52,438 nt of DNA, from the NCBI GenBank assembly GCA_022841665.1, contig JALHRB010000022.1, positions 1 to 52,438 on the forward strand. The letters run 5' to 3'. Below are positions 1 to 52,438 of this stretch, one piece after another. The DNA is from Pseudolabrys sp. GTDB lineage: Bacteria > Pseudomonadota > Alphaproteobacteria > Rhizobiales > Xanthobacteraceae. The notes under the pieces are model-generated. The model was given only the letters and a program-made list of their open reading frames with translations. It made no database searches and was not told where the DNA came from. Made by a program: the position numbers and the translations under genes. The first letter of the stretch is position 1. Each line of letters starts with the position of its first letter.

Positions 1-285
1 CGTCGCCTCGATCGCGGCGGCCGGCGCATAGCGCGCGACCGGCACCACCACGCCGCCAGCCTGCCACACGCCGAGAAAAGCGGCGATGTCCTGCGGCTCG
101 TTGGCGACCGGCACCAGCACCGGCTCGTCCCGCATGAGGCCTTGCGTGCGCAGCGCCGACGCCGTCTGCCGCGCGGCCTCGGCCAATGCGCCATAGCTCA
201 GCCGCGCCTGCGGGTCGGCGAGCGCAAGCGCCTGCGGGGCGCGGGCGCAGGCCTCGGCCAGAAGCGCATCGAGCCGCAGGCTCAT
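1..285 (-). CDS. AMP-dependent acyl-CoA synthetase/ligase, N-terminal part (cut by window edge)
   Basis: Only the first 95 residues are present; the gene continues past base 1. The translation begins MSLRLDALLAEACARAP and contains RLSYGALAEAARQTASALR and a stretch ending VWQAGGVVVPV. This is the typical start of the ANL superfamily (acyl-CoA ligases that adenylate a carboxylate and transfer it to CoA). The adenylation signature and catalytic lysine lie outside the window. The ATG overlaps the stop of the enoyl-CoA hydratase gene as ATGA, so the two are probably translationally coupled in one leftward operon for acyl-CoA breakdown. The substrate cannot be told from this fragment. Confidence 0.8.
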   Translation of the reverse strand, partial: MSLRLDALLAEACARAPQALALADPQARLSYGALAEAARQTASALRTQGLMRDEPVLVPVANEPQDIAAFLGVWQAGGVVVPVARYAPAAAIEAT

Positions 286-1100
286 GGTTTCTCGAAACGG
301 GCGTCGCGCCAGGCGATGGCCGCGCGCAAGCCCTCCTTGCGCGCGATCTCCATGAAGCGCTGCTTGTCGACGCTGCCTACGCCCTCGATCCCGAGGTCGA
401 TATCGAGCGCCTCCTTGAGCGCCTGGCCGAGCCCCATGATCTCGAAGGTGCGGTTGATCGCGCGCTTGGTCTCCTGCACGAGGTTGGGGTCGATGACCGC
501 GATACGGCGCGCCATCGCCATCGCGGTCTCTTCCACCTCGGCGGCGGGCACGACGCGGTTGACCAGCCCCATGTCGAAGGCCTCGCGCGCGGCGATGCGG
601 TCGCCGCCGGTGAGGATGATCTCCTTGGCGCGCTTGGGCCCGACCAGCCAGGGCAGGATCATCACCACGATGCCGGCGCCGAACTTAAGCTCCGGCTCGC
701 CGAACACCGCATCCTCGGCGGCGATGGTGATATCGCAGCAGAGCGCAAGCTCGCAGCCGCCGGCGAGGCAATAGCCGTTGACGGCCGCAATGGTCGGCTT
801 GCGCAGCGACCAGAAGCGCGTGACCGCGTCGAAGTCGCGGTCGAGGATGGTCCGCCACTGATCGTGGCCGGAGGGGCGCGCCTCCATCTGCTCCTTGAGG
901 TCGAAGCCGGAGGAGAAATTGCCGCCCGCGCCTTTTACCACCAGCACGCCGACGGCGGGGTCGGCCTCGACCCGGTCGAGCGCGTCCTGCAACTCCTCGA
1001 GCATCCGCTTGTTGATGGCGTTGAGCCGCGCCGGCCTGTTCAACGTCAGAACGGAGACCGGACGGCCGAGCGCGAGCGTGATGGTCTGGTAGTCGGGCAT
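282..1100 (-). CDS. enoyl-CoA hydratase/isomerase family protein
   Basis: A 272-residue crotonase-fold protein of usual family length. The oxyanion-hole segments are visible: GAGGNFSSGFDLKEQ near residue 57 and AAVNGYCLAGGCELAL near residue 103, followed by EPELKFG, where family members carry an acidic catalytic residue. Family enzymes hydrate or isomerise enoyl-CoA thioesters in beta-oxidation or aromatic-acid degradation. It starts 8 bases after the SDR gene stop and its TGA overlaps the ligase ATG, so SDR, hydratase and ligase form one operon. The exact substrate is unknown. Confidence 0.88.
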   Translation of the reverse strand: MPDYQTITLALGRPVSVLTLNRPARLNAINKRMLEELQDALDRVEADPAVGVLVVKGAGGNFSSGFDLKEQMEARPSGHDQWRTILDRDFDAVTRFWSLRKPTIAAVNGYCLAGGCELALCCDITIAAEDAVFGEPELKFGAGIVVMILPWLVGPKRAKEIILTGGDRIAAREAFDMGLVNRVVPAAEVEETAMAMARRIAVIDPNLVQETKRAINRTFEIMGLGQALKEALDIDLGIEGVGSVDKQRFMEIARKEGLRAAIAWRDARFEKP

Positions 1101-1108
1101 GCCCTATT

Positions 1109-1873
1109 TCAGTTGTTCACAGAGCCGCCGTCCACCACCAAAGACTGGCCGGTGACGAAATTGCTCTCGTCGGAGGCCAGGAACACCAGCGCGCCGGTGA
1201 GGTCCTCGGGGTAGCCGTCGCGCTTGAAGGCGCGCGAGTTGCGCACCGCGACGCGTTCTTCCTCGACGTGCTTGGTGTTGGCGAGCCCGGTGTCGCTCAG
1301 GATGTAGCCGGGCGACAGCGAATTGACCGCGATGCCGTGCGCCCCAAGCTCGCGCGACAGCGAGCGGGTGAAGGCGAGCATGGCGCCCTTGGAGGAGACG
1401 TAAGGCAGCATGCGCGGGATGCCCTTGTAGGCGGCGCCCGAGGCGATGTTGATGATCTTGCCGCTCTTGTTCGCGATCATGTGCGGCGCAACATGCTTCA
1501 CCATCAGCCAGGGGCCGCGGATGTTGATCGCCAGCACGCGGTCGAAGGTCTCGACGTCCCATTCGTCGTAGTTGCGCGGGGTGAGCGTGGCGTAGAGCGC
1601 GGCGTTGTTGACCAGCACGTCGATGCGGCCGAAGCGCTCCACGGTCTGCGCCACCAGCTTCTTGACGGACGCCTCGTCGCTGACGTCGCATTCCCAACAG
1701 GCGACGGCGTCGGCGCCATGCTTGCCGGCGATTTCGGCGGCGACGGCGGCGCCGTCGGCGATGTCGGCAACAACAACACGCGCGCCCTCGGCGGCGAGCG
1801 CCAGCGAATAGTGGCGGCCGATGCCCTTGGCGCCGCCGGTGACGATCGCGACCTTGCCCGAAAGCCGTGCCAT
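1109..1873 (-). CDS. SDR family NAD(P)-dependent oxidoreductase
   Basis: A classical short-chain dehydrogenase of 254 residues. The Rossmann motif TGGAKGIG is at residues 12-19, an Asp at 37 after the second strand suggests NAD preference, NNAA is at 89-92, and the catalytic Ser145, Tyr158 and Lys162 (YVSSK) are all present. The frame is open further upstream, but the start chosen gives MARLSGKVAIVTGG with a GAGAGGAAG ribosome site just before it; the upstream extension runs into an intergenic palindrome and has no family similarity. It is the first gene of the hydratase-ligase operon and probably oxidises a hydroxyacyl-CoA or a related alcohol; this is inference. Confidence 0.88.
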   Translation of the reverse strand: MARLSGKVAIVTGGAKGIGRHYSLALAAEGARVVVADIADGAAVAAEIAGKHGADAVACWECDVSDEASVKKLVAQTVERFGRIDVLVNNAALYATLTPRNYDEWDVETFDRVLAINIRGPWLMVKHVAPHMIANKSGKIINIASGAAYKGIPRMLPYVSSKGAMLAFTRSLSRELGAHGIAVNSLSPGYILSDTGLANTKHVEEERVAVRNSRAFKRDGYPEDLTGALVFLASDESNFVTGQSLVVDGGSVNN

Positions 1874-1987
1874 GGAGCTTCCTCTCGTTCTTTCTGTCAT
1901 CGCCGGGCATAGCCCGTTGAAGACGGGCGTAAACGCCCTCTTGACCCGGCGATCCCGCTCAGTGAGCAATGTGCCTACCCAAGCGGG

Positions 1988-2010
1988 ATGACCGGGACAA
2001 GCCCGGTCAT
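1988..2010. repeat. short intergenic palindrome
   Basis: A perfect 9-base inverted repeat, ATGACCGGG / CCCGGTCAT with a 5-base loop. A weaker hairpin (GGGCG TAAA CGCCC, about 1924-1937) lies nearby. Elements of this kind are scattered between genes in Bradyrhizobium-like genomes. Any reading frame through it (MTGTSPVMT) is probably not part of the downstream protein. Confidence 0.6.
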
Positions 2011-2026
2011 GACGGAGTCATACGCC

Positions 2027-2626
2027 ATGCCGGGCGGGGCCGCCGACCATCGCGCGATACGGGAGATCGTCGAGAACTGGGCGCTATGGCGCGACGCCCG
2101 CCAATGGGACCGCTTCCGCACCCTCTGGCACAAGGACGGCCAGATGTGGGCGACCTGGTTTCAGGGCTCCTACGAGGACTTCATCAAAGTCAGCCAGGAC
2201 GGCTTCGACCGCGGCGCGCGCATCCAGCACATGCTCGGCGGCACAACCGTCGATATCAAAAAGAAGCGGGCGATCGCGCAGACCAAGATGACGATCGCGC
2301 AGCGCGCCGAGGTCGAGAAAGTGCTGTGCGACGTCAGCTGCACCGGGCGCTTCTACGATTTCCTGGAAAAGCGCAAAGGCCGCTGGGGCATCGTGCTGCG
2401 GCGCCTCGTCTACGAGCGCGACCGCATCGACCCGGTCGAGCCCGGCGCCAAGCTCAAGCTCGACCGCGATCTTCTCATGCAATTTCCCGAGGGCTACCGC
2501 CACCTCGCCTATCTGCAGGCGAAAATCGGCTACAAGGTGAAAACCGACCTGCCCGGGCTCGAGGGGCCGGCGCTCGACGCGCTCTATGCCAAGGGCGCGG
2601 CCTGGCTGAAGGGCAAGAAGCTGTAA
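2027..2626 (+). CDS. SnoaL-like / nuclear transport factor 2-fold family protein
   Basis: About 199 residues. The N-terminal part (HRAIREIVENWALWRDARQ, then RFRTLWHKDG and MWATWFQG) has the helix-then-strand pattern of SnoaL_4-type NTF2-fold proteins, which include cyclases, isomerases and dehydratases as well as non-catalytic members. The frame opens earlier, at 1988, but those residues come from an intergenic palindrome. The ATG at 2027 is preceded by GACGGAG at good spacing and begins the family-like segment; an ATG at 2009 is the alternative. It is divergent from the SDR operon. The substrate is unknown. Confidence 0.75.
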   Translation: MPGGAADHRAIREIVENWALWRDARQWDRFRTLWHKDGQMWATWFQGSYEDFIKVSQDGFDRGARIQHMLGGTTVDIKKKRAIAQTKMTIAQRAEVEKVLCDVSCTGRFYDFLEKRKGRWGIVLRRLVYERDRIDPVEPGAKLKLDRDLLMQFPEGYRHLAYLQAKIGYKVKTDLPGLEGPALDALYAKGAAWLKGKKL

Positions 2627-2634
2627 CCTTACCC

Positions 2635-2676
2635 GTCATTCCGGGTCCACGCGCTTCGCACGTGTCCCGGAATGAC
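2635..2676. repeat. intergenic palindrome (GTCATTCCGGG type)
   Basis: Perfect 11-base arms GTCATTCCGGG (2635-2645) and CCCGGAATGAC (2666-2676) flank a 20-base loop. It directly follows the stop at 2626, so it could act as a transcript end. The sequence is of the dispersed extragenic palindrome type. Confidence 0.65.
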
Positions 2677-2751
2677 AGACCCCGGGCTTGGCGCGCCCGC
2701 GCGGACATGCGAATTTGTTGGACATAAAACAAAAGCCACCGGGGGGATGGC

Positions 2752-3171
2752 ATGTCGTGGGCGGACAAATTCAATCTGTTGAATGAGTTCAACATCCTGC
2801 GCATCATCTGCGCGGTGTTCCTGGTGCCACACATCATCGCCAAGTTCACGGTGCCGGCCGCGCTCAAGTTCTACGTCGACGTCGGCTTCAAGCCGCCGGC
2901 GTTCTGGATGTATCTGGCCGGCGCCATCGAGGCGGTGCTGTTCGTCGCGCTGTTCTTCGACCTCTACGTCTGGTTCTTCGGCGTCATCGGCTTCATCCAC
3001 CTGATGGTCGCCGCCGCCGCGACCTACAAGCTCACCCGCAACTGGATCTGGGTGATCGGCGGCATCGAGTTCTGCGTGTTCTGGGCCATCTGCTGCCTTG
3101 TGCTCGCCATGCACGCGTGGCACACCGCCGCCCCGGGCAGCATCAACTTTCTCGGCGTAGTCCTGAACTGA
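2752..3171 (+). CDS. small four-helix membrane protein, DoxX-like
   Basis: 139 residues, mostly hydrophobic, with about four predicted membrane helices (around residues 15-35, 50-70, 72-92 and 98-120). The order of helices and motifs such as ILRIICAVFLVPHIIAKF resembles the DoxX/DoxD-like family, but no diagnostic residue can be cited. A purine-rich GGGGGGATGG lies just upstream of the ATG. It is followed by the Old Yellow Enzyme gene after 14 bases, so the two may be cotranscribed. Function unknown. Confidence 0.7.
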   Translation: MSWADKFNLLNEFNILRIICAVFLVPHIIAKFTVPAALKFYVDVGFKPPAFWMYLAGAIEAVLFVALFFDLYVWFFGVIGFIHLMVAAAATYKLTRNWIWVIGGIEFCVFWAICCLVLAMHAWHTAAPGSINFLGVVLN

Positions 3172-3185
3172 AAGGAAAGCAACAA

Positions 3186-4298
3186 ATGGCTAGCGCTCTG
3201 TTCTCCCCCATCACGCTGCGCGGCATGACGCTGCCGAACCGCGTCGTCGTCTCGCCGATGTGCCAGTACAATTCGACCGACGGCTGCGCCAACGACTGGC
3301 ACCTGATGCATATCGGGCAGTTCGTGCTTGGCGGATTCGGGCTGATTATCGCCGAGATGACCAACGTCAATCCGGTGGGCCGCATCTCGCTGAAATGCGC
3401 CGGGCTTTACTCCGACGACAACGAGAAAGCGCTCAAGCGCGTCGTCGACTTTGCCCGGCAGTACGGACCCTCGAAGCACGGTCTCCAGATCGGCCACTCG
3501 GGCCGAAAGGGATCGACCAAAGTGCCGGCAATGGGCGGCACGCCGCTGAGCAAGGAAGAAGGCGCCTGGGAGACGCTCGCGCCGTCCGCAATCCCCTACG
3601 ATCCGACCTGGCATGTGCCGCGCGCCATGACCAAGGACGAGATGAAGGCGACGCTCGACGACTACCTCTCGTTCGTCAAGCGGGCCGAGCGGATCGGCTA
3701 TGACCTGCTCGAACTGCACGCCGCGCACGGCTACCTTCTGCATCAATTTCTGTCGCCGCTATCGAACCAGCGCACCGACGAATATGGCGGCAGCCTCGAA
3801 AAGCGCATGCGTTATCCGCTGGAAGTGTTCTCGGCAATACGGGCGGCATGGCCCAAGGATAAGCCGCTTGGCATCCGGGTCTCTGCGGTCGATTGGGTCG
3901 AGGGTGGCACCACCGTCGAGGACTCGATCAAGTTCGCGCACGAGCTCAAAGCGCTCGGCTGCGACTATATGGACGTGTCTTCGGGCCAACTCGATTCACG
4001 GCAGAAAATCCCGTTCGCGCCGAACTTCAATGTGCCGTTCGCCGAGCAGATCAAGAAAGCGACCGGCATGCCGACGATGTCGGTGGGCCTGATCACAAAC
4101 GCCCGCCAAGCCGAAGACATGATTGCCGCCGGCAAGACCGACATGGTGGCTCTGGCGCGTGGCGCGATGTACGACCCGCGCTGGCCGATCCATGCGGCAT
4201 TGGAAGTCGGCGCCGAACCGCCGATCGTGCCGCGCATGACTCCGGCGCATCCCAAACTGCGGCCCATGCTCTTTCCGGACTACAAGCCGGCGGCCTGA
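3186..4298 (+). CDS. NADH:flavin oxidoreductase, Old Yellow Enzyme family (YqjM/XenA-like)
   Basis: A 370-residue FMN-dependent TIM-barrel ene-reductase. SPMCQYNSTDG at residues 23-33 carries the Cys26 typical of the YqjM/XenA class. HAAHGYLLHQFLSP supplies the substrate-binding His178 and His181, followed by NQRTDEYGGSLEKRMR. The C-terminal phosphate-binding part has ARGAMYDPRWPIHAA. Family members reduce activated C=C bonds with NAD(P)H. The start was chosen at the ATG behind AAAGGAAAG, giving MASALFSPITLRG as in homologues. The physiological substrate is unknown. Confidence 0.93.
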   Translation: MASALFSPITLRGMTLPNRVVVSPMCQYNSTDGCANDWHLMHIGQFVLGGFGLIIAEMTNVNPVGRISLKCAGLYSDDNEKALKRVVDFARQYGPSKHGLQIGHSGRKGSTKVPAMGGTPLSKEEGAWETLAPSAIPYDPTWHVPRAMTKDEMKATLDDYLSFVKRAERIGYDLLELHAAHGYLLHQFLSPLSNQRTDEYGGSLEKRMRYPLEVFSAIRAAWPKDKPLGIRVSAVDWVEGGTTVEDSIKFAHELKALGCDYMDVSSGQLDSRQKIPFAPNFNVPFAEQIKKATGMPTMSVGLITNARQAEDMIAAGKTDMVALARGAMYDPRWPIHAALEVGAEPPIVPRMTPAHPKLRPMLFPDYKPAA

Positions 4299-4323
4299 CT
4301 TCACTTCGGCCCACTGAAACGCG

Positions 4324-4350
4324 GAATGGCCGGGTTTTGCCCGGCCATTC
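4324..4350 (+). terminator. hairpin after the Old Yellow Enzyme gene
   Basis: A perfect 11-base stem GAATGGCCGGG / CCCGGCCATTC with a TTTTG loop begins 26 bases after the stop codon. There is no T-run after it, so it may be an extragenic palindrome that also limits read-through rather than a classical terminator. Confidence 0.5.
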
Positions 4351-4490
4351 CTATTCTGGGCCGCGTTGCTGGTGGATGAGGCTCTCCCCTTCATCTTCTT
4401 CACGAACTTCGCAAACTACGCGAGCTGCTGCCTGACGATTGACCGCGTCTTCGCTTAGAGAAGCGGCCGCGTGCCGCGGCGCCTGCATTC

Positions 4491-4712
4491 TCAGAAGCGA
4501 AGGCGGCGGCACATCGCGGCGTGATCGTTCACGTCACGTTCGAGCGAGTCGGTCCAGGCATGGCCGTCAGGCGCCGGGTAGCTGTCGTATTGCGCTCGGA
4601 TGTAGCGGCGAAGCTTGGCCGCGGCCCGGGCCGCAAGGCCCCCCAAGCCAAGCCATACGATGCCGGAAACGGGCGCGAGCGGGCTGATCGGCCGGGTTTC
4701 GAGAGACTGCAT
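4491..4712 (-). CDS. small hypothetical protein divergent from the winged-helix regulator
   Basis: 73 residues starting MQSLETRPISPLAP, with one short hydrophobic stretch (GIVWLGLGGLAARAAA) and then a basic and charged tail. A near-ideal GGAGGT site lies 4-5 bases before the ATG, which is the main support for the gene; an ATG four codons earlier is less likely because that Shine-Dalgarno would fall inside it. It diverges from the regulator at 4845 across about 130 bases, which suggests a shared control region. Function unknown. Confidence 0.6.
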   Translation of the reverse strand: MQSLETRPISPLAPVSGIVWLGLGGLAARAAAKLRRYIRAQYDSYPAPDGHAWTDSLERDVNDHAAMCRRLRF

Positions 4713-4844
4713 CGTGACCTCCATGGTTCGGTGCCTGCTCAGGCCGCACCGCCTGAACGCCAAAGTGCCCTCGCCCGGCCCGAAAGTCGTGAAACGCCCC
4801 TCAAAAAGTGCCAAAATGTTTCCAAATCGAGGGCTGGGCGGGCG

Positions 4845-6392
4845 ATGTCGGCCATCTACCATCTCGGACCGTTCCGCCTCGATGCCGAGGCGGAAATGCT
4901 TTTTCGCGGCGCGGACCCGATCGCGCTCGGCCAACGTGCGGTTGCCCTGCTTTGCCTGCTGGTCCAGCGCGCCGGCGCGCCGGTCTCGAAAGATGAGCTG
5001 ATGGCCGCTGCCTGGCCCGGTCTCGCCGTCGAGGAAGGCAACCTGACCGTCCAGATCGCGGCCCTGCGGCGGGTCTTTGAGGAAGAAGACGGTGGCGAGC
5101 GCTGGATCGAAACGCTGCCGCGCCGCGGCTACCGCTATGTCGGACCGGTCGCCACGCCGCAAGGCGGCGAGGCCGCGGCAGACCCATTGCCGGCGTTGGT
5201 GTTGCCCGACAAGCCTTCGATTGCTGTGCTGCCTTTCGCAAATCTGAGCGGCGATCCGGCGCAGGACTATTTCGCCGATGGCGTCGTCGAGGACATCATC
5301 ACCGGCCTGTCGCGCATCAAATGGCTGTTCGTGATCGCGCGCAATTCGAGCTTCACCTACAAAGGGCGTGCCGTCGACGTGAAGCAGGTGGGCCGCGAAC
5401 TCGGCGTGCGCTACGTGCTGCAAGGCAGCCTGCGCAAGGTGGATGGGCGCGTGCGGGTCACCGCCCAGCTTGCCGACGTCGCGAGCGGCGTCCATCTGTG
5501 GGCAGAGCGATTCGACCGGCTGCACAACGACATTTTCGCGCTGCAGGATGAAATCACCCTAAGCGTCGTCGGGGCCATCGAGCCGAGCATGCGCGAGGCC
5601 GAGATCGAGCGCGTCAAGCGCAAGCGGCCGGACAATCTCGATGCCTACGACCTCGTCCTGCGCGCGCTTCCCCACGTCTATGTCGCCATGCCGGACGAAG
5701 CGGCGACCGCCCTGCCGCTGCTCGCGAAAGCGCTGGCGATCGAGCCCGACTACGCGCTCGCGCACGGCCTCATCGCCTGGTGCCACGAGATCCTTTTCGT
5801 GCGCGCCGGTTTTCACGACGCCAACCGCGAGGCCGCGATCCGTCACGCGCGCAACGCCCTCACCCATGGCCGGGACGATGGGATGGCCCTGGCATTCGGC
5901 GCATTTATCATTGGGATGTTGGAGCACGATCGTGCGACCGCCTTCGAGGCCTTCGATCTCGCGCACGCGCTCAGCCCGTCGTCCTCGCTCACGCTCTCCC
6001 TTGGCAGCGTCGTGTTTGGCTATGCCGGCGAAGCGGAGCGTGCGGTGGATTGGGGCGAGCGTGCGCTCCGCCTCAGTCCACTCGACCGACTGAACTATGT
6101 CAGCCATCACGCGCTCGCCGTCGCCCATTTCCTGCGCGGCCGCTTTGAAGAGGCCGTGAGCGCCGCACGCCGTGCTGTGCAAAGCAATCCTGGTTTCAGC
6201 GTAGCGCACAGCCTGCTCGCGGCGCCGCTGGTCAAACTCGGACGGATGGAGGAGGCACGCGCCGCAGCCAAACAGGTCATGGCGCTGCAACCCTCGTTTA
6301 GCGCGGCCGGATTCTGCGCCGCCATTGGCATGGCGGACGTGCTTGCCAAGCCTATGACGGAAGCGTGGCATGCGGCCGGCCTGCCGCCGTGA
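4845..6392 (+). CDS. winged-helix transcriptional regulator with TolB-like and TPR regions
   Basis: 515 residues. Residues 1-100 form an OmpR/PhoB-type winged helix (FRLDAEAEMLFRG, ALGQRAVALLCLLVQ, ending LPRRGYRYVGPV). Residues of about 120-250 match the TolB-like region found in adenylate-cyclase-associated and CadC-like proteins (IAVLPFANLSGDP, FADGVVEDIITGLSR). The rest is TPR-like helical repeat. No membrane helix is visible, so it is probably cytoplasmic and senses through its TPR or TolB part. The ATG chosen gives MSAIYHLGPFRLD; the frame is open upstream but carries no family similarity. The target genes are unknown; the divergent small gene is a candidate. Confidence 0.85.
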   Translation: MSAIYHLGPFRLDAEAEMLFRGADPIALGQRAVALLCLLVQRAGAPVSKDELMAAAWPGLAVEEGNLTVQIAALRRVFEEEDGGERWIETLPRRGYRYVGPVATPQGGEAAADPLPALVLPDKPSIAVLPFANLSGDPAQDYFADGVVEDIITGLSRIKWLFVIARNSSFTYKGRAVDVKQVGRELGVRYVLQGSLRKVDGRVRVTAQLADVASGVHLWAERFDRLHNDIFALQDEITLSVVGAIEPSMREAEIERVKRKRPDNLDAYDLVLRALPHVYVAMPDEAATALPLLAKALAIEPDYALAHGLIAWCHEILFVRAGFHDANREAAIRHARNALTHGRDDGMALAFGAFIIGMLEHDRATAFEAFDLAHALSPSSSLTLSLGSVVFGYAGEAERAVDWGERALRLSPLDRLNYVSHHALAVAHFLRGRFEEAVSAARRAVQSNPGFSVAHSLLAAPLVKLGRMEEARAAAKQVMALQPSFSAAGFCAAIGMADVLAKPMTEAWHAAGLPP

Positions 6393-6401
6393 ACGGCTGC
6401 G

Positions 6402-6965
6402 CTATTTCGGCGACACCCGCTTGATGAACTTCGCGAACGCCGCGAGTTGCGTCTTGACGATGTCCTTGACCGCGTCGTCGGTCAGGTTGCCGCTCTCGTC
6501 GAATTTCTTGGCGGCGAAGTTCACGAATACTTCCGGCCGGCCGAACAGGACCGCGTCGATCGATTGCAGCGCCATGCGCAGGTGATACTGCATGCGCGCG
6601 CCGCCGACCTGGCCGGTGGAAGCCGATTGCATCGCCACCGGCTTGTCCTTGAACGGCACGTCTTTAAGCTTCGACACCCAGTCGATGGCGTTCTTCAGCC
6701 CGCCGGGAATCGACCAGTTGTATTCCGGCGAGACGATAACGACGCCGTCGGCGGCGCGGATGGCGTCGGCCCAAGCGTTCACGTCGGCCGGCACGCCGGC
6801 GTTCTGGACATCGGCGTTGTAGATCGGAAAATTGGCGAACGAGGGCGCCGGCGAAAGCGCAAGCTCCGGCGGCGCCAGCGCCGGCAAAGCGCGCGCCAGC
6901 GAAGCGTTGTAGGAGCCCTTGCGGAGCGAACCGCAGATCACCAGCACATTGGTCTTGTCGGCCAT
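6402..6965 (-). CDS. NADPH-dependent FMN reductase family protein
   Basis: 187 residues, flavodoxin-like. The phosphate-binding loop GSLRKGSYN is near residue 12 and SPEYNWSIPG near residue 80, both diagnostic for NADPH-dependent FMN or quinone/azo reductases. The start MADKTNVLVICGS is preceded by GAGGA at 5 bases. An ATG 12 codons further upstream is open but would add a Glu-rich tail not typical of the family. It converges with the regulator gene, ending 9 bases from its stop. Confidence 0.88.
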   Translation of the reverse strand: MADKTNVLVICGSLRKGSYNASLARALPALAPPELALSPAPSFANFPIYNADVQNAGVPADVNAWADAIRAADGVVIVSPEYNWSIPGGLKNAIDWVSKLKDVPFKDKPVAMQSASTGQVGGARMQYHLRMALQSIDAVLFGRPEVFVNFAAKKFDESGNLTDDAVKDIVKTQLAAFAKFIKRVSPK

Positions 6966-7022
6966 TTCGTCCTCGTTCACCTGTTCTTCTTCAACGCCCA
7001 ATTCTTCTTCAACGCCCGAGCG

Positions 7023-7985
7023 CTACTGCGGTTCAAGTCCCGCCTTGTCGCGCACGGCTTTCCATTTGGCGACGTCGTCCACGATCAGCTTGGTGAACTC
7101 GGCCGCCGTCGAGTAGTGCACCGCCGCGCCCGCCTTGGCCAGCTGCTCCTTGACCGCGGGCCGCGCCAGGATGTCCTTGAGCGCGGCATTGGTCTTGTCC
7201 ACGATCGCCTGCGGCGTGCCGGCCGGGTAGACCCAGCCGTACCAGCCGAACACCTCGTAGCCCGCCAATCCCTGCTCGGCGACCGTGGGCACGTTGGGCA
7301 ACGCCGCCTCGCGCTTGGGCGAGCCGACCGCCAGCAGTTTCAGCGCGCCGGCGTCGACCTGCCCGCGCACCGCGTGCAGGAGGTCGATGCCGAAATCGGA
7401 TTCCTTCGCCAGCAGCGCGGTCACCAATGCGGGTGTGGTGCGGTACTGGATGATCTTGGCGTCGATGCCCGACATCTGCCGCAGCAGCTCGCTGGCAAAG
7501 TGTTGCGTGGAGCCGACGCTGACGGTGCCGAAATTCAGCTTGCCGGGGTCCTTCTTGGCGAGCGCGATCAGGCCCTTCACGTCGTCGGCCGGAAAATCCT
7601 TGCGTGCGACCACCACGAAGGTGGAGTCGGCCACGCGCGCCACCGGGGCAAAGTCCTTGACCGCATCGTAGCGCACCGACTTGACCATGACCGCCGAGAT
7701 GGCGTGGCCGGTGCTGATCATCGCCGCCGTGTAGCCGTCCTTGTCGGCCTTGGCGACCATGTCGCCGGCGATCGAGCCGCCGGCGCCCGGCTTGTTCTCG
7801 ACGATCACCGTCTGCTTGAGCATCTCCTGCAACGGCTGCGCGATGACGCGCGCGACGATGTCGGTGCCGCCGCCCGGGCCGAAGCCGACGACGATACGGA
7901 TCGGCTTGTCGGCGGGCCATTCGGCCAGCGCCGGCGCGGCGGCAAAGCCTGACGCCAGCGCGAGCGCAAAGATAGCGCGTTTCAT
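7023..7985 (-). CDS. Bug-family tripartite tricarboxylate transporter receptor (periplasmic)
   Basis: 320 residues with a signal peptide (MKRAIFALALASGF then PALAEWP, cleavage after ALA). The mature part shows Bug/TctC motifs: KPIRIVVGFGPGGGTDIVAR, KPGAGGSIAG, and LPNVPTVAEQGLAGYE. Such proteins capture small carboxylates, and many work as orphan receptors. The second ATG is chosen because GGGGAGGG sits 7 bases before it and only 1 base before the first. No TctA/TctB membrane genes are adjacent. The ligand is unknown. Confidence 0.9.
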   Translation of the reverse strand: MKRAIFALALASGFAAAPALAEWPADKPIRIVVGFGPGGGTDIVARVIAQPLQEMLKQTVIVENKPGAGGSIAGDMVAKADKDGYTAAMISTGHAISAVMVKSVRYDAVKDFAPVARVADSTFVVVARKDFPADDVKGLIALAKKDPGKLNFGTVSVGSTQHFASELLRQMSGIDAKIIQYRTTPALVTALLAKESDFGIDLLHAVRGQVDAGALKLLAVGSPKREAALPNVPTVAEQGLAGYEVFGWYGWVYPAGTPQAIVDKTNAALKDILARPAVKEQLAKAGAAVHYSTAAEFTKLIVDDVAKWKAVRDKAGLEPQ

Positions 7986-8108
7986 ATGCATTCCCTCCCC
8001 TGGTGTTATGGCGCGGTCTTGTGCAGCCGCGTTTTTTTGCCACCATAGAGGGAACTGGCATTAGTACGGGCTTGTCAAGCCAGCGCACCGCCCCGCCGCG
8101 CGCACGGA

Positions 8109-8228
8109 ATGCCCCCTCTCCCCTATGGGGAGAGGGCTGGGGTGAGGGGGTTCCTTTCTCTCGAATTTTGTAAACCCTCACCCGACGCGCTGCGCGCTTC
8201 CACCTCTCCCTATGGGAGAGGTGAAGGG
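8109..8228. repeat. compound palindromic intergenic element
   Basis: Two perfect palindromes, CCCTCTCCCC TAT GGGGAGAGGG (8114-8136) and CACCTCTCCC TAT GGGAGAGGTG (8201-8223), flank a pair of inverted GGGTGAGGG / CCCTCACCC segments, so the whole element can fold as one branched structure. A shorter relative (TCTCCC TTGC GGGGAGG) occurs near 32112. The pattern is of the dispersed element type of Bradyrhizobium-like genomes. Confidence 0.7.
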
Positions 8229-8232
8229 AAGG

Positions 8233-9108
8233 CTACTTCTCGTCTTCGATCGGGTTGCGCAACACGCCGATGCCCTGGACCTCGACCTCGGCGACGTCGC
8301 CGGCCTTCATCCAGACCGGCTCCGGCTTGCGCGCGTGGCCGACGCCCGACGGCGTGCCGGTGAACAGGATGTCGCCCGGCTCCAGCGTCATGCCCTCGGT
8401 CAGGTAGACCAGCGACTCCGCCACCGGAAACATCAGGAGATCGGTGTTGGACGACTGCATGACCTTGCCGTTGAGCCGGGTCTCGATCTTGAGGCCCTTG
8501 CCGCCCTTCGGCAGCTCGTCGGCGCTGACCATCCAGGGACCGACGCTGCCGGTGCGGTCGAAGTTCTTGCCCATGCCCCACTGCGTGGTGTGGCGCTGAT
8601 ATTCGCGCACCGAGCCTTCGTTGCCGATCGTGTAGCCGGCGACGCAGTCGGTGGCGTTCTCCAACGTGAGATGCTTGGCGCGCTTGCCGATGACCACGAC
8701 CATCTCGCCTTCGTAGTCGAACTGGATCGACTTCACTGGCCGTTGCAGCGGGTGCAGATGCGGCGTCAGCGACGACAGCATGCGGAAGAAGATCGACTGG
8801 AATTTCGGGATGTTGTCCTTCTGCGGGCCTTCCTTGACGTGGTCGAGGTAGTTGAGGCCGAGGCAGATGATCTTGCCGGGGCGGGCCACCGGCAGCGCGA
8901 AGTTCAGGCTCGCGAGCGGGCGGCGCGCGGAGGCCGGCGCCTTCTTGGCGATGTCGGCCAGCGGCTTGAGGTCGCCATTGCTGGAGCGCAGCCATTCGCC
9001 GAGGTCGTCCGGCACGCTTGCGTCCACCGCCTGGAGATCGACGACGCTATCGCCCTCGACCACGCCCAGCCGCACGCCATTGTTCGTTTCAAAACCGACA
9101 ATCTTCAT
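8233..9108 (-). CDS. fumarylacetoacetate hydrolase (FAH) family protein
   Basis: 291 residues. The C-terminal FAH fold is clear: CLGLNYLDHVKE near residue 84, the metal-binding DYEGEMVVVIG (E-x-E) near 131, AGYTIGNEGSVREYQ near 158, and ILFTGTPSGVGHARKP near 248. Members hydrolyse or decarboxylate acyl-pyruvate-type compounds in aromatic degradation. It reads in the same direction as the Bug receptor, separated by the compound repeat. The reaction cannot be fixed from the sequence. Confidence 0.9.
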   Translation of the reverse strand: MKIVGFETNNGVRLGVVEGDSVVDLQAVDASVPDDLGEWLRSSNGDLKPLADIAKKAPASARRPLASLNFALPVARPGKIICLGLNYLDHVKEGPQKDNIPKFQSIFFRMLSSLTPHLHPLQRPVKSIQFDYEGEMVVVIGKRAKHLTLENATDCVAGYTIGNEGSVREYQRHTTQWGMGKNFDRTGSVGPWMVSADELPKGGKGLKIETRLNGKVMQSSNTDLLMFPVAESLVYLTEGMTLEPGDILFTGTPSGVGHARKPEPVWMKAGDVAEVEVQGIGVLRNPIEDEK

Positions 9109-9185
9109 GAGCCCTGCCCTGCACTTGTCGCCCGGCCGCTTCCGGACGGCGAGAGGCTTAGCGCAGGCGGGCGCGCTCGGAAAGG

Positions 9186-10187
9186 TCAGAGCGCCGGCCG
9201 GGGCCGGGCCGGCTCAGCGAGCGTGAAGGCCTGCATCGAGAAATAGCCGCGCGCGTCGGTCCAGTTGCCGGCGGGCAGCCAGCCGACGCCGCGCGCCAGC
9301 GCATTCAGCTTGCCCACGCTGTATTTGTAGCTGTTCTCGGTATGGATGGTCTCGCCGGCGCGGAAATCGATGGTTTCGCCGGCCACCTTCACCTTCTGCC
9401 GCTTCAGGCTGGCGAGGTGCATTTCGATGCGATGACGCTCGCGGTTGTAGAAGGCGTGGTGCTCGAAGCAGTCGCGCCGGAAATTGCCGGAAAGCTCGCG
9501 GTTCATGCGCGTGAGCAGATTGAGGTTGAAATCGGCGGTGACGCCGGCGGCGTCGTTATAGGCCGCGTTGAGGACTTCGGCCGGCTTGATCAGGTCGACG
9601 CCGACGATGAGCCTTGCGTTGGCACCCAGCATGCGCCCGGCGTGGCGCATGAACGAAGCCGCCTCGTGCGGCTCGAAATTGCCGATGGTCGAGCCCGGGA
9701 AAAAGCCGACGCGCGCCGGCGCGGCTTTCGCCTCGGCCGGCAGATCGAAGGGGTAGCAGAAGTCGGCCACCACCGGCGTCACCTTCAGCTTGGGAAAATC
9801 GGCGCGCAGCGCGGCCGCTTCCTGCGCCAGCATCTCGCCGCTGATGTCGACCGGCACATAGACGGCGACCTGCGGCGCGGCCTCGAGCAGGAGGCGCACC
9901 TTCTTGTTGGAGCCGCTGCCGAACTCGACCAGCGCGGCGCCGTCCGGAATGAGCTTGGCGATCTCGCCGCCTTGCGCGCGCAGGATCTCCATCTCGCAAC
10001 GCGTCGGGTAATACTCCGGCAGCTCGGTGATGCGCTCGAACAAATGCGAGCCGGCGGCGTCGTAGAAATACTTCGCCGGGATGCGCTTGGGCGTCCCGCT
10101 CAATCCCTCGACGACGTCCTGCGCAAAGGCGGGCAATTCTGCTTGTGCGGGCTGGCGGCGGGGAGAACGGGCAACAGCGACCATCAT
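9186..10187 (-). CDS. egtD: L-histidine N(alpha)-methyltransferase
   Basis: 333 residues, a full-length EgtD-type methyltransferase (DUF2260 group). Motifs include KYFYDAAGSHLFERITELP and YYPTRCEMEILR at the N-terminus, the SAM site LVEFGSGSNKKVRLLLEA, FFPGSTIGNF, and the C-terminal HTENSYKYS typical of the histidine-binding part. EgtD trimethylates histidine to hercynine, the first step of ergothioneine synthesis. It begins 14 bases after the egtB stop, so the two are one operon with egtB first. A second ATG one codon later has better spacing to AGAGG. Confidence 0.93.
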   Translation of the reverse strand: MMVAVARSPRRQPAQAELPAFAQDVVEGLSGTPKRIPAKYFYDAAGSHLFERITELPEYYPTRCEMEILRAQGGEIAKLIPDGAALVEFGSGSNKKVRLLLEAAPQVAVYVPVDISGEMLAQEAAALRADFPKLKVTPVVADFCYPFDLPAEAKAAPARVGFFPGSTIGNFEPHEAASFMRHAGRMLGANARLIVGVDLIKPAEVLNAAYNDAAGVTADFNLNLLTRMNRELSGNFRRDCFEHHAFYNRERHRIEMHLASLKRQKVKVAGETIDFRAGETIHTENSYKYSVGKLNALARGVGWLPAGNWTDARGYFSMQAFTLAEPARPRPAL

Positions 10188-10201
10188 GAACCTCTAAGGC
10201 T

Positions 10202-11461
10202 TCACGCGAATTCGGCCAGGCGCAGGCCGCTGAACTGCCAGCGCGCGGGCGGGTAGAAGAAATTGCGGTAGCTTGCGCGCGCATGGCCTTCCGGCGTGGC
10301 GAGCGACGAGCCCCGCAATACCATCTGGCTGACCATGAACTTGCCGTTGTACTCGCCGAGCGCGCCTTCCGCGGCGCGATAGCCCGGGTAAGGCAGATAG
10401 GCGCTGCGCGTCCATTGCCAGGCGATGCCGAAGGCGTCGGCGAGAAGTCCTGCGCGCGCCGCCACCTCCCATTCCGCCTCGCTCGGCAGGTGCTTGCCGG
10501 CAAAGCGCGCGAAGGCCTCGGCCTCGTAGTAGCTGACATACAGCACGGGGGCGGCCGGATCGACCTCTTTAAGGCCGCCGAGCGTCATGACGTGCCAGGT
10601 TCCGCTCTTTGCGCCGTTCTTCTGGCGCCAATAGCCCGGCGCCTGCCACCCCTCCGCCTGCACTTGCGCCCAGCCGTCGGACAGCCAGAGCGACGGCGTC
10701 GAATAGCCGCCGGCCTCGATGAATTGCAGCCACTCGGCGTTGCTGACCAGATGGCGCGCGATGCGCATGCGCGGGATCAGTTCATCGTGGCGCGGCAGCT
10801 CGTTGTCGAAACAATAGCCTTCCCCGTCATGGCCGACCGGATGGATGCCGTGCGGCACCTCGATGAAGCCGCGCGGTCCTTGCGTGGCGCGCGGCATCGT
10901 CCAACCGGCGTCGTAGACTGGATCGGTGGGGTTCTGCGCGAAGGCATGCAGGATGTCGGTGAGCAGCAATTCCTGGTGCTGCTGCTCGTGATGCAGGCCG
11001 ATCTCCAGGATCGAGAAGACTTCGCCCGCCTTGGCAGCCGGCACGCTCTCGATCAACCGCTCGACCGCGGCATCGACATGGGCGCGGTAGGCGGTCACCT
11101 CTTCGCCGTTCGGCCGCGTGATCAAGCCGCGCTGCGGGCGCGCGTGGCGGGGCCCTGCGGCGACATAATAAGAGTTGAACAGGAAGGGAAAACGCTCGTC
11201 GAAGATCCTGTAGGCGGGATCGTGCGGCACCAGCAGGAACTGCTCGAAGAACCAGGTGACGTGGGCGCGGTGCCATTTCGTCGGGCTGGCGTCGGCCATC
11301 GACTGCACGATCTGGTCTTCGGCCGACAGATGGGCGGCGCGCAGCTCCGTCTCGGCGCGCACGCGGCGGAACGCGGCACGCCAGGCGCCGCACGCCTCCC
11401 CGGCCGTCCGGCCGGCGCGCTGCGGCGCTACCGTGTCTCGCGAGCTCTCGGCGCGCCGCAT
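10202..11461 (-). CDS. egtB: ergothioneine synthesis sulfoxide synthase EgtB
   Basis: 419 residues. The N-terminal DinB-like domain has SPTKWHRAHVTWFFE near residues 59-73 and GLHHEQQHQELLLTDI, which supplies iron-binding histidines. The C-terminal formylglycine-enzyme-like (FGE-sulfatase) domain ends with LRGSSLATPEGHARASYRNF. The enzyme joins hercynine and a thiol (gamma-glutamyl-cysteine or cysteine) oxidatively. A GGAGG site lies 6-7 bases before the ATG. No egtC or egtE follows egtD in this window, so the pathway is completed elsewhere or uses a variant route. The about 230 bases upstream hold no gene. Confidence 0.93.
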   Translation of the reverse strand: MRRAESSRDTVAPQRAGRTAGEACGAWRAAFRRVRAETELRAAHLSAEDQIVQSMADASPTKWHRAHVTWFFEQFLLVPHDPAYRIFDERFPFLFNSYYVAAGPRHARPQRGLITRPNGEEVTAYRAHVDAAVERLIESVPAAKAGEVFSILEIGLHHEQQHQELLLTDILHAFAQNPTDPVYDAGWTMPRATQGPRGFIEVPHGIHPVGHDGEGYCFDNELPRHDELIPRMRIARHLVSNAEWLQFIEAGGYSTPSLWLSDGWAQVQAEGWQAPGYWRQKNGAKSGTWHVMTLGGLKEVDPAAPVLYVSYYEAEAFARFAGKHLPSEAEWEVAARAGLLADAFGIAWQWTRSAYLPYPGYRAAEGALGEYNGKFMVSQMVLRGSSLATPEGHARASYRNFFYPPARWQFSGLRLAEFA

Positions 11462-11692
11462 GAAATGCCTCCAAGACCGAATGAACCGGTATGCGCAGTC
11501 GATTTACGGATAAAGACGAACGATGGATGCAATTGTTCCATCGCCCGGCGGGGCGGACAACCTCGAATCCGGGCGATGCACATAAGTGACAGGCTTGTGA
11601 TGACGATGGCCCCCCCCTCGGCCCATACCCGTGGTCACCCACTAACGCATTGGGGAGGCTTGAGGTTCGCGCGCGGGATAGAATTCTGCGCG

Positions 11693-12445
11693 CTAGAACG
11701 ACAGCAGCGTCACGGCCGGCTTGACCTCGACCGTGGGCATGATCTCCGCGAACATCGGCGGGATGACATTGGCGCTGCCGAAGTAAGCGACGAACAGCTT
11801 CGACGCGCCCCAGTTGAATTCATAGGAATAGGTGTTGCCGGCCACGGTCGCGAAATAGCCGGGTGGCGCCGGCTTGCCGGTGCCCGGCCCGGTATCGCCG
11901 GACCGCGAATTGACCGCGACCACATAGGCGTTGTTGCCGCTGGCGTCCTGCGGGCCGCCGATGAAGCCGAAAACCGCGAGTTGCGACGAGTTGAACTGGA
12001 AGATGAGCTGCATCCAGTTCGGGTTGGTCAGGCCTTCCAGCGTACCGCTGGGCGCGATCGGGACCGCCGAGCCGATCGGCAGGGTCTGTGGCGGCGTGCC
12101 GATGCCGGGACCATAGGCCTCGATCCAGATCGGCGTGTCCGAATTCGCGCTTACGTTGGTGACGTTCAGGTTGTTGGCCTGCCAGTTATGCGTGAGGATT
12201 TGCGGCTGCCCCGCCAAGGCCGGCGCGGCGTAGAAGTTGGGAGCCGACCCGCCGCTGGTCAGCGCGAGTTTGCCCTGGTTGTTCATGGGCGACTGGTTCT
12301 GGAACGAGAAGATCATCGAGCCGTTCGGCGTCTGCGCCATGGAGGCGCCGTCATGCACGGCAAGCGAAAGCCCCGTCCCGGTCCAGTTTGCGGTCGTCTC
12401 GAGGCGTCCGAGAATGGAATAGCGGGAAGCGGGCGGCACGGTCAC
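11693..12445 (-). CDS. small paralogue A of the giant-protein operon (unknown function)
   Basis: About 250 residues from a GTG that overlaps the stop of paralogue B as GTGA; no nearby ATG gives a full-length copy, so coupling by overlap is the best start. Motifs shared with B and C, in order: MAQTPNGSMIFSF, ANNLNVTNVSANSDTPIWI, FGFIGGPQDASGNNAYVVA, and GYFATVAGNTYSYEFNW. The sequence is rich in Asn, Gly, Thr and Ser, with short alternating hydrophobic stretches, as in beta-sandwich proteins. No signal peptide, membrane helix or catalytic motif is visible. It is last in the leftward operon of the giant gene. I do not recognise the family. Confidence 0.72.
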   Translation of the reverse strand: MTVPPASRYSILGRLETTANWTGTGLSLAVHDGASMAQTPNGSMIFSFQNQSPMNNQGKLALTSGGSAPNFYAAPALAGQPQILTHNWQANNLNVTNVSANSDTPIWIEAYGPGIGTPPQTLPIGSAVPIAPSGTLEGLTNPNWMQLIFQFNSSQLAVFGFIGGPQDASGNNAYVVAVNSRSGDTGPGTGKPAPPGYFATVAGNTYSYEFNWGASKLFVAYFGSANVIPPMFAEIMPTVEVKPAVTLLSF

Positions 12446-13137
12446 AGGCTTTGCAACAACACCGTCACCGGCTTGGCCGTTTGCGACGACAGGTTCGCCA
12501 CGTAGATCGACACGGCGCTCCAGTTGAACTGGAGGGAGTAGGTGTTGCCGGTGCGCGTCGCGTAATAGCCCGGCGGCGGCGGATTTTGCGGCGGCGGGCC
12601 GGTGTCGGCATCGGCGTTGAGCCCGATGACGTAAGCATTGTTGCCAGTTGCGTCCTGCGGGCCGCCGATGACCGCCAGCGTCTCGGAGGTCGCGGAGTTG
12701 GACGTGAGGCTGAGCAGAATCCAACTCGGCGGCGTGGTGCCTTGCGCGGCCTGCCCGAGCGCGAGCTGCACCGGCGTGCCGGCGGCGAGCGGCATCGGCT
12801 GCGCGCCGGGAATGCCGGGGCCGAAGGCCTCCACCATGATCGGCGTGTCGGTGTTGACGCTGACGTTGGTGACGTTGAGGTTGTTGGCGCCCCAGTTGTT
12901 CAGGTAGATGCTGATCGCGCGCGCCAGCGCCGGCACGTTGAGCGGCAGCGGGACCGAACCGCCGGACGTCACCATCAGGCGCCCGGCATTGTTCTGGGTC
13001 GAGCGATTGAAATAGCCGAGCACAAGCGAGCCGTTCGGCGTCTGCGGCATGGTCACGCCTTGCGACTGGCCGAGCACCGTCGGCGCGCCGTTCCAGGCGG
13101 AATCGGCCGCGATGTAGGCGAAGATCGGTTCGCTCAT
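12442..13137 (-). CDS. small paralogue B of the giant-protein operon (unknown function)
   Basis: 231 residues, starting MSEPIFAYIAADSAWNG behind a GAGGG site. It shares with A and C the blocks TMPQTPNGSLVLGYFN, NNWGANNLNVTNVSVNT, VIGGPQDATGNNAYVIGLN and GYYATRTGNTYSLQFNW, in the same order and at similar spacing, so the three arose by tandem duplication. Predicted mostly beta from its pattern. It lies 72 bases after paralogue C and overlaps A by four bases. No homologue of known function is recognised. Confidence 0.8.
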   Translation of the reverse strand: MSEPIFAYIAADSAWNGAPTVLGQSQGVTMPQTPNGSLVLGYFNRSTQNNAGRLMVTSGGSVPLPLNVPALARAISIYLNNWGANNLNVTNVSVNTDTPIMVEAFGPGIPGAQPMPLAAGTPVQLALGQAAQGTTPPSWILLSLTSNSATSETLAVIGGPQDATGNNAYVIGLNADADTGPPPQNPPPPGYYATRTGNTYSLQFNWSAVSIYVANLSSQTAKPVTVLLQSL

Positions 13138-13209
13138 GCCGGGACCCTCGTTCCGTGATTGGCGCGCAACCCGGCGGCACCGGCCGCCGGGCTGCGTGTG
13201 CGCGTGCAG

Positions 13210-13917
13210 CTACAACGAGATCATCTGCACCGTCGCTTGCGCCGCCGTCGACGGCGACATGTTCGCCACATAGACCGCGGACGAACTCCAGTTGAACTCG
13301 AGCGAATAGCTGTTGCCGCCGGCGGTGGCGTAGTAGCCCTGCGGCGCCGGGTTGCCGGTGCCTGGGCCGGTGTTGCCGAAGCTCGAATTCAACGCGATCA
13401 CATAGGCATTGCTGCCGGAGATCTCCGGACCGCCAATGATCGAGAGCACCGTCAGGTTGGACGTATTCGACGTCAGGATGAGCTGCATCCAGTTCGGGCT
13501 GCTGTTGCCCTGCGCGACCGCCGTCGGCGAAAGCTTGATCGGGGTGCCGATGGGCAGCGGCACGGGCTTCTGCCCGGGCAGCCCCGGGCCGAAGGCTTCG
13601 AGCCAGATCGGCGTCGCGGCGGCGGGGCTGATGTTGGTGATGTTCAGGTTGTTGGCGCCCCAGTTCTGCACCAGAATACTCGGCTGCATGAGCAGCGCCT
13701 GCACAGACAGGAAGATCGGCTGCGAGCCGCCGGAGGTCAGCGCGAGCTTGCCGTTGTTGTTCATCGTCGCGTTGTTCTGATAGGCGAGCACCATCGAGCC
13801 GTTGGTGGTCTGCGGCATGGTCACGCCGTCCGGCGGACTGATGGTGACCGGCGAGCCGTCCCACGTCGTCGTGGAAAGGGCGGCGCCGAGAACTTGAAAT
13901 TTCGGTTTGCTGGACAT
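13210..13917 (-). CDS. small paralogue C of the giant-protein operon (unknown function)
   Basis: 235 residues from MSSKPKFQVLGAALST, with AGAGGG before the ATG. It carries TMPQTTNGSMVLAYQN, QNWGANNLNITNISPA, SIIGGPEISGSNAYVIALN and GYYATAGGNSYSLEFNW, the same ordered blocks as A and B. The frame is open further upstream, but that part is low-complexity out-of-frame sequence. It follows the giant gene by 127 bases on the same strand. The conserved C-terminal block and Asn/Gly-rich turns suggest a compact beta fold and possibly an assembly or carbohydrate-contact role; this is a guess. Confidence 0.8.
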   Translation of the reverse strand: MSSKPKFQVLGAALSTTTWDGSPVTISPPDGVTMPQTTNGSMVLAYQNNATMNNNGKLALTSGGSQPIFLSVQALLMQPSILVQNWGANNLNITNISPAAATPIWLEAFGPGLPGQKPVPLPIGTPIKLSPTAVAQGNSSPNWMQLILTSNTSNLTVLSIIGGPEISGSNAYVIALNSSFGNTGPGTGNPAPQGYYATAGGNSYSLEFNWSSSAVYVANMSPSTAAQATVQMISL

Positions 13918-14044
13918 GGATCCCTCTACTGTTTTCCTGGAGTTTTTCTGGACTTTTGTCGATCGACGCTTCGTCACGGTCTTCTCCTGTCGGCCTCCTT
14001 CCTGACGCTCTCCCCCCGGCCGGCGGCGCCACGCAAGCGCGGCG

Positions 14045-17000
14045 CTAGATCGGGTCGATGTCGGTAAGCTTGAGTTGCAGATTGCTGAACCGCAGCACCG
14101 GCGTGTCGGCGCCGCTGAGCGCCGCGTACAGCATGATGTCGAACACCAGCATCGCGCCGGCGGGCGTTGCGCTGGCCCCGTAGACGATGTTGTTGGTGCC
14201 CGCCCAGGCGTCGATCGCGGCGGCGTACAGCACCGAGAAGTCGCCAAGCTGCGCCGGGTCGTGGCCGTCGATGTCGAACGAGCGCGCCAGCACGATCGGC
14301 ACCAGCGGCGCGATGGATTTATCGTCGTAGGCGGCGCCGGTGGCCGACGGCACCGGGAAGCGGAACGAGCAGCCGACCTTGACGCGCCGCGTCGTGCCGC
14401 TGGTCACCCCGGCGGCCAGATGCGCGTCGCTCAGCGACCGCGCCTGCACCGGATCGGCCAGCAGGTTGGCCATGACGGTGTAGATGCGCTGGCACAGGCT
14501 CGACGGCGACGGCGGACAGGCGTCGCCCGATCCGAGGCTCGGCAGCTTGGCGACGTCGACCGGCTTGGCGTTGTCGATGAACGGCGTGACCGGCTGGCTC
14601 GGCCGCACCAGCGGCGTCATGTAGACGAACTCGGGCACGACGTACCAGTTCTTACCGTCGTTCGACGTCAGCTCGATGTAGTTGCGCTCGATCTGCACGC
14701 CGGCGATGGCGTTCTCGGCGGCGAGCACGTTGAGCGCGTTCACCGAAATCAGATGCGCGACGCCGACGCCTCCGGTCGACGCGTTCTGCACAGTGACGTC
14801 GATGGACTCGGGATTGCTCTTCGACTGCTGGTTCGGATAAGGCGCAAGGTTCTTGGCGGGGTCGAGCGCGGTCAGCGTCAGCGTGACGCCGGCGAAGCTC
14901 GACTCACCCTGCTCGGCCGTCCAGGACAGGTTGATGTGCTGGGTGGTGCGGTCGTCGTCGAGCTTGTCGACGATCACGTATGTATCGGTGACGTTGGCGA
15001 GCCTGAGCGCCTTGCCGAAGGCGAGGCTCGGGTTCCAGTCGGTATTCTTGGTCACCTCGGTGACGCAGTTGGCGAACATGCCGATCGAGTCGGTCCACTT
15101 CGGGCTTTCCAGATCTTGCAGGAACGGCCGGATGACGTCGGTCACGGCCGAGGTGCGCGCCAGCGCCGTGAACAGGTCGTAGGGCCCGTCGTCGGCGCCG
15201 AGCGCCTTCAGGCGGGCGTTGCTCTGCGGCGGCCGCAGGTCGGTGTTGTAGGTGATGGCGCTGTTGACCTGGTCCTGCGCCGCCAGGAACACCTGATAGG
15301 TGTAGAGGTAGTTCCATTCGGCGCCGTTGGCGATCGTCACCGGCGGCGTCGTGGGCGGCGTCCAGCTCTGGCTCACCAGCGTGGGCGGCGTCGGATACTG
15401 GCGGAAGACGACCGGGATGGTGGTCAGCGCGCCGGCCGGGCCGATGTGCGGAATGTCCTGCGGCGGATAGGGATCGATGAGCTGCAGCCAGAGCGAGGGC
15501 CGCGCCTCCCCCGGCGCGCCCGGCGGCGCCAGGAAATATTGCAGGTTGGTGACATTGAAGCGCAGGTCGAAGGGAATGGTGGCGCGGTCGGCGACGTCCG
15601 GGTTGCCGTAGAGGAAGGTGAGCGGGCTCGGGCCCTTGCTGTTGATCGCCACATGCGCGGTCGACAGCCCGGCATTCTGCCGCGTGCCGACGAAGGTGCC
15701 GTTGCCGGTGCCGCCTGTAAGCACGATCGTAAAGGTGGTGGCGTCGACCACCGTGACCGAATAGACGCCGTTCGGCGGCGTCTGGCCGCTCTGCATGGCG
15801 AAGACCATCAGCACGCGGTCGCCGTTCGAGAGCGCGTGCGCATTGACCGTCTTGGCGGTGAGCGTGCCGGCCTGCCAGCTATAGGCGCCTTGCAGCATCG
15901 CCTCGACCAGGCCGAACAATTCGATATAGCCGTCGGCGGCCGACGATACCGGCTTGTTCCAGATGACGTCGTATTGCGTGATGGTGTCGACCGAATAGGC
16001 CGTCATCAGCGCCGAGCGCATCTGCTGCTCGAACACCGTGCGCGCGACCGAGAGCTGACTGGTCGTGCCGGTGAACGGCGACTGCGCGTCGAAGAGCCAG
16101 TCCACCTCGTAGGTGGAGTATTTCTGCGCCAGCGTCTCGCGGCCGCGCGCGATGGCGGTGTAGGCGTCCGGCGCCACCTCGAAGGCCTTGGCGGCGCTGG
16201 CCGCGCCGAGCACGTCATCGACGGCCTGGAAAAAGGCGCGGTTGAGCTGGTCGAGATCGACATTGACGAACTGCCGCTGCGCCGGCAGCGACGGCAGGTT
16301 CGGCGGCATCTTCGGCAGCGGCACGGTGGCGCTGTTGAGCGTGTTGTCGAGCGGCGTGGGCGACAGGAAGCGCGGGCCGGCATTGGCGCCGGCGCCGATG
16401 GTGATGTCGAGCATCGACGCCTCCGCCGCCCAGATCGACTGCGCGCCGGTGCGCGCGCTGCCGGAGCCGTCGGTGGCGAGCTTGCGCGACTTGAGGGCGC
16501 GGCGCGCCTTCGCCGTGCTCGACAGATGCGTCTGTGGCGGCGGCGACGACGACTGCGTGCCGTTCATGCCGACGGCGAGCTTGCGCGCCGGGTAGGCCGT
16601 GACGAAGTCGGCGGCGAAGGCCGACATGTTGTTGGCGCCGCCGGTATTGGCGACGAGTGTCGCCGCCACGTTCTGAGCCGACGGGAAGATAATGGTGCCG
16701 AACTGGTCCTTGAGATAAGGCGAGATCAGGTTCGGATCGCGCTGGATGCCGAACAGGGTGACGATCTCGAACAACGGCGGCTGCGTGCCCGGCCCGTCGA
16801 TGACCATGGAGATCGTGACCGGCCCCGGGAACGAGCCGCCGCCGGACAGCCAGCCGACGATGGCGCCGACCATGGCGGTCACTTTCTGCGAGTCGGCGGC
16901 GCTGACCGGGAACTGCACGAGGCTCACGCCGTCGGCCTGCAACGCCAGGCTGCTCTCGACATAGAAGGAGACGCCCGGCCCGGTGATCTGGTCGTTGATG

Positions 17001-20000
17001 GTGCGGAAGGTGGTAAGCGCAGCCTGCCTCTGCTCCGGCGACATGCCATCGAAGGTCGACTGGCTCGGCGTCAGGCGGATGATGACGGTGTTCGGCTTGG
17101 GCGCGATGCCGCCGCCGAAGTCGAAGGTCGGAACCACGCCCATCCATTGGTCGAGCGGAACGAGCGGGTCGAAATAGAGGTTGGTGGCGGAGAAGGCGCC
17201 CGGCGTCGGCAACTGGTTGCCGAAGGCGTCGTTGGTGAAGAACGACAGCGCGAACGGCGCGTCGATGCTGGCGTAGCGGTCGGGATTGGGCTGGCCGATA
17301 TTGGCCTTGGCCACGTTGTAGAGCGGCGCGAACACGCGGTAATCGTCGTTGGGATCGATGTCGTCGGGCTTCTGCGGCTGCAACGGCGCCGACAGGTTGC
17401 TGGCGATGAAGCCGGCGCTGGCGTCGACCTGGTAGGTGACCAGCCCGTAAAGCGCGTTGAGCGCGGCCGGCGCGGCGGCCATCGCCATCAGTTCGGCGTG
17501 CAAGGCGTCGTCGCCCAGGCCTTCGGCGCGCAGCATCCGGATGGCCTCGCCGCGCGTTAAGCCCTGCGTGCCGGAAAGCTGCATGCGGGCGGCGAGTTTC
17601 GGCGTCGCCTTCAGGCGTGTGACCGCGTCGGAGCGCGACAGCGAGACGCCGAAGGTGCCGGCGGCGACCTTGACGTAGCGCACGTCCAATGCCGGATCGT
17701 CGGTCTCGGCATAATAGACCAGGCTGCTCGTCGTGTTCGCGAGCACCGCAGCGTTGTGATAGGGCTCGATGGTGAGCGGCGACGTCGGCGTGTTCATGCC
17801 GACGCCGGGCTTGTAGCCGATGAGCAGCGTGACCTGGCCGACGCCCTTGACGAACAGCTTCTCCGGCAGCGAATGGCCGGCGGCGTCGATGAAGCGCAGG
17901 TAGTAGCCGGCGGCGTTGGTGACGGTCGCCTGCTGGACGATCTGCACGAAGCTGTAGCCGCCGTCGTCGCCGATCTGCGAAGTCGCGCCGACCGCGACCC
18001 CCTGCGGCAGCGGCGTCGCCATCGCCATGAAGCCCTGCGGCGGCTGCGACACCGAGGTGGTGTTGGTGCGCAGGACGAAGACCGCGCTCGGGTCGACGGT
18101 AGCCGACACCAGCCCCGGCGCGTTCGCTTCGGTCTGATAGAGAATTTGCAGCGACGCGATCGGCCGGTTGCCGGCGCGCAGGTCGGCGAGGATGCAGCCG
18201 AGCAGCGCCTCGTCGGACTGGCTGGCGCCGGACAGGCCGAAGACGTCCGGCAGGAAGGTGCCCGGCGCACCGCTTGGTACCTGCTTGACCGTCAACGTAA
18301 TGGCGGTCGCGAAGGCGACGTCGGCGGCGGGCAGCGGCGTGCCGTCCGGTAGATAGGGGCCGTCGGCCGCGCGCGACTTCACCAGCACCGGGATGCCACT
18401 TGTTCCCTGCATCGCCTGCAGGCGCGCCAGCGCCGTGGGGAAAGTGCGCAGGCTCAAGGGGTTGCCGGTTGGCGGCGACCACACGATCGCGCTGTCGAAG
18501 GCGAAGGCCTGCGGGCCAGTCGAGGTTAGCTCGATCGCGACCGGGCTGCCGGGCTTGGTAACCGACGACTCGGTCAGGTTGGTGTAAGGCGCCACCCACG
18601 TGCTGGTGAGCGAATAATTCCCGTTGGAAATCTTGAGCCAGCTTTGCGTCACATCCGGGTTGCTTAGAACGATGCTGTAGGCGTTGTCCTTGGCGAAGCC
18701 ACCGACCGGGAATTGCTGCCAGAGCAGCGCGAATAGCGGGTTCGTGGTGGTGAGCGCCGCCCCGCCCGGCACCGTCATGCCGTCGGTGTAAGGCAGGCGC
18801 AGGCCGCCGCGCAGCGCGCTCGACATCTGGCCGGCGAGTTGCTGGTAGAGCGACTGCGACGTCGGCGTCGGTGCGCCGGCCACCGCGCAGAACAGGTCGG
18901 TGAGCTTGGCCTGCGTGAGGTCCTCGTTCTGCATTGTCGCCAGCAGCTGGTGCACGGCGCCGCGAATGAGGCCCTTGAAGTAATCGAGGAAAATCTCCTG
19001 CGTGAGTGGCGCCATCGTCTCCATCAACATGCGCGCCGACGGCGCATTCTGCGTCTGGTTGACGAAAAGCTGATTGAAATAGGTATCGACCTGCTGGAGG
19101 TAGCTCAGCGGCACCGTGTTCTTCGACTGGAACTGGTAGGAGAAGTCGGCCGGCTTGCCGCCCTCGGTGCGCCCGCTGGTGGCGATGTTGAGGAAGGGCG
19201 GCATCGGGAAGGCGGTCGCGCTCGCGTCCTTGGTCGGCAGCGCGGCGTTGCCCTGGAAATTCGCCAACTGGGTGAGAACGGCCGGGTAGTCGAGCCAGCC
19301 GGTGAGCAACTCGGGCTCGCTGTCGATGTCGCGCAGGCCGATGCGGCCGCTCAACGGGTCGCTCTCCAGATAGACGACCGAATCGTAGGACGGCAGGCTG
19401 AGCGCGTGCATGAGCGCGAAGGTGGCGAGCTGCGTCGCCACCGCTTCGAAAGGCCTGAAGTCGGCGTACGTCGGATTCTGCTTCGGGGCCTGCTCGTATT
19501 CGATGCCGAGCGACACGACTGCCCACGGCGTACCGACGGCAGTCGCGTTGGGGAACAGCACCGTGAGCTCGGGCAAGTACAGCAGCGGCAATGCGGCGTT
19601 GAGACCGGGCAGCAGGCCGAGCGCGGCCGGCGCGGAGAGCCTGCGCTCCGAGGTACAGCGGGCGATGAGCGCGACGGTCTGCGTGTCGGCACTGCCGACG
19701 AGATACCAGTCGAAACGGAACGACGCGCGGAAGCTGAAGCTGATGGTGACCGAGAAAAAGCCGAGATTGATGCTCACGCTCGCGCTGACGGTGACGCTCG
19801 CGTCGATATAGAGCATGATCGAGCCGTCGCTGCCGGCCTTCGGCTCGTAGGTGAGGACGATGCCGATGCTGGCCTGCAAACGGACGTTGACGCTCGCCTT
19901 GATGATGACGAAGTCGACCGAACCGTAGATCTCGCCGATGATGCCGAACTGGCCTTGCAGCGAGAGCGCGTCCGGCGTGCGCATGATGTCGCCGGCGCCG

Positions 20001-23000
20001 GCGGTGAGATAGCCGGCCGCGCCCTGGATGATGCCGAAGAAGGTGACGCTGATGCCCGCCTTCAAAGGCCCGGACGTGAAGTCCTTGCCGATGCCGAGCC
20101 GCGCGGCGAAACCGAAGCCTTCGATGACGGCGTATTCGCCCTTGAAGACGTCCGGATTGGTGGCCGAACTCAGATAGGCGATGTAGAAGCCGCCCGAGCC
20201 GGTGACCGGCACCGGGCCGGCCTGCGCCTGCACCTGGAAGCACGGGCTCCAGTCGTCGCCGTCGGGGAAGCCGAGGTCGACCTTCCAGTTGCCGTTGGTG
20301 TAGACGTCGATCTTCAGGGTCGGCAGCGTGACCGAGGCGGCGCCGACGTTGAACGTGCGCAGGCTATCGGGCAGCGCGATGGTGGTGGCGAACAGGCCGA
20401 TCGTGTCGCTCACCTTGGTGTAGGTGATCTCGAACACGAAGCCTTTGCCGACGCCGCCGACGAGCTTGATCTGGAGCGAATAGAACGGCGTCACGTCGTA
20501 GAAGACGAGGCCGACCTCGATGATCTTGAGCAGGCGGAAATCGGTGACGATGAGCCACTTGCCGTTCGGGTGGTAGATGTCGCCGTATTCCTTGTCCTTG
20601 AGCTTCTCCCAGAACGTCGTCTGCATGTATTCGAGGAATTCGTCGAAGCTGGTCGGCGACTCGGCCGGGTCGGGTCCGACGCGCTGGCCGAGCCCGACAT
20701 AGATCAGCTCGAAGACGCCGCCTTCCTCGCCGCCGCCGTTCTTGTCGTCCTCTGCCTTCTTGAGCGCGCGCAGCGGCGGCAACACTTCCTGCCGCGCCAG
20801 GCGTTTTTCGGGCTCGCCGCCGCCGCCGTTTTTTTCCTCTGGCTCGCCGCCGCCGCCATCCTCGCCGAGATTGTAGGCGGCGATCCAGCCGATCTGGTCG
20901 GCGCCCTCGGTCGGCGCGAACAGGCCGAAGCTGATGAGCCCCTTGGGGGGAATGCGCGTGCCGAAAATCTCGACGTAGCAATTGTTCATGCCGAGCACGA
21001 GCATCTTGGGCTCGGTACTGGTCGCGTATTCGAGGTTGAACTGCTCGATGGAGATCGTGATCACACCCTGGATCTTGATCTCGAGCTTGCCGTCCACCTG
21101 CGGCAGCTGCACGCCGACGGCGACGCCGCCTTCCTTGCCGCTCAGCCAGCCGATCAGGATCGAGAACTTGAAGGCGGAAAGCGAACCGACCAGTCCACCC
21201 ATCGAACCGAGATCGAGATCGAAGACGAGCGCGTAGTTGAAGGTGTCGTGCAGCTTGTCCTGGCCGGCCACGGCGCCGAGCGAATAATAATCGAGGCTCT
21301 CGATGGTCTCGTCGGCGTGCTGCGAATAGAGGAACGACTTGAGCTTGAACGGGATCAGCTTGGTGAGGCTGTTGCCGCCCTCGCGCTCTTTGGTCGCGCC
21401 GAGATCAAGCCGCAGGTTGCCGGGCGCGAAGCTCAGCTTGAGATTATCGGTCGAGGGTTGCTCGCCCTTCGGCGTGGTCAGCTCAAAGGCGACGTCGATG
21501 CCGAGGTCGGAGAACTCGAGCTTCTCGAAGGAGAAGAGGTCGAGCACCTCGAGTTCGTTGAACTCGAGGCTGCCCCAGATGCCGAAATGCGCGCTGATCA
21601 GCATGGTGTCGGGCTTGGGCGGGACAAGCGCCGTTTCCTGATCGAAGGAAAACTGCAGCTTGGTGAGCTCGATCTGCTTCAGGTACTTGTTGTTCGGCTC
21701 GCCTTCCTTGTCGGCGAATTCGTAAGTGAAGTCGCCCTCCGCCACGAAGGAATAGACGCCCTCCCCCGAGCTCGCGTCGTCGCCGCTGGTGCTGTTGGCC
21801 TGATAGGAGCCGGTGATGACGATGGTGTTGCCCGAGTCGCCGCCGTCGGCGGCAGCATCGCCGGGAGGTTCGGGCGCGGGCTCGTCTTTCTTCTCCTCCT
21901 CCTGCTGGACCTCGGTGTCGAACAGGTTGTTGATGGTGAGGTTGATCTTGCATTCGAAGGTGCGCAGCTCGGAATTGGTGAACAGCGCGCGCAGATACTC
22001 GACCTCGAAATTATATTCGATGCTGAGGCCCGGCGGCGGCGAGTCGCCCGCCTTCTCGTAATCGACCAGCGCGAACATGGCGCTGCGCGCCAGCGTCGGC
22101 GTCGTCGCGTCGGGGTCGGTGTTGTTGATGGAAACGCCGGCATGGTGGGCGCGGAAGCCGGCGATGCCGGGGTCCTTCATGCCGCCGAGCACGGCCTTGA
22201 TCGCCGTCGGCAACTGGCTGAGCTCGATGTTGCAGTTGACCGCCAGGATGCCGTTGAAGCCGGGGTCGGTGACGATCTGGACGAAATTCCAGTAGATCGA
22301 GTCCGTGTCCGGATCCTCGCCGTCGCCGTACACCGCCTTTTTGGCGTCGGCGATCACCTGCTGCAGATAAGTCTGGATGCCGTCGGGATCCGTATTGAAC
22401 GTGTCGGCCTGCGACCACAGGCGCGTATCGCCGACCAGATCCTCGATCGAGGAGTCCGGATAGAACTTCATGATGAAGATCGGCGGCGTGCCGTCGGGGG
22501 CGCCCAGCGTCCCGGGATCGAGATTAAAGGTCCAGTCGCCGATCTTCAGATCGCTGGCGGTGAAATCGAACAGCTTCACCGCGCGGTCGAGCGGGTCGTC
22601 GGTGGTGTTCGGGTTGACGCTGATGACGGTGAAGATCTGGTTCTGCTGCACCGCCTTCTGGATCGACGGCCCCATGTCTCCCATGACCAGGGGGCCGGCG
22701 TCGCTGATCGCCATGTCGAGCCCATTCCAGGTGGGCGGCGTGCCGGACAATTCGGCGATCATCCCCTGCGGCGTCATCGCCTTTGTCGGCGTCTCGTCCG
22801 CGGCGGCGGCGGCGAGCGTCTTGGGCGGCGGCATCGAGGTGTACAGATTGGCGCGCGTGGGATTGAGCGCGTTCGATTCCATCCCGATGAATTGGTCGAG
22901 CTTGATATTGGGATCGGTGGCGAAGGGCACGCCGGCATAAGGCGCCAGCGGCGTCGGCGGCGCCGTCTGCGACGCCAGCCAGCTATCGACCGGGTAGAAA

Positions 23001-24283
23001 TCGAGGATGTGGACGTTGAGCCCCGACGCCGGCGCCTCGCCTTTGAGCATCGCGGCCTGCGTCCCGGCCTGCTTGAACAGCGGCGCGCGCTCCGGCTGCG
23101 AGACATAGCCGCCGGCCTTGGTGACGATGCGGCCGTAGGAGGTGGTCGCGATGCCGTCGAGATAGACCGGCTTGGTCTTGGTATCCGCCGCCGACGGGAT
23201 GAGATAGGCCGGCTGGGCGGGAACGAAATCGAGGCTGTCGGGCGCGCCGCCGAGCTTGACCGAGAGAAATTCGGTGCCGGTGACACCGCACAGCATCTGC
23301 ACGCTGTCCGGCAACGTGGCGACGCCGTCGAGCGTGAGGCCGAACTGACCGGCCGGCGTCAGATAGTAAAAGCTCTGGTCGGCCGGCGACTGCATCGGCC
23401 GCCCGGCGAAGACCAGCCGGCTGGTGGCGTTGACGTCGCCGTTGACGGTCTTGAAAGCGAAGGACTTGCCGTTGGCGGTGACGTAGTTGCAGCCAATGAG
23501 CGGATCGGTGAACTGGAAGAAGGTGCGACTGGGATCGGTCGCGGCGAGGATGTCGAGCGTGACGTTGAAATTGAACGGCGCGGTCGAGCCGCCCGCGCCG
23601 CGGAACACGGGATAGCTCAACGCACCGACCTGACCGCCGTCGACCGGCGGCGAGAAATACATCATCCCCGCTTCGAACTGCGTCAGATTGTCGGTGGTGA
23701 ACTGGAAGGTGACGCAGGCGGTGCCGGCGAGCGGCCCGGTCATCGGCAGCGCGGTGTAGGGCGCCGTCGAATTGTAATAGACGGTCGCCCCGCCGGGCTT
23801 TGTCACGTTCATCAGGAAGACGCTGGTGAGCGCCTGCGGATTGGCGATCTGGAGGCTGTTGGAGGGATCGTCGAACAGCACCGTGGTGCTGCCACCGAAC
23901 TGATCGGGCTGCACCTGATAGGTCACGCTCTGGCGGAACACGAGCGAGAAGGATTGCGACACGGTCGGCGTCGGCGTGCCCTGGCCGGTCACGTAGACGA
24001 GCGTCGGCGCTATCGTCAGCGGCTCGGGAAACCAGCCTATCTGCGTGCCGGCATTGCCGACGAAGCTGTTGCGCAGGCTGGCCGCGAAGGCATTCCAGTC
24101 GCGGTCTTTCGAGGGTACGAAGAATGCGACATAGCCGAGCTGGTTCGGATCGACCCAGCTCTGCGCGGTGAGCTGGTATGTCGCCGGTGAAAGCTGGGCG
24201 TTCTGGAAGAGGAACGCGACGCAGGCCTTTTCGGGCGAGTCCGCGAGATAGAGACCGCTCGACTGGCGCGTGAACTCGATCAT
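14045..24283 (-). CDS. giant beta-rich protein of 3412 residues, function unknown
   Basis: One uninterrupted frame of 10.2 kb with a GGGGGA site 6 bases before the ATG (MIEFTRQSSGLYLADSP). There is no signal peptide and no clear membrane helix. Rough layout: residues 1-780, mixed beta; about 790-830, acidic Pro/Gly/Ser linker (QQEEEKKDEPAPEPPG); 830-1140, amphipathic strands; about 1140-1190, two Gly-Glu linkers (GEDGGGGEPEEKNGGGG); 1400-1530, long alternating-residue strands (VNVRLQASIGIVLTYEP, SVTVSASVSINLGFF); 1700-1900, helical (LTQEIFLDYFKGLIRGAVHQ); about 2590, basic linker (AKARRALKSRKLA); about 2810-2870, a segment resembling the E1-FCCH beta module seen in phage proteins (NGVYSVTVVDATTFTIVL). 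No catalytic motif was found. It is first in an operon with three small paralogues. I do not recognise the family. Confidence 0.85.
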   Translation of the reverse strand: MIEFTRQSSGLYLADSPEKACVAFLFQNAQLSPATYQLTAQSWVDPNQLGYVAFFVPSKDRDWNAFAASLRNSFVGNAGTQIGWFPEPLTIAPTLVYVTGQGTPTPTVSQSFSLVFRQSVTYQVQPDQFGGSTTVLFDDPSNSLQIANPQALTSVFLMNVTKPGGATVYYNSTAPYTALPMTGPLAGTACVTFQFTTDNLTQFEAGMMYFSPPVDGGQVGALSYPVFRGAGGSTAPFNFNVTLDILAATDPSRTFFQFTDPLIGCNYVTANGKSFAFKTVNGDVNATSRLVFAGRPMQSPADQSFYYLTPAGQFGLTLDGVATLPDSVQMLCGVTGTEFLSVKLGGAPDSLDFVPAQPAYLIPSAADTKTKPVYLDGIATTSYGRIVTKAGGYVSQPERAPLFKQAGTQAAMLKGEAPASGLNVHILDFYPVDSWLASQTAPPTPLAPYAGVPFATDPNIKLDQFIGMESNALNPTRANLYTSMPPPKTLAAAAADETPTKAMTPQGMIAELSGTPPTWNGLDMAISDAGPLVMGDMGPSIQKAVQQNQIFTVISVNPNTTDDPLDRAVKLFDFTASDLKIGDWTFNLDPGTLGAPDGTPPIFIMKFYPDSSIEDLVGDTRLWSQADTFNTDPDGIQTYLQQVIADAKKAVYGDGEDPDTDSIYWNFVQIVTDPGFNGILAVNCNIELSQLPTAIKAVLGGMKDPGIAGFRAHHAGVSINNTDPDATTPTLARSAMFALVDYEKAGDSPPPGLSIEYNFEVEYLRALFTNSELRTFECKINLTINNLFDTEVQQEEEKKDEPAPEPPGDAAADGGDSGNTIVITGSYQANSTSGDDASSGEGVYSFVAEGDFTYEFADKEGEPNNKYLKQIELTKLQFSFDQETALVPPKPDTMLISAHFGIWGSLEFNELEVLDLFSFEKLEFSDLGIDVAFELTTPKGEQPSTDNLKLSFAPGNLRLDLGATKEREGGNSLTKLIPFKLKSFLYSQHADETIESLDYYSLGAVAGQDKLHDTFNYALVFDLDLGSMGGLVGSLSAFKFSILIGWLSGKEGGVAVGVQLPQVDGKLEIKIQGVITISIEQFNLEYATSTEPKMLVLGMNNCYVEIFGTRIPPKGLISFGLFAPTEGADQIGWIAAYNLGEDGGGGEPEEKNGGGGEPEKRLARQEVLPPLRALKKAEDDKNGGGEEGGVFELIYVGLGQRVGPDPAESPTSFDEFLEYMQTTFWEKLKDKEYGDIYHPNGKWLIVTDFRLLKIIEVGLVFYDVTPFYSLQIKLVGGVGKGFVFEITYTKVSDTIGLFATTIALPDSLRTFNVGAASVTLPTLKIDVYTNGNWKVDLGFPDGDDWSPCFQVQAQAGPVPVTGSGGFYIAYLSSATNPDVFKGEYAVIEGFGFAARLGIGKDFTSGPLKAGISVTFFGIIQGAAGYLTAGAGDIMRTPDALSLQGQFGIIGEIYGSVDFVIIKASVNVRLQASIGIVLTYEPKAGSDGSIMLYIDASVTVSASVSINLGFFSVTISFSFRASFRFDWYLVGSADTQTVALIARCTSERRLSAPAALGLLPGLNAALPLLYLPELTVLFPNATAVGTPWAVVSLGIEYEQAPKQNPTYADFRPFEAVATQLATFALMHALSLPSYDSVVYLESDPLSGRIGLRDIDSEPELLTGWLDYPAVLTQLANFQGNAALPTKDASATAFPMPPFLNIATSGRTEGGKPADFSYQFQSKNTVPLSYLQQVDTYFNQLFVNQTQNAPSARMLMETMAPLTQEIFLDYFKGLIRGAVHQLLATMQNEDLTQAKLTDLFCAVAGAPTPTSQSLYQQLAGQMSSALRGGLRLPYTDGMTVPGGAALTTTNPLFALLWQQFPVGGFAKDNAYSIVLSNPDVTQSWLKISNGNYSLTSTWVAPYTNLTESSVTKPGSPVAIELTSTGPQAFAFDSAIVWSPPTGNPLSLRTFPTALARLQAMQGTSGIPVLVKSRAADGPYLPDGTPLPAADVAFATAITLTVKQVPSGAPGTFLPDVFGLSGASQSDEALLGCILADLRAGNRPIASLQILYQTEANAPGLVSATVDPSAVFVLRTNTTSVSQPPQGFMAMATPLPQGVAVGATSQIGDDGGYSFVQIVQQATVTNAAGYYLRFIDAAGHSLPEKLFVKGVGQVTLLIGYKPGVGMNTPTSPLTIEPYHNAAVLANTTSSLVYYAETDDPALDVRYVKVAAGTFGVSLSRSDAVTRLKATPKLAARMQLSGTQGLTRGEAIRMLRAEGLGDDALHAELMAMAAAPAALNALYGLVTYQVDASAGFIASNLSAPLQPQKPDDIDPNDDYRVFAPLYNVAKANIGQPNPDRYASIDAPFALSFFTNDAFGNQLPTPGAFSATNLYFDPLVPLDQWMGVVPTFDFGGGIAPKPNTVIIRLTPSQSTFDGMSPEQRQAALTTFRTINDQITGPGVSFYVESSLALQADGVSLVQFPVSAADSQKVTAMVGAIVGWLSGGGSFPGPVTISMVIDGPGTQPPLFEIVTLFGIQRDPNLISPYLKDQFGTIIFPSAQNVAATLVANTGGANNMSAFAADFVTAYPARKLAVGMNGTQSSSPPPQTHLSSTAKARRALKSRKLATDGSGSARTGAQSIWAAEASMLDITIGAGANAGPRFLSPTPLDNTLNSATVPLPKMPPNLPSLPAQRQFVNVDLDQLNRAFFQAVDDVLGAASAAKAFEVAPDAYTAIARGRETLAQKYSTYEVDWLFDAQSPFTGTTSQLSVARTVFEQQMRSALMTAYSVDTITQYDVIWNKPVSSAADGYIELFGLVEAMLQGAYSWQAGTLTAKTVNAHALSNGDRVLMVFAMQSGQTPPNGVYSVTVVDATTFTIVLTGGTGNGTFVGTRQNAGLSTAHVAINSKGPSPLTFLYGNPDVADRATIPFDLRFNVTNLQYFLAPPGAPGEARPSLWLQLIDPYPPQDIPHIGPAGALTTIPVVFRQYPTPPTLVSQSWTPPTTPPVTIANGAEWNYLYTYQVFLAAQDQVNSAITYNTDLRPPQSNARLKALGADDGPYDLFTALARTSAVTDVIRPFLQDLESPKWTDSIGMFANCVTEVTKNTDWNPSLAFGKALRLANVTDTYVIVDKLDDDRTTQHINLSWTAEQGESSFAGVTLTLTALDPAKNLAPYPNQQSKSNPESIDVTVQNASTGGVGVAHLISVNALNVLAAENAIAGVQIERNYIELTSNDGKNWYVVPEFVYMTPLVRPSQPVTPFIDNAKPVDVAKLPSLGSGDACPPSPSSLCQRIYTVMANLLADPVQARSLSDAHLAAGVTSGTTRRVKVGCSFRFPVPSATGAAYDDKSIAPLVPIVLARSFDIDGHDPAQLGDFSVLYAAAIDAWAGTNNIVYGASATPAGAMLVFDIMLYAALSGADTPVLRFSNLQLKLTDIDPI

Positions 24284-24349
24284 GCGACTTCCCCCGCGCT
24301 CTTGGCTGACGGCGCCCGGCGCTTACACGTGGCAGATGGACAGAGGATC

Positions 24350-24435
24350 ACAACCTACACGTGTATTATTTCAATAATGCTACTCTCTGACGACTACTTT
24401 TGAAAGAGAATTATTTTTCTTAAATCTTAGGTTGT
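24350..24435. promoter_or_regulatory. AT-rich control region with nested palindromes upstream of the giant gene
   Basis: This stretch is far richer in A and T than its surroundings. It holds TACACGTGTA (24356-24365), overlapping ATTATT TC AATAAT (24365-24378), and a separated inverted pair ACAACCTA (24350-24357) / TAGGTTGT (24428-24435). A second TACACGTG copy lies at 24324-24331, nearer the gene. It sits between the terminator of the upstream gene and the start of the giant gene, so it is probably the promoter and operator region of that operon. No convincing -35/-10 pair could be chosen by eye. Confidence 0.55.
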
Positions 24436-24445
24436 AGACGGGCTC

Positions 24446-24479
24446 AAAAAAACGCCGCGGACCGTCCAGGTCCGCGGCG
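24446..24479 (-). terminator. rho-independent terminator of the NitT/TauT-type binding-protein gene
   Basis: Read leftward, an 11-base perfect stem (CGCCGCGGACC / GGTCCGCGGCG, five-base loop) is followed by seven T. It starts 18 bases after the stop of the gene at 24497 and separates it from the giant-gene operon. Confidence 0.88.
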
Positions 24480-24496
24480 CTATGTGAAGGCGTGAC

Positions 24497-25471
24497 TTAC
24501 TGCCTGGGACCGGAATAGAGCGTCTTTTCGCCCGGATCGCTCGGCATCAACTCGACGTCGACGCCGACCTTGTAGATCGCCAGCAGTTCCTTCTTGATGT
24601 CGTGCGGCCACTCGACCTTCATGCCGAGGCGCTTGTTGTCGCGGATGAGCGTCGCGACGAACTTCTGCCCTTCCGCGTTGCTCTTGGGCGCGATCAGCTT
24701 GCTCGCCTCGTCGGGATTGGCCAGCACCCAGGCTTCCGCGTCCTTATAGGCGTTGAACAGCTTCACCGCCGTCTTCGGATTCTTGGCGATCCATTCGTCG
24801 TGCGCGGCCACGCCGAGATAGGGAATGTCGGTGGTGCCGGTGAACTTCTTCCAGGTCTCCTCGATCTTCAGGTCGAGCGAGCGGATGCCCGGCTTCTGCG
24901 AGCGCAGCAGGTCGAAGCCCGGATCCCACATGTGCACGGCCGCGGCGCGGTCGGCCATGGCGTAACCCATCAGGCCCGGCGGCGCGGTGTTGACGATGGA
25001 CACCTTGGACATGTCCACGCCCTGCTGCTTGGCGAACCAGGTGAAGATGCGGTAGCTCGACGTGCTCGCCGCCGCCGCGACTTCCTTGCCCTCGAGGTCC
25101 TTCAGCGTCTTGATGTCCGGACGCGAGGTGACGACGTAGGACCAGTAGTTGAACACGTTGAACAGGTACGTGACCTTGACGCCGCGCGCGGCGGCGAGGC
25201 CGACGGTCAACAGCGCGGCGCTGCCGCCGACCTGAAACTCGCCGGTGTTGAACTGCACGGTGTAGGCGTCCGGCGGGCGCTCGACGAACTCGATGTTCAG
25301 CCCGTGCTTCTCGTCGAATTTCTTCGCCTTGATGACCGGCGGCAGGAACGCGCCGAGCGACGGCGGCCCGAACACGACCATCCGCAAGTTCTCCAAATTC
25401 TGCGCGCCCGCAGAGCCGGCGGCGAGGAGGCTCGCGCAGGCGGCGGCCCCGATCAGCTTCAGCAAATTCAT
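24497..25471 (-). CDS. ABC transporter substrate-binding protein, NitT/TauT (SsuA/THI5-like) type
   Basis: 324 residues with a signal peptide (MNLLKLIGAAACASLLAAG, cleavage near SAGAQN). The mature part follows the family pattern: PPVIKAKKFDEKHGLNIEFV, GEFQVGGSAALLTVGLAAARG, the DLEGKEVAAAASTSSYRIFT switch region, and a C-terminal helical segment (NAYKDAEAWVLANPDEAS). Such proteins feed nitrate, sulfonate or thiamine-precursor importers. The start is the ATG behind GGAGGAC. No permease or ATPase gene is adjacent, so it may serve a transporter coded elsewhere. Ligand unknown. Confidence 0.88.
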   Translation of the reverse strand: MNLLKLIGAAACASLLAAGSAGAQNLENLRMVVFGPPSLGAFLPPVIKAKKFDEKHGLNIEFVERPPDAYTVQFNTGEFQVGGSAALLTVGLAAARGVKVTYLFNVFNYWSYVVTSRPDIKTLKDLEGKEVAAAASTSSYRIFTWFAKQQGVDMSKVSIVNTAPPGLMGYAMADRAAAVHMWDPGFDLLRSQKPGIRSLDLKIEETWKKFTGTTDIPYLGVAAHDEWIAKNPKTAVKLFNAYKDAEAWVLANPDEASKLIAPKSNAEGQKFVATLIRDNKRLGMKVEWPHDIKKELLAIYKVGVDVELMPSDPGEKTLYSGPRQ

Positions 25472-25515
25472 GACGTCCTCCGGATGTTGTTCTTGTGCGC
25501 GGGCGCGCAAGCGTC

Positions 25516-25561
25516 CGCAGCCTTACGCGCGAGTATGTCGCAGCCTTACGCGCGAGTATGT
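25516..25561. repeat. perfect 23-bp tandem duplication
   Basis: The 23-base unit beginning CGCAGCCTTACGCGCGAG occurs twice with no spacer (25516-25538 and 25539-25561). It lies between the divergent binding-protein and sucA-like genes, about 140 bases before the latter, so it may alter a regulatory site. Confidence 0.9.
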
Positions 25562-25703
25562 CAGAGAACGCGTGGCTATGGGGAGTATTGCCGCTGTGAT
25601 GCCTGCCATCATCTCTCGTTAGTTGTCACGGCGCGCCTTCGAAGCCTAAGTTGCCGAAAAGCATGCGTCTTGGCCGCAAGGCCGCCGTCCGCGCAAAGAA
25701 AAA

Positions 25704-28427
25704 ATGCATGGGAAAATCGCCCGAATGAATGCGCCTTTCCCGGCTGTCAGCGCCGAATTCATCACCGACCTGTACCATCGCTACCTGCGCGATCCGGCGT
25801 CGGTCGATCCCGGCTGGCTCCCCTATTTCGACATGCTGTACGGCCAGCCTTCCAGCGGCGCGCCGGCGCTGCTGGAAGTAGCGGCCGCGCGGCTGATCGA
25901 GGCCTATCGCGCGCGCGGCCACTTCGCCGCGAAGCTCGATCCGCTAGCGCTGTGGGCGCCGCCGCTGCCGCCCGACCTTGCGCCGGCGGCGCACGGGCTC
26001 GCCGACGACGCGCTCGACACGCACGTGCAGGCGCCGGCCGCCTTCGGGCTCGAGCGCTGCACCTTGCGCGCGCTCGTGTCGCGCTTGCAGGCCGCCTATG
26101 CCGGCTCCATCGGCTTCGATTGCGCGCATGTCGAGGACGCCGCCGCGCGCGACTGGCTCTACCGCCAAGCCGAGCATGGGGCGCCGCCCGACGCCGCTGC
26201 GCGGCGCGCCGCCGCCAAGAGCGTGATCGAGGCCGACGACTTCGAGAATTTCATGAACCGCCGCTTCGTCGGCAAGAAGCGCTTCGGCGCCGAGGGCGCG
26301 GAGGCGATGCTGCCGTGGTTCGACGCCGTGCTGGCGCGCAGCGCCGCGCTCGGCGTGCGCGACGTCGTGATCGGCGGCACCGCGCGCGGCCGCCTCAACG
26401 TGATGGCGAACGTGATCGGCAAGCCGCTCACCGCGCTGTTCTACGAGGTGAAGGGCAACCGCCCCTTCCCCGCCGACATCCGCGCCTCCGGCGACGTGCC
26501 CTATCATCTCGGCTATGCGGGCGAGCGCAGCTACGGCGACGCGACCGTGCGGCTCACTTATTGCCACAACCCCTCGCATCTCGAAGCCGTCGACGGCGTC
26601 GCGCTCGGCCGCGTGCGCGCGCGCCAGCGTCTGTTCGCCGGCGAAAGCGACGGCTGGCGCAACGTGCTCGGCATCACGGTGCACACCGACGCCGCCTTTG
26701 CCGGCCAGGGCGTGGTCGGCGAAATCCTGCAGATGAACCGCATCCCCTCCTACCGGACCGGCGGCTCGATCCGTCTCGTCGTCAACAACCAAGTCGGCTT
26801 CACCACCGATCCCGCGCACGGCCGCAGCTCGACCTTCTGCACCGACATCGCCAAGTCGGTCGGCGCGCCCGTGTTGCATGTGAACGCCGACGACATCGAC
26901 GCGGTCGTGCGCTGCGCGCAGATTGCCGCCGAGTACCGCGCCCGCTTCGCTTGCGACATCGTCGTCGATCTCGTCTGCTACCGGCGGCGCGGCCACAACG
27001 AGGTCGACGAGCCGAGCTTCACGCAGCCGGAAATGGTCCGGCGCATCGCCGCCCATCCGAAAGCACGCGACATCTATCTCGGCCGGCTGGCGCAGGAGAA
27101 CGTGCTCGACGCCGGCGAGGCGCAACGCCTGTCGCAGGACTACGGCGCACGGCTGGAAGTGTCCTATGCGGCGATTGAGAGTTTCAAGCCGAATTTTGCC
27201 GGCCCGCTCGCGCCTGCCGAGCGCACCGGCACGCCGGCAGCGGGCGAGCCGTCCACCGGCATCGCTGCCGACCGCCTGAAAGCAATCGGCCTGGCGCTGG
27301 CGCGGCCGCCGGCCGGCGTCGACGTCAATCCCAAGATCGTGCGCCAGCTCGGCGAGCGCGAGGCGGCGATCCGCGGCGGCGAGAATATCTCCTGGCCCTT
27401 CGCCGAGGCGCTGGCCTATGCCTCGCTCGCCTGCGACGGCGTGCCGGTGCGCGTGAGCGGGCAGGACACGCCGCGCGGCGCCTTCTCGCAGCGCCATTTC
27501 GTGCTGATCGACCAGACCACCGGCCAGCCTTGCGAGCCGCTCAACCAGGTGCAGCCGGGCCAGGCGCGTTGCGACGTCATCGGCAGCCCGCTCGCCGAAT
27601 ACGCCGTGCTGGGCTTCGAATACGGCTACTCGCTCGACGCCGCCGACAGCCTCACCGTCTGGGAGGCGCAGTTCGGCGATTTTGCCAACGTCGCGCAGGT
27701 CGTCATCGACCAGTTCATCGCCAGCGCGGACGACAAATGGCTGGAGCCGTCCGGCCTCACGCTGCTGCTGCCGCACGGGCTGGAGGGGCAAGGCCCCGAC
27801 CATTCCTCCGGCCGCATCGAGCGTTTCCTCCAGCTCTGCGCCGGCGGCAACCTGCGGGTGGCGAACTGCACCACGCCGGCGAACTTCTTCCATCTGTTGC
27901 GGTCGCAAGGCAAAGCGCGACCGCGGCGGCCGCTGGTCGTGTTCACGCCGAAATCGCTACTGCGCGACAAGCGCGTCGTCTCGCGCGCCGAGGACTTCAT
28001 CAACGGCACGAGCTTCAAGAGCGTGCTCGGCCCGGAGACCGTGATGGAGCCGGTGCGCCGGGTGGTCATCTGCAGCGGCAAGATTTACTATGACCTGTTC
28101 GAGACCATGAGCGAGCGCGGCATCGTCGACACCGCGGTGCTGCGGCTGGAACAGCTGCACCCCTTCCCCGAAGCGACGCTCAAGCGCGAGCTCGCGCGCT
28201 TCCCGGAGGCCGAGGTGGTCTGGTGCCAGGAAGAGCCGCAGAACATGGGCCCCTGGAGCTATCTCGACCGCCGGATCGAAAAGGTCTTGCGCGAGTTGGG
28301 CAATGAATGCGATTGGCCGCGCTGCGTCAGCCGCCCGGCCAATGCCTCGACCGCGATCGGCACCACCGCCGAGCATGAGGCCGACCAGCAAATGCTGGTG
28401 GACCGCGCCTTGAACGGTAAAGACTGA
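25704..28427 (+). CDS. sucA: 2-oxoglutarate dehydrogenase E1 component (thiamine diphosphate-dependent), stand-alone copy
   Basis: 907 residues, close to the usual E1o length. Visible family blocks: FITDLYHRYLRDPASVDPGW at the N-terminus, GGTARGRLNVMANVIGKP, LTYCHNPSHLEAVDGV, GQGVVGEILQMNRIPSYRTG, LVVNNQVGFTTDP and YRRRGHNEVDEPSFTQP (cofactor and metal binding), and the C-terminal WCQEEPQNMGPWSYLDRR. E1 decarboxylates a 2-oxo acid and passes the acyl group to an E2. No sucB or lpd follows; the molybdenum hydroxylase small subunit starts 15 bases later. The ATG at 25725 (MNAPFPAVSAEF) is an alternative start; neither has a strong ribosome site. It may be a second, specialised E1. Confidence 0.87.
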   Translation: MHGKIARMNAPFPAVSAEFITDLYHRYLRDPASVDPGWLPYFDMLYGQPSSGAPALLEVAAARLIEAYRARGHFAAKLDPLALWAPPLPPDLAPAAHGLADDALDTHVQAPAAFGLERCTLRALVSRLQAAYAGSIGFDCAHVEDAAARDWLYRQAEHGAPPDAAARRAAAKSVIEADDFENFMNRRFVGKKRFGAEGAEAMLPWFDAVLARSAALGVRDVVIGGTARGRLNVMANVIGKPLTALFYEVKGNRPFPADIRASGDVPYHLGYAGERSYGDATVRLTYCHNPSHLEAVDGVALGRVRARQRLFAGESDGWRNVLGITVHTDAAFAGQGVVGEILQMNRIPSYRTGGSIRLVVNNQVGFTTDPAHGRSSTFCTDIAKSVGAPVLHVNADDIDAVVRCAQIAAEYRARFACDIVVDLVCYRRRGHNEVDEPSFTQPEMVRRIAAHPKARDIYLGRLAQENVLDAGEAQRLSQDYGARLEVSYAAIESFKPNFAGPLAPAERTGTPAAGEPSTGIAADRLKAIGLALARPPAGVDVNPKIVRQLGEREAAIRGGENISWPFAEALAYASLACDGVPVRVSGQDTPRGAFSQRHFVLIDQTTGQPCEPLNQVQPGQARCDVIGSPLAEYAVLGFEYGYSLDAADSLTVWEAQFGDFANVAQVVIDQFIASADDKWLEPSGLTLLLPHGLEGQGPDHSSGRIERFLQLCAGGNLRVANCTTPANFFHLLRSQGKARPRRPLVVFTPKSLLRDKRVVSRAEDFINGTSFKSVLGPETVMEPVRRVVICSGKIYYDLFETMSERGIVDTAVLRLEQLHPFPEATLKRELARFPEAEVVWCQEEPQNMGPWSYLDRRIEKVLRELGNECDWPRCVSRPANASTAIGTTAEHEADQQMLVDRALNGKD

Positions 28428-28442
28428 GTGAGGCTTGAATAG

Positions 28443-28916
<474 letters not shown>

Positions 28917-28923
28917 GCCTTCG

Positions 28924-29727
28924 ATGTACGCGTTCGACTATCACCAGCCCAAGAGCGTCGACGAAGCGGCGCAAATGCTCGGCGCCAAGCCCGAGCCCAA
29001 GCTGCTCGCCGGCGGCATGAGCCTGCTGCCGACGCTGAAGCTGCGGCTGGCGCAGTACACGGACCTGGTCGACCTCTCGGCCATCGACAGCATCAAGGGC
29101 ATCGAGCGCGACGGCGACGCGCTGGTCATCGGCGCCATGACGCGCCATGTCGAGGTCGCCACCTCGGACACGGTGAAGCGCGCGATCCCGGCGCTGACCA
29201 CGCTGGCCGGCGGCATCGGCGATCCGCTGGTGCGCAACCGCGGCACCATGGGCGGCTCCATCGCCAATGCCGATCCCGCCGCCGACTACCCCTCCGCCGT
29301 GCTCGGCCTCGGCGCCACCGTCATCACCGACAAGCGCCAGATCGCCGGCGACGATTTCTTCAAGGGCCTGTTCGAGACGGCGCTCGAGCCGGGCGAGATC
29401 GTCATGGCCGTGCGCTACCCGGTTCCGCTACAGGCCGCCTATATAAAGTATCCCAACCCCGCCTCGCGCTTCGCGCTGGTCGGCGTGTTCGTGGCCAGGA
29501 CCGCCGCGGGCGTGCGCGTCGCGGTCACCGGCGCCGGGCCTTGCGTCTTCCGCCTGACCGACGCCGAGGCGCTGCTGGCGAAGAACTTCTCGGCCGCCGC
29601 GCTGGAGAATTTCACGGTCAAGCCCGACGGGCTCAACGCCGACATCCACGCCACCGCCGAATATCGCGCGCATGCCGTCGCGGTCATGCTCAAGCGCGCG
29701 GTCGCCGCCGCCGGAGGCAACACATGA
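28924..29727 (+). CDS. molybdenum hydroxylase FAD-binding medium subunit (CoxM-like)
   Basis: 267 residues. Two FAD-binding signatures are visible: LAGGMSLLPTLKLRLAQ near residue 31 and NRGTMGGSIANADPAADYP near residue 103. The C-terminal domain ends with the usual CO-dehydrogenase flavoprotein helix pattern (AYIKYPNPASRFALVGVF). It transfers electrons from the iron-sulfur subunit to the final acceptor. Its TGA overlaps the ATG of the large subunit gene. Confidence 0.93.
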   Translation: MYAFDYHQPKSVDEAAQMLGAKPEPKLLAGGMSLLPTLKLRLAQYTDLVDLSAIDSIKGIERDGDALVIGAMTRHVEVATSDTVKRAIPALTTLAGGIGDPLVRNRGTMGGSIANADPAADYPSAVLGLGATVITDKRQIAGDDFFKGLFETALEPGEIVMAVRYPVPLQAAYIKYPNPASRFALVGVFVARTAAGVRVAVTGAGPCVFRLTDAEALLAKNFSAAALENFTVKPDGLNADIHATAEYRAHAVAVMLKRAVAAAGGNT

Positions 29728-32096
29728 GCCACGCTGCATCCGGCGAAGGCATCGGCCAGCCGATCCGCCGGCGCGAGGACATGCGCCTGATCACCGGCAA
29801 GGGCCAGTTCAGCGACGACATGAATCTGCCCGGCCAGACCTATGCCGTCTTCCTCCGCGCGCCGCATGCGCATGCGCGCATCGGCGCCATCGACACCGCC
29901 GCCGCGCTCAAAATGCCGGGCGTTCTGGCCGTGCTCACCGGCAAGGACCTGCTGGCGGACGGGTTGAAGCCGATCCCGCACACGCCCCTGCTCGCCCATC
30001 CGGCCGAGATCATCCCGGAAAACACCGACGGCACGCCGGTCTTCACCGCGCCGCATTATCCGCTCGCGACCGACAAGGTGCGCTTCGTCGGCGAAGCGGT
30101 GGCCATCGTCGTCGCCACCTCCATTGCCGCCGCCAAGGACGGTGCCGAGGCGATCGCGATCGACTACGAGCCGCTGCCCGCGGTCACCGATACGGTCGCC
30201 GCCGCCGCGCCCGATGCGCCGCAATTGTGGGACCAGCATTCCAACGTCGCGCTCGACGCGCGGCTTGGTGACGCCGCCGCCACCGCGGCCGCCTTCAAGC
30301 GCGCCGCGCATGTGGTGAAGTTCAAGACCTGGGTGCAGCGCATCACCGGCGTGCCGATGGAGCCGCGCGCGGCGCTGAGCGAATACGATCCGCAAACCAA
30401 ACGCTATATGCTGCATGCCGGCAGCGGCGGCGCGGTGCGGCTGAAGAACGATCTCGCCACCGTGCTGGGCGTGCCGTCCGATGACGTGCGCGTGCTGATG
30501 TACGACGTCGGCGGCAATTTCGGCACGCGCGGCATGATCTATCCGGAGTTCGCCGCGGTCGCCTGGGCCGCGCGCCGCGTCGGCAAGCCGGTGAAATGGC
30601 TGTGCGAGCGGCACGAGGCCTTCCTGTGCGATTACCAGGGCCGCGACCTCGCCGTCGAAGCCGAGCTGGCGCTCGACAGGGACGGCACATTCCTCGCCAT
30701 GCGCGGCTCCAACATCGGCAATGCCGGCGCGCACACCACCAATTTCTCGCCGCTGCAGAAGGGCGTCGAGATCGCCTCCAGCATCTACCGCATGCCGGCG
30801 GCCGATTTCCGCGCCCGCGCGGTGCTGAGCAACACCGCCCCGACGCGGCCCTACCGCAGCGCCGGCCGTCCCGAGGTGATGTACGTCATGGAGCGGCTGA
30901 TCGATCTCGCCTGCCGCGACTTCGGCTTCGACCGCGTCGAGATCCGCCGCCGCAACCTGATCGCGCCGTCCGAGCTGCCATACACCAACCCCTTCGGCAT
31001 GACCTATGACAGCGGCCACTACCGGGAAGTGATGGACCGCGCGCTCAAGGAAGGCGACTGGGACGGCTTCCCCGCCCGCCGCGCCGAGGCGCGCGCGCGC
31101 GGCAAGTACCGCGGCATCGCGGTCGCCAATTACGTGGACACCGCCACCGGCCAGCCGCGCGAGCGCACCGACATCACCATCCGGCGCGACGGCGTCATCG
31201 ACGTCGTCATCGGCACGGTGTCGAACGGCCAGGGCCATGAGACCACTTTCGCGCAATGCATCAACGAATGGTTCGCGGTGCCGGTCGACAAGGTCAACAT
31301 CATCACGCACGACACCGACATCGTGAAGGTCGGCGGCGGCACCCATTCCGGCCGCGGCATGCGGCTGGCGAGCTACGTGATGAAGATCGCCTCCGACGAG
31401 ATCGTCGAGAAGGGCAAGCGCATCGCCGCGCATCTCTTGCAGGCGAAGCCGGCGGAGATCGACTTTACCGACGGGCACTTCCGCGTCACGGGCAGCAACC
31501 GCTCGGTCGGCCTGTTCGAGGTCGCCGCCGCGGCGCTCGACCAGAGCGACCTGCCCGGCGAGCTGCGCGGGCCGCTCACGGCCACCTGCGACAAGGTCGT
31601 CAAGGAAGCGGCCTTCCCCTACGGCGCGCATGTCTGCGAGGTCGAGATCGATCCCGTGATGGGCAATGTCGAGATCGTCAAGTACACCACGGTCGACGAC
31701 GTCGGCCGCGCGGTCAATCCGATGATCATCCACGGCCAGACGCACGGCGGCATCGCGCAGGGCGTCGGCCAGGCGCTGCTCGAGCACTGCGCCTACAACG
31801 CCGCCGACGGCCAGCTGATGTCCGGCTCGTTCATGGACTACGCCATGCCGCGCGCGGACGACTTCCCGTTCTTCGACACCTTCATCAGCGAGGTGCCGAT
31901 GCCCTCGCATCCGCTCGGCATCCGCCCCGCCGGCGAAGGCGGCACCTGTCCAGCGCTGGCGGTGACGGTGAACGCCATCGTCGACGCGCTCGCCGACCTC
32001 GGCGTGCGCCATGTCGAGATGCCGGCGACGCCCGAGCGCATCTGGCGCGCCATTAACGGCAAGAAAGACGTCTCGATCGCGAAGGCGGAAGGCTGA
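29724..32096 (+). CDS. molybdenum hydroxylase large subunit (CoxL-like, not form I CO dehydrogenase)
   Basis: 790 residues of the xanthine-dehydrogenase/CoxL family, starting MSHAASGEGIGQPIRRRED at an ATG overlapping the previous stop. GGNFGTRGM binds the pterin cofactor. The active-site loop reads PYRSAGRPE near residue 376, where form I CO dehydrogenase has AYxCSFR and form II-like proteins have AYRGAGR, so true CO oxidation is unlikely. The conserved catalytic Glu is in AGEGGTCP near residue 736. The substrate (an aldehyde, N-heterocycle or another compound) is unknown. Maturation genes (CoxDEF/XdhC-like) are not adjacent. Confidence 0.92.
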   Translation: MSHAASGEGIGQPIRRREDMRLITGKGQFSDDMNLPGQTYAVFLRAPHAHARIGAIDTAAALKMPGVLAVLTGKDLLADGLKPIPHTPLLAHPAEIIPENTDGTPVFTAPHYPLATDKVRFVGEAVAIVVATSIAAAKDGAEAIAIDYEPLPAVTDTVAAAAPDAPQLWDQHSNVALDARLGDAAATAAAFKRAAHVVKFKTWVQRITGVPMEPRAALSEYDPQTKRYMLHAGSGGAVRLKNDLATVLGVPSDDVRVLMYDVGGNFGTRGMIYPEFAAVAWAARRVGKPVKWLCERHEAFLCDYQGRDLAVEAELALDRDGTFLAMRGSNIGNAGAHTTNFSPLQKGVEIASSIYRMPAADFRARAVLSNTAPTRPYRSAGRPEVMYVMERLIDLACRDFGFDRVEIRRRNLIAPSELPYTNPFGMTYDSGHYREVMDRALKEGDWDGFPARRAEARARGKYRGIAVANYVDTATGQPRERTDITIRRDGVIDVVIGTVSNGQGHETTFAQCINEWFAVPVDKVNIITHDTDIVKVGGGTHSGRGMRLASYVMKIASDEIVEKGKRIAAHLLQAKPAEIDFTDGHFRVTGSNRSVGLFEVAAAALDQSDLPGELRGPLTATCDKVVKEAAFPYGAHVCEVEIDPVMGNVEIVKYTTVDDVGRAVNPMIIHGQTHGGIAQGVGQALLEHCAYNAADGQLMSGSFMDYAMPRADDFPFFDTFISEVPMPSHPLGIRPAGEGGTCPALAVTVNAIVDALADLGVRHVEMPATPERIWRAINGKKDVSIAKAEG

Positions 32097-32156
32097 TCCT
32101 TGCTCCTTCATTCTCTCCCTTGCGGGGAGGGTGAAGAAGGTGCGCGACGCCTCGGC

Positions 32157-32978
32157 CTAAAACCCGTACAGCCGCGCCGGATTGTCGACCAGAATGCGCT
32201 TGGCCTGCGCCTCGCTGCCGGCCCACGACGCCATCAGATTGAGCAGGAAGTGCGAGTCGGGATAGGCGCGGCCTTCCAGGTGCGGATGCGGCCAGTCGGT
32301 GCCCCAGACGCAGCGGTCGGGCGCGGTCTTGATCATGGTCTCGGCCTGCGTTCGGATGTCCTCATAGGGCGGGCCCGCCTTCGACACGCGGTAGCCGACC
32401 GTCTTCACCCAGCAGTGATCCTTCTCAATCAGCCGCAGCAGCGTCTTGAATTCGGGATTGTTGACGCCGCCGTCGAGCGCGAACTGCCCCATGTGGTCGA
32501 ACACCGCCGGCACCGGCAACGCCATGATGAGATCGGACAGCGCGACGAGCTGCGGCCCGCTGATCCAGAACTGCATGTGCCAGCCGAGCGGCGCGATGCG
32601 CTTGGCCAGTTTCTGGATCGCTTCCGGCGGCACGCCGGCTGAGGTCAGCGCATTGATGCGCACGCCGCGTGCGCCCTTGTCGTTCATCTCCTTGAGCTGC
32701 GCGTCGCTGAACGTGTCGTCCACCACCACCACCGCGCGGGCGCGCTTGGGACCGGCGGCGACGCACATGTCCATGGTGCAGGCATTATCCTTGCCGTAGA
32801 CGCTCGGCTGCACGATCACCATGCGCTCGAAGCCGAGGCTGGTAGAGAGCTTGGTATAGGCTTCGAGCGAAGCCTCGGGCGGGGTATAGGCGCGCTTCTC
32901 TGTGTAGGGATAACGCGCGGTCGGCCCGAAGATGTGCAGGTGGCAGTCGGTGGCCCCCGGCGGAACTTTCAGTGTCAC
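32157..32978 (-). CDS. amidohydrolase family protein (2-pyrone-4,6-dicarboxylate hydrolase-like)
   Basis: About 273 residues with a GTG start that overlaps the LysR stop (GTGA) and a GGAG site upstream. The TIM-barrel signature HxH is in TDCHLHIFGPTARYPY (His13, His15). The C-terminal CVWGTDWPHPHLEG gives the metal or catalytic Asp, followed by NPARLYGF, the family end motif. Members hydrolyse lactones or decarboxylate aromatic acids (LigI, ACMSD-like). It is translated with the LysR gene and converges with the molybdenum hydroxylase operon. The substrate is unknown. Confidence 0.88.
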   Translation of the reverse strand: MTLKVPPGATDCHLHIFGPTARYPYTEKRAYTPPEASLEAYTKLSTSLGFERMVIVQPSVYGKDNACTMDMCVAAGPKRARAVVVVDDTFSDAQLKEMNDKGARGVRINALTSAGVPPEAIQKLAKRIAPLGWHMQFWISGPQLVALSDLIMALPVPAVFDHMGQFALDGGVNNPEFKTLLRLIEKDHCWVKTVGYRVSKAGPPYEDIRTQAETMIKTAPDRCVWGTDWPHPHLEGRAYPDSHFLLNLMASWAGSEAQAKRILVDNPARLYGF

Positions 32979-33880
32979 GTCTTGCGCTCCAGTAGTTCGT
33001 TGACTTTGGTCTTGAGGATTCTCAGGAACATTTCCGCCGCGACCGACGGCGCGCGCGTCGAGGGCGACACCACCATCACTTCGCGCGGAATATCCGGCTC
33101 GACGATGCGCTGCGAGCGCAGCAGCCGCTGATGGACGAGATGCTTGACCGCCACCACCGGCAGGATGGTCGCCCAGTCGCTCTCGCGCACCAGTTCGAGC
33201 GTCGGGCCCATCGAGTCGAGCTCGATCTCCGGCTTCAGTGTGATGCCGTTCGACGCAAGGATGGAATCGACCAGCAGCCGCATGCCCTGCCGCTGCGTCG
33301 GCAGCACCAGTTTGTAGTCCTGCAAGCGGTGGCACGGGACGTCGGCCGGCAGGCGCTTGCCGGGCACATGGCGCGTGACCAGCACGAGATAATCGCGGAA
33401 CAGCGGCATGACCGCGGTGCGGCCGAGCGCGCCGATATTGTTCACCACCGCGAAGTCGAGCTTGCCGGAATGGAGCTGGTCGATCAGGCTGCCGCTGTAG
33501 CCCTCGACGATGACGAGGGTCACGTCGGGATAGCCGGCCTTGTACTCGGCCAGCACCGCGGGCAGCACGCTGTTGGCGACCGACGGCATCAACCCGATGG
33601 TCAGCTCGCCCGTGATCTTGCCGCTCGAGTCGCCGAGGTAGCGCTCGGCCTCGTAAACGTCGCCGAGGATCTTCTGGCAGTAGCCGTAAAAGGTGCGGCC
33701 GGTGTCGGTCGGCACCACGCCGCGCGAGGTGCGCTCGAACAGCCGCGTCTTGAAGGTGCGCTCGAGCCGGCTGATCTGCATGCTGAGCGCCGGCTGCACG
33801 ACGTTCAGTCTGCGCGCCGCTTTCGTGATGCTGCGCTCTTCGTAGAGCGCGACGAAGTACTCGATCTGACGCAAACGCAT
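32975..33880 (-). CDS. LysR-type transcriptional regulator
   Basis: 301 residues with the N-terminal helix-turn-helix (MRLRQIEYFVALYEE, SITKAARRLNVVQPALSMQI, RLFERTSRGVVPT) and the periplasmic-binding-like effector domain (ELTIGLMPSVANSVLP). Length and layout are standard. It is unusual in being upstream of, and overlapping, the amidohydrolase gene it may control, so it probably autoregulates the pair. About 215 gene-free bases separate it from the divergent gene at 34098 and may hold its binding site; no clear T-N11-A box was pinned down. Confidence 0.93.
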   Translation of the reverse strand: MRLRQIEYFVALYEERSITKAARRLNVVQPALSMQISRLERTFKTRLFERTSRGVVPTDTGRTFYGYCQKILGDVYEAERYLGDSSGKITGELTIGLMPSVANSVLPAVLAEYKAGYPDVTLVIVEGYSGSLIDQLHSGKLDFAVVNNIGALGRTAVMPLFRDYLVLVTRHVPGKRLPADVPCHRLQDYKLVLPTQRQGMRLLVDSILASNGITLKPEIELDSMGPTLELVRESDWATILPVVAVKHLVHQRLLRSQRIVEPDIPREVMVVSPSTRAPSVAAEMFLRILKTKVNELLERKT

Positions 33881-34097
33881 CGGTTACCGCCTCTTGCCCG
33901 GCACTTTATGTCAGCGCGCCGGTCCGTACAAATCGCAGCCCTAACATCGCCGGTTGTAGAAGCGCGCGCCGCGCGCGTCACCGCCCGGCGGGCTGATGGC
34001 TGCCATCAATCAAATCGAATGGCGGACGTGGTGAATGCGCCGTATCGTCCGGGCTGCAAAAGCCGTTTGAGGCGAAATTTCACGCGAGGACATGCGA

Positions 34098-34391
34098 ATG
34101 CCGAAAGCCTATTGGGTCGTCACCTATCGCTCGATCAAGAAGCCGGACGTCATGCCGGCCTACGCCAAGCTGGCTGGCCCCGCCATTGCGGCCGCCGGCG
34201 GCCGTTTTCTGGCGCGCGGCGTTCCGGTGAAGATGTACGAGATGGGCCAGATGGAACGCGTGGTGCTCATCGAATTCGACAGCGTCGCCCAGGCGATCGC
34301 GGCGCATGACTCGCCCGGCTACAAGGCCGCGCTCGAGGCGCTCGGCTCCGACAGCGTCGAGCGCGACGTGCGCATTGTCGAGGGCGCCTAG
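34098..34391 (+). CDS. DUF1330 family protein
   Basis: 97 residues from MPKAYWVVTYRSIKKP, the ATG 7 bases after GAGGA; an ATG two codons earlier is too close to that site. The ferredoxin-like pattern with LAGPAIAAAGGRFLARG and VLIEFDSVAQAIAAHDSPGY is characteristic of DUF1330/NIPSNAP-like small dimeric alpha+beta proteins. Divergent from the LysR gene and possibly part of its regulon. The biochemical role of the family is not established. Confidence 0.85.
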   Translation: MPKAYWVVTYRSIKKPDVMPAYAKLAGPAIAAAGGRFLARGVPVKMYEMGQMERVVLIEFDSVAQAIAAHDSPGYKAALEALGSDSVERDVRIVEGA

Positions 34392-34558
34392 CGGAACCCG
34401 CCAGCGGCTGCGGATGAGAGGTTGGGTTCTGGATAAGCCCTTGCGAGGCTTTCGTTTTTGGTAGCGGGGGCGCGCTACAGCCATTCGCCACAGTTGAAAA
34501 TACTGAGGTTTGAGGTTCGCGCCGTGGCGGCGTAGAACGAAAAAGCCCACCACTTAGG

Positions 34559-34578
34559 GCGGGGATTAGGGAGAGGGA
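34559..34578 (+). repeat. duplicated 20-base leader containing the ribosome site
   Basis: GCGGGGATTAGGGAGAGGGA lies just before the ATG at 34580 and is repeated exactly at 34776-34795 before the ATG at 34798. A diverged copy (GCGGGGCTTGGGAGAGGAAG) precedes the ATG at 35148. In the second copy the GGCGGGGATTAG part also encodes the C-terminus and stop of the first gene. Confidence 0.85.
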
Positions 34579-34579
34579 G

Positions 34580-34786
34580 ATGAAATTTTTCGTATGGTAC
34601 TCGACAGGCAAGTACGATCCGCCGGAGCTCAAAGAATTCGATGATGAAGCCGAGGTGCTGAAGCTTCTCCGTACCTATGCGGGCAACCCCTCATTCGAAT
34701 TCAAGGTCATCCAAGGTAGCGAGATCAAGTTCGAGCCGGTATCGGTTGCGACTGATTTTCGCCGCGCCGGTCAGGGCGGGGATTAG
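34580..34786 (+). CDS. small hypothetical protein 1 of the prophage-edge cassette
   Basis: 68 residues beginning MKFFVWYSTGKYDPPELKEF, with an ideal GGGAGAGGGAG site. Charged and probably globular (EFDDEAEVLKLLRTYAG). Base composition is less GC-rich than the chromosomal genes to the left. Its C-terminus GQGGD and stop are encoded by the second copy of the repeated leader. It does not match a family I recognise. Likely phage- or island-borne. Confidence 0.7.
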   Translation: MKFFVWYSTGKYDPPELKEFDDEAEVLKLLRTYAGNPSFEFKVIQGSEIKFEPVSVATDFRRAGQGGD

Positions 34787-34797
34787 GGAGAGGGAAG

Positions 34798-35127
34798 ATG
34801 CCCGAATTCAATCTGACCGATGAGCAGTGGTGCTTCCTCGATCTCCTGATGCGCGCCCGCGAAAAAGGAGCGCACCGGCTCAACCGCATGGAAATTCTGC
34901 ACTCGCCGTCACTGCCTCAACACGCGGCTTTGAAACTGACATTCGCCGCGCTGACCATGCCGAAAGAAATAGTGACCATGATCGGTCAACACGACTTCGC
35001 CATCACCGACGCCGGCGTCTCGCTCTACAATCTCCGCTTCGGCAAAGGGCAGAAGCCGGCAAAACCATCGCAGATCGCGGATCATGTTATTTGCCTGCCG
35101 GACCTTTCGCAATCGGCGCGGCAGTAG
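34798..35127 (+). CDS. small hypothetical protein 2 of the prophage-edge cassette
   Basis: 109 residues starting MPEFNLTDEQWCFLDLLMRA, preceded by the repeated leader with GGGAGAGGGA. The opening helix followed by LKLTFAALTMPKEIVTMIGQ and FAITDAGVSLYN looks like a winged-helix-type small protein (the ITDAG element resembles the wing strand of such folds), but this is only a pattern impression. Function unknown. It lies 11 bases after gene 1 on the same strand. Confidence 0.68.
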   Translation: MPEFNLTDEQWCFLDLLMRAREKGAHRLNRMEILHSPSLPQHAALKLTFAALTMPKEIVTMIGQHDFAITDAGVSLYNLRFGKGQKPAKPSQIADHVICLPDLSQSARQ

Positions 35128-35147
35128 GCGGGGCTTGGGAGAGGAAG

Positions 35148-35369
35148 ATGGCAGCCAAGACACTACAGCCTGTGAGGGTTCCTTATGGCAAACCTCTCAG
35201 ACCTATCAATTGGGACAGGGTCGAAATCGCTGCATTACGCTCGTCCCTCGACGAGTGCATTGAGCTAATCGAATGTTACGATGAAGTTTGTAACCCGAAC
35301 GAGCGCGCGCAAGCTGCGGTTAGCCGCGCGAAAGAATTGCTCGGCAAAACGAAAAAGCCCGGCGGTTAA
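35148..35369 (+). CDS. small hypothetical protein 3 of the prophage-edge cassette
   Basis: 73 residues (MAAKTLQPVRVPYGKPLRP), mostly helical and acidic in the middle (SSLDECIELIECYDE). The start follows a GGGAGAGGAAG site belonging to the diverged third copy of the leader. The last codons and stop lie inside the hairpin that also terminates the tRNA gene on the other strand. No family recognised. Confidence 0.62.
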   Translation: MAAKTLQPVRVPYGKPLRPINWDRVEIAALRSSLDECIELIECYDEVCNPNERAQAAVSRAKELLGKTKKPGG

Positions 35370-35376
35370 GCCGGGC
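35352..35376 (-). terminator. hairpin terminator between small gene 3 and tRNA-Ser
   Basis: The stem GCCCGGC / GCCGGGC with a 6-base loop is followed, read leftward, by five T, so it should end the tRNA-Ser transcript. Read rightward, it is followed by CTTTG and may work weakly for the small-gene cassette as well. Confidence 0.75.
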
Positions 35377-35382
35377 CTTTGT

Positions 35383-35470
35383 TGGCGGAGGGGGTAGGAT
35401 TCGAACCCACGGACCCTTGCGGATCTTCGGTTTTCAGGACCGCTGCCTTAAGCCACTCGGCCACCCCTCC
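35383..35470 (-). tRNA. tRNA-Ser(TGA), unusual anticodon loop
   Basis: Read leftward from 35470: acceptor GGAGGGG pairs with CCCCTCC, D-arm GCCGAGTGGCTTAAGGC, anticodon arm GCGGT CCTGAAA ACCGA, a long class II variable arm (GATCC GCAA GGGTC), T-loop TTCGAAT, then G and an encoded CCA (35383-35385). The long variable arm and anticodon TGA give serine. Position 33 is C instead of the almost universal U, and the 27-43 pair is a G-A mismatch, so the gene may be a decayed or phage-associated copy. It sits at the edge of the prophage. Confidence 0.88.
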
Positions 35471-35474
35471 GGTT

Positions 35475-35603
35475 TCACGGCGCCAGAATGTGCAGCGCCA
35501 GCAGCACGGCGACAATGAACACGACATACGCCACCACGGCCGCGCCGGCGGTCACACTGCGCACGCATTCGCCGATGGTGTAGCCGAGGTGGCGCAGGGT
35601 CAT
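35475..35603 (-). CDS. 42-residue single-helix membrane protein of the prophage lysis region
   Basis: MTLRHLGYTIGECVRSV followed by one membrane helix (VVAYVVFIVAVLLALHIL). The ATG overlaps the stop of the preceding gene as ATGA, and the stop is 5 bases from the tRNA. The overlap and hydrophobic pattern support a real gene; it could be a small holin or spanin-like accessory. Function unknown. Confidence 0.55.
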   Translation of the reverse strand: MTLRHLGYTIGECVRSVTAGAAVVAYVVFIVAVLLALHILAP

Positions 35604-36118
35604 CGGCTCGCGACCTTCCCGCCGTAGGGATCGACGACGACATAGCCCCGGATCGACCGCACATGCCGGCGCGTCTTTCCGCCGCCGGAGTTGCCGTCAT
35701 GCACCAGCCATTCATTGCCGGAGACGTGCGAGATGAGGACCATGACGTGCCCGCGCCTGGCCGCGGCCATCTTCGGCGCCGGCGCGGTGCGCGGGAAATA
35801 CCTGATCCAGTTGGCGGCCAGGTTGAGCTCGGGCTTGATCTTCCCGAACAGGAAGAGGGACGCCTCGCAGCCGCAGTAGCGGTAGGGGCAGCCCCGTGGC
35901 CTTGAGCCGATGACGCCGACATCGCCCGGCGCTTCGGCGTGACGGCGCGCGCCGGATTCCGTCGACGAGGACGGCACGGCCGCACGATCGCTGCAGCCCC
36001 GCTCATTGCAAACGATGATTCCTTTGTTCTGGTGTCGTTGAGGTCTGGCGTCGGCGGCCGAGCTCGCAAGCGCGATCATGGCGCACGCAAGCGCGGCCGC
36101 GGCGTTGAGCCGCGACAT
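35600..36118 (-). CDS. exported cysteine-peptidase-like protein of the prophage
   Basis: 172 residues with a signal peptide (MSRLNAAAALACAMIALASS, cleavage near ADA). The C-terminal half has CPYRYCGCEASLF, then RRGHVMVLISHVSGNEWLVH and DGNSGGGKTRRHVR. This Cys-His-Asn order fits a small CHAP/NlpC-like peptidase fold, but the catalytic assignment is inferred. Placed after the holin and endolysin genes, it may help cell-wall opening or be a conserved phage periplasmic protein. Confidence 0.65.
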   Translation of the reverse strand: MSRLNAAAALACAMIALASSAADARPQRHQNKGIIVCNERGCSDRAAVPSSSTESGARRHAEAPGDVGVIGSRPRGCPYRYCGCEASLFLFGKIKPELNLAANWIRYFPRTAPAPKMAAARRGHVMVLISHVSGNEWLVHDGNSGGGKTRRHVRSIRGYVVVDPYGGKVASR

Positions 36119-36159
36119 GCAGGTTCTCCGTGGTGGTGGAAGGGGACGCGGTTACAAAG

Positions 36160-36501
36160 TCAGCGCCGGCGGGATTTGATGTCCTTCAGGTCGGCGATGT
36201 GATTTTTGATCTCGTCGAGGGTCTTGTTCATGGTGCGCAATTGCTCGCCCAGCGGCTCGACGTGTTCCTTCACCTCGTTGCTGATGTGGCGTTGCTCGCG
36301 CAGCAGCCTGAGATGTTCGCCGACCGGACCGTCGAAGAAGTATCGCTGCTCGGGCGGCGACGTCGGCGGATTCGATGCTTGGCCGTTCGGCCACCATCGC
36401 CCCTTCACCGCCCCCATGATCAGCGCGGCGAGCGCGGTAAAGAACGCCGCGAGCCCTCCGATCAGGAGGGAATAATTATCGGGGGCGCTGCCATCGGCCA
36501 T
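36160..36501 (-). CDS. prophage small membrane-anchored coiled-coil protein
   Basis: 113 residues: MADGSAPDNYSLLIGG, a membrane helix (LAAFFTALAALIMGAV), a short basic linker, then a long helical charged part with heptad character (LRTMNKTLDEIKNHIADLKD). The arrangement is that of phage lysis-accessory or membrane-anchored i-spanin-like proteins. It overlaps the end of the preceding gene by 26 bases. An upstream ATG at 36534 would add 11 residues. Confidence 0.6.
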   Translation of the reverse strand: MADGSAPDNYSLLIGGLAAFFTALAALIMGAVKGRWWPNGQASNPPTSPPEQRYFFDGPVGEHLRLLREQRHISNEVKEHVEPLGEQLRTMNKTLDEIKNHIADLKDIKSRRR

Positions 36502-36940
36502 GTGCGAGAACCCGATGGCAGGAAACGATTTCACCGACCGACAGGGAGCCGTACACCGCGACGGCGAGCGCGCCGCTGCCGATCTGCCCCAGCGCCGGCA
36601 CCACGGCCGCCGCCATCAGAGCCCACAAGGTCGCCCCGCCGAGCGCGCCGACGGCCCGCATCCACGGCCCGATCAACGGCCAGCGGCCGTTCGCATAGAG
36701 GGCGATGCAGCGGGCGAGGCCGCCCATGAAAAACCCGAGGCGCAGGAATTCGGAATCGAACCCCGCCTGCACCAACAGGCGGAACGATCCGGCCTCGGAG
36801 GATTTGGGCCAGACGGTTAACGTGACCGCGATCGCGATCATCATTCCCGAGGTGACCCATTCGAATAAACGCCCGGTACGAAAAGCCTTTTCGACGGCGG
36901 TCATAGCCTGACGTCCGGCGGATATCCCGATGTCTGTCAT
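36476..36940 (-). CDS. prophage multi-helix membrane protein
   Basis: 154 residues with about four hydrophobic segments (VTSGMMIAIAVTLTV near 30, LRLGFFMGGLARCIAL near 66, VGALGGATLWALMAAAVVPAL near 96, SGALAVAVYGSLSVGEIV near 120). Its ATG overlaps the stop of a tiny upstream frame as ATGA. Position among lysis genes suggests a holin or antiholin-like role; no family is recognised. Confidence 0.6.
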   Translation of the reverse strand: MTDIGISAGRQAMTAVEKAFRTGRLFEWVTSGMMIAIAVTLTVWPKSSEAGSFRLLVQAGFDSEFLRLGFFMGGLARCIALYANGRWPLIGPWMRAVGALGGATLWALMAAAVVPALGQIGSGALAVAVYGSLSVGEIVSCHRVLAHGRWQRPR

Positions 36941-37005
36941 TCCGCGAACGCCCCCGTCCGCTTGCGGGGGACGCGGATTCCCCCTTCAATCTTGTCGGCC
37001 ATCAT
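36937..37005 (-). CDS. possible 21-22-residue leader peptide
   Basis: The frame MMADKIEGGIRVPRKRTGAFAE has AAGGGGG just before its tandem ATGs and ends in an ATGA overlap with the next gene, the same coupling used across this operon. Too short to judge by composition; it may be a translational leader. Confidence 0.35.
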   Translation of the reverse strand: MMADKIEGGIRVPRKRTGAFAE

Positions 37006-37093
37006 CAGCCCCCTTGCTGGTGGTGGTTAGGGCAGGCTTTGCTTGTCCTGGGGCGGCCGGACGTGTCAGCGGACGGTCGCCCCGCTCGTATTT

Positions 37094-37213
37094 TTAGAGG
37101 TCGTCCCTGCCGAAATAGCCCAGGTCTTCACGGCCCCAGCCGCCGGGCCAGAGGATCGGGGCGAGACACACGGCGACGATCAGCGTGACGACGATGGTCG
37201 GGATGTGGTCCAT
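37094..37213 (-). CDS. 39-residue single-helix prophage protein
   Basis: MDHIPTIVVTLIVAVCLAP, then WPGGWGREDLGYFGRDDL and TAA. One N-terminal membrane helix and an acidic tail. An AGGAG site lies 6 bases before the ATG, which follows the 3TM holin gene by 9 bases. Small hydrophobic proteins in this position often modulate holins; this is inference. Confidence 0.5.
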   Translation of the reverse strand: MDHIPTIVVTLIVAVCLAPILWPGGWGREDLGYFGRDDL

Positions 37214-37222
37214 TGCGGACTC

Positions 37223-37792
37223 CTACTTCTTCTTCGTGATCGCGCCGAGCAGCGACCCGAGCATGGTGTTGACTTCAGAGCCGGAGGCCGCGGCCGTGGT
37301 GCGCCGCGTGGTGTCCATCGCGACGTAGCCGAGCAAGCCGCACAGCGCGAGGAAGTAGGTCGTGAGCGCGGAGGCGAGCTTGATGCCGAGATCGATGCCG
37401 GCGGCATTGCCGATCCACAGATCCCGCACCGCGACGGGCAGGATTGCGACCGCCCACAGCATTACGACGTAACCGAGCAGATGGCGCCAGTGATACCAGG
37501 ACACGCCGGCGGCGAGCTCGGCGCGCATCGTCTGCCCGACTTCCTTGACCTGGGCGGTATAGAACTTCGCCCATTCCTTTTCGGCTTCGGCATTCGCATG
37601 GCGGATTGCGTCGACCACTTCGGATGACGGGTTCTTGAGTGCGTCGTTGACCGCCTCCGGCGTCCGATCGACACCCAGCGCGTCGGCTATCAGCCCGCCG
37701 GCCGTCGCCCCCAACCCCGGCATGCCGAGCATGCCGCCGATGACGCCGCCGCCGAGTTTGATGACCGGGCCGGCAATGTCCTTCCAGTCCAT
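37223..37792 (-). CDS. 3TM-type holin (gene-transfer-agent holin-like)
   Basis: 189 residues. An N-terminal Gly-rich amphipathic segment (VIKLGGGVIGGMLGMPG) precedes a charged helix (AIRHANAEAEKEWAKFY) and two strong membrane helices (LLGYVVMLWAVAILPVAV, LTTYFLALCGLLGYVAM), with a basic tail ending TKKK. This matches the 3TM holin family known from alphaproteobacterial prophages and GTAs. AAGGAG lies 6 bases before the ATG. It directly follows the endolysin gene, as expected of a lysis cassette. Confidence 0.82.
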   Translation of the reverse strand: MDWKDIAGPVIKLGGGVIGGMLGMPGLGATAGGLIADALGVDRTPEAVNDALKNPSSEVVDAIRHANAEAEKEWAKFYTAQVKEVGQTMRAELAAGVSWYHWRHLLGYVVMLWAVAILPVAVRDLWIGNAAGIDLGIKLASALTTYFLALCGLLGYVAMDTTRRTTAAASGSEVNTMLGSLLGAITKKK

Positions 37793-37802
37793 ATGCGTCT
37801 CC

Positions 37803-38615
37803 TTACGATTGCGTGACGGGCACGATGGCGACGGCGCCGACCGGCGCTTCCTGCCGGGCAGCGCGCCACCTGTTGATGAGAATGACGGCACCCACGGCCG
37901 CGCCGACGATGGCCGCCGCAATCAGCACCGTGAGGACCGGGTGCGCCGCGATCCAGTCCGTGACGCCCGCGCCGCCGCCGGCGGCGACCACGGGCCCGGC
38001 CTTGACGGCGGTCTTGGCCGCCTTGGGCTCCGGCACCTCGCCCTTGCCTGCCGGGGCTTCCAGAGGGCCCGGCGCGGGCGACGGCACGAGCTTGGCGCCG
38101 GCGACGAAGGCAGCAGCAGCCGATCTCACCTCCGCAACCCTGCGGCCCCAGCCCTTGCCGAACACCGGCCAGGTCTTGAGCGATTTCAGAAAGCGCAGCC
38201 GCTCGTCGCAGATCGCGTTCGCCAGCGCGGCCGGGTCGCGCCTGGCGACCGCCGCCAGCACCGCGTCATTGACCACGCTGGTGTTGTCGGGAAGGCCGGT
38301 AAGACGCCGCAGCACCTTTCCGCTCCGCCCGATGCCGGAGTTCACGCCGTAGTCGAAGATGGCGTAGTCGACCCCGGCCGGGAGTTCGTCGCAACGCTGC
38401 GAGTCCCAATACTTCGCGCGGTAGATCGCCTTGGCTTCGGAAAGTTTCATCGCCTTGACGTCGGCCGCAGTCGCCCCCGGCTTCACGTATTTGCGGTAGT
38501 CGACGATGGTGATGCCAAAATTCGTTGGGCCGCCGGGATCCGAGGGGTGGTTTGTATAGCCGCCTTCGTGGGCCAGCAGTCGGCGCAGGGCCTCTTCGTA
38601 AGTGCTCTTTGCCAT
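37803..38615 (-). CDS. GH108 endolysin (N-acetylmuramidase) with C-terminal membrane helix
   Basis: 270 residues. HEGGYTNHPSDPGGPTNFG at 16-34 carries the catalytic Glu17 of glycosyl hydrolase 108, followed by the peptidoglycan-binding-like part (YAIFDYGVNSGIGRSGKVLRR) to about residue 170. An Ala/Pro/Lys linker leads to a C-terminal membrane helix (VLTVLIAAAIVGAAVGAV, about 227-244). Most GH108 endolysins end near residue 180, so the tail anchor is an added feature suggesting membrane tethering before holin action. GGGGGAGGGG lies before the ATG. Confidence 0.88.
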   Translation of the reverse strand: MAKSTYEEALRRLLAHEGGYTNHPSDPGGPTNFGITIVDYRKYVKPGATAADVKAMKLSEAKAIYRAKYWDSQRCDELPAGVDYAIFDYGVNSGIGRSGKVLRRLTGLPDNTSVVNDAVLAAVARRDPAALANAICDERLRFLKSLKTWPVFGKGWGRRVAEVRSAAAAFVAGAKLVPSPAPGPLEAPAGKGEVPEPKAAKTAVKAGPVVAAGGGAGVTDWIAAHPVLTVLIAAAIVGAAVGAVILINRWRAARQEAPVGAVAIVPVTQS

Positions 38616-38617
38616 GA

Positions 38618-38683
38618 TTAGACCCCCTCCCCCTTATCGCCTTTGCGCATGGGCTTTAGAGCCGTGAGAGCGGCGATGGTCAT
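38618..38683 (-). CDS. possible 21-residue leader peptide before the endolysin
   Basis: The frame MTIAALTALKPMRKGDKGEGV ends 2 bases before the endolysin ATG, and its last codons form the endolysin ribosome site. A GGAG lies 8 bases before its own ATG. It may couple endolysin translation, or be chance. Confidence 0.28.
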   Translation of the reverse strand: MTIAALTALKPMRKGDKGEGV

Positions 38684-38719
38684 TGATAAGACTCCACTTT
38701 TTCAGGTTTTTGGTGTGCG

Positions 38720-38736
38720 GGTTGATTGATTCAACC
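38720..38736. promoter_or_regulatory. inverted repeat upstream of the methyltransferase gene
   Basis: GGTTGA TTGAT TCAACC, with perfect 6-base arms, lies about 48 bases before the start of the rightward methyltransferase gene in an AT-richer stretch. It is a plausible operator for this independently transcribed gene. Confidence 0.4.
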
Positions 38737-38783
38737 GATGGACTTAGACTGCAGGTTGCCTTCCTCGAAAAAGGCGCAGCGGG

Positions 38784-39482
38784 ATGAATGTTCTGAGTGT
38801 CTTTCGACCGTCGGCGTGGCGCAGGCTGGCAACCGATCTTAAAAATCAGGGTCTGAAACGCGCGCGGCCGTGGATCGCGCGACAGGTCTTCGAGGGCGTT
38901 TATTTCGACGGCCTGATGACGAAGCACAATGTCAGCGCAGCAGTCGGTCTCAATCCCGGCCGCAATTCCTACCGCCACTATTTCGCTGAACAGGTCGCGC
39001 GATGCGCGCGCAACGCCGATGGCGTCTTCGTGAGTGTCGGAGTCGCCAGCGGCAACGTCGCCTTGCGCATTCTTGAAAACGTGAAGCCGGACAAAGACTA
39101 TTGGCTCATCGATTCGTGGGACGGGCGGCGCTCGGCAGCGGATCCGGCGCCAAAATACAGCGACGACTTTGCAAACGTGCAGGACAGATTCGCTCGTTTC
39201 CCGAACGTGAAATTCCTGCGCGGAGTGGTGCCGGAAAGCCTATCGCGGTTCACGCCGGACAAAATCGCCTTTGCGCACTTCAATCTCGGCGACCCGGATT
39301 CCGAAATCGTCGCGCTCGACATTCTGGCCCCACGATTGCAAAAGGGCGGATCGATTCTAATCGACGCTTACGGCCGCGGTGTGTCGACCGACGCCCACAG
39401 GCGGGGTTATGAGGCGGTCGCCGCGCGCTGCGGGCTGACAGATTTCAAAGGCGAGAACGGGCAGATGGAGTTGCGGCGCTAG
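38784..39482 (+). CDS. TylF/macrocin O-methyltransferase-like protein carried in the prophage
   Basis: 232 residues. The SAM-binding strand-loop VFVSVGVASGNVALRILE is near residue 81, with YWLIDSWDG near 108. FAHFNLGDPDSEIVALDIL and LQKGGSILIDAYG match the conserved metal-binding end region of TylF-type methyltransferases, with Asn where many have Asp. It is the only rightward gene in this part of the prophage, has its own upstream inverted repeat, and its stop overlaps the stop of the convergent tail gene by 3 bases. It is probably a lysogenic cargo gene acting on a sugar or small molecule of the host surface. Confidence 0.72.
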   Translation: MNVLSVFRPSAWRRLATDLKNQGLKRARPWIARQVFEGVYFDGLMTKHNVSAAVGLNPGRNSYRHYFAEQVARCARNADGVFVSVGVASGNVALRILENVKPDKDYWLIDSWDGRRSAADPAPKYSDDFANVQDRFARFPNVKFLRGVVPESLSRFTPDKIAFAHFNLGDPDSEIVALDILAPRLQKGGSILIDAYGRGVSTDAHRRGYEAVAARCGLTDFKGENGQMELRR

Positions 39483-40057
39483 GCGAACGCCTCCACCTTT
39501 ATCACACCGAGGACGGCGGGGCCGGCTGTCGAGTAGCCGGTGGCGTTGACCGTGGCGGCCTCGCTAACCGCAACTTTATAGTATGAAACCCACCCGGTTT
39601 GCGTCGCCTTGCTGCGGAACGTGTCGGAACCTGTGCCACCGTTGATGTGCATGGAGATAACAAGATCGCGACCGGCGACGCGCGAGAATCCCACACCATC
39701 GGATGCAGACTGTGCGCCTGCCGAGAGAGTGGTGCTTCCCAAGCCTCCGAAAAGCAATTGGTAGGGGGCGCCGGCAGCGGTGCCGTTAAAGTCGTAAGCA
39801 TCTCCCGCGCCGGCTCCGTTGTCCACATAAGCGGAGCTGATTGTCAAACCTTCGCCACCGCCGACGCTGCCTGCTTCGAACGTGACGCGAATCTGACTGG
39901 TGCCTACCGGAAAACTCAGTTGGGCGTTCGCGATGACAATGCGGATTGTGAATCCGTTCCACCCGCCGTTGTCGCCGTCGCCGGTGAGCGGACCCGCTGC
40001 CGTTTGCCACGTGCCAGCAACTACAGCCGCAAACATCGCTGCCGAGACTGCCGTCAT
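39479..40057 (-). CDS. prophage tail-fibre-region protein, unknown
   Basis: 192 residues from MTAVSAAMFAAVVAGTWQ; the ATG overlaps the stop of the preceding gene by one base (TGATG). Rich in Gly, Ala, Thr and Ser, with beta-like pattern (FTIRIVIANAQLSFPVG, DLVISMHINGGTG), as in carbohydrate-contacting appendage proteins. It is the last gene of the tail-fibre set, next to the Mtd-like protein. No family recognised. Confidence 0.7.
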   Translation of the reverse strand: MTAVSAAMFAAVVAGTWQTAAGPLTGDGDNGGWNGFTIRIVIANAQLSFPVGTSQIRVTFEAGSVGGGEGLTISSAYVDNGAGAGDAYDFNGTAAGAPYQLLFGGLGSTTLSAGAQSASDGVGFSRVAGRDLVISMHINGGTGSDTFRSKATQTGWVSYYKVAVSEAATVNATGYSTAGPAVLGVIKVEAFA

Positions 40058-40665
40058 CAGGTGAGCCCCGTGCCGCTGATTTTCCATTCGGTCGTGCCGA
40101 CCTTGATGGCCGTGGCAATGCCGTTCGCAGCGAGCGTGCGCGAGCCGGTCGTTCCGGCCGACGAGAGGCGCATCGTGTCGGAGGTGATGGCGATGGTGAT
40201 GACGCCGGCGCCGTGGCCGTTAACGAACGTCAACGTCGTGCCGATCGGGTAGGCGACGCTTGCATTCGCAGGGATGGTCCAAATGCGCGCGGTCGTGTCA
40301 GCGTCGGGGTGAAAGATGTGCTTGTTCGCGTCCGCGAGGACCGCTGTGTACGCTGCGCTTTGTGAATTCTGCGGCAATCCGGGGAGGATGGCGTTATCTT
40401 TGAGCCCCTTCGGATGAACGGCGCGGGTGTCGTCGGTGCCGGTCAACGTTTCCGCCGCAGTGGCCAGTTCAACCTTGCCAGCAACCGTCTCGCTTGCCGC
40501 CGCGGGCAGCTCGCTTTCCTTGGCTGCAGGAACGCCGCCGGCCGTGCTGCCGTCATGCACCACAAGGCGCTTGTCGTCGGTGTCGACGGTCACTTCGCCG
40601 ACTACACCAGTAAACGCGGCAGTTTCCGCGGCAGTGCCGCGCCGGTGTTGAACCTGCTTTGCCAT
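40057..40665 (-). CDS. phage receptor-binding/tail-fibre protein with Mtd-like N-terminal domain
   Basis: 202 residues. The opening QVQHRRGTAAETAAFTG, then GEVTVDTDDKRLVVHDG, is the short beta-prism element found at the start of major tropism determinants, hyaluronidase-type and other tail fibres. The middle has AASETVAGKVELATAAET, a common tail-fibre repeat element. It probably forms a trimeric tip that contacts the host. It overlaps neighbours by one base on each side. Confidence 0.82.
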   Translation of the reverse strand: MAKQVQHRRGTAAETAAFTGVVGEVTVDTDDKRLVVHDGSTAGGVPAAKESELPAAASETVAGKVELATAAETLTGTDDTRAVHPKGLKDNAILPGLPQNSQSAAYTAVLADANKHIFHPDADTTARIWTIPANASVAYPIGTTLTFVNGHGAGVITIAITSDTMRLSSAGTTGSRTLAANGIATAIKVGTTEWKISGTGLT

Positions 40666-41051
40666 TAGGCGACACTCCCATAATCGTCTTCAAGGGTGAC
40701 GGTCCCGGTGACGAGGCCATAATCTTCAGCCGCGGATTGCACGCTGGCCGGAATGTCGTTGGTGATGTTCTTGACGCCGGCGCCGAAGTTCACGGCGGCA
40801 TCGCTATTCGAGCTGCGTATCGGCGTGCCGCGCACGAGCGTATTGGCATCGCTCATGTAGCACTGCACGATTTCCCATTCGGCGGCGGCTGCTTCGGTGT
40901 TGACAAGAAACAGAACCGGGTTATCCGCGCCGTTGTCGCCGGTGCCGAAGGCCTCCGACACGCGCTGATGTCCGCCGGCACGCGACACGGTGAGATTGCC
41001 CGTGCCGGTGCTGTCGCTGTTTTCGAAGACGAGATCGGCGAGCAGAGCCAT
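40665..41051 (-). CDS. prophage structural protein, unknown
   Basis: 128 residues from MALLADLVFENSDSTGTGN. The short N-terminal segment followed by LTVSRAGGHQRVSEAFG resembles small appendage proteins that begin many phage fibre modules. The stop overlaps the Mtd-like gene start (TAATG). A GGGAT site lies about 10 bases upstream. Role unknown. Confidence 0.68.
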   Translation of the reverse strand: MALLADLVFENSDSTGTGNLTVSRAGGHQRVSEAFGTGDNGADNPVLFLVNTEAAAAEWEIVQCYMSDANTLVRGTPIRSSNSDAAVNFGAGVKNITNDIPASVQSAAEDYGLVTGTVTLEDDYGSVA

Positions 41052-41066
41052 GATCAAAATATCCCG

Positions 41067-41633
41067 TTAGCGGGCGATGGAAGCGACCGAGCGGCGGCGG
41101 CCCCATGCATAGGCGACCAGTTCTTGTGCGGAGTCCGTTTCGAGCGCCGGCCCGACGGTCTGAGATTTGTTCGCAATCGCCGGAAGCCCTTCGTCGGTCT
41201 CCGACGCCAGCCCGATGTGCACCGTCTTGAGCGTGCCGAGTGCGAGCCCTTCGTCGGTTTCCGACGCCAGCCCGATGTGCACCGTCTTGAGCGTGCCGAG
41301 TGCGAGCCCTTCGTCGGTTTCCGACGCCAGCCCGACGTGCACCGTCTTGAGCGTGCCGAGTGCGAGCCCTTCGTCGGTTTCCGACGCCAGTCCGACGTGC
41401 ACCGTCTTGAGGGTGCCGAGCGCCAGACCGTCATCAGTCTCCAACGCCAAGCCGAGCGCCTGGCTCTTGTTTGCGACTGCCGCAAGGCCTGTGTCGGTTT
41501 CGGATGCCAGGCCGAATGCGTAGGTCTTCCGCGCGGCGGCGCCGAACGACGTATCGGTCTCGATTGCCTGCGCAAGCGCTTCGGCGCCGCCAATGGCGCC
41601 GCCGATCGGCAGACCGATATAGCCGCCGATCAT
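41067..41633 (-). CDS. prophage tail-associated protein made of eight 20-residue repeats
   Basis: 188 residues: a Gly-rich hydrophobic start (MIGGYIGLPIGGAIGG), then eight tandem 20-residue units from about residue 18 to 178, consensus GLASETDEGLALGTLKTVHI, then a short basic tail. The inner units are nearly identical at DNA level. Unit edges (ANKSQAL and ANKSQTV variants) frame the newly amplified core. Each unit could give a strand pair or a short helix in a solenoid; the protein may be a fibre or spacer whose length changes by unit number. No function is known. Confidence 0.75.
   Translation of the reverse strand: MIGGYIGLPIGGAIGGAEALAQAIETDTSFGAAARKTYAFGLASETDTGLAAVANKSQALGLALETDDGLALGTLKTVHVGLASETDEGLALGTLKTVHVGLASETDEGLALGTLKTVHIGLASETDEGLALGTLKTVHIGLASETDEGLPAIANKSQTVGPALETDSAQELVAYAWGRRRSVASIAR
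41101..41580. repeat. eight tandem 60-bp coding repeats
   Basis: Bases 41101-41580 are in exact 60-base register. The units at 41221-41280, 41281-41340 and 41341-41400 differ from each other by only one or two bases, and outer units are more diverged, the pattern of recent amplification from the centre. No spacer sequences, so not CRISPR. Confidence 0.92.
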
Positions 41634-41645
41634 GCTGCGTCAGCC

Positions 41646-42032
41646 TTAGTGAGCGGCGATCAGCGCAGCCCGCAGGGCCGCTGAGTTGCCGCCGTGCAGT
41701 TGGCGCACCTCCTTGCCCTTGGTCGCGGCAATCGTGCCCTTGCCCTTGTTGAAGCCCCGCAGTGCCCAGCGGCCCTTACGTCCGCCGCCGCTCTGGATGC
41801 TGAGAATGAGCGCCGCCGAAGGACGCGGATCGAGACCGTTGTCGCTGATCAAATCCTGCGCCACGATCTTTGTGACCTGGAACGCCACCTCGAGCCAGTA
41901 TTGATCGGTGTCGCCGGTTTTGACGTTGAGCTGTTCGAGCCGACCGATCACGGCCGGATAGGCGATGTCGGGATCGATGTGGAACAGGTTCGGCTTCGTT
42001 CCGTCTTGGGTTAGCCATGCGGGCAGCGGCAT
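41646..42032 (-). CDS. prophage hypothetical protein (tail region)
   Basis: 128 residues starting MPLPAWLTQDGTKPNLFHID. A compact alpha/beta pattern with YWLEVAFQVTKIVAQDLI and a C-terminal basic Gly-rich part (RWALRGFNKGKGTIAATKG). It lies between the repeat protein and another tail-region gene, all leftward and tightly spaced. No family recognised. Confidence 0.68.
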   Translation of the reverse strand: MPLPAWLTQDGTKPNLFHIDPDIAYPAVIGRLEQLNVKTGDTDQYWLEVAFQVTKIVAQDLISDNGLDPRPSAALILSIQSGGGRKGRWALRGFNKGKGTIAATKGKEVRQLHGGNSAALRAALIAAH

Positions 42033-42068
42033 CGGATTGATCCTCGCGTTGAAGGGAGATGGCGGCGA

Positions 42069-42506
42069 TCAGGCCGCGCGGGCGAAGCCGGCGGCGTTGA
42101 TCTGTGCCGTGATATCGGAGCCGTCGGTCGTCGGCGTGAAGTCAAGGCCTGCAAGCGGAATGCGCCCCGAGTCGGCCGCGGATTCCTGATAGGCGACGAT
42201 CAACTTGGTGAGCGTATTGTTCGACGCTCCGCCGGCGGCAGACCATGTCTGGTCCGGAATGTCGCAATCGACGCGGTCGTTCACATCATCGACTGTCACC
42301 GTGCCGGTGAGGCCGGTCTTGCGTGCGTAGTTTGTGAAATCGGCTTCCGTGTTCGACGCCGCCAGGATAGCCGCGACCGTGTCGCGATCCTTGAGATCGG
42401 CTTCGGTCTCGTTGACCTTGAGCAGCAACACGAGAACATTGCTCGCGCCGTCACGGATTTTTTCCGCAAATGCGCCTTTGGCGATATTAAAGATGAAGTC
42501 AGCCAT
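42069..42506 (-). CDS. prophage hypothetical structural protein
   Basis: 145 residues beginning MADFIFNIAKGAFAEKIRDG. The pattern (NVLVLLLKVNETEADLKDRD, TVDDVNDRVDCDIPDQTW, LIVAYQESAADSG) matches small proteins often found in the tail-fibre module of Rhizobiales prophages. AAGGAG lies close before the ATG. Role unknown. Confidence 0.7.
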   Translation of the reverse strand: MADFIFNIAKGAFAEKIRDGASNVLVLLLKVNETEADLKDRDTVAAILAASNTEADFTNYARKTGLTGTVTVDDVNDRVDCDIPDQTWSAAGGASNNTLTKLIVAYQESAADSGRIPLAGLDFTPTTDGSDITAQINAAGFARAA

Positions 42507-42521
42507 GGAATTGCTCCTTGA

Positions 42522-43154
42522 TCAGCGCAGTGCGGCGATGGTGATGGAAAGACCTTCCATCGTGGCGTCGTGAGTAGCGGGCCCGTATGGGCGCAACAGG
42601 GCTTCGGCAGGCAGTGAAAGGTCGCTTGCCAGCGCAAACGCGCCGACGCGCTCGCCGGCGGCGATGGTCAACGTGAAAGCACTCGTCCACGTCGCACCGT
42701 AGTCGAGACTTTTCTTGAAGGTGACGATGACTTGCGCGGTTGGCACCTCGTCGACCGCAAAGCCGACGCTGCCCGGACACCCGGCCGGAATTGTCAGCGG
42801 CGTCACAACCGGGAAGGCCGGAAGCGCCTCACCATCGCCAAGCAGTCCGGTCGATGAAAACGGGATGTCGTAGCGCTCACCTTCGATGACAAGCCAGTGA
42901 TTGCCGCCATCATCGATGATCGTCGGCGTCGTTTCGCTGAGATCGTCTGCCGATGTGTCGCTCGTATCCTTCCGAAAGAACCGCGACCCAACCATGATGC
43001 GCGTGCGGCCGGACAGGTCGCGGCTGCGCACATCGGCACATGTCGAAAAGGCCCGCAGCACAGCCTTGAATTCGGCCCGCGTGCCGGGCTTTTCGACGTC
43101 GTCGTCATCGACGTCGCTGGTCAGTCCGACAATTTGATCAACGGGGTCGGTCAC
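42522..43154 (-). CDS. prophage tail-region protein, unknown
   Basis: About 210 residues from a GTG that overlaps the stop of the preceding fibre gene (GTGA) with GAGGA 7 bases before it; another GTG at 43178 is possible. Contains FKAVLRAFSTCADVRSRDL and a beta-rich second half (AQVIVTFKKSLDYGATWTSA) suggestive of an Ig-like or lectin-like appendage domain. Function unknown. Confidence 0.7.
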   Translation of the reverse strand: MTDPVDQIVGLTSDVDDDDVEKPGTRAEFKAVLRAFSTCADVRSRDLSGRTRIMVGSRFFRKDTSDTSADDLSETTPTIIDDGGNHWLVIEGERYDIPFSSTGLLGDGEALPAFPVVTPLTIPAGCPGSVGFAVDEVPTAQVIVTFKKSLDYGATWTSAFTLTIAAGERVGAFALASDLSLPAEALLRPYGPATHDATMEGLSITIAALR

Positions 43155-44872
43155 GGCGCGTATTCCTCTATCTTCCACAAGCGATGACCAAATGCGGTGA
43201 TGGCTGCGGGCGAAGATGCAATGCGCTGTATCGCAAACTTGTAGGTCTGCTCGGCGGCATCAACCGCGGTGATATAGAATACAAAACGATAGACTGCGCC
43301 CGTGCCGACGCGCGCAAACCGTGACCACGCGAGGGCGGTGGTTTCATTTCCGCGGTACAACACTCCCATGAACGGATCGCCATTGCTCCCGTCTAAGGCA
43401 AAATCGGCTTCGTAATTGACAATCAACACGTTGCCGGCTGTTAGCGCGGTATAAGTGCAGCTCGTCGGATCGAGTTTGCGTTCGGTCGCCGTGGTGGGTG
43501 CTGTGGCGTGATCCGGATATGAAGACGCGGTGCCGTCAGCGCCGCTCGGGCTGCCGCTGCCCTGCGTATATTGAATCTTTGACTTGAGCATCGCGCCGGC
43601 GGCGGAGACCCATGCCGCACCGCTCCAGCGCACCTCGTAGCCGAGAGCGATGTCGTAGACCTTATTTCCAACCGCCGGCGTGTAGATCGTATAGGTGTCC
43701 GCCACCTGGCAGATCGCCACCTTGCCTTCATGCCCGGCAAAGATGCCGAAGGCGCCGGCGGCAATGATCAGCGCATCCCCGACCGATCCCGTGACCGTCG
43801 CGTCATAGGCATTGAGCCCCGCGAGCGTGTGGGTGTTGGTCGACCAGTTTTTGGCTTCGGTGACGAGCGCAATATCGGTGACATCCTGGAAATCTCCGGT
43901 GCGCTGGATGTTCTGCGCCGAGGTCGAGAGCGTGAAGCCGGAGCCGGCTTGCGACCACACGCCCCCGCTCTTGTACCAGATCCCCATCGCACCCGCGGCA
44001 GAGCCCAGCACGGCGCGGACTTCGATGCAGATCAGATCGGTTGTGGCCGCAAGCGTGAGTTGCGCCACGATGCGGGAAGCGAAGGCCGCGGCCGACAAAT
44101 CCCCCAGCGCCGATGTGACCGCCGTGGTCGAGTCGGAATTGTCGTTGATGTTCGATGCGGTGCCGCCCAGCGCCATCGCCGGCGTAGCGCCGGTCTTGCG
44201 CGAGCCCGGCGGGGCGTAGGTGGTCTGGTTCGAGACGCGGACCGGCCCGAGGCCGTGTGCGATCAGAGCGGACAGCGGGACGGTATTGGCGGCCGGCGTC
44301 GAGCCGTCGCCGGTGATCCATGCCGCCTGCACGGAATCGTAGCGATAGACCACGTCGCGCGTGGCGGCTGGCACCGACACAAACCACCCTGCCTTCGGCA
44401 GAATGCGGAACCATTCCCGGCGCGCTTCAACCCAGACCGCGATCGAGCCGGTCCAGGTGGCCCAGGGCCCCGTTGACGCGGTCGGGACGATGTAGGCGTC
44501 GCCATCCGATGGCCGCGCCTCTTCGTCTACATCGTCCGGATCAGGCGGCGTCGTGAGGGTCTTCGAAATGACCGAGGTGATCAGGATATCGACGCCGGTG
44601 ACCTTGTAGCGCCCGCCCGTCGCCGTGGTGACGATGCAGGTCGTGCCGTCGTGGCCGGTCGTCGAGTCCGCTTCGTCGTACCAGAACCACAGCCCGTTGT
44701 AGCCAATGACGCGGGTGACCGGGCTGCCGTCTTCCCCACGCGGATCGAAGTCGGCCGGGTTTTCGCCACTGCCGACGATCCACGCCACGCGCGACACCAG
44801 CAGCGCCTGCAGCATCGTGCGTTGCGGTGTCCCCGTCTTTGGGACGGCGGCGATGGCGGCGTGTGCGGTCAT
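43151..44872 (-). CDS. phage tail-fibre protein with DUF2793-like segments
   Basis: 573 residues. Residues about 120-180 (DGDAYIVPTASTGPWATW, then WFRILPKAGWFVSVP) match the DUF2793-type element common in alphaproteobacterial tail fibres, and a second related element is near 420 (VGNKVYDIALGYEVRWSGAAW). The C-terminal half is beta-rich and Thr/Ser-rich. It follows the tail hub gene by 9 bases, with AAAGGG before the ATG. Probably a central fibre or host-recognition protein. Confidence 0.75.
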   Translation of the reverse strand: MTAHAAIAAVPKTGTPQRTMLQALLVSRVAWIVGSGENPADFDPRGEDGSPVTRVIGYNGLWFWYDEADSTTGHDGTTCIVTTATGGRYKVTGVDILITSVISKTLTTPPDPDDVDEEARPSDGDAYIVPTASTGPWATWTGSIAVWVEARREWFRILPKAGWFVSVPAATRDVVYRYDSVQAAWITGDGSTPAANTVPLSALIAHGLGPVRVSNQTTYAPPGSRKTGATPAMALGGTASNINDNSDSTTAVTSALGDLSAAAFASRIVAQLTLAATTDLICIEVRAVLGSAAGAMGIWYKSGGVWSQAGSGFTLSTSAQNIQRTGDFQDVTDIALVTEAKNWSTNTHTLAGLNAYDATVTGSVGDALIIAAGAFGIFAGHEGKVAICQVADTYTIYTPAVGNKVYDIALGYEVRWSGAAWVSAAGAMLKSKIQYTQGSGSPSGADGTASSYPDHATAPTTATERKLDPTSCTYTALTAGNVLIVNYEADFALDGSNGDPFMGVLYRGNETTALAWSRFARVGTGAVYRFVFYITAVDAAEQTYKFAIQRIASSPAAITAFGHRLWKIEEYAP

Positions 44873-44881
44873 GATTGCCCT

Positions 44882-46471
44882 TTAGGCGGCGACTTGCTCG
44901 GCGCCGGCGGCACGGTTGCGTCGCGCAATGGTCGGATCGTATTCGGAGAGCGACAGCGCGAGCGACGAGCGGTCGACCGCCAGTTGCCATTCCTCGACTT
45001 GATAGAGACCGTCCTGGTCCGAGTAGCGCCCGGTTTCCGAATGGCGCCGGATCACGTCGCCTTCGCGCAGGCCGTAGGCCCGCATGCTCACTTTGCAGGT
45101 CAGATACTTGTCGAGGCGCGCTTCGTCGATGAAGCCGGCCAGCAGGCGCTTGGCACGTTCCTCACCAGGCGTGCAGGACAGCCGCACGGTCTGCTCGAAT
45201 TCCTCGCCGTCGCTTTCGATATAGCCGCCGCGACGATCGACCGGACCTTCCGCGTCTTGCCATTCATCGTCAGGTGAGACGTAACGGCAGCGGCCGATGT
45301 TGACCAAATCCTTCTTCGGCTTGAGCCGTCGAAATTCGAACGTGCCGATCAGGTCACCGTCCGGGATGGTGATCAACGGCTCGCGCGGCTGCGACGAAAA
45401 GACATGGAAGCGGCCGGCGCGCTGCGACGGAAATCCCCGGTTGGCCGTGAAAAGCGCTTCCATCACGACGTTCGGTTTGTCTGCCAGTGTGGCGAGACAT
45501 GAAACGACATGGCGCTTCTCGAAGCCGCCGGCGCCGCCTTCGATCGCGACCGCCTCTTCGTCGAAAGACGCGGACTCCTTCACCCTTTCCCAATAGATCC
45601 GGTCAGGCCCTGCCTTGAGCCCGAACGGCATCATCGCCCAGAACGCCTGCGCCAGCGCCGCCGTGTCCGAATACGGCCAGGTCGACATCGCATGGTAAAA
45701 GTCTTCCGGGTCGTTCATGTCGAATGACAGCCGGCAGGACGGCACGCGCGGGTCGGGCAGCGGCGCGCCCTTGATCACCCATTGGAAGTTCGGAATCTGG
45801 ACGTTGCCCCACAGCGCAAGGAATTCGTTCGCATCTGCGCCGTAATGGCATTTGAACACGGCGCAGGCCACGCCCGGTGTCTCAAAATACGCCGGGTCGA
45901 CACCGGCAGCAGTAAGGACACCGGTCAGATCGGAGGCGACCAGCGCGTTGACGCCCTGGTTAAGTGAGCCGCGCTGCACACAGACCGTGAGCCGGCTCGG
46001 GTAGTTCGGTTGTCCGTCGAATGCCAGCGGCGACACCGGCACATTGTCGGGCAACGAAGAAAACGTGACCTTGCGCGTGCCGATGTAGAGCGTGTTGAAT
46101 GAGTCGACCGGCAGTGACGAATAGAGAAACCCGACATAAAGATAAGGCGGGATCACTTCGTAAAGGAACATCGCCCCGCCGGTGCGAGCCTGGCCGATAA
46201 CAATGCGCTGGGACGGAACAGCATTCTTGACGTTGCCGCGCACCTCCGGCGCGTTGATCGTCGCCGGCGATTGCGCGTCCGTTCCGCTCTGCCCCGTCTG
46301 TGTCTTGGCAAGCGCCGCTTGCGCGTAAGACAGCCCAACCGACAGCGCGAGCGGGGTGGCGAAGGCGACGGTCGATCCGATCGTCCACGCCAGACTGCCA
46401 AGCCCAAGCGCGAGCGATGTATTGATCGCAGCCGTCGCCGCGATAGTGGCGAGAGTTGTGATGACTGGCAT
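44882..46471 (-). CDS. phage tail hub / tip attachment protein (gpJ-like region)
   Basis: 529 residues. A hydrophobic Ala-rich N-terminus (LATIAATAAINTSLALGLG) is followed by a domain with ATINAPEVRGNVKNAVPSQR and GGAMFLYEVIPPYLYVGFLY, typical of the long central tail proteins next to the tape measure in siphophages. C-terminal part: KVSMRAYGLREGDVIRRHS. It likely forms the base of the tail tip. The ATG overlaps the acetyltransferase stop (TGATG). Confidence 0.72.
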   Translation of the reverse strand: MPVITTLATIAATAAINTSLALGLGSLAWTIGSTVAFATPLALSVGLSYAQAALAKTQTGQSGTDAQSPATINAPEVRGNVKNAVPSQRIVIGQARTGGAMFLYEVIPPYLYVGFLYSSLPVDSFNTLYIGTRKVTFSSLPDNVPVSPLAFDGQPNYPSRLTVCVQRGSLNQGVNALVASDLTGVLTAAGVDPAYFETPGVACAVFKCHYGADANEFLALWGNVQIPNFQWVIKGAPLPDPRVPSCRLSFDMNDPEDFYHAMSTWPYSDTAALAQAFWAMMPFGLKAGPDRIYWERVKESASFDEEAVAIEGGAGGFEKRHVVSCLATLADKPNVVMEALFTANRGFPSQRAGRFHVFSSQPREPLITIPDGDLIGTFEFRRLKPKKDLVNIGRCRYVSPDDEWQDAEGPVDRRGGYIESDGEEFEQTVRLSCTPGEERAKRLLAGFIDEARLDKYLTCKVSMRAYGLREGDVIRRHSETGRYSDQDGLYQVEEWQLAVDRSSLALSLSEYDPTIARRNRAAGAEQVAA

Positions 46472-46920
46472 CAGAACAGCTTCAGATATCCGCGCTCGTA
46501 GGGCTTGTAGCCCCTACCGCTGTAAAGCCGCGCCATCGACGCATTGCGCCGCTCATCCGGAAATTCGTTCATGGACAGGCTGCATCCGGCACATCCTTTC
46601 CATTGCGCCCAATTCTCGAAGTCCGGGATGAGATCGACACCACGCCCGCGCGCCTCCGGCTTTACAAACCATGCGAGCTCAACCGCGACCTTGACCGGCG
46701 CCGCGAAGAATTGCGTCACCGCGGCGGCGAGATAGCCGGCGGCCTGCCCGTCATGATCGAGAAGCCAACACATGCCTTCGACCGTATCGATGCAACGCGT
46801 CCGAAAGTTTTCCCGGACATAGGCTTCGTCGAACGGCAGCCAGTCATGCGCCTCTTCGTGATAGAGCCGCGACAGGGCGACCAGCGCCGGCAGGTCGTCA
46901 AACGTCGCAACGCGGATCAT
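46471..46920 (-). CDS. GNAT-like acetyltransferase inside the prophage tail operon
   Basis: 149 residues from MIRVATFDDLPALVALS. The acetyl-CoA-binding region is recognisable (WFVKPEARGRGVDLI), but the usual Q/RxxGxG/A loop is shortened to ARGRGVD. ARLYSGRGYKPYERGYLKL near the end is the typical final strand. Its start overlaps the preceding stop as ATGA; an ATG four codons upstream is possible. Such enzymes occur in tail modules of Rhizobiales prophages. They may modify a virion or host protein; the substrate is unknown. Confidence 0.78.
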   Translation of the reverse strand: MIRVATFDDLPALVALSRLYHEEAHDWLPFDEAYVRENFRTRCIDTVEGMCWLLDHDGQAAGYLAAAVTQFFAAPVKVAVELAWFVKPEARGRGVDLIPDFENWAQWKGCAGCSLSMNEFPDERRNASMARLYSGRGYKPYERGYLKLF

Positions 46921-47558
46921 GTCAGTGTCCATGAGCGCGTCGCATCGGAGAGTTCGGCGATGCGGTCATAGCCCGTGATGCGTGCGCCGCCGCGGTTGCG
47001 CGCTCGCCATGTGGCGAGATACGCGTTCATGTCCTCGGGCGTATAGGCGCGGTTTTGCGCCCGCTCGATCGAATAGACCGGCTCACCGATCGTGAGCGTG
47101 ATGGTCTGCACCCCCGAATCATCATTGGTATGCGTCTGATAATCGACCAGCCCATCGACCTCCTGGAACGGCTCGCCATTGACCTTGACCCCCAGCGCGT
47201 CCATGCCGGCGGTCCACGCCATCGCCGGTCGATTACGCAACAGCGGGTCGAGATAGATCGCTTGCTCGGCCGGGATGCCAGACATCTCGAATTGCACCGT
47301 GCGCAGCAGCAGGCGCTTCGATCCACCAATGCCGGTGACGCGCCCGAACGGGCCGACGCCGCGCCAGTTCTTGCCGTCGTAACGCAGCAGGCCGATGCCG
47401 TCCCACAGTCGAATTATCCCATCCGGCCATAGGGCGGCGCCGGCATCGTCCAGTTCGGCGAGCACGGCCTCGACCGGATGATCGATGGCCGCAAGCGTGC
47501 GCGTGCCCCATCTCTTGTCGATGGACTCCTGCAAACCTTTTGTGGTGAGGATCGTCAT
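46917..47558 (-). CDS. prophage distal tail protein 2, unknown
   Basis: 213 residues from MTILTTKGLQESIDKRW. Contains IIRLWDGIGLLRYDGKNWRG and LTIGEPVYSIERAQNRAYTP. It is coupled by ATGA overlaps on both sides, to the distal tail gene and to the acetyltransferase gene. By position after the tape measure it probably builds the tail tip. No family recognised with certainty. Confidence 0.7.
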   Translation of the reverse strand: MTILTTKGLQESIDKRWGTRTLAAIDHPVEAVLAELDDAGAALWPDGIIRLWDGIGLLRYDGKNWRGVGPFGRVTGIGGSKRLLLRTVQFEMSGIPAEQAIYLDPLLRNRPAMAWTAGMDALGVKVNGEPFQEVDGLVDYQTHTNDDSGVQTITLTIGEPVYSIERAQNRAYTPEDMNAYLATWRARNRGGARITGYDRIAELSDATRSWTLT

Positions 47559-48283
47559 CCGTGAGGCAGTACTTCTCGCAGTGTCACGCCGAACGTGCCG
47601 ACCATCGGTCCCGACACATCGATCAAGCCTTCTTCGTCGCCCGCCAGATTGAAGACCGACATCGGCTTTTCGCCGCCGCCGCCGATAACAATCATGTCGC
47701 CGGTGCGCACACCTTTGCGCAGACCGGGCCTGAAGCGAACACGGCACTCGCCGGACGAATTGCTGTTAACCCAGCCGACCACTTCGTAAAGCATGCCGTA
47801 GGGCGCCGGGATGCCGCTCGGCCTGATCTCAAACAAATCGCCGCGTCGCAGGACGCCAGAGAGCGAGGCCGGGAATCCTTTGAACAGCAGATTGTCGAAA
47901 CCGCGTGAGCGGGTTTCACCGACGCTGACGATCGGCGGAAGATGTCCCGCCGCCCAACCGCTGCCGCCGTCCCACGTCGCGCCGCCGTCCCATGTCGTCA
48001 CGGTCGGCGTGACGGTCTGGTTGTAGTAGGGCTCGGTACGGGCGTGATGCCATAGCCTGATCTTGCCGCCGATGCCGGCTAAATCGGAAAAAAGCCCGCT
48101 ATGCTCGCGCCAGCGTTCTTCATCCATGTTCGGCATGGTGAGCTTGGCCTCGAAGCGCTGCGCCTTGAGGCCGCCGGGAATGACCTCCTGCGTCTCGCTC
48201 ATCACCGACGAGATGTTGAAGGGCCGCAGCCGGAAGCTGCCCATCTCTGGGATTGAGTCGTGGGGCCAGATCAAGATTGTCAT
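47555..48283 (-). CDS. prophage distal tail protein 1
   Basis: 242 residues starting MTILIWPHDSIPEMGSFRLR. It has NISSVMSETQEVIPGG and a beta-rich remainder (GDLFEIRPSGIPAPYGMLYE, then GECRVRFRPGLRKGVRTGD). The ATG overlaps the tape-measure stop (ATGA). A gene in this position in siphophages usually codes for the distal tail protein that ends the tube; this role is inferred from position. Confidence 0.72.
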   Translation of the reverse strand: MTILIWPHDSIPEMGSFRLRPFNISSVMSETQEVIPGGLKAQRFEAKLTMPNMDEERWREHSGLFSDLAGIGGKIRLWHHARTEPYYNQTVTPTVTTWDGGATWDGGSGWAAGHLPPIVSVGETRSRGFDNLLFKGFPASLSGVLRRGDLFEIRPSGIPAPYGMLYEVVGWVNSNSSGECRVRFRPGLRKGVRTGDMIVIGGGGEKPMSVFNLAGDEEGLIDVSGPMVGTFGVTLREVLPHG

Positions 48284-50757
48284 GGCGAATAGAAATTCGG
48301 ATCGGAGCCGCGGCCCTTGCGCAGATCGCGCAATATCTCCGCCTTTTTCTTGGGCCATTCCTGCCGGTCGCGTGCAATCAGCATTGCGGCAACCTGCGGC
48401 GACGTGTCGTTGAAAACCCTGTTGTCGTTGTAATTCAGGACAACGGGTTGCCCTCCCGGTGCAGTCGTTCCGCCGTTCCAGCGATGCCGCGGATCGTCCC
48501 GACGAATGACCTCTTCATCGCGATGCGCGATGATCGGGAAGGCATCGGGCCCGGCGCCGACGATGCCGCCCTTGTTGTAGTGCGGCGCATCGTCGAAATA
48601 GGCCGGATGCACATAGCGCCCCGCCATCGTCATGCCGGGGCCGACGATGCCGCCCTGTTCGAGGAAGCCGGGGATAAGGAAGCCGCCCAGCAACCCACCC
48701 CGCGCGCCGCCGGCCGCGACGGCGGCCGCCCCGCCCCGGCCAAGCCCCGAGAACATGCCCGTGATGGCATTCTCGATCGCCTTGTCCGCCAGCTTCATGG
48801 CGATGGCGTCGAGCGTCTTGAGCGCGGTCCGCCCAAGGGCGTCCCAGGCGTTGCCAGTCTGACTCAGTTCCGAACGGAAAGTGCGCAGCGCACCGGAGCC
48901 GGTTTCAATCAACAGCGCTTTGCTTTCGCGCAGCGTCTCGTTGAAACGGATTTCTGCGGCCGTCGCCGAATTGAGGTCGATCGGCAGTCCTTCCGAGCGC
49001 AGCCGCGCCGCGACGGTCGCATCGACATCTGTGCGGCCGATCTGGTCACGCTCGAATTGCAGCTTGCCGCGCGGCCCTTCGAGTTTCGCATATTCCGCCA
49101 TCAGGCGCGTGCGCTCCAAGATGGCCGCCGATTCCGCTTGCGTGATCCGCACACCTTGGGCGCGCGCCAGATTAACCTCGCGCTGCTTCTGGGCGACGAT
49201 ATCGTCGACCAATGCCATCTCGCCCAGAAGGCCGATGCGGCGGGCTTCCAGCTGCATCACCGTCTCGAGGCCGGCCATGCCGAGCGCTCGGTTGTAGTCC
49301 TGCTGCGAAATGACGTTGTCCTTGACCGCGAGGGCAAGCTCGCGCTTGCGCTGCGCGAGGCGTTCGGTTGCCGTGGCGGCCGAGCCGAGCGCACCGATGC
49401 GCTGCTTTTCGAGATTGATCTCAAGCTCCAGCGCCGAGCGGTCGATGGCGGCGTTCGGCCGGGCGCCTGGCAGCGGCGTGGGGCCAAGGCCGAGAAAGCC
49501 GGACTCGTCCACACTTTGGGCGCCACTTCCCTGCGGCCCAGCCAGGCCCCGCCCGAGCATCTGCGGCATGATGATGGCAAGGCCCTGGATCATGCTGAAA
49601 GCGGCAACCAGCTTGTTGCTGGTGAGATCGGCGATGAACTTGTCCCAGTCGCTCGATACGCTGAATTCCTTGGCGATGCGCGAGATGTCGCGCCAGTTTT
49701 CGTAAAAGCGGTGCTGGGATTCGAGCACCTGCAGCGAGAAGATCGAGGCGAAATTGCGCTGGGCATCGCCGGCCATGTCGTCGATCTCGGCCTTGAGCCG
49801 GGCGATCTTTTCGATCATGTGGCGGTCGATGGCATCGCCGGACTTTTCGAATTCCTTCGCGACGAGGTTTACGCCCCCCTGGCGGCCGACGTCTTCGAAC
49901 AGCAGACCGACGGTGCCGCCGTTGCGGCCGCCGATGGCGCGGTCGAGCTTCTGGCGGGCGTCGCCCGCCTTTTCGTAGACGCGGGCGAGATAGTCGATCG
50001 CCGTCGCGGTATCGCGCGCTGACGCCATTTCGCGCGCGAGCGCCGGATCGATACGCTGCACCAGCGCGAACAACTCGCCCTGCCCGCGCCGGAATTCCTC
50101 CATCTGCGCCGTGAAGCGCTGCAGCACCTGGCCGATGCGTTCCTCGCTGAGTGCGAATTTCGAGCCCTCATCGGCGATCGCCTGGAATTGAGTGGTCGTC
50201 AGGCCGAGCGTCTGCGAGACGTCGCGCAGCTGCAGCATGTCGCGCGCGAAGGTGTTCGACGCATCGACCAGTTTGTAGGCTGCAAAGGCGGCCGCACCGA
50301 GTCCGGCCGCGGCGACCAAACCGGACGGACCAATGCTGGCCAGCAGAGTCCCCATCGGGCCGAGGCGGGACGCAAGCCCATTCGCCTGCGCTTCGGCAGC
50401 CGCAAGACTGCGGGCATAGAGCCCGTTGGCGTTCGTGCCCATGTTGAGCCGCGTTGCGGCGAGCGCGATCAACTCGCTCTGCCGCTGCGAGGTGAGCAGC
50501 CCTTGCGCGCGCGCAGCATCAAGGTCCTTTTCCAGTTTCAACAGCTCGCGGCGCTTGCGATATTCGTCGTCATAGCGGCGCTGGATGCTTTCCAGCCGGC
50601 GCTCCATCGTCTGCGTGGCGCGCTCGCTCTTTTCCGACGAGACCGTGACTTCGTTCTGCGTCTCCACCATGCGCTTGAGCAGCGCACTGGTTTCGGAAAC
50701 GCCGCGCGCGGTCGCTTCGATTGTCAGCCGGCGGATGGCTTCCTGGATATCGGCCAT
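48280..50757 (-). CDS. phage tail tape measure protein
   Basis: 825 residues. Long helical, coiled-coil-like N-terminal part (MERRLESIQRRYDDEYRKR), a central hydrophobic segment (LVAAAGLGAAAFAAYKLV near residue 150), more helices, then a C-terminal Gly-rich region (RGGAAAVAAGGARGGLLGGF) with HYNKGGIVGAGPDAFP, a common tape-measure end motif. It sets tail length; at about 0.15 nm per residue the tail would be near 120 nm, an inference. It starts 1 base after the preceding stop. Confidence 0.9.
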   Translation of the reverse strand: MADIQEAIRRLTIEATARGVSETSALLKRMVETQNEVTVSSEKSERATQTMERRLESIQRRYDDEYRKRRELLKLEKDLDAARAQGLLTSQRQSELIALAATRLNMGTNANGLYARSLAAAEAQANGLASRLGPMGTLLASIGPSGLVAAAGLGAAAFAAYKLVDASNTFARDMLQLRDVSQTLGLTTTQFQAIADEGSKFALSEERIGQVLQRFTAQMEEFRRGQGELFALVQRIDPALAREMASARDTATAIDYLARVYEKAGDARQKLDRAIGGRNGGTVGLLFEDVGRQGGVNLVAKEFEKSGDAIDRHMIEKIARLKAEIDDMAGDAQRNFASIFSLQVLESQHRFYENWRDISRIAKEFSVSSDWDKFIADLTSNKLVAAFSMIQGLAIIMPQMLGRGLAGPQGSGAQSVDESGFLGLGPTPLPGARPNAAIDRSALELEINLEKQRIGALGSAATATERLAQRKRELALAVKDNVISQQDYNRALGMAGLETVMQLEARRIGLLGEMALVDDIVAQKQREVNLARAQGVRITQAESAAILERTRLMAEYAKLEGPRGKLQFERDQIGRTDVDATVAARLRSEGLPIDLNSATAAEIRFNETLRESKALLIETGSGALRTFRSELSQTGNAWDALGRTALKTLDAIAMKLADKAIENAITGMFSGLGRGGAAAVAAGGARGGLLGGFLIPGFLEQGGIVGPGMTMAGRYVHPAYFDDAPHYNKGGIVGAGPDAFPIIAHRDEEVIRRDDPRHRWNGGTTAPGGQPVVLNYNDNRVFNDTSPQVAAMLIARDRQEWPKKKAEILRDLRKGRGSDPNFYSP

Positions 50758-50758
50758 G

Positions 50759-51439
50759 TCAGCGCAGCCTCACCACGATGGTCGGAAATCGGTTTTGCGG
50801 CTTGTTGTGTTCGCGCGCGCCTTGCCCACGCCTATTGCGAACGAGTCCGAGCGGATTAACCTGCTGGCCGCCCACGATGCCGCGGAACGTGTATTCGATC
50901 TTAGCCACGTTGCCGAAGCGGCTGCGGGCCTCGCGCGCCGTGCGCTCATAGATGCGTGGCTCGACCTGAATCACGAACGCGCGCCCCGATTTTGTCTTGC
51001 CGATTTCGATCTTGCGGGCATAGGGCACCATGTTCGTGAAGCTGTATTCGTCAGCTATCGGCAGTTCATCACCGATCGGGATTTCGGCACCATCCGCAAA
51101 CAGGGTATGACCGCGCCGGTATTCACCCGACACCACAGGCGAGCGCTCGATTAGCGCGTCGCCGATCCAGCGCAGCACGTCGAAGACAAGATCGAACTCG
51201 AAGGCAATTACGCCGCGCTCCGGGTTCACACTCTCCAGTGGCGCGTTGGGTCGACCGTCGACGAAGGTCTGATGCGGGGGCACGCGGCCCAGGATGCGCC
51301 GGTTCGTTTCCTGTGCGCCGATCAACCGCTCGCCGGCGTATTTGGCGATCGCCTTCGACCGCGCCGCCGGCGAGAGCGCTTCATTGACCGTGAGCGATAC
51401 CCACGATTCAATCGGCTCAATCTTGATCTTTACGGCCAT
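50759..51439 (-). CDS. prophage tail-region protein upstream of the tape measure, unknown
   Basis: 226 residues from MAVKIKIEPIESWVSLTVNE. Mixed alpha/beta with basic C-terminus (NRRGQGAREHNKPQNRFP). It lies between the tail chaperone frames and the tape measure; its start overlaps the second chaperone frame by 23 bases. It may be a minor tail or tail-completion protein; no family recognised. Confidence 0.7.
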   Translation of the reverse strand: MAVKIKIEPIESWVSLTVNEALSPAARSKAIAKYAGERLIGAQETNRRILGRVPPHQTFVDGRPNAPLESVNPERGVIAFEFDLVFDVLRWIGDALIERSPVVSGEYRRGHTLFADGAEIPIGDELPIADEYSFTNMVPYARKIEIGKTKSGRAFVIQVEPRIYERTAREARSRFGNVAKIEYTFRGIVGGQQVNPLGLVRNRRGQGAREHNKPQNRFPTIVVRLR

Positions 51440-51866
51440 TGCTTTCCTGCAGGATGGACGCCCGCCGCGCCGACAGACGCATGATCAAGCGCACCTCCCA
51501 CGGTTGCGGATGTTCTCCGGAGAGATCGCACCAGGCCCGCAGATCGACCCAGGAAATCGAGACCGGCCCCATGCCGGTCGGCGCGCAGCCGTCGAGCAGC
51601 TCGTCAAACCAACTCCACAGATAGCCGAGGGCGTCAGGAAATTCAGGCGCGGTCTCGCTTGCCGCGCCCGCCTCCTGCTTTGCCTTGCGCCCAGAGCGCG
51701 CCTCGATCCGCTTGCGTGCCTCCGAGTGGTCGCCCTCGGTTGCCCCGTCCGGCCTGATTTTGCCCTTGCGGAATACCCATTCCGCATAGGCGATCAGCTC
51801 TTCGGCGAGGCCTTCGAGAAATTTCCCCGGTCGCTCGCGAACTCGTCGACCTGGTCGCGCAGCCAT
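51417..51866 (-). CDS. tail assembly chaperone, second frame (gpT-like), expressed by -1 frameshift
   Basis: This frame overlaps the end of the first chaperone frame by 73 bases in the -1 register. Its conserved part begins GKFLEGLAEELIAYAEWVFR immediately after the slippery site and ends at 51417. The codons before the slippery site are not expected to be used; the protein is the C-terminal half of a fusion of about 266 residues (132 from frame one plus 134). In lambda the same arrangement gives gpG and gpGT, which coat the tape measure before tube growth. Confidence 0.72.
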   Translation of the reverse strand: MAARPGRRVRERPGKFLEGLAEELIAYAEWVFRKGKIRPDGATEGDHSEARKRIEARSGRKAKQEAGAASETAPEFPDALGYLWSWFDELLDGCAPTGMGPVSISWVDLRAWCDLSGEHPQPWEVRLIMRLSARRASILQESNGRKDQD

Positions 51867-52216
51867 TGCATCGCAGGCTCGGCGTAGAGCTCGCGCGCAT
51901 TGGTGACGCTGAATTCCACATCGAGCGTGTCGCCATCGAGCGCGACCAGACGCCAGCCGGCCGTAATGGCGGCCAGCAATTCGACGCCTTCGGCCTCGAG
52001 CTCTTCCGGCGTGATCTTGCCGCGGCCGCGCGCAGCCAGGCGGCGGCGCTGCACGGCGCGTTGATGTCGGCGCGCCTGCTCGGAGTCGCCCGAGAAAAGG
52101 TCAATGTAGGCTTCGGCACCGTCGGCATCGCGTAGCGGCTGGCGCGTCACGGGATGCACGATGATCATGCGAGATGGCTTTTCGACCTCGAGGGCGAGGC
52201 CTGCAAACTTGCTCAT
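51794..52216 (-). CDS. tail assembly chaperone, first frame (gpG-like)
   Basis: 140 residues from MSKFAGLALEVEKPSRM, with AAAGGAAAA before the ATG. Contains RDADGAEAYIDLFSGDSEQA and RGKITPEELEAEGVELLA, a helical chaperone-like pattern, and ends RGNFSKASPKS. It follows the probable tail-tube gene by about 130 bases containing hairpins. A slippery heptamer near its end directs part of the ribosomes into the second frame. Confidence 0.8.
   Translation of the reverse strand: MSKFAGLALEVEKPSRMIIVHPVTRQPLRDADGAEAYIDLFSGDSEQARRHQRAVQRRRLAARGRGKITPEELEAEGVELLAAITAGWRLVALDGDTLDVEFSVTNARELYAEPAMQWLRDQVDEFASDRGNFSKASPKS
51821..51827 (-). promoter_or_regulatory. programmed -1 frameshift site G GGA AAT
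   Basis: Read leftward, GGGAAAT is in the right phase of the first chaperone frame (codons GGA at 51826-51824 and AAT at 51823-51821, preceded by G). It fits X XXY YYZ exactly and is one base different from the lambda G/T site GGGAAAG. Slipping back one base gives GGG AAA and continues as TTT CTC in the second frame. Confidence 0.85.
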
Positions 52217-52240
52217 GGGATTTTCCTTTGGCGGAAGGGT

Positions 52241-52341
52241 GGACCGGGACACCCGCCAGCGTCCCGGTCCGGTTGCGCAACCGCCCGGTGCCGGGCGCAT
52301 CGCTGCGGCCGGCGGGCGATGGTCCCCGTGGCGGACGGGGA
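52241..52341. promoter_or_regulatory. four stacked hairpins between tail-tube and chaperone genes
   Basis: Perfect stems: GGACCGGGAC / GTCCCGGTCC (52241-52250, 52261-52270), GGTTGCGCAACC (52271-52282), CGCCCGG TG CCGGGCG (52282-52297) and TCCCCGT / ACGGGGA (52323-52329, 52335-52341). None has a T-run. Located right after the tail-tube stop, they may stabilise its mRNA or damp read-through into the chaperone gene. Confidence 0.65.
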
Positions 52342-52347
52342 TCGTTG

Positions 52348-52438
52348 TTAGCTGACTTGCGTGTCGTGGATCTGCAGGCTGGTGCTTTCGATGCCAACGC
52401 CTGAGCCGACATAGCGGCCCATCGACAGCGTGCATTGC
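52348..52438 (-). CDS. probable major tail tube protein, C-terminal end (cut by window edge)
   Basis: The last 30 residues end GRYVGSGVGIESTSLQIHD then TQVS and TAA. Being the gene just before the G/GT chaperone pair, it should be the major tail protein, as in most siphophages. The fragment itself shows only a beta-like end and has no diagnostic motif. Confidence 0.55.
   Translation of the reverse strand, partial: QCTLSMGRYVGSGVGIESTSLQIHDTQVS

Follow-up and report, generated by a model that had tools for sequence, protein, structure and literature searches.

A conserved four-gene unit from Pseudolabrys belongs to a widespread family of giant proteins

Results

Layout of the locus

The window, by which we mean the whole stretch of 52,438 bases that was analysed, is a complete contig (C22) of a 3.85-Mb draft genome. 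It holds a giant gene followed on the same strand by three small paralogues, A, B and C, which share 47-53% pairwise identity (Table 1). An earlier note on this DNA, made from the sequence alone, had described a 3412-residue giant and three homologous genes separated by gaps of 127 bases (giant to A) and 72 bases (A to B) and by a four-base overlap (B to C), and the open reading frames bear out this layout; small gene A also has an alternative GTG start at 13977 that would yield a protein of 255 residues. The terminator that the note had placed upstream is likewise there as a terminator-like hairpin and T-run, read from 24481 to 24451, on the 3' side of an NMT1-type transporter gene (25510..24497). 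Across the whole region such sites number 11 against 8.0 expected, barely over chance, and promoter-like sites number 2 against 1.3 expected, not above chance. GC content at the locus is about 0.66, in line with the surroundings, and the long open reading frames on the opposite strand, up to 1783 residues, go with this high GC. The lack of signal peptides and membrane helices noted beforehand appears to hold as well: the highest 19-residue Kyte-Doolittle mean is 1.55 in the giant and 1.17-1.27 in the small proteins, with no standout helix, and none of the four N-termini looks like a signal peptide when judged by eye.

Table 1. Features of the four-gene locus in window coordinates
Feature	Position	Strand	Description
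Fused giant, 3412 aa	14045..24283	-	No known family; homologues elsewhere
N-module of giant, residues 1-1140	20864..24283	-	Separate gene in split class
Central domain, residues 1185-1532	19688..20731	-	Most conserved part; close to C-module start; family marker
Run of three predicted beta-strands, strongly amphipathic, residues 1458-1533	19685..19912	-	Structure model
Remaining C-module, residues 1533-3412	14048..19687	-	Holds LysM domains in many relatives of the split class; the window has none
Small paralogue A, 235 aa, ATG start	13210..13917	-	Open reading frame and homology
Small paralogue B, 231 aa	12442..13137	-	All-beta by prediction (mean pLDDT 81)
Small paralogue C, 250 aa, GTG start over stop of B	11693..12445	-	Open reading frame and homology
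Intrinsic-terminator-like site	24451..24481	-	Stem of 13 pairs (10 GC) followed by T-run; behind upstream gene

Family and database searches

None of the four window proteins has a credible match in Pfam (best E 0.12), NCBIfam or PHROGs (best E 0.078), and profiles built on the small proteins and on giant residues 455-1625 find none among PDB sequences. The PADLOC anti-phage profiles, run on the window proteins only, matched none of them. DUF6603 (PF20248), a large and uncharacterised family that the earlier note had named as an example for the profile check, is absent from the window proteins in a Pfam scan at E up to 10, and we dropped it as an identity for the giant; a search for it in genomes returned 0 of 10, with the controls also silent. 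The giant thus fits no characterised family in the libraries used, and the suggestion that this is an undescribed system holds as far as it was tested against Pfam, NCBIfam, PHROGs, PADLOC and PDB. We recognised no description of the giant family among the open PubMed Central papers that our searches listed, and within those searches and the libraries named the family is apparently undescribed. A viral origin is unsupported: a search of viral contigs turned up nothing related to the central domain or to the small proteins, and plasmid records contain one match to a 1000-residue piece of the giant and none to B. Foldseek against viral models gives generic matches with TM at most 0.35 among the 50 matches listed.

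A unit shared with Mesorhizobium

The earlier note had proposed looking for genomes in which giant and small genes co-occur, and four Mesorhizobium genomes (M. sophorae, M. carmichaelinearum, M. qingshengii and the genome G953) carry a fused giant of 3390-3430 residues followed by three small paralogues, ordered as in the window. The window giant is 65-66% identical to these four giants, and its small genes pair with the Mesorhizobium copies by position: A scores best to the first copy (64-68% identity), B to the second (58-64%) and C to the third (56-59%), although the third-over-first margin of C is slight (257 versus 252 bits in M. carmichaelinearum). In a simple count of the Nei-Gojobori type that left out the third copy of G953, dN/dS is 0.32-0.39 between the window giant and the Mesorhizobium giants, 0.12-0.15 among the latter and 0.06-0.41 for the small genes A, B and C. 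Judged by these ratios all four genes are under purifying selection, and judged by homology and kept order they are one conserved unit. The note had staked its proposal on a giant outside known, characterised families and on small genes that recur beside giants, and both are what we find in the libraries and genomes searched.

These results also bear on the most trivial reading of the locus, a long open reading frame arisen by chance next to a tandem duplication with no common function. A GC content of about 0.66 does yield long spurious reading frames, but full-length homologues, an order kept in four other genomes and dN/dS values well below 1 refute this reading, to which we assign practically no weight.

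In the order, the small family was found in one genome of 397, that of the window itself, and in the phylum, with B alone as the query, in two of 398, the window's own and one with a weak match containing stop codons. Five of 146 genomes in the genus of M. sophorae carry it: four have three open copies each, always exactly three and always behind a fused giant, and the fifth, G999, has a fragment only. The third small gene at the locus L077 is open up to its normal end. In G999 (L114:14257-14352) the fragment is a remnant of small gene C near multicopper oxidase, tyrosinase and LodA-type genes, and the four-gene unit seems to have been lost there.

Split and fused giants

Giant relatives are rare: 4 of 199 related genomes have one, as do 9 of the order's 397, and both counts include the window's own genome. 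When 84,980 species were scanned, limited to a sequence pattern and with one genome per species and flanks of at most about 10 kb, the result was 67 related loci in about ten phyla: Cyanobacteria, Acidobacteria, Bacteroidetes, Actinobacteria, Firmicutes, Chloroflexi, Verrucomicrobia, Eremiobacterota, Aminicenantes and Proteobacteria, as read from record titles and in some cases assigned via genus or class. Many of these giants are encoded in two parts. Residues ~200-1140 of the window giant match a 1252-residue Nostoc protein, and residues 1185-3412 match a 2953-residue protein encoded two genes beyond it; the window giant has both the homologous N-module and the central domain, and so belongs to a family of split and fused giants. 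The 67 loci comprise 47 split, 12 fused and 8 in which the C-module was seen alone. The split giants of Pseudomonas sp. GM50, Nostoc carneum plasmid3 and the genome G161 have N- and C-modules homologous to those of the window, but consist of two genes with an enzyme gene between or upstream of them, and two of the three have LysM domains, all of which the window lacks.

We placed these proteins in a tree of 73 central domains, from 65 of the 67 loci (two were too short) plus the window, L012-L014, L113 and L115-L117, built by a quick method that gives SH-aLRT supports in place of bootstraps. The window groups with the four Mesorhizobium rows (SH-aLRT 100), and this group lies within a clade holding 15 of the 17 fused rows (SH-aLRT 99). 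The two fused rows outside it are L065 and the long-branched L014; L013 was counted as fused, with its C-terminal part in another gene. Tandem short proteins that look beta-rich also lie by other giants, at L041, L042, L043 and L045 (132-163 residues) and at L014 (136-268 residues), and profile comparison does not link the small proteins of other branches to A, B or C (probabilities under 1%). Nor does it link the end of the N-module to the central domain (0.2%).

An exchangeable enzyme in the split class

Between the N- and C-genes of the 47 split loci we find EEP genes, of a nuclease type, in 17, genes of the metallo-beta-lactamase (MBL) fold in 10, a deaminase in one and an HNH-like gene in one; in five others (L037, L041, L042, L043 and L045) an EEP gene lies directly upstream of the N-gene instead. 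The EEP and MBL counts come from a profile search over all 67 loci, with MBL genes at L058 and L072 and an EEP gene at L063 among those found, and total 22 of 47 for EEP and 10 of 47 for MBL. In 13 of the 47 the EEP and MBL profile search leaves no recognised enzyme. Four of the eight C-module-only loci (L029, L050, L052 and L085) have an EEP or MBL gene. By the same search there is none in the 12 fused loci, and they are absent too from the window, L013, L014, L113, L116 and the extended Mesorhizobium stretches L118-L121.

Across 19 aligned EEP proteins the N, E and H residues, the D and N of GDxN, and DH are all invariant, and nine of ten MBL proteins keep HxDxDH (L064 is the one without it); we take these to be the catalytic positions. 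Pfam recognises the EEP proteins to varying degrees (E 1.7e-8 in L027, 1.1e-8 in L041, 2.2e-6 in L051 and 0.0067 in L045, with no match in L044 or L047) and the MBL proteins weakly (E 0.0016-0.0017 in L040 and L062, no match in L038 or L054). The deaminase, at L036, is Bd3614-like (PF14439, E 1.8e-10; MafB19-type PF14437, 8e-7) and has a PCHMC motif. Bd3614-type deaminases count as toxin-type; the name returned nothing in open PubMed Central papers. The HNH-like match, at L030, has an E of 8e-4 and 19.9 bits against a Pfam cut-off of 21.4.

Enzymes of nucleic-acid-active types in a family spread patchily over about ten phyla might instead mark an intracellular defence or stress system, in which the giant senses, the slot enzyme destroys foreign nucleic acid and the fused forms are derived. 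One MBL protein does weakly resemble an anti-phage MBL protein, with 19.4 bits against a cut-off of 220. We consider a defence role quite improbable: the window proteins have no PADLOC match, the upstream EEP proteins of L041, L042 and L045 have starts that look like signal peptides by eye, and LysM domains are a poor fit to the cytoplasm.

LysM domains and partner P

A profile built from the loci themselves finds LysM domains in 36 of the 47 split and 4 of the 8 C-module-only loci, with up to 22 in one locus, and in none of the 12 fused loci. The segments behind the central domain, up to 780 residues long, contain Pfam LysM in 33 of 58 cases, and single members also match Phage_tail_X and Phage_BR0599; the window giant has no LysM domain by Pfam. 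A second recurrent component, which we call partner P, accompanies 33 of the 67 loci (26 of the 47 split, 6 of the 12 fused and 1 of the 8 C-module-only ones). It has no Pfam match, and its C-terminus is reminiscent of SLBB export domains. A search for partner P elsewhere in eight genomes found it in one (G161); the window's genome and the four Mesorhizobium genomes gave no match.

These domains raise the prospect that the giant is a surface or extracellular-matrix protein with no toxic role, tied to peptidoglycan by LysM domains in the split class and bearing lectin-like beta-sandwich subunits for adhesion or biofilm formation. Besides the LysM domains themselves, this reading can draw on LamG domains in two Nostoc neighbours, on the predicted all-beta fold of small B, and on a signal- or lipoprotein-like start of partner P in five loci (L060, L082, L083, L084 and L087, by eye). 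It leaves unexplained why exchangeable nuclease-type enzymes and a deaminase should sit between the halves of the giant, and the giants themselves have no visible signal peptide; on balance we regard it as rather unlikely.

Predicted structures

Small B, modelled from an alignment of eight close sequences, is predicted with a pTM of 0.77 to have 18 strands and no helix. Its best Foldseek matches, with TM at most 0.48, are proteins with beta-sandwich domains, the SID1 ectodomain and collagen-binding domains among them. Many of the proteins matched have two such domains in a row, and we infer from these matches that B, too, may consist of two sandwiches. The earlier note's picture of a scaffold with repeated subunits fits these predictions, in that B is modelled as all-beta and weakly resembles non-enzymatic beta-sandwich proteins.

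For the giant we modelled residues 455-1625, about one third of the protein (mean pLDDT 80.8, pTM 0.64). Strands of 13-20 residues follow one another in runs, both where the N-module ends and within the central domain. In each of the three strands at residues 1461-1529 one face is 90-100% core-hydrophobic and the opposite face 10-11%; in the N-module strands the amphipathic pattern is less clear. Over the whole giant there are 26 amphipathic windows against a mean of 3.9 and a maximum of 27 in 200 shuffles, and 5 amphipathic clusters against a mean of 1.5 and a maximum of 5; since the shuffle maximum equals the observed number of clusters, the count alone is not decisive. Neighbouring clusters, by position, are found in the central region at L077 and at four loci of other branches (L022, L044, L045 and L084). 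The conserved core of the giant is predicted to be a long amphipathic beta-sheet.

The best Foldseek matches of this piece are LptD, porins, ushers and apolipoprotein B; microsomal triglyceride transfer protein is matched as well. As modelled, the giant would share with LptD, outer-membrane barrels and apolipoprotein B a long antiparallel beta-sheet with an alternating pattern; the structural likeness is weak and generic, and there is no sequence match in PDB. TM to outer-membrane barrels reaches at most 0.14 when scaled to the query and 0.35 when scaled to the target length, values so low that the matches say long beta-sheet and nothing beyond. It is conceivable, if improbable, that the giant is a lipid-binding or lipid-transport machine, whose amphipathic sheets would enclose lipid in a groove or shell, in the manner of LptD, apolipoprotein B and large lipid-transfer proteins; the identity of several matches and the alternating hydrophobic pattern of the strands would suit such a role. 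Set against it, TM to the lipid-protein matches is 0.05-0.20 (at most 0.20 to LptD and its beta-groove fold, for the modelled third of the giant), porins match at least as well, the enzyme slot is left unexplained, and the recurring neighbour clusters hold no recognised lipid-metabolism gene, by names assigned by eye.

Discussion

Giant proteins encoded by genes of 9-14 kb are costly, yet the family described here recurs in about ten phyla, is nameless in the libraries searched, and is under purifying selection where this was examined, in the window's branch. From homology and gene content, the unit in the window is a branch of the fused class within this widespread family, and has no enzyme gene, LysM domain or partner P.

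We tentatively propose, at somewhat less than even confidence, that the giant is a membrane-engaging scaffold, that the split class is armed with an enzyme, and that the window's branch has three binding subunits in its stead. The long amphipathic beta-sheet at the core of the scaffold would engage a membrane or lipid. In the split class, one exchangeable enzyme of a nucleic-acid-active type would be the payload of an antagonistic particle, and the LysM domains would grip the cell wall. In the window's branch, A, B and C would be three specialised, non-enzymatic binding subunits, docked on or displayed by the giant, that stand in for the LysM domains and the enzyme; this branch may represent a payload-free form serving in membrane attack, adhesion or competition. 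What speaks most for conflict is that unrelated nuclease-type enzymes and a deaminase occupy one position, a pattern known from conflict systems. Among the strongest doubts about the mechanism are the lack of a secretion signal and the 13 split loci without a recognised enzyme. The low TM values of small B (at most 0.48) and of the giant piece (at most 0.35), the presence of the deaminase at a single locus, the HNH-like match below Pfam's cut-off, the shuffles that reach the observed amphipathic counts, the lack of a profile link between A, B and C and the small proteins of other branches, and the two fused rows outside the main fused clade also count against the proposal. EEP and MBL folds, too, are known in housekeeping and other functions.

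A bolder version of this proposal, which we consider doubtful, is that the family forms a new class of antagonism machine spread over some ten phyla, in which a beta-sheet giant made in two parts would insert into membranes or bridge them and carry one exchangeable nucleic-acid enzyme, encoded between its halves or next to them, and that the window holds a derived, fused form in which three diversified binding subunits have replaced the enzyme and the wall anchors. The giant family could be an unrecognised delivery machine, and the window's branch offers a small version, with four genes and no enzyme, that also occurs in Mesorhizobium, which is open to cultivation and mutagenesis.

In polymorphic toxin systems, as outlined in PMC3482391, the toxins are C-terminal domains and are accompanied by immunity proteins. 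The split class resembles the systems outlined there in its wide spread and in combining exchangeable enzyme types with a conserved part, but differs in that the enzyme is a separate gene where those systems have a C-terminal toxin domain. Enzyme genes that may be the counterpart of their exchangeable domain occur in the split class, and in none of the 12 fused loci. Polymorphic toxins have known export routes (T2, T5, T6, T7, PVC, Tc); Pfam scans of the proteins of the window and of L045 found no trafficking domain, and the window proteins have no signal peptide as judged by eye.

Neighbouring genes

The surroundings of the giants vary. In Mesorhizobium (L118-L122) multicopper oxidase and LodA-like genes recur 3' of A-B-C, in part with LodB-like genes, the names resting on Pfam for some copies and on inspection by eye for the rest; at L120 and L121 the interval contains three tail-collar genes in tandem and a gene of autotransporter type (by eye). 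The account in PMC4417212 describes LodA-type quinoproteins as amino acid oxidases, of a group tied to hydrogen peroxide and microbial competition. No LodA-like gene is seen among the window genes by the operon, where EgtB/EgtD-type genes take the downstream position: a histidine-specific methyltransferase gene adjoins an FGE-sulfatase-type gene (9186-11461), and the pair is presumably EgtD/EgtB of ergothioneine synthesis. Further along the window, a DUF2793 gene (43151-44872) lies within tightly packed one-strand reading frames at about 41-52 kb, which may be a prophage or gene-transfer-agent region.

Beside other giants, homologous SbcC/SbcD-like gene pairs (by eye) lie on the opposite strand in two unrelated genomes (L079:1-2890 and L082:1-3165), which may be chance. 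Related genes for proteins of 221-260 residues lie upstream of split giants in a rhodobacterial genome (L073:191-2002, two in tandem) and a lachnospiral genome (L081:1774-2556). At L060 a subtilisin-like gene (19071-20024, by eye) follows immediately 3' of the split giant.
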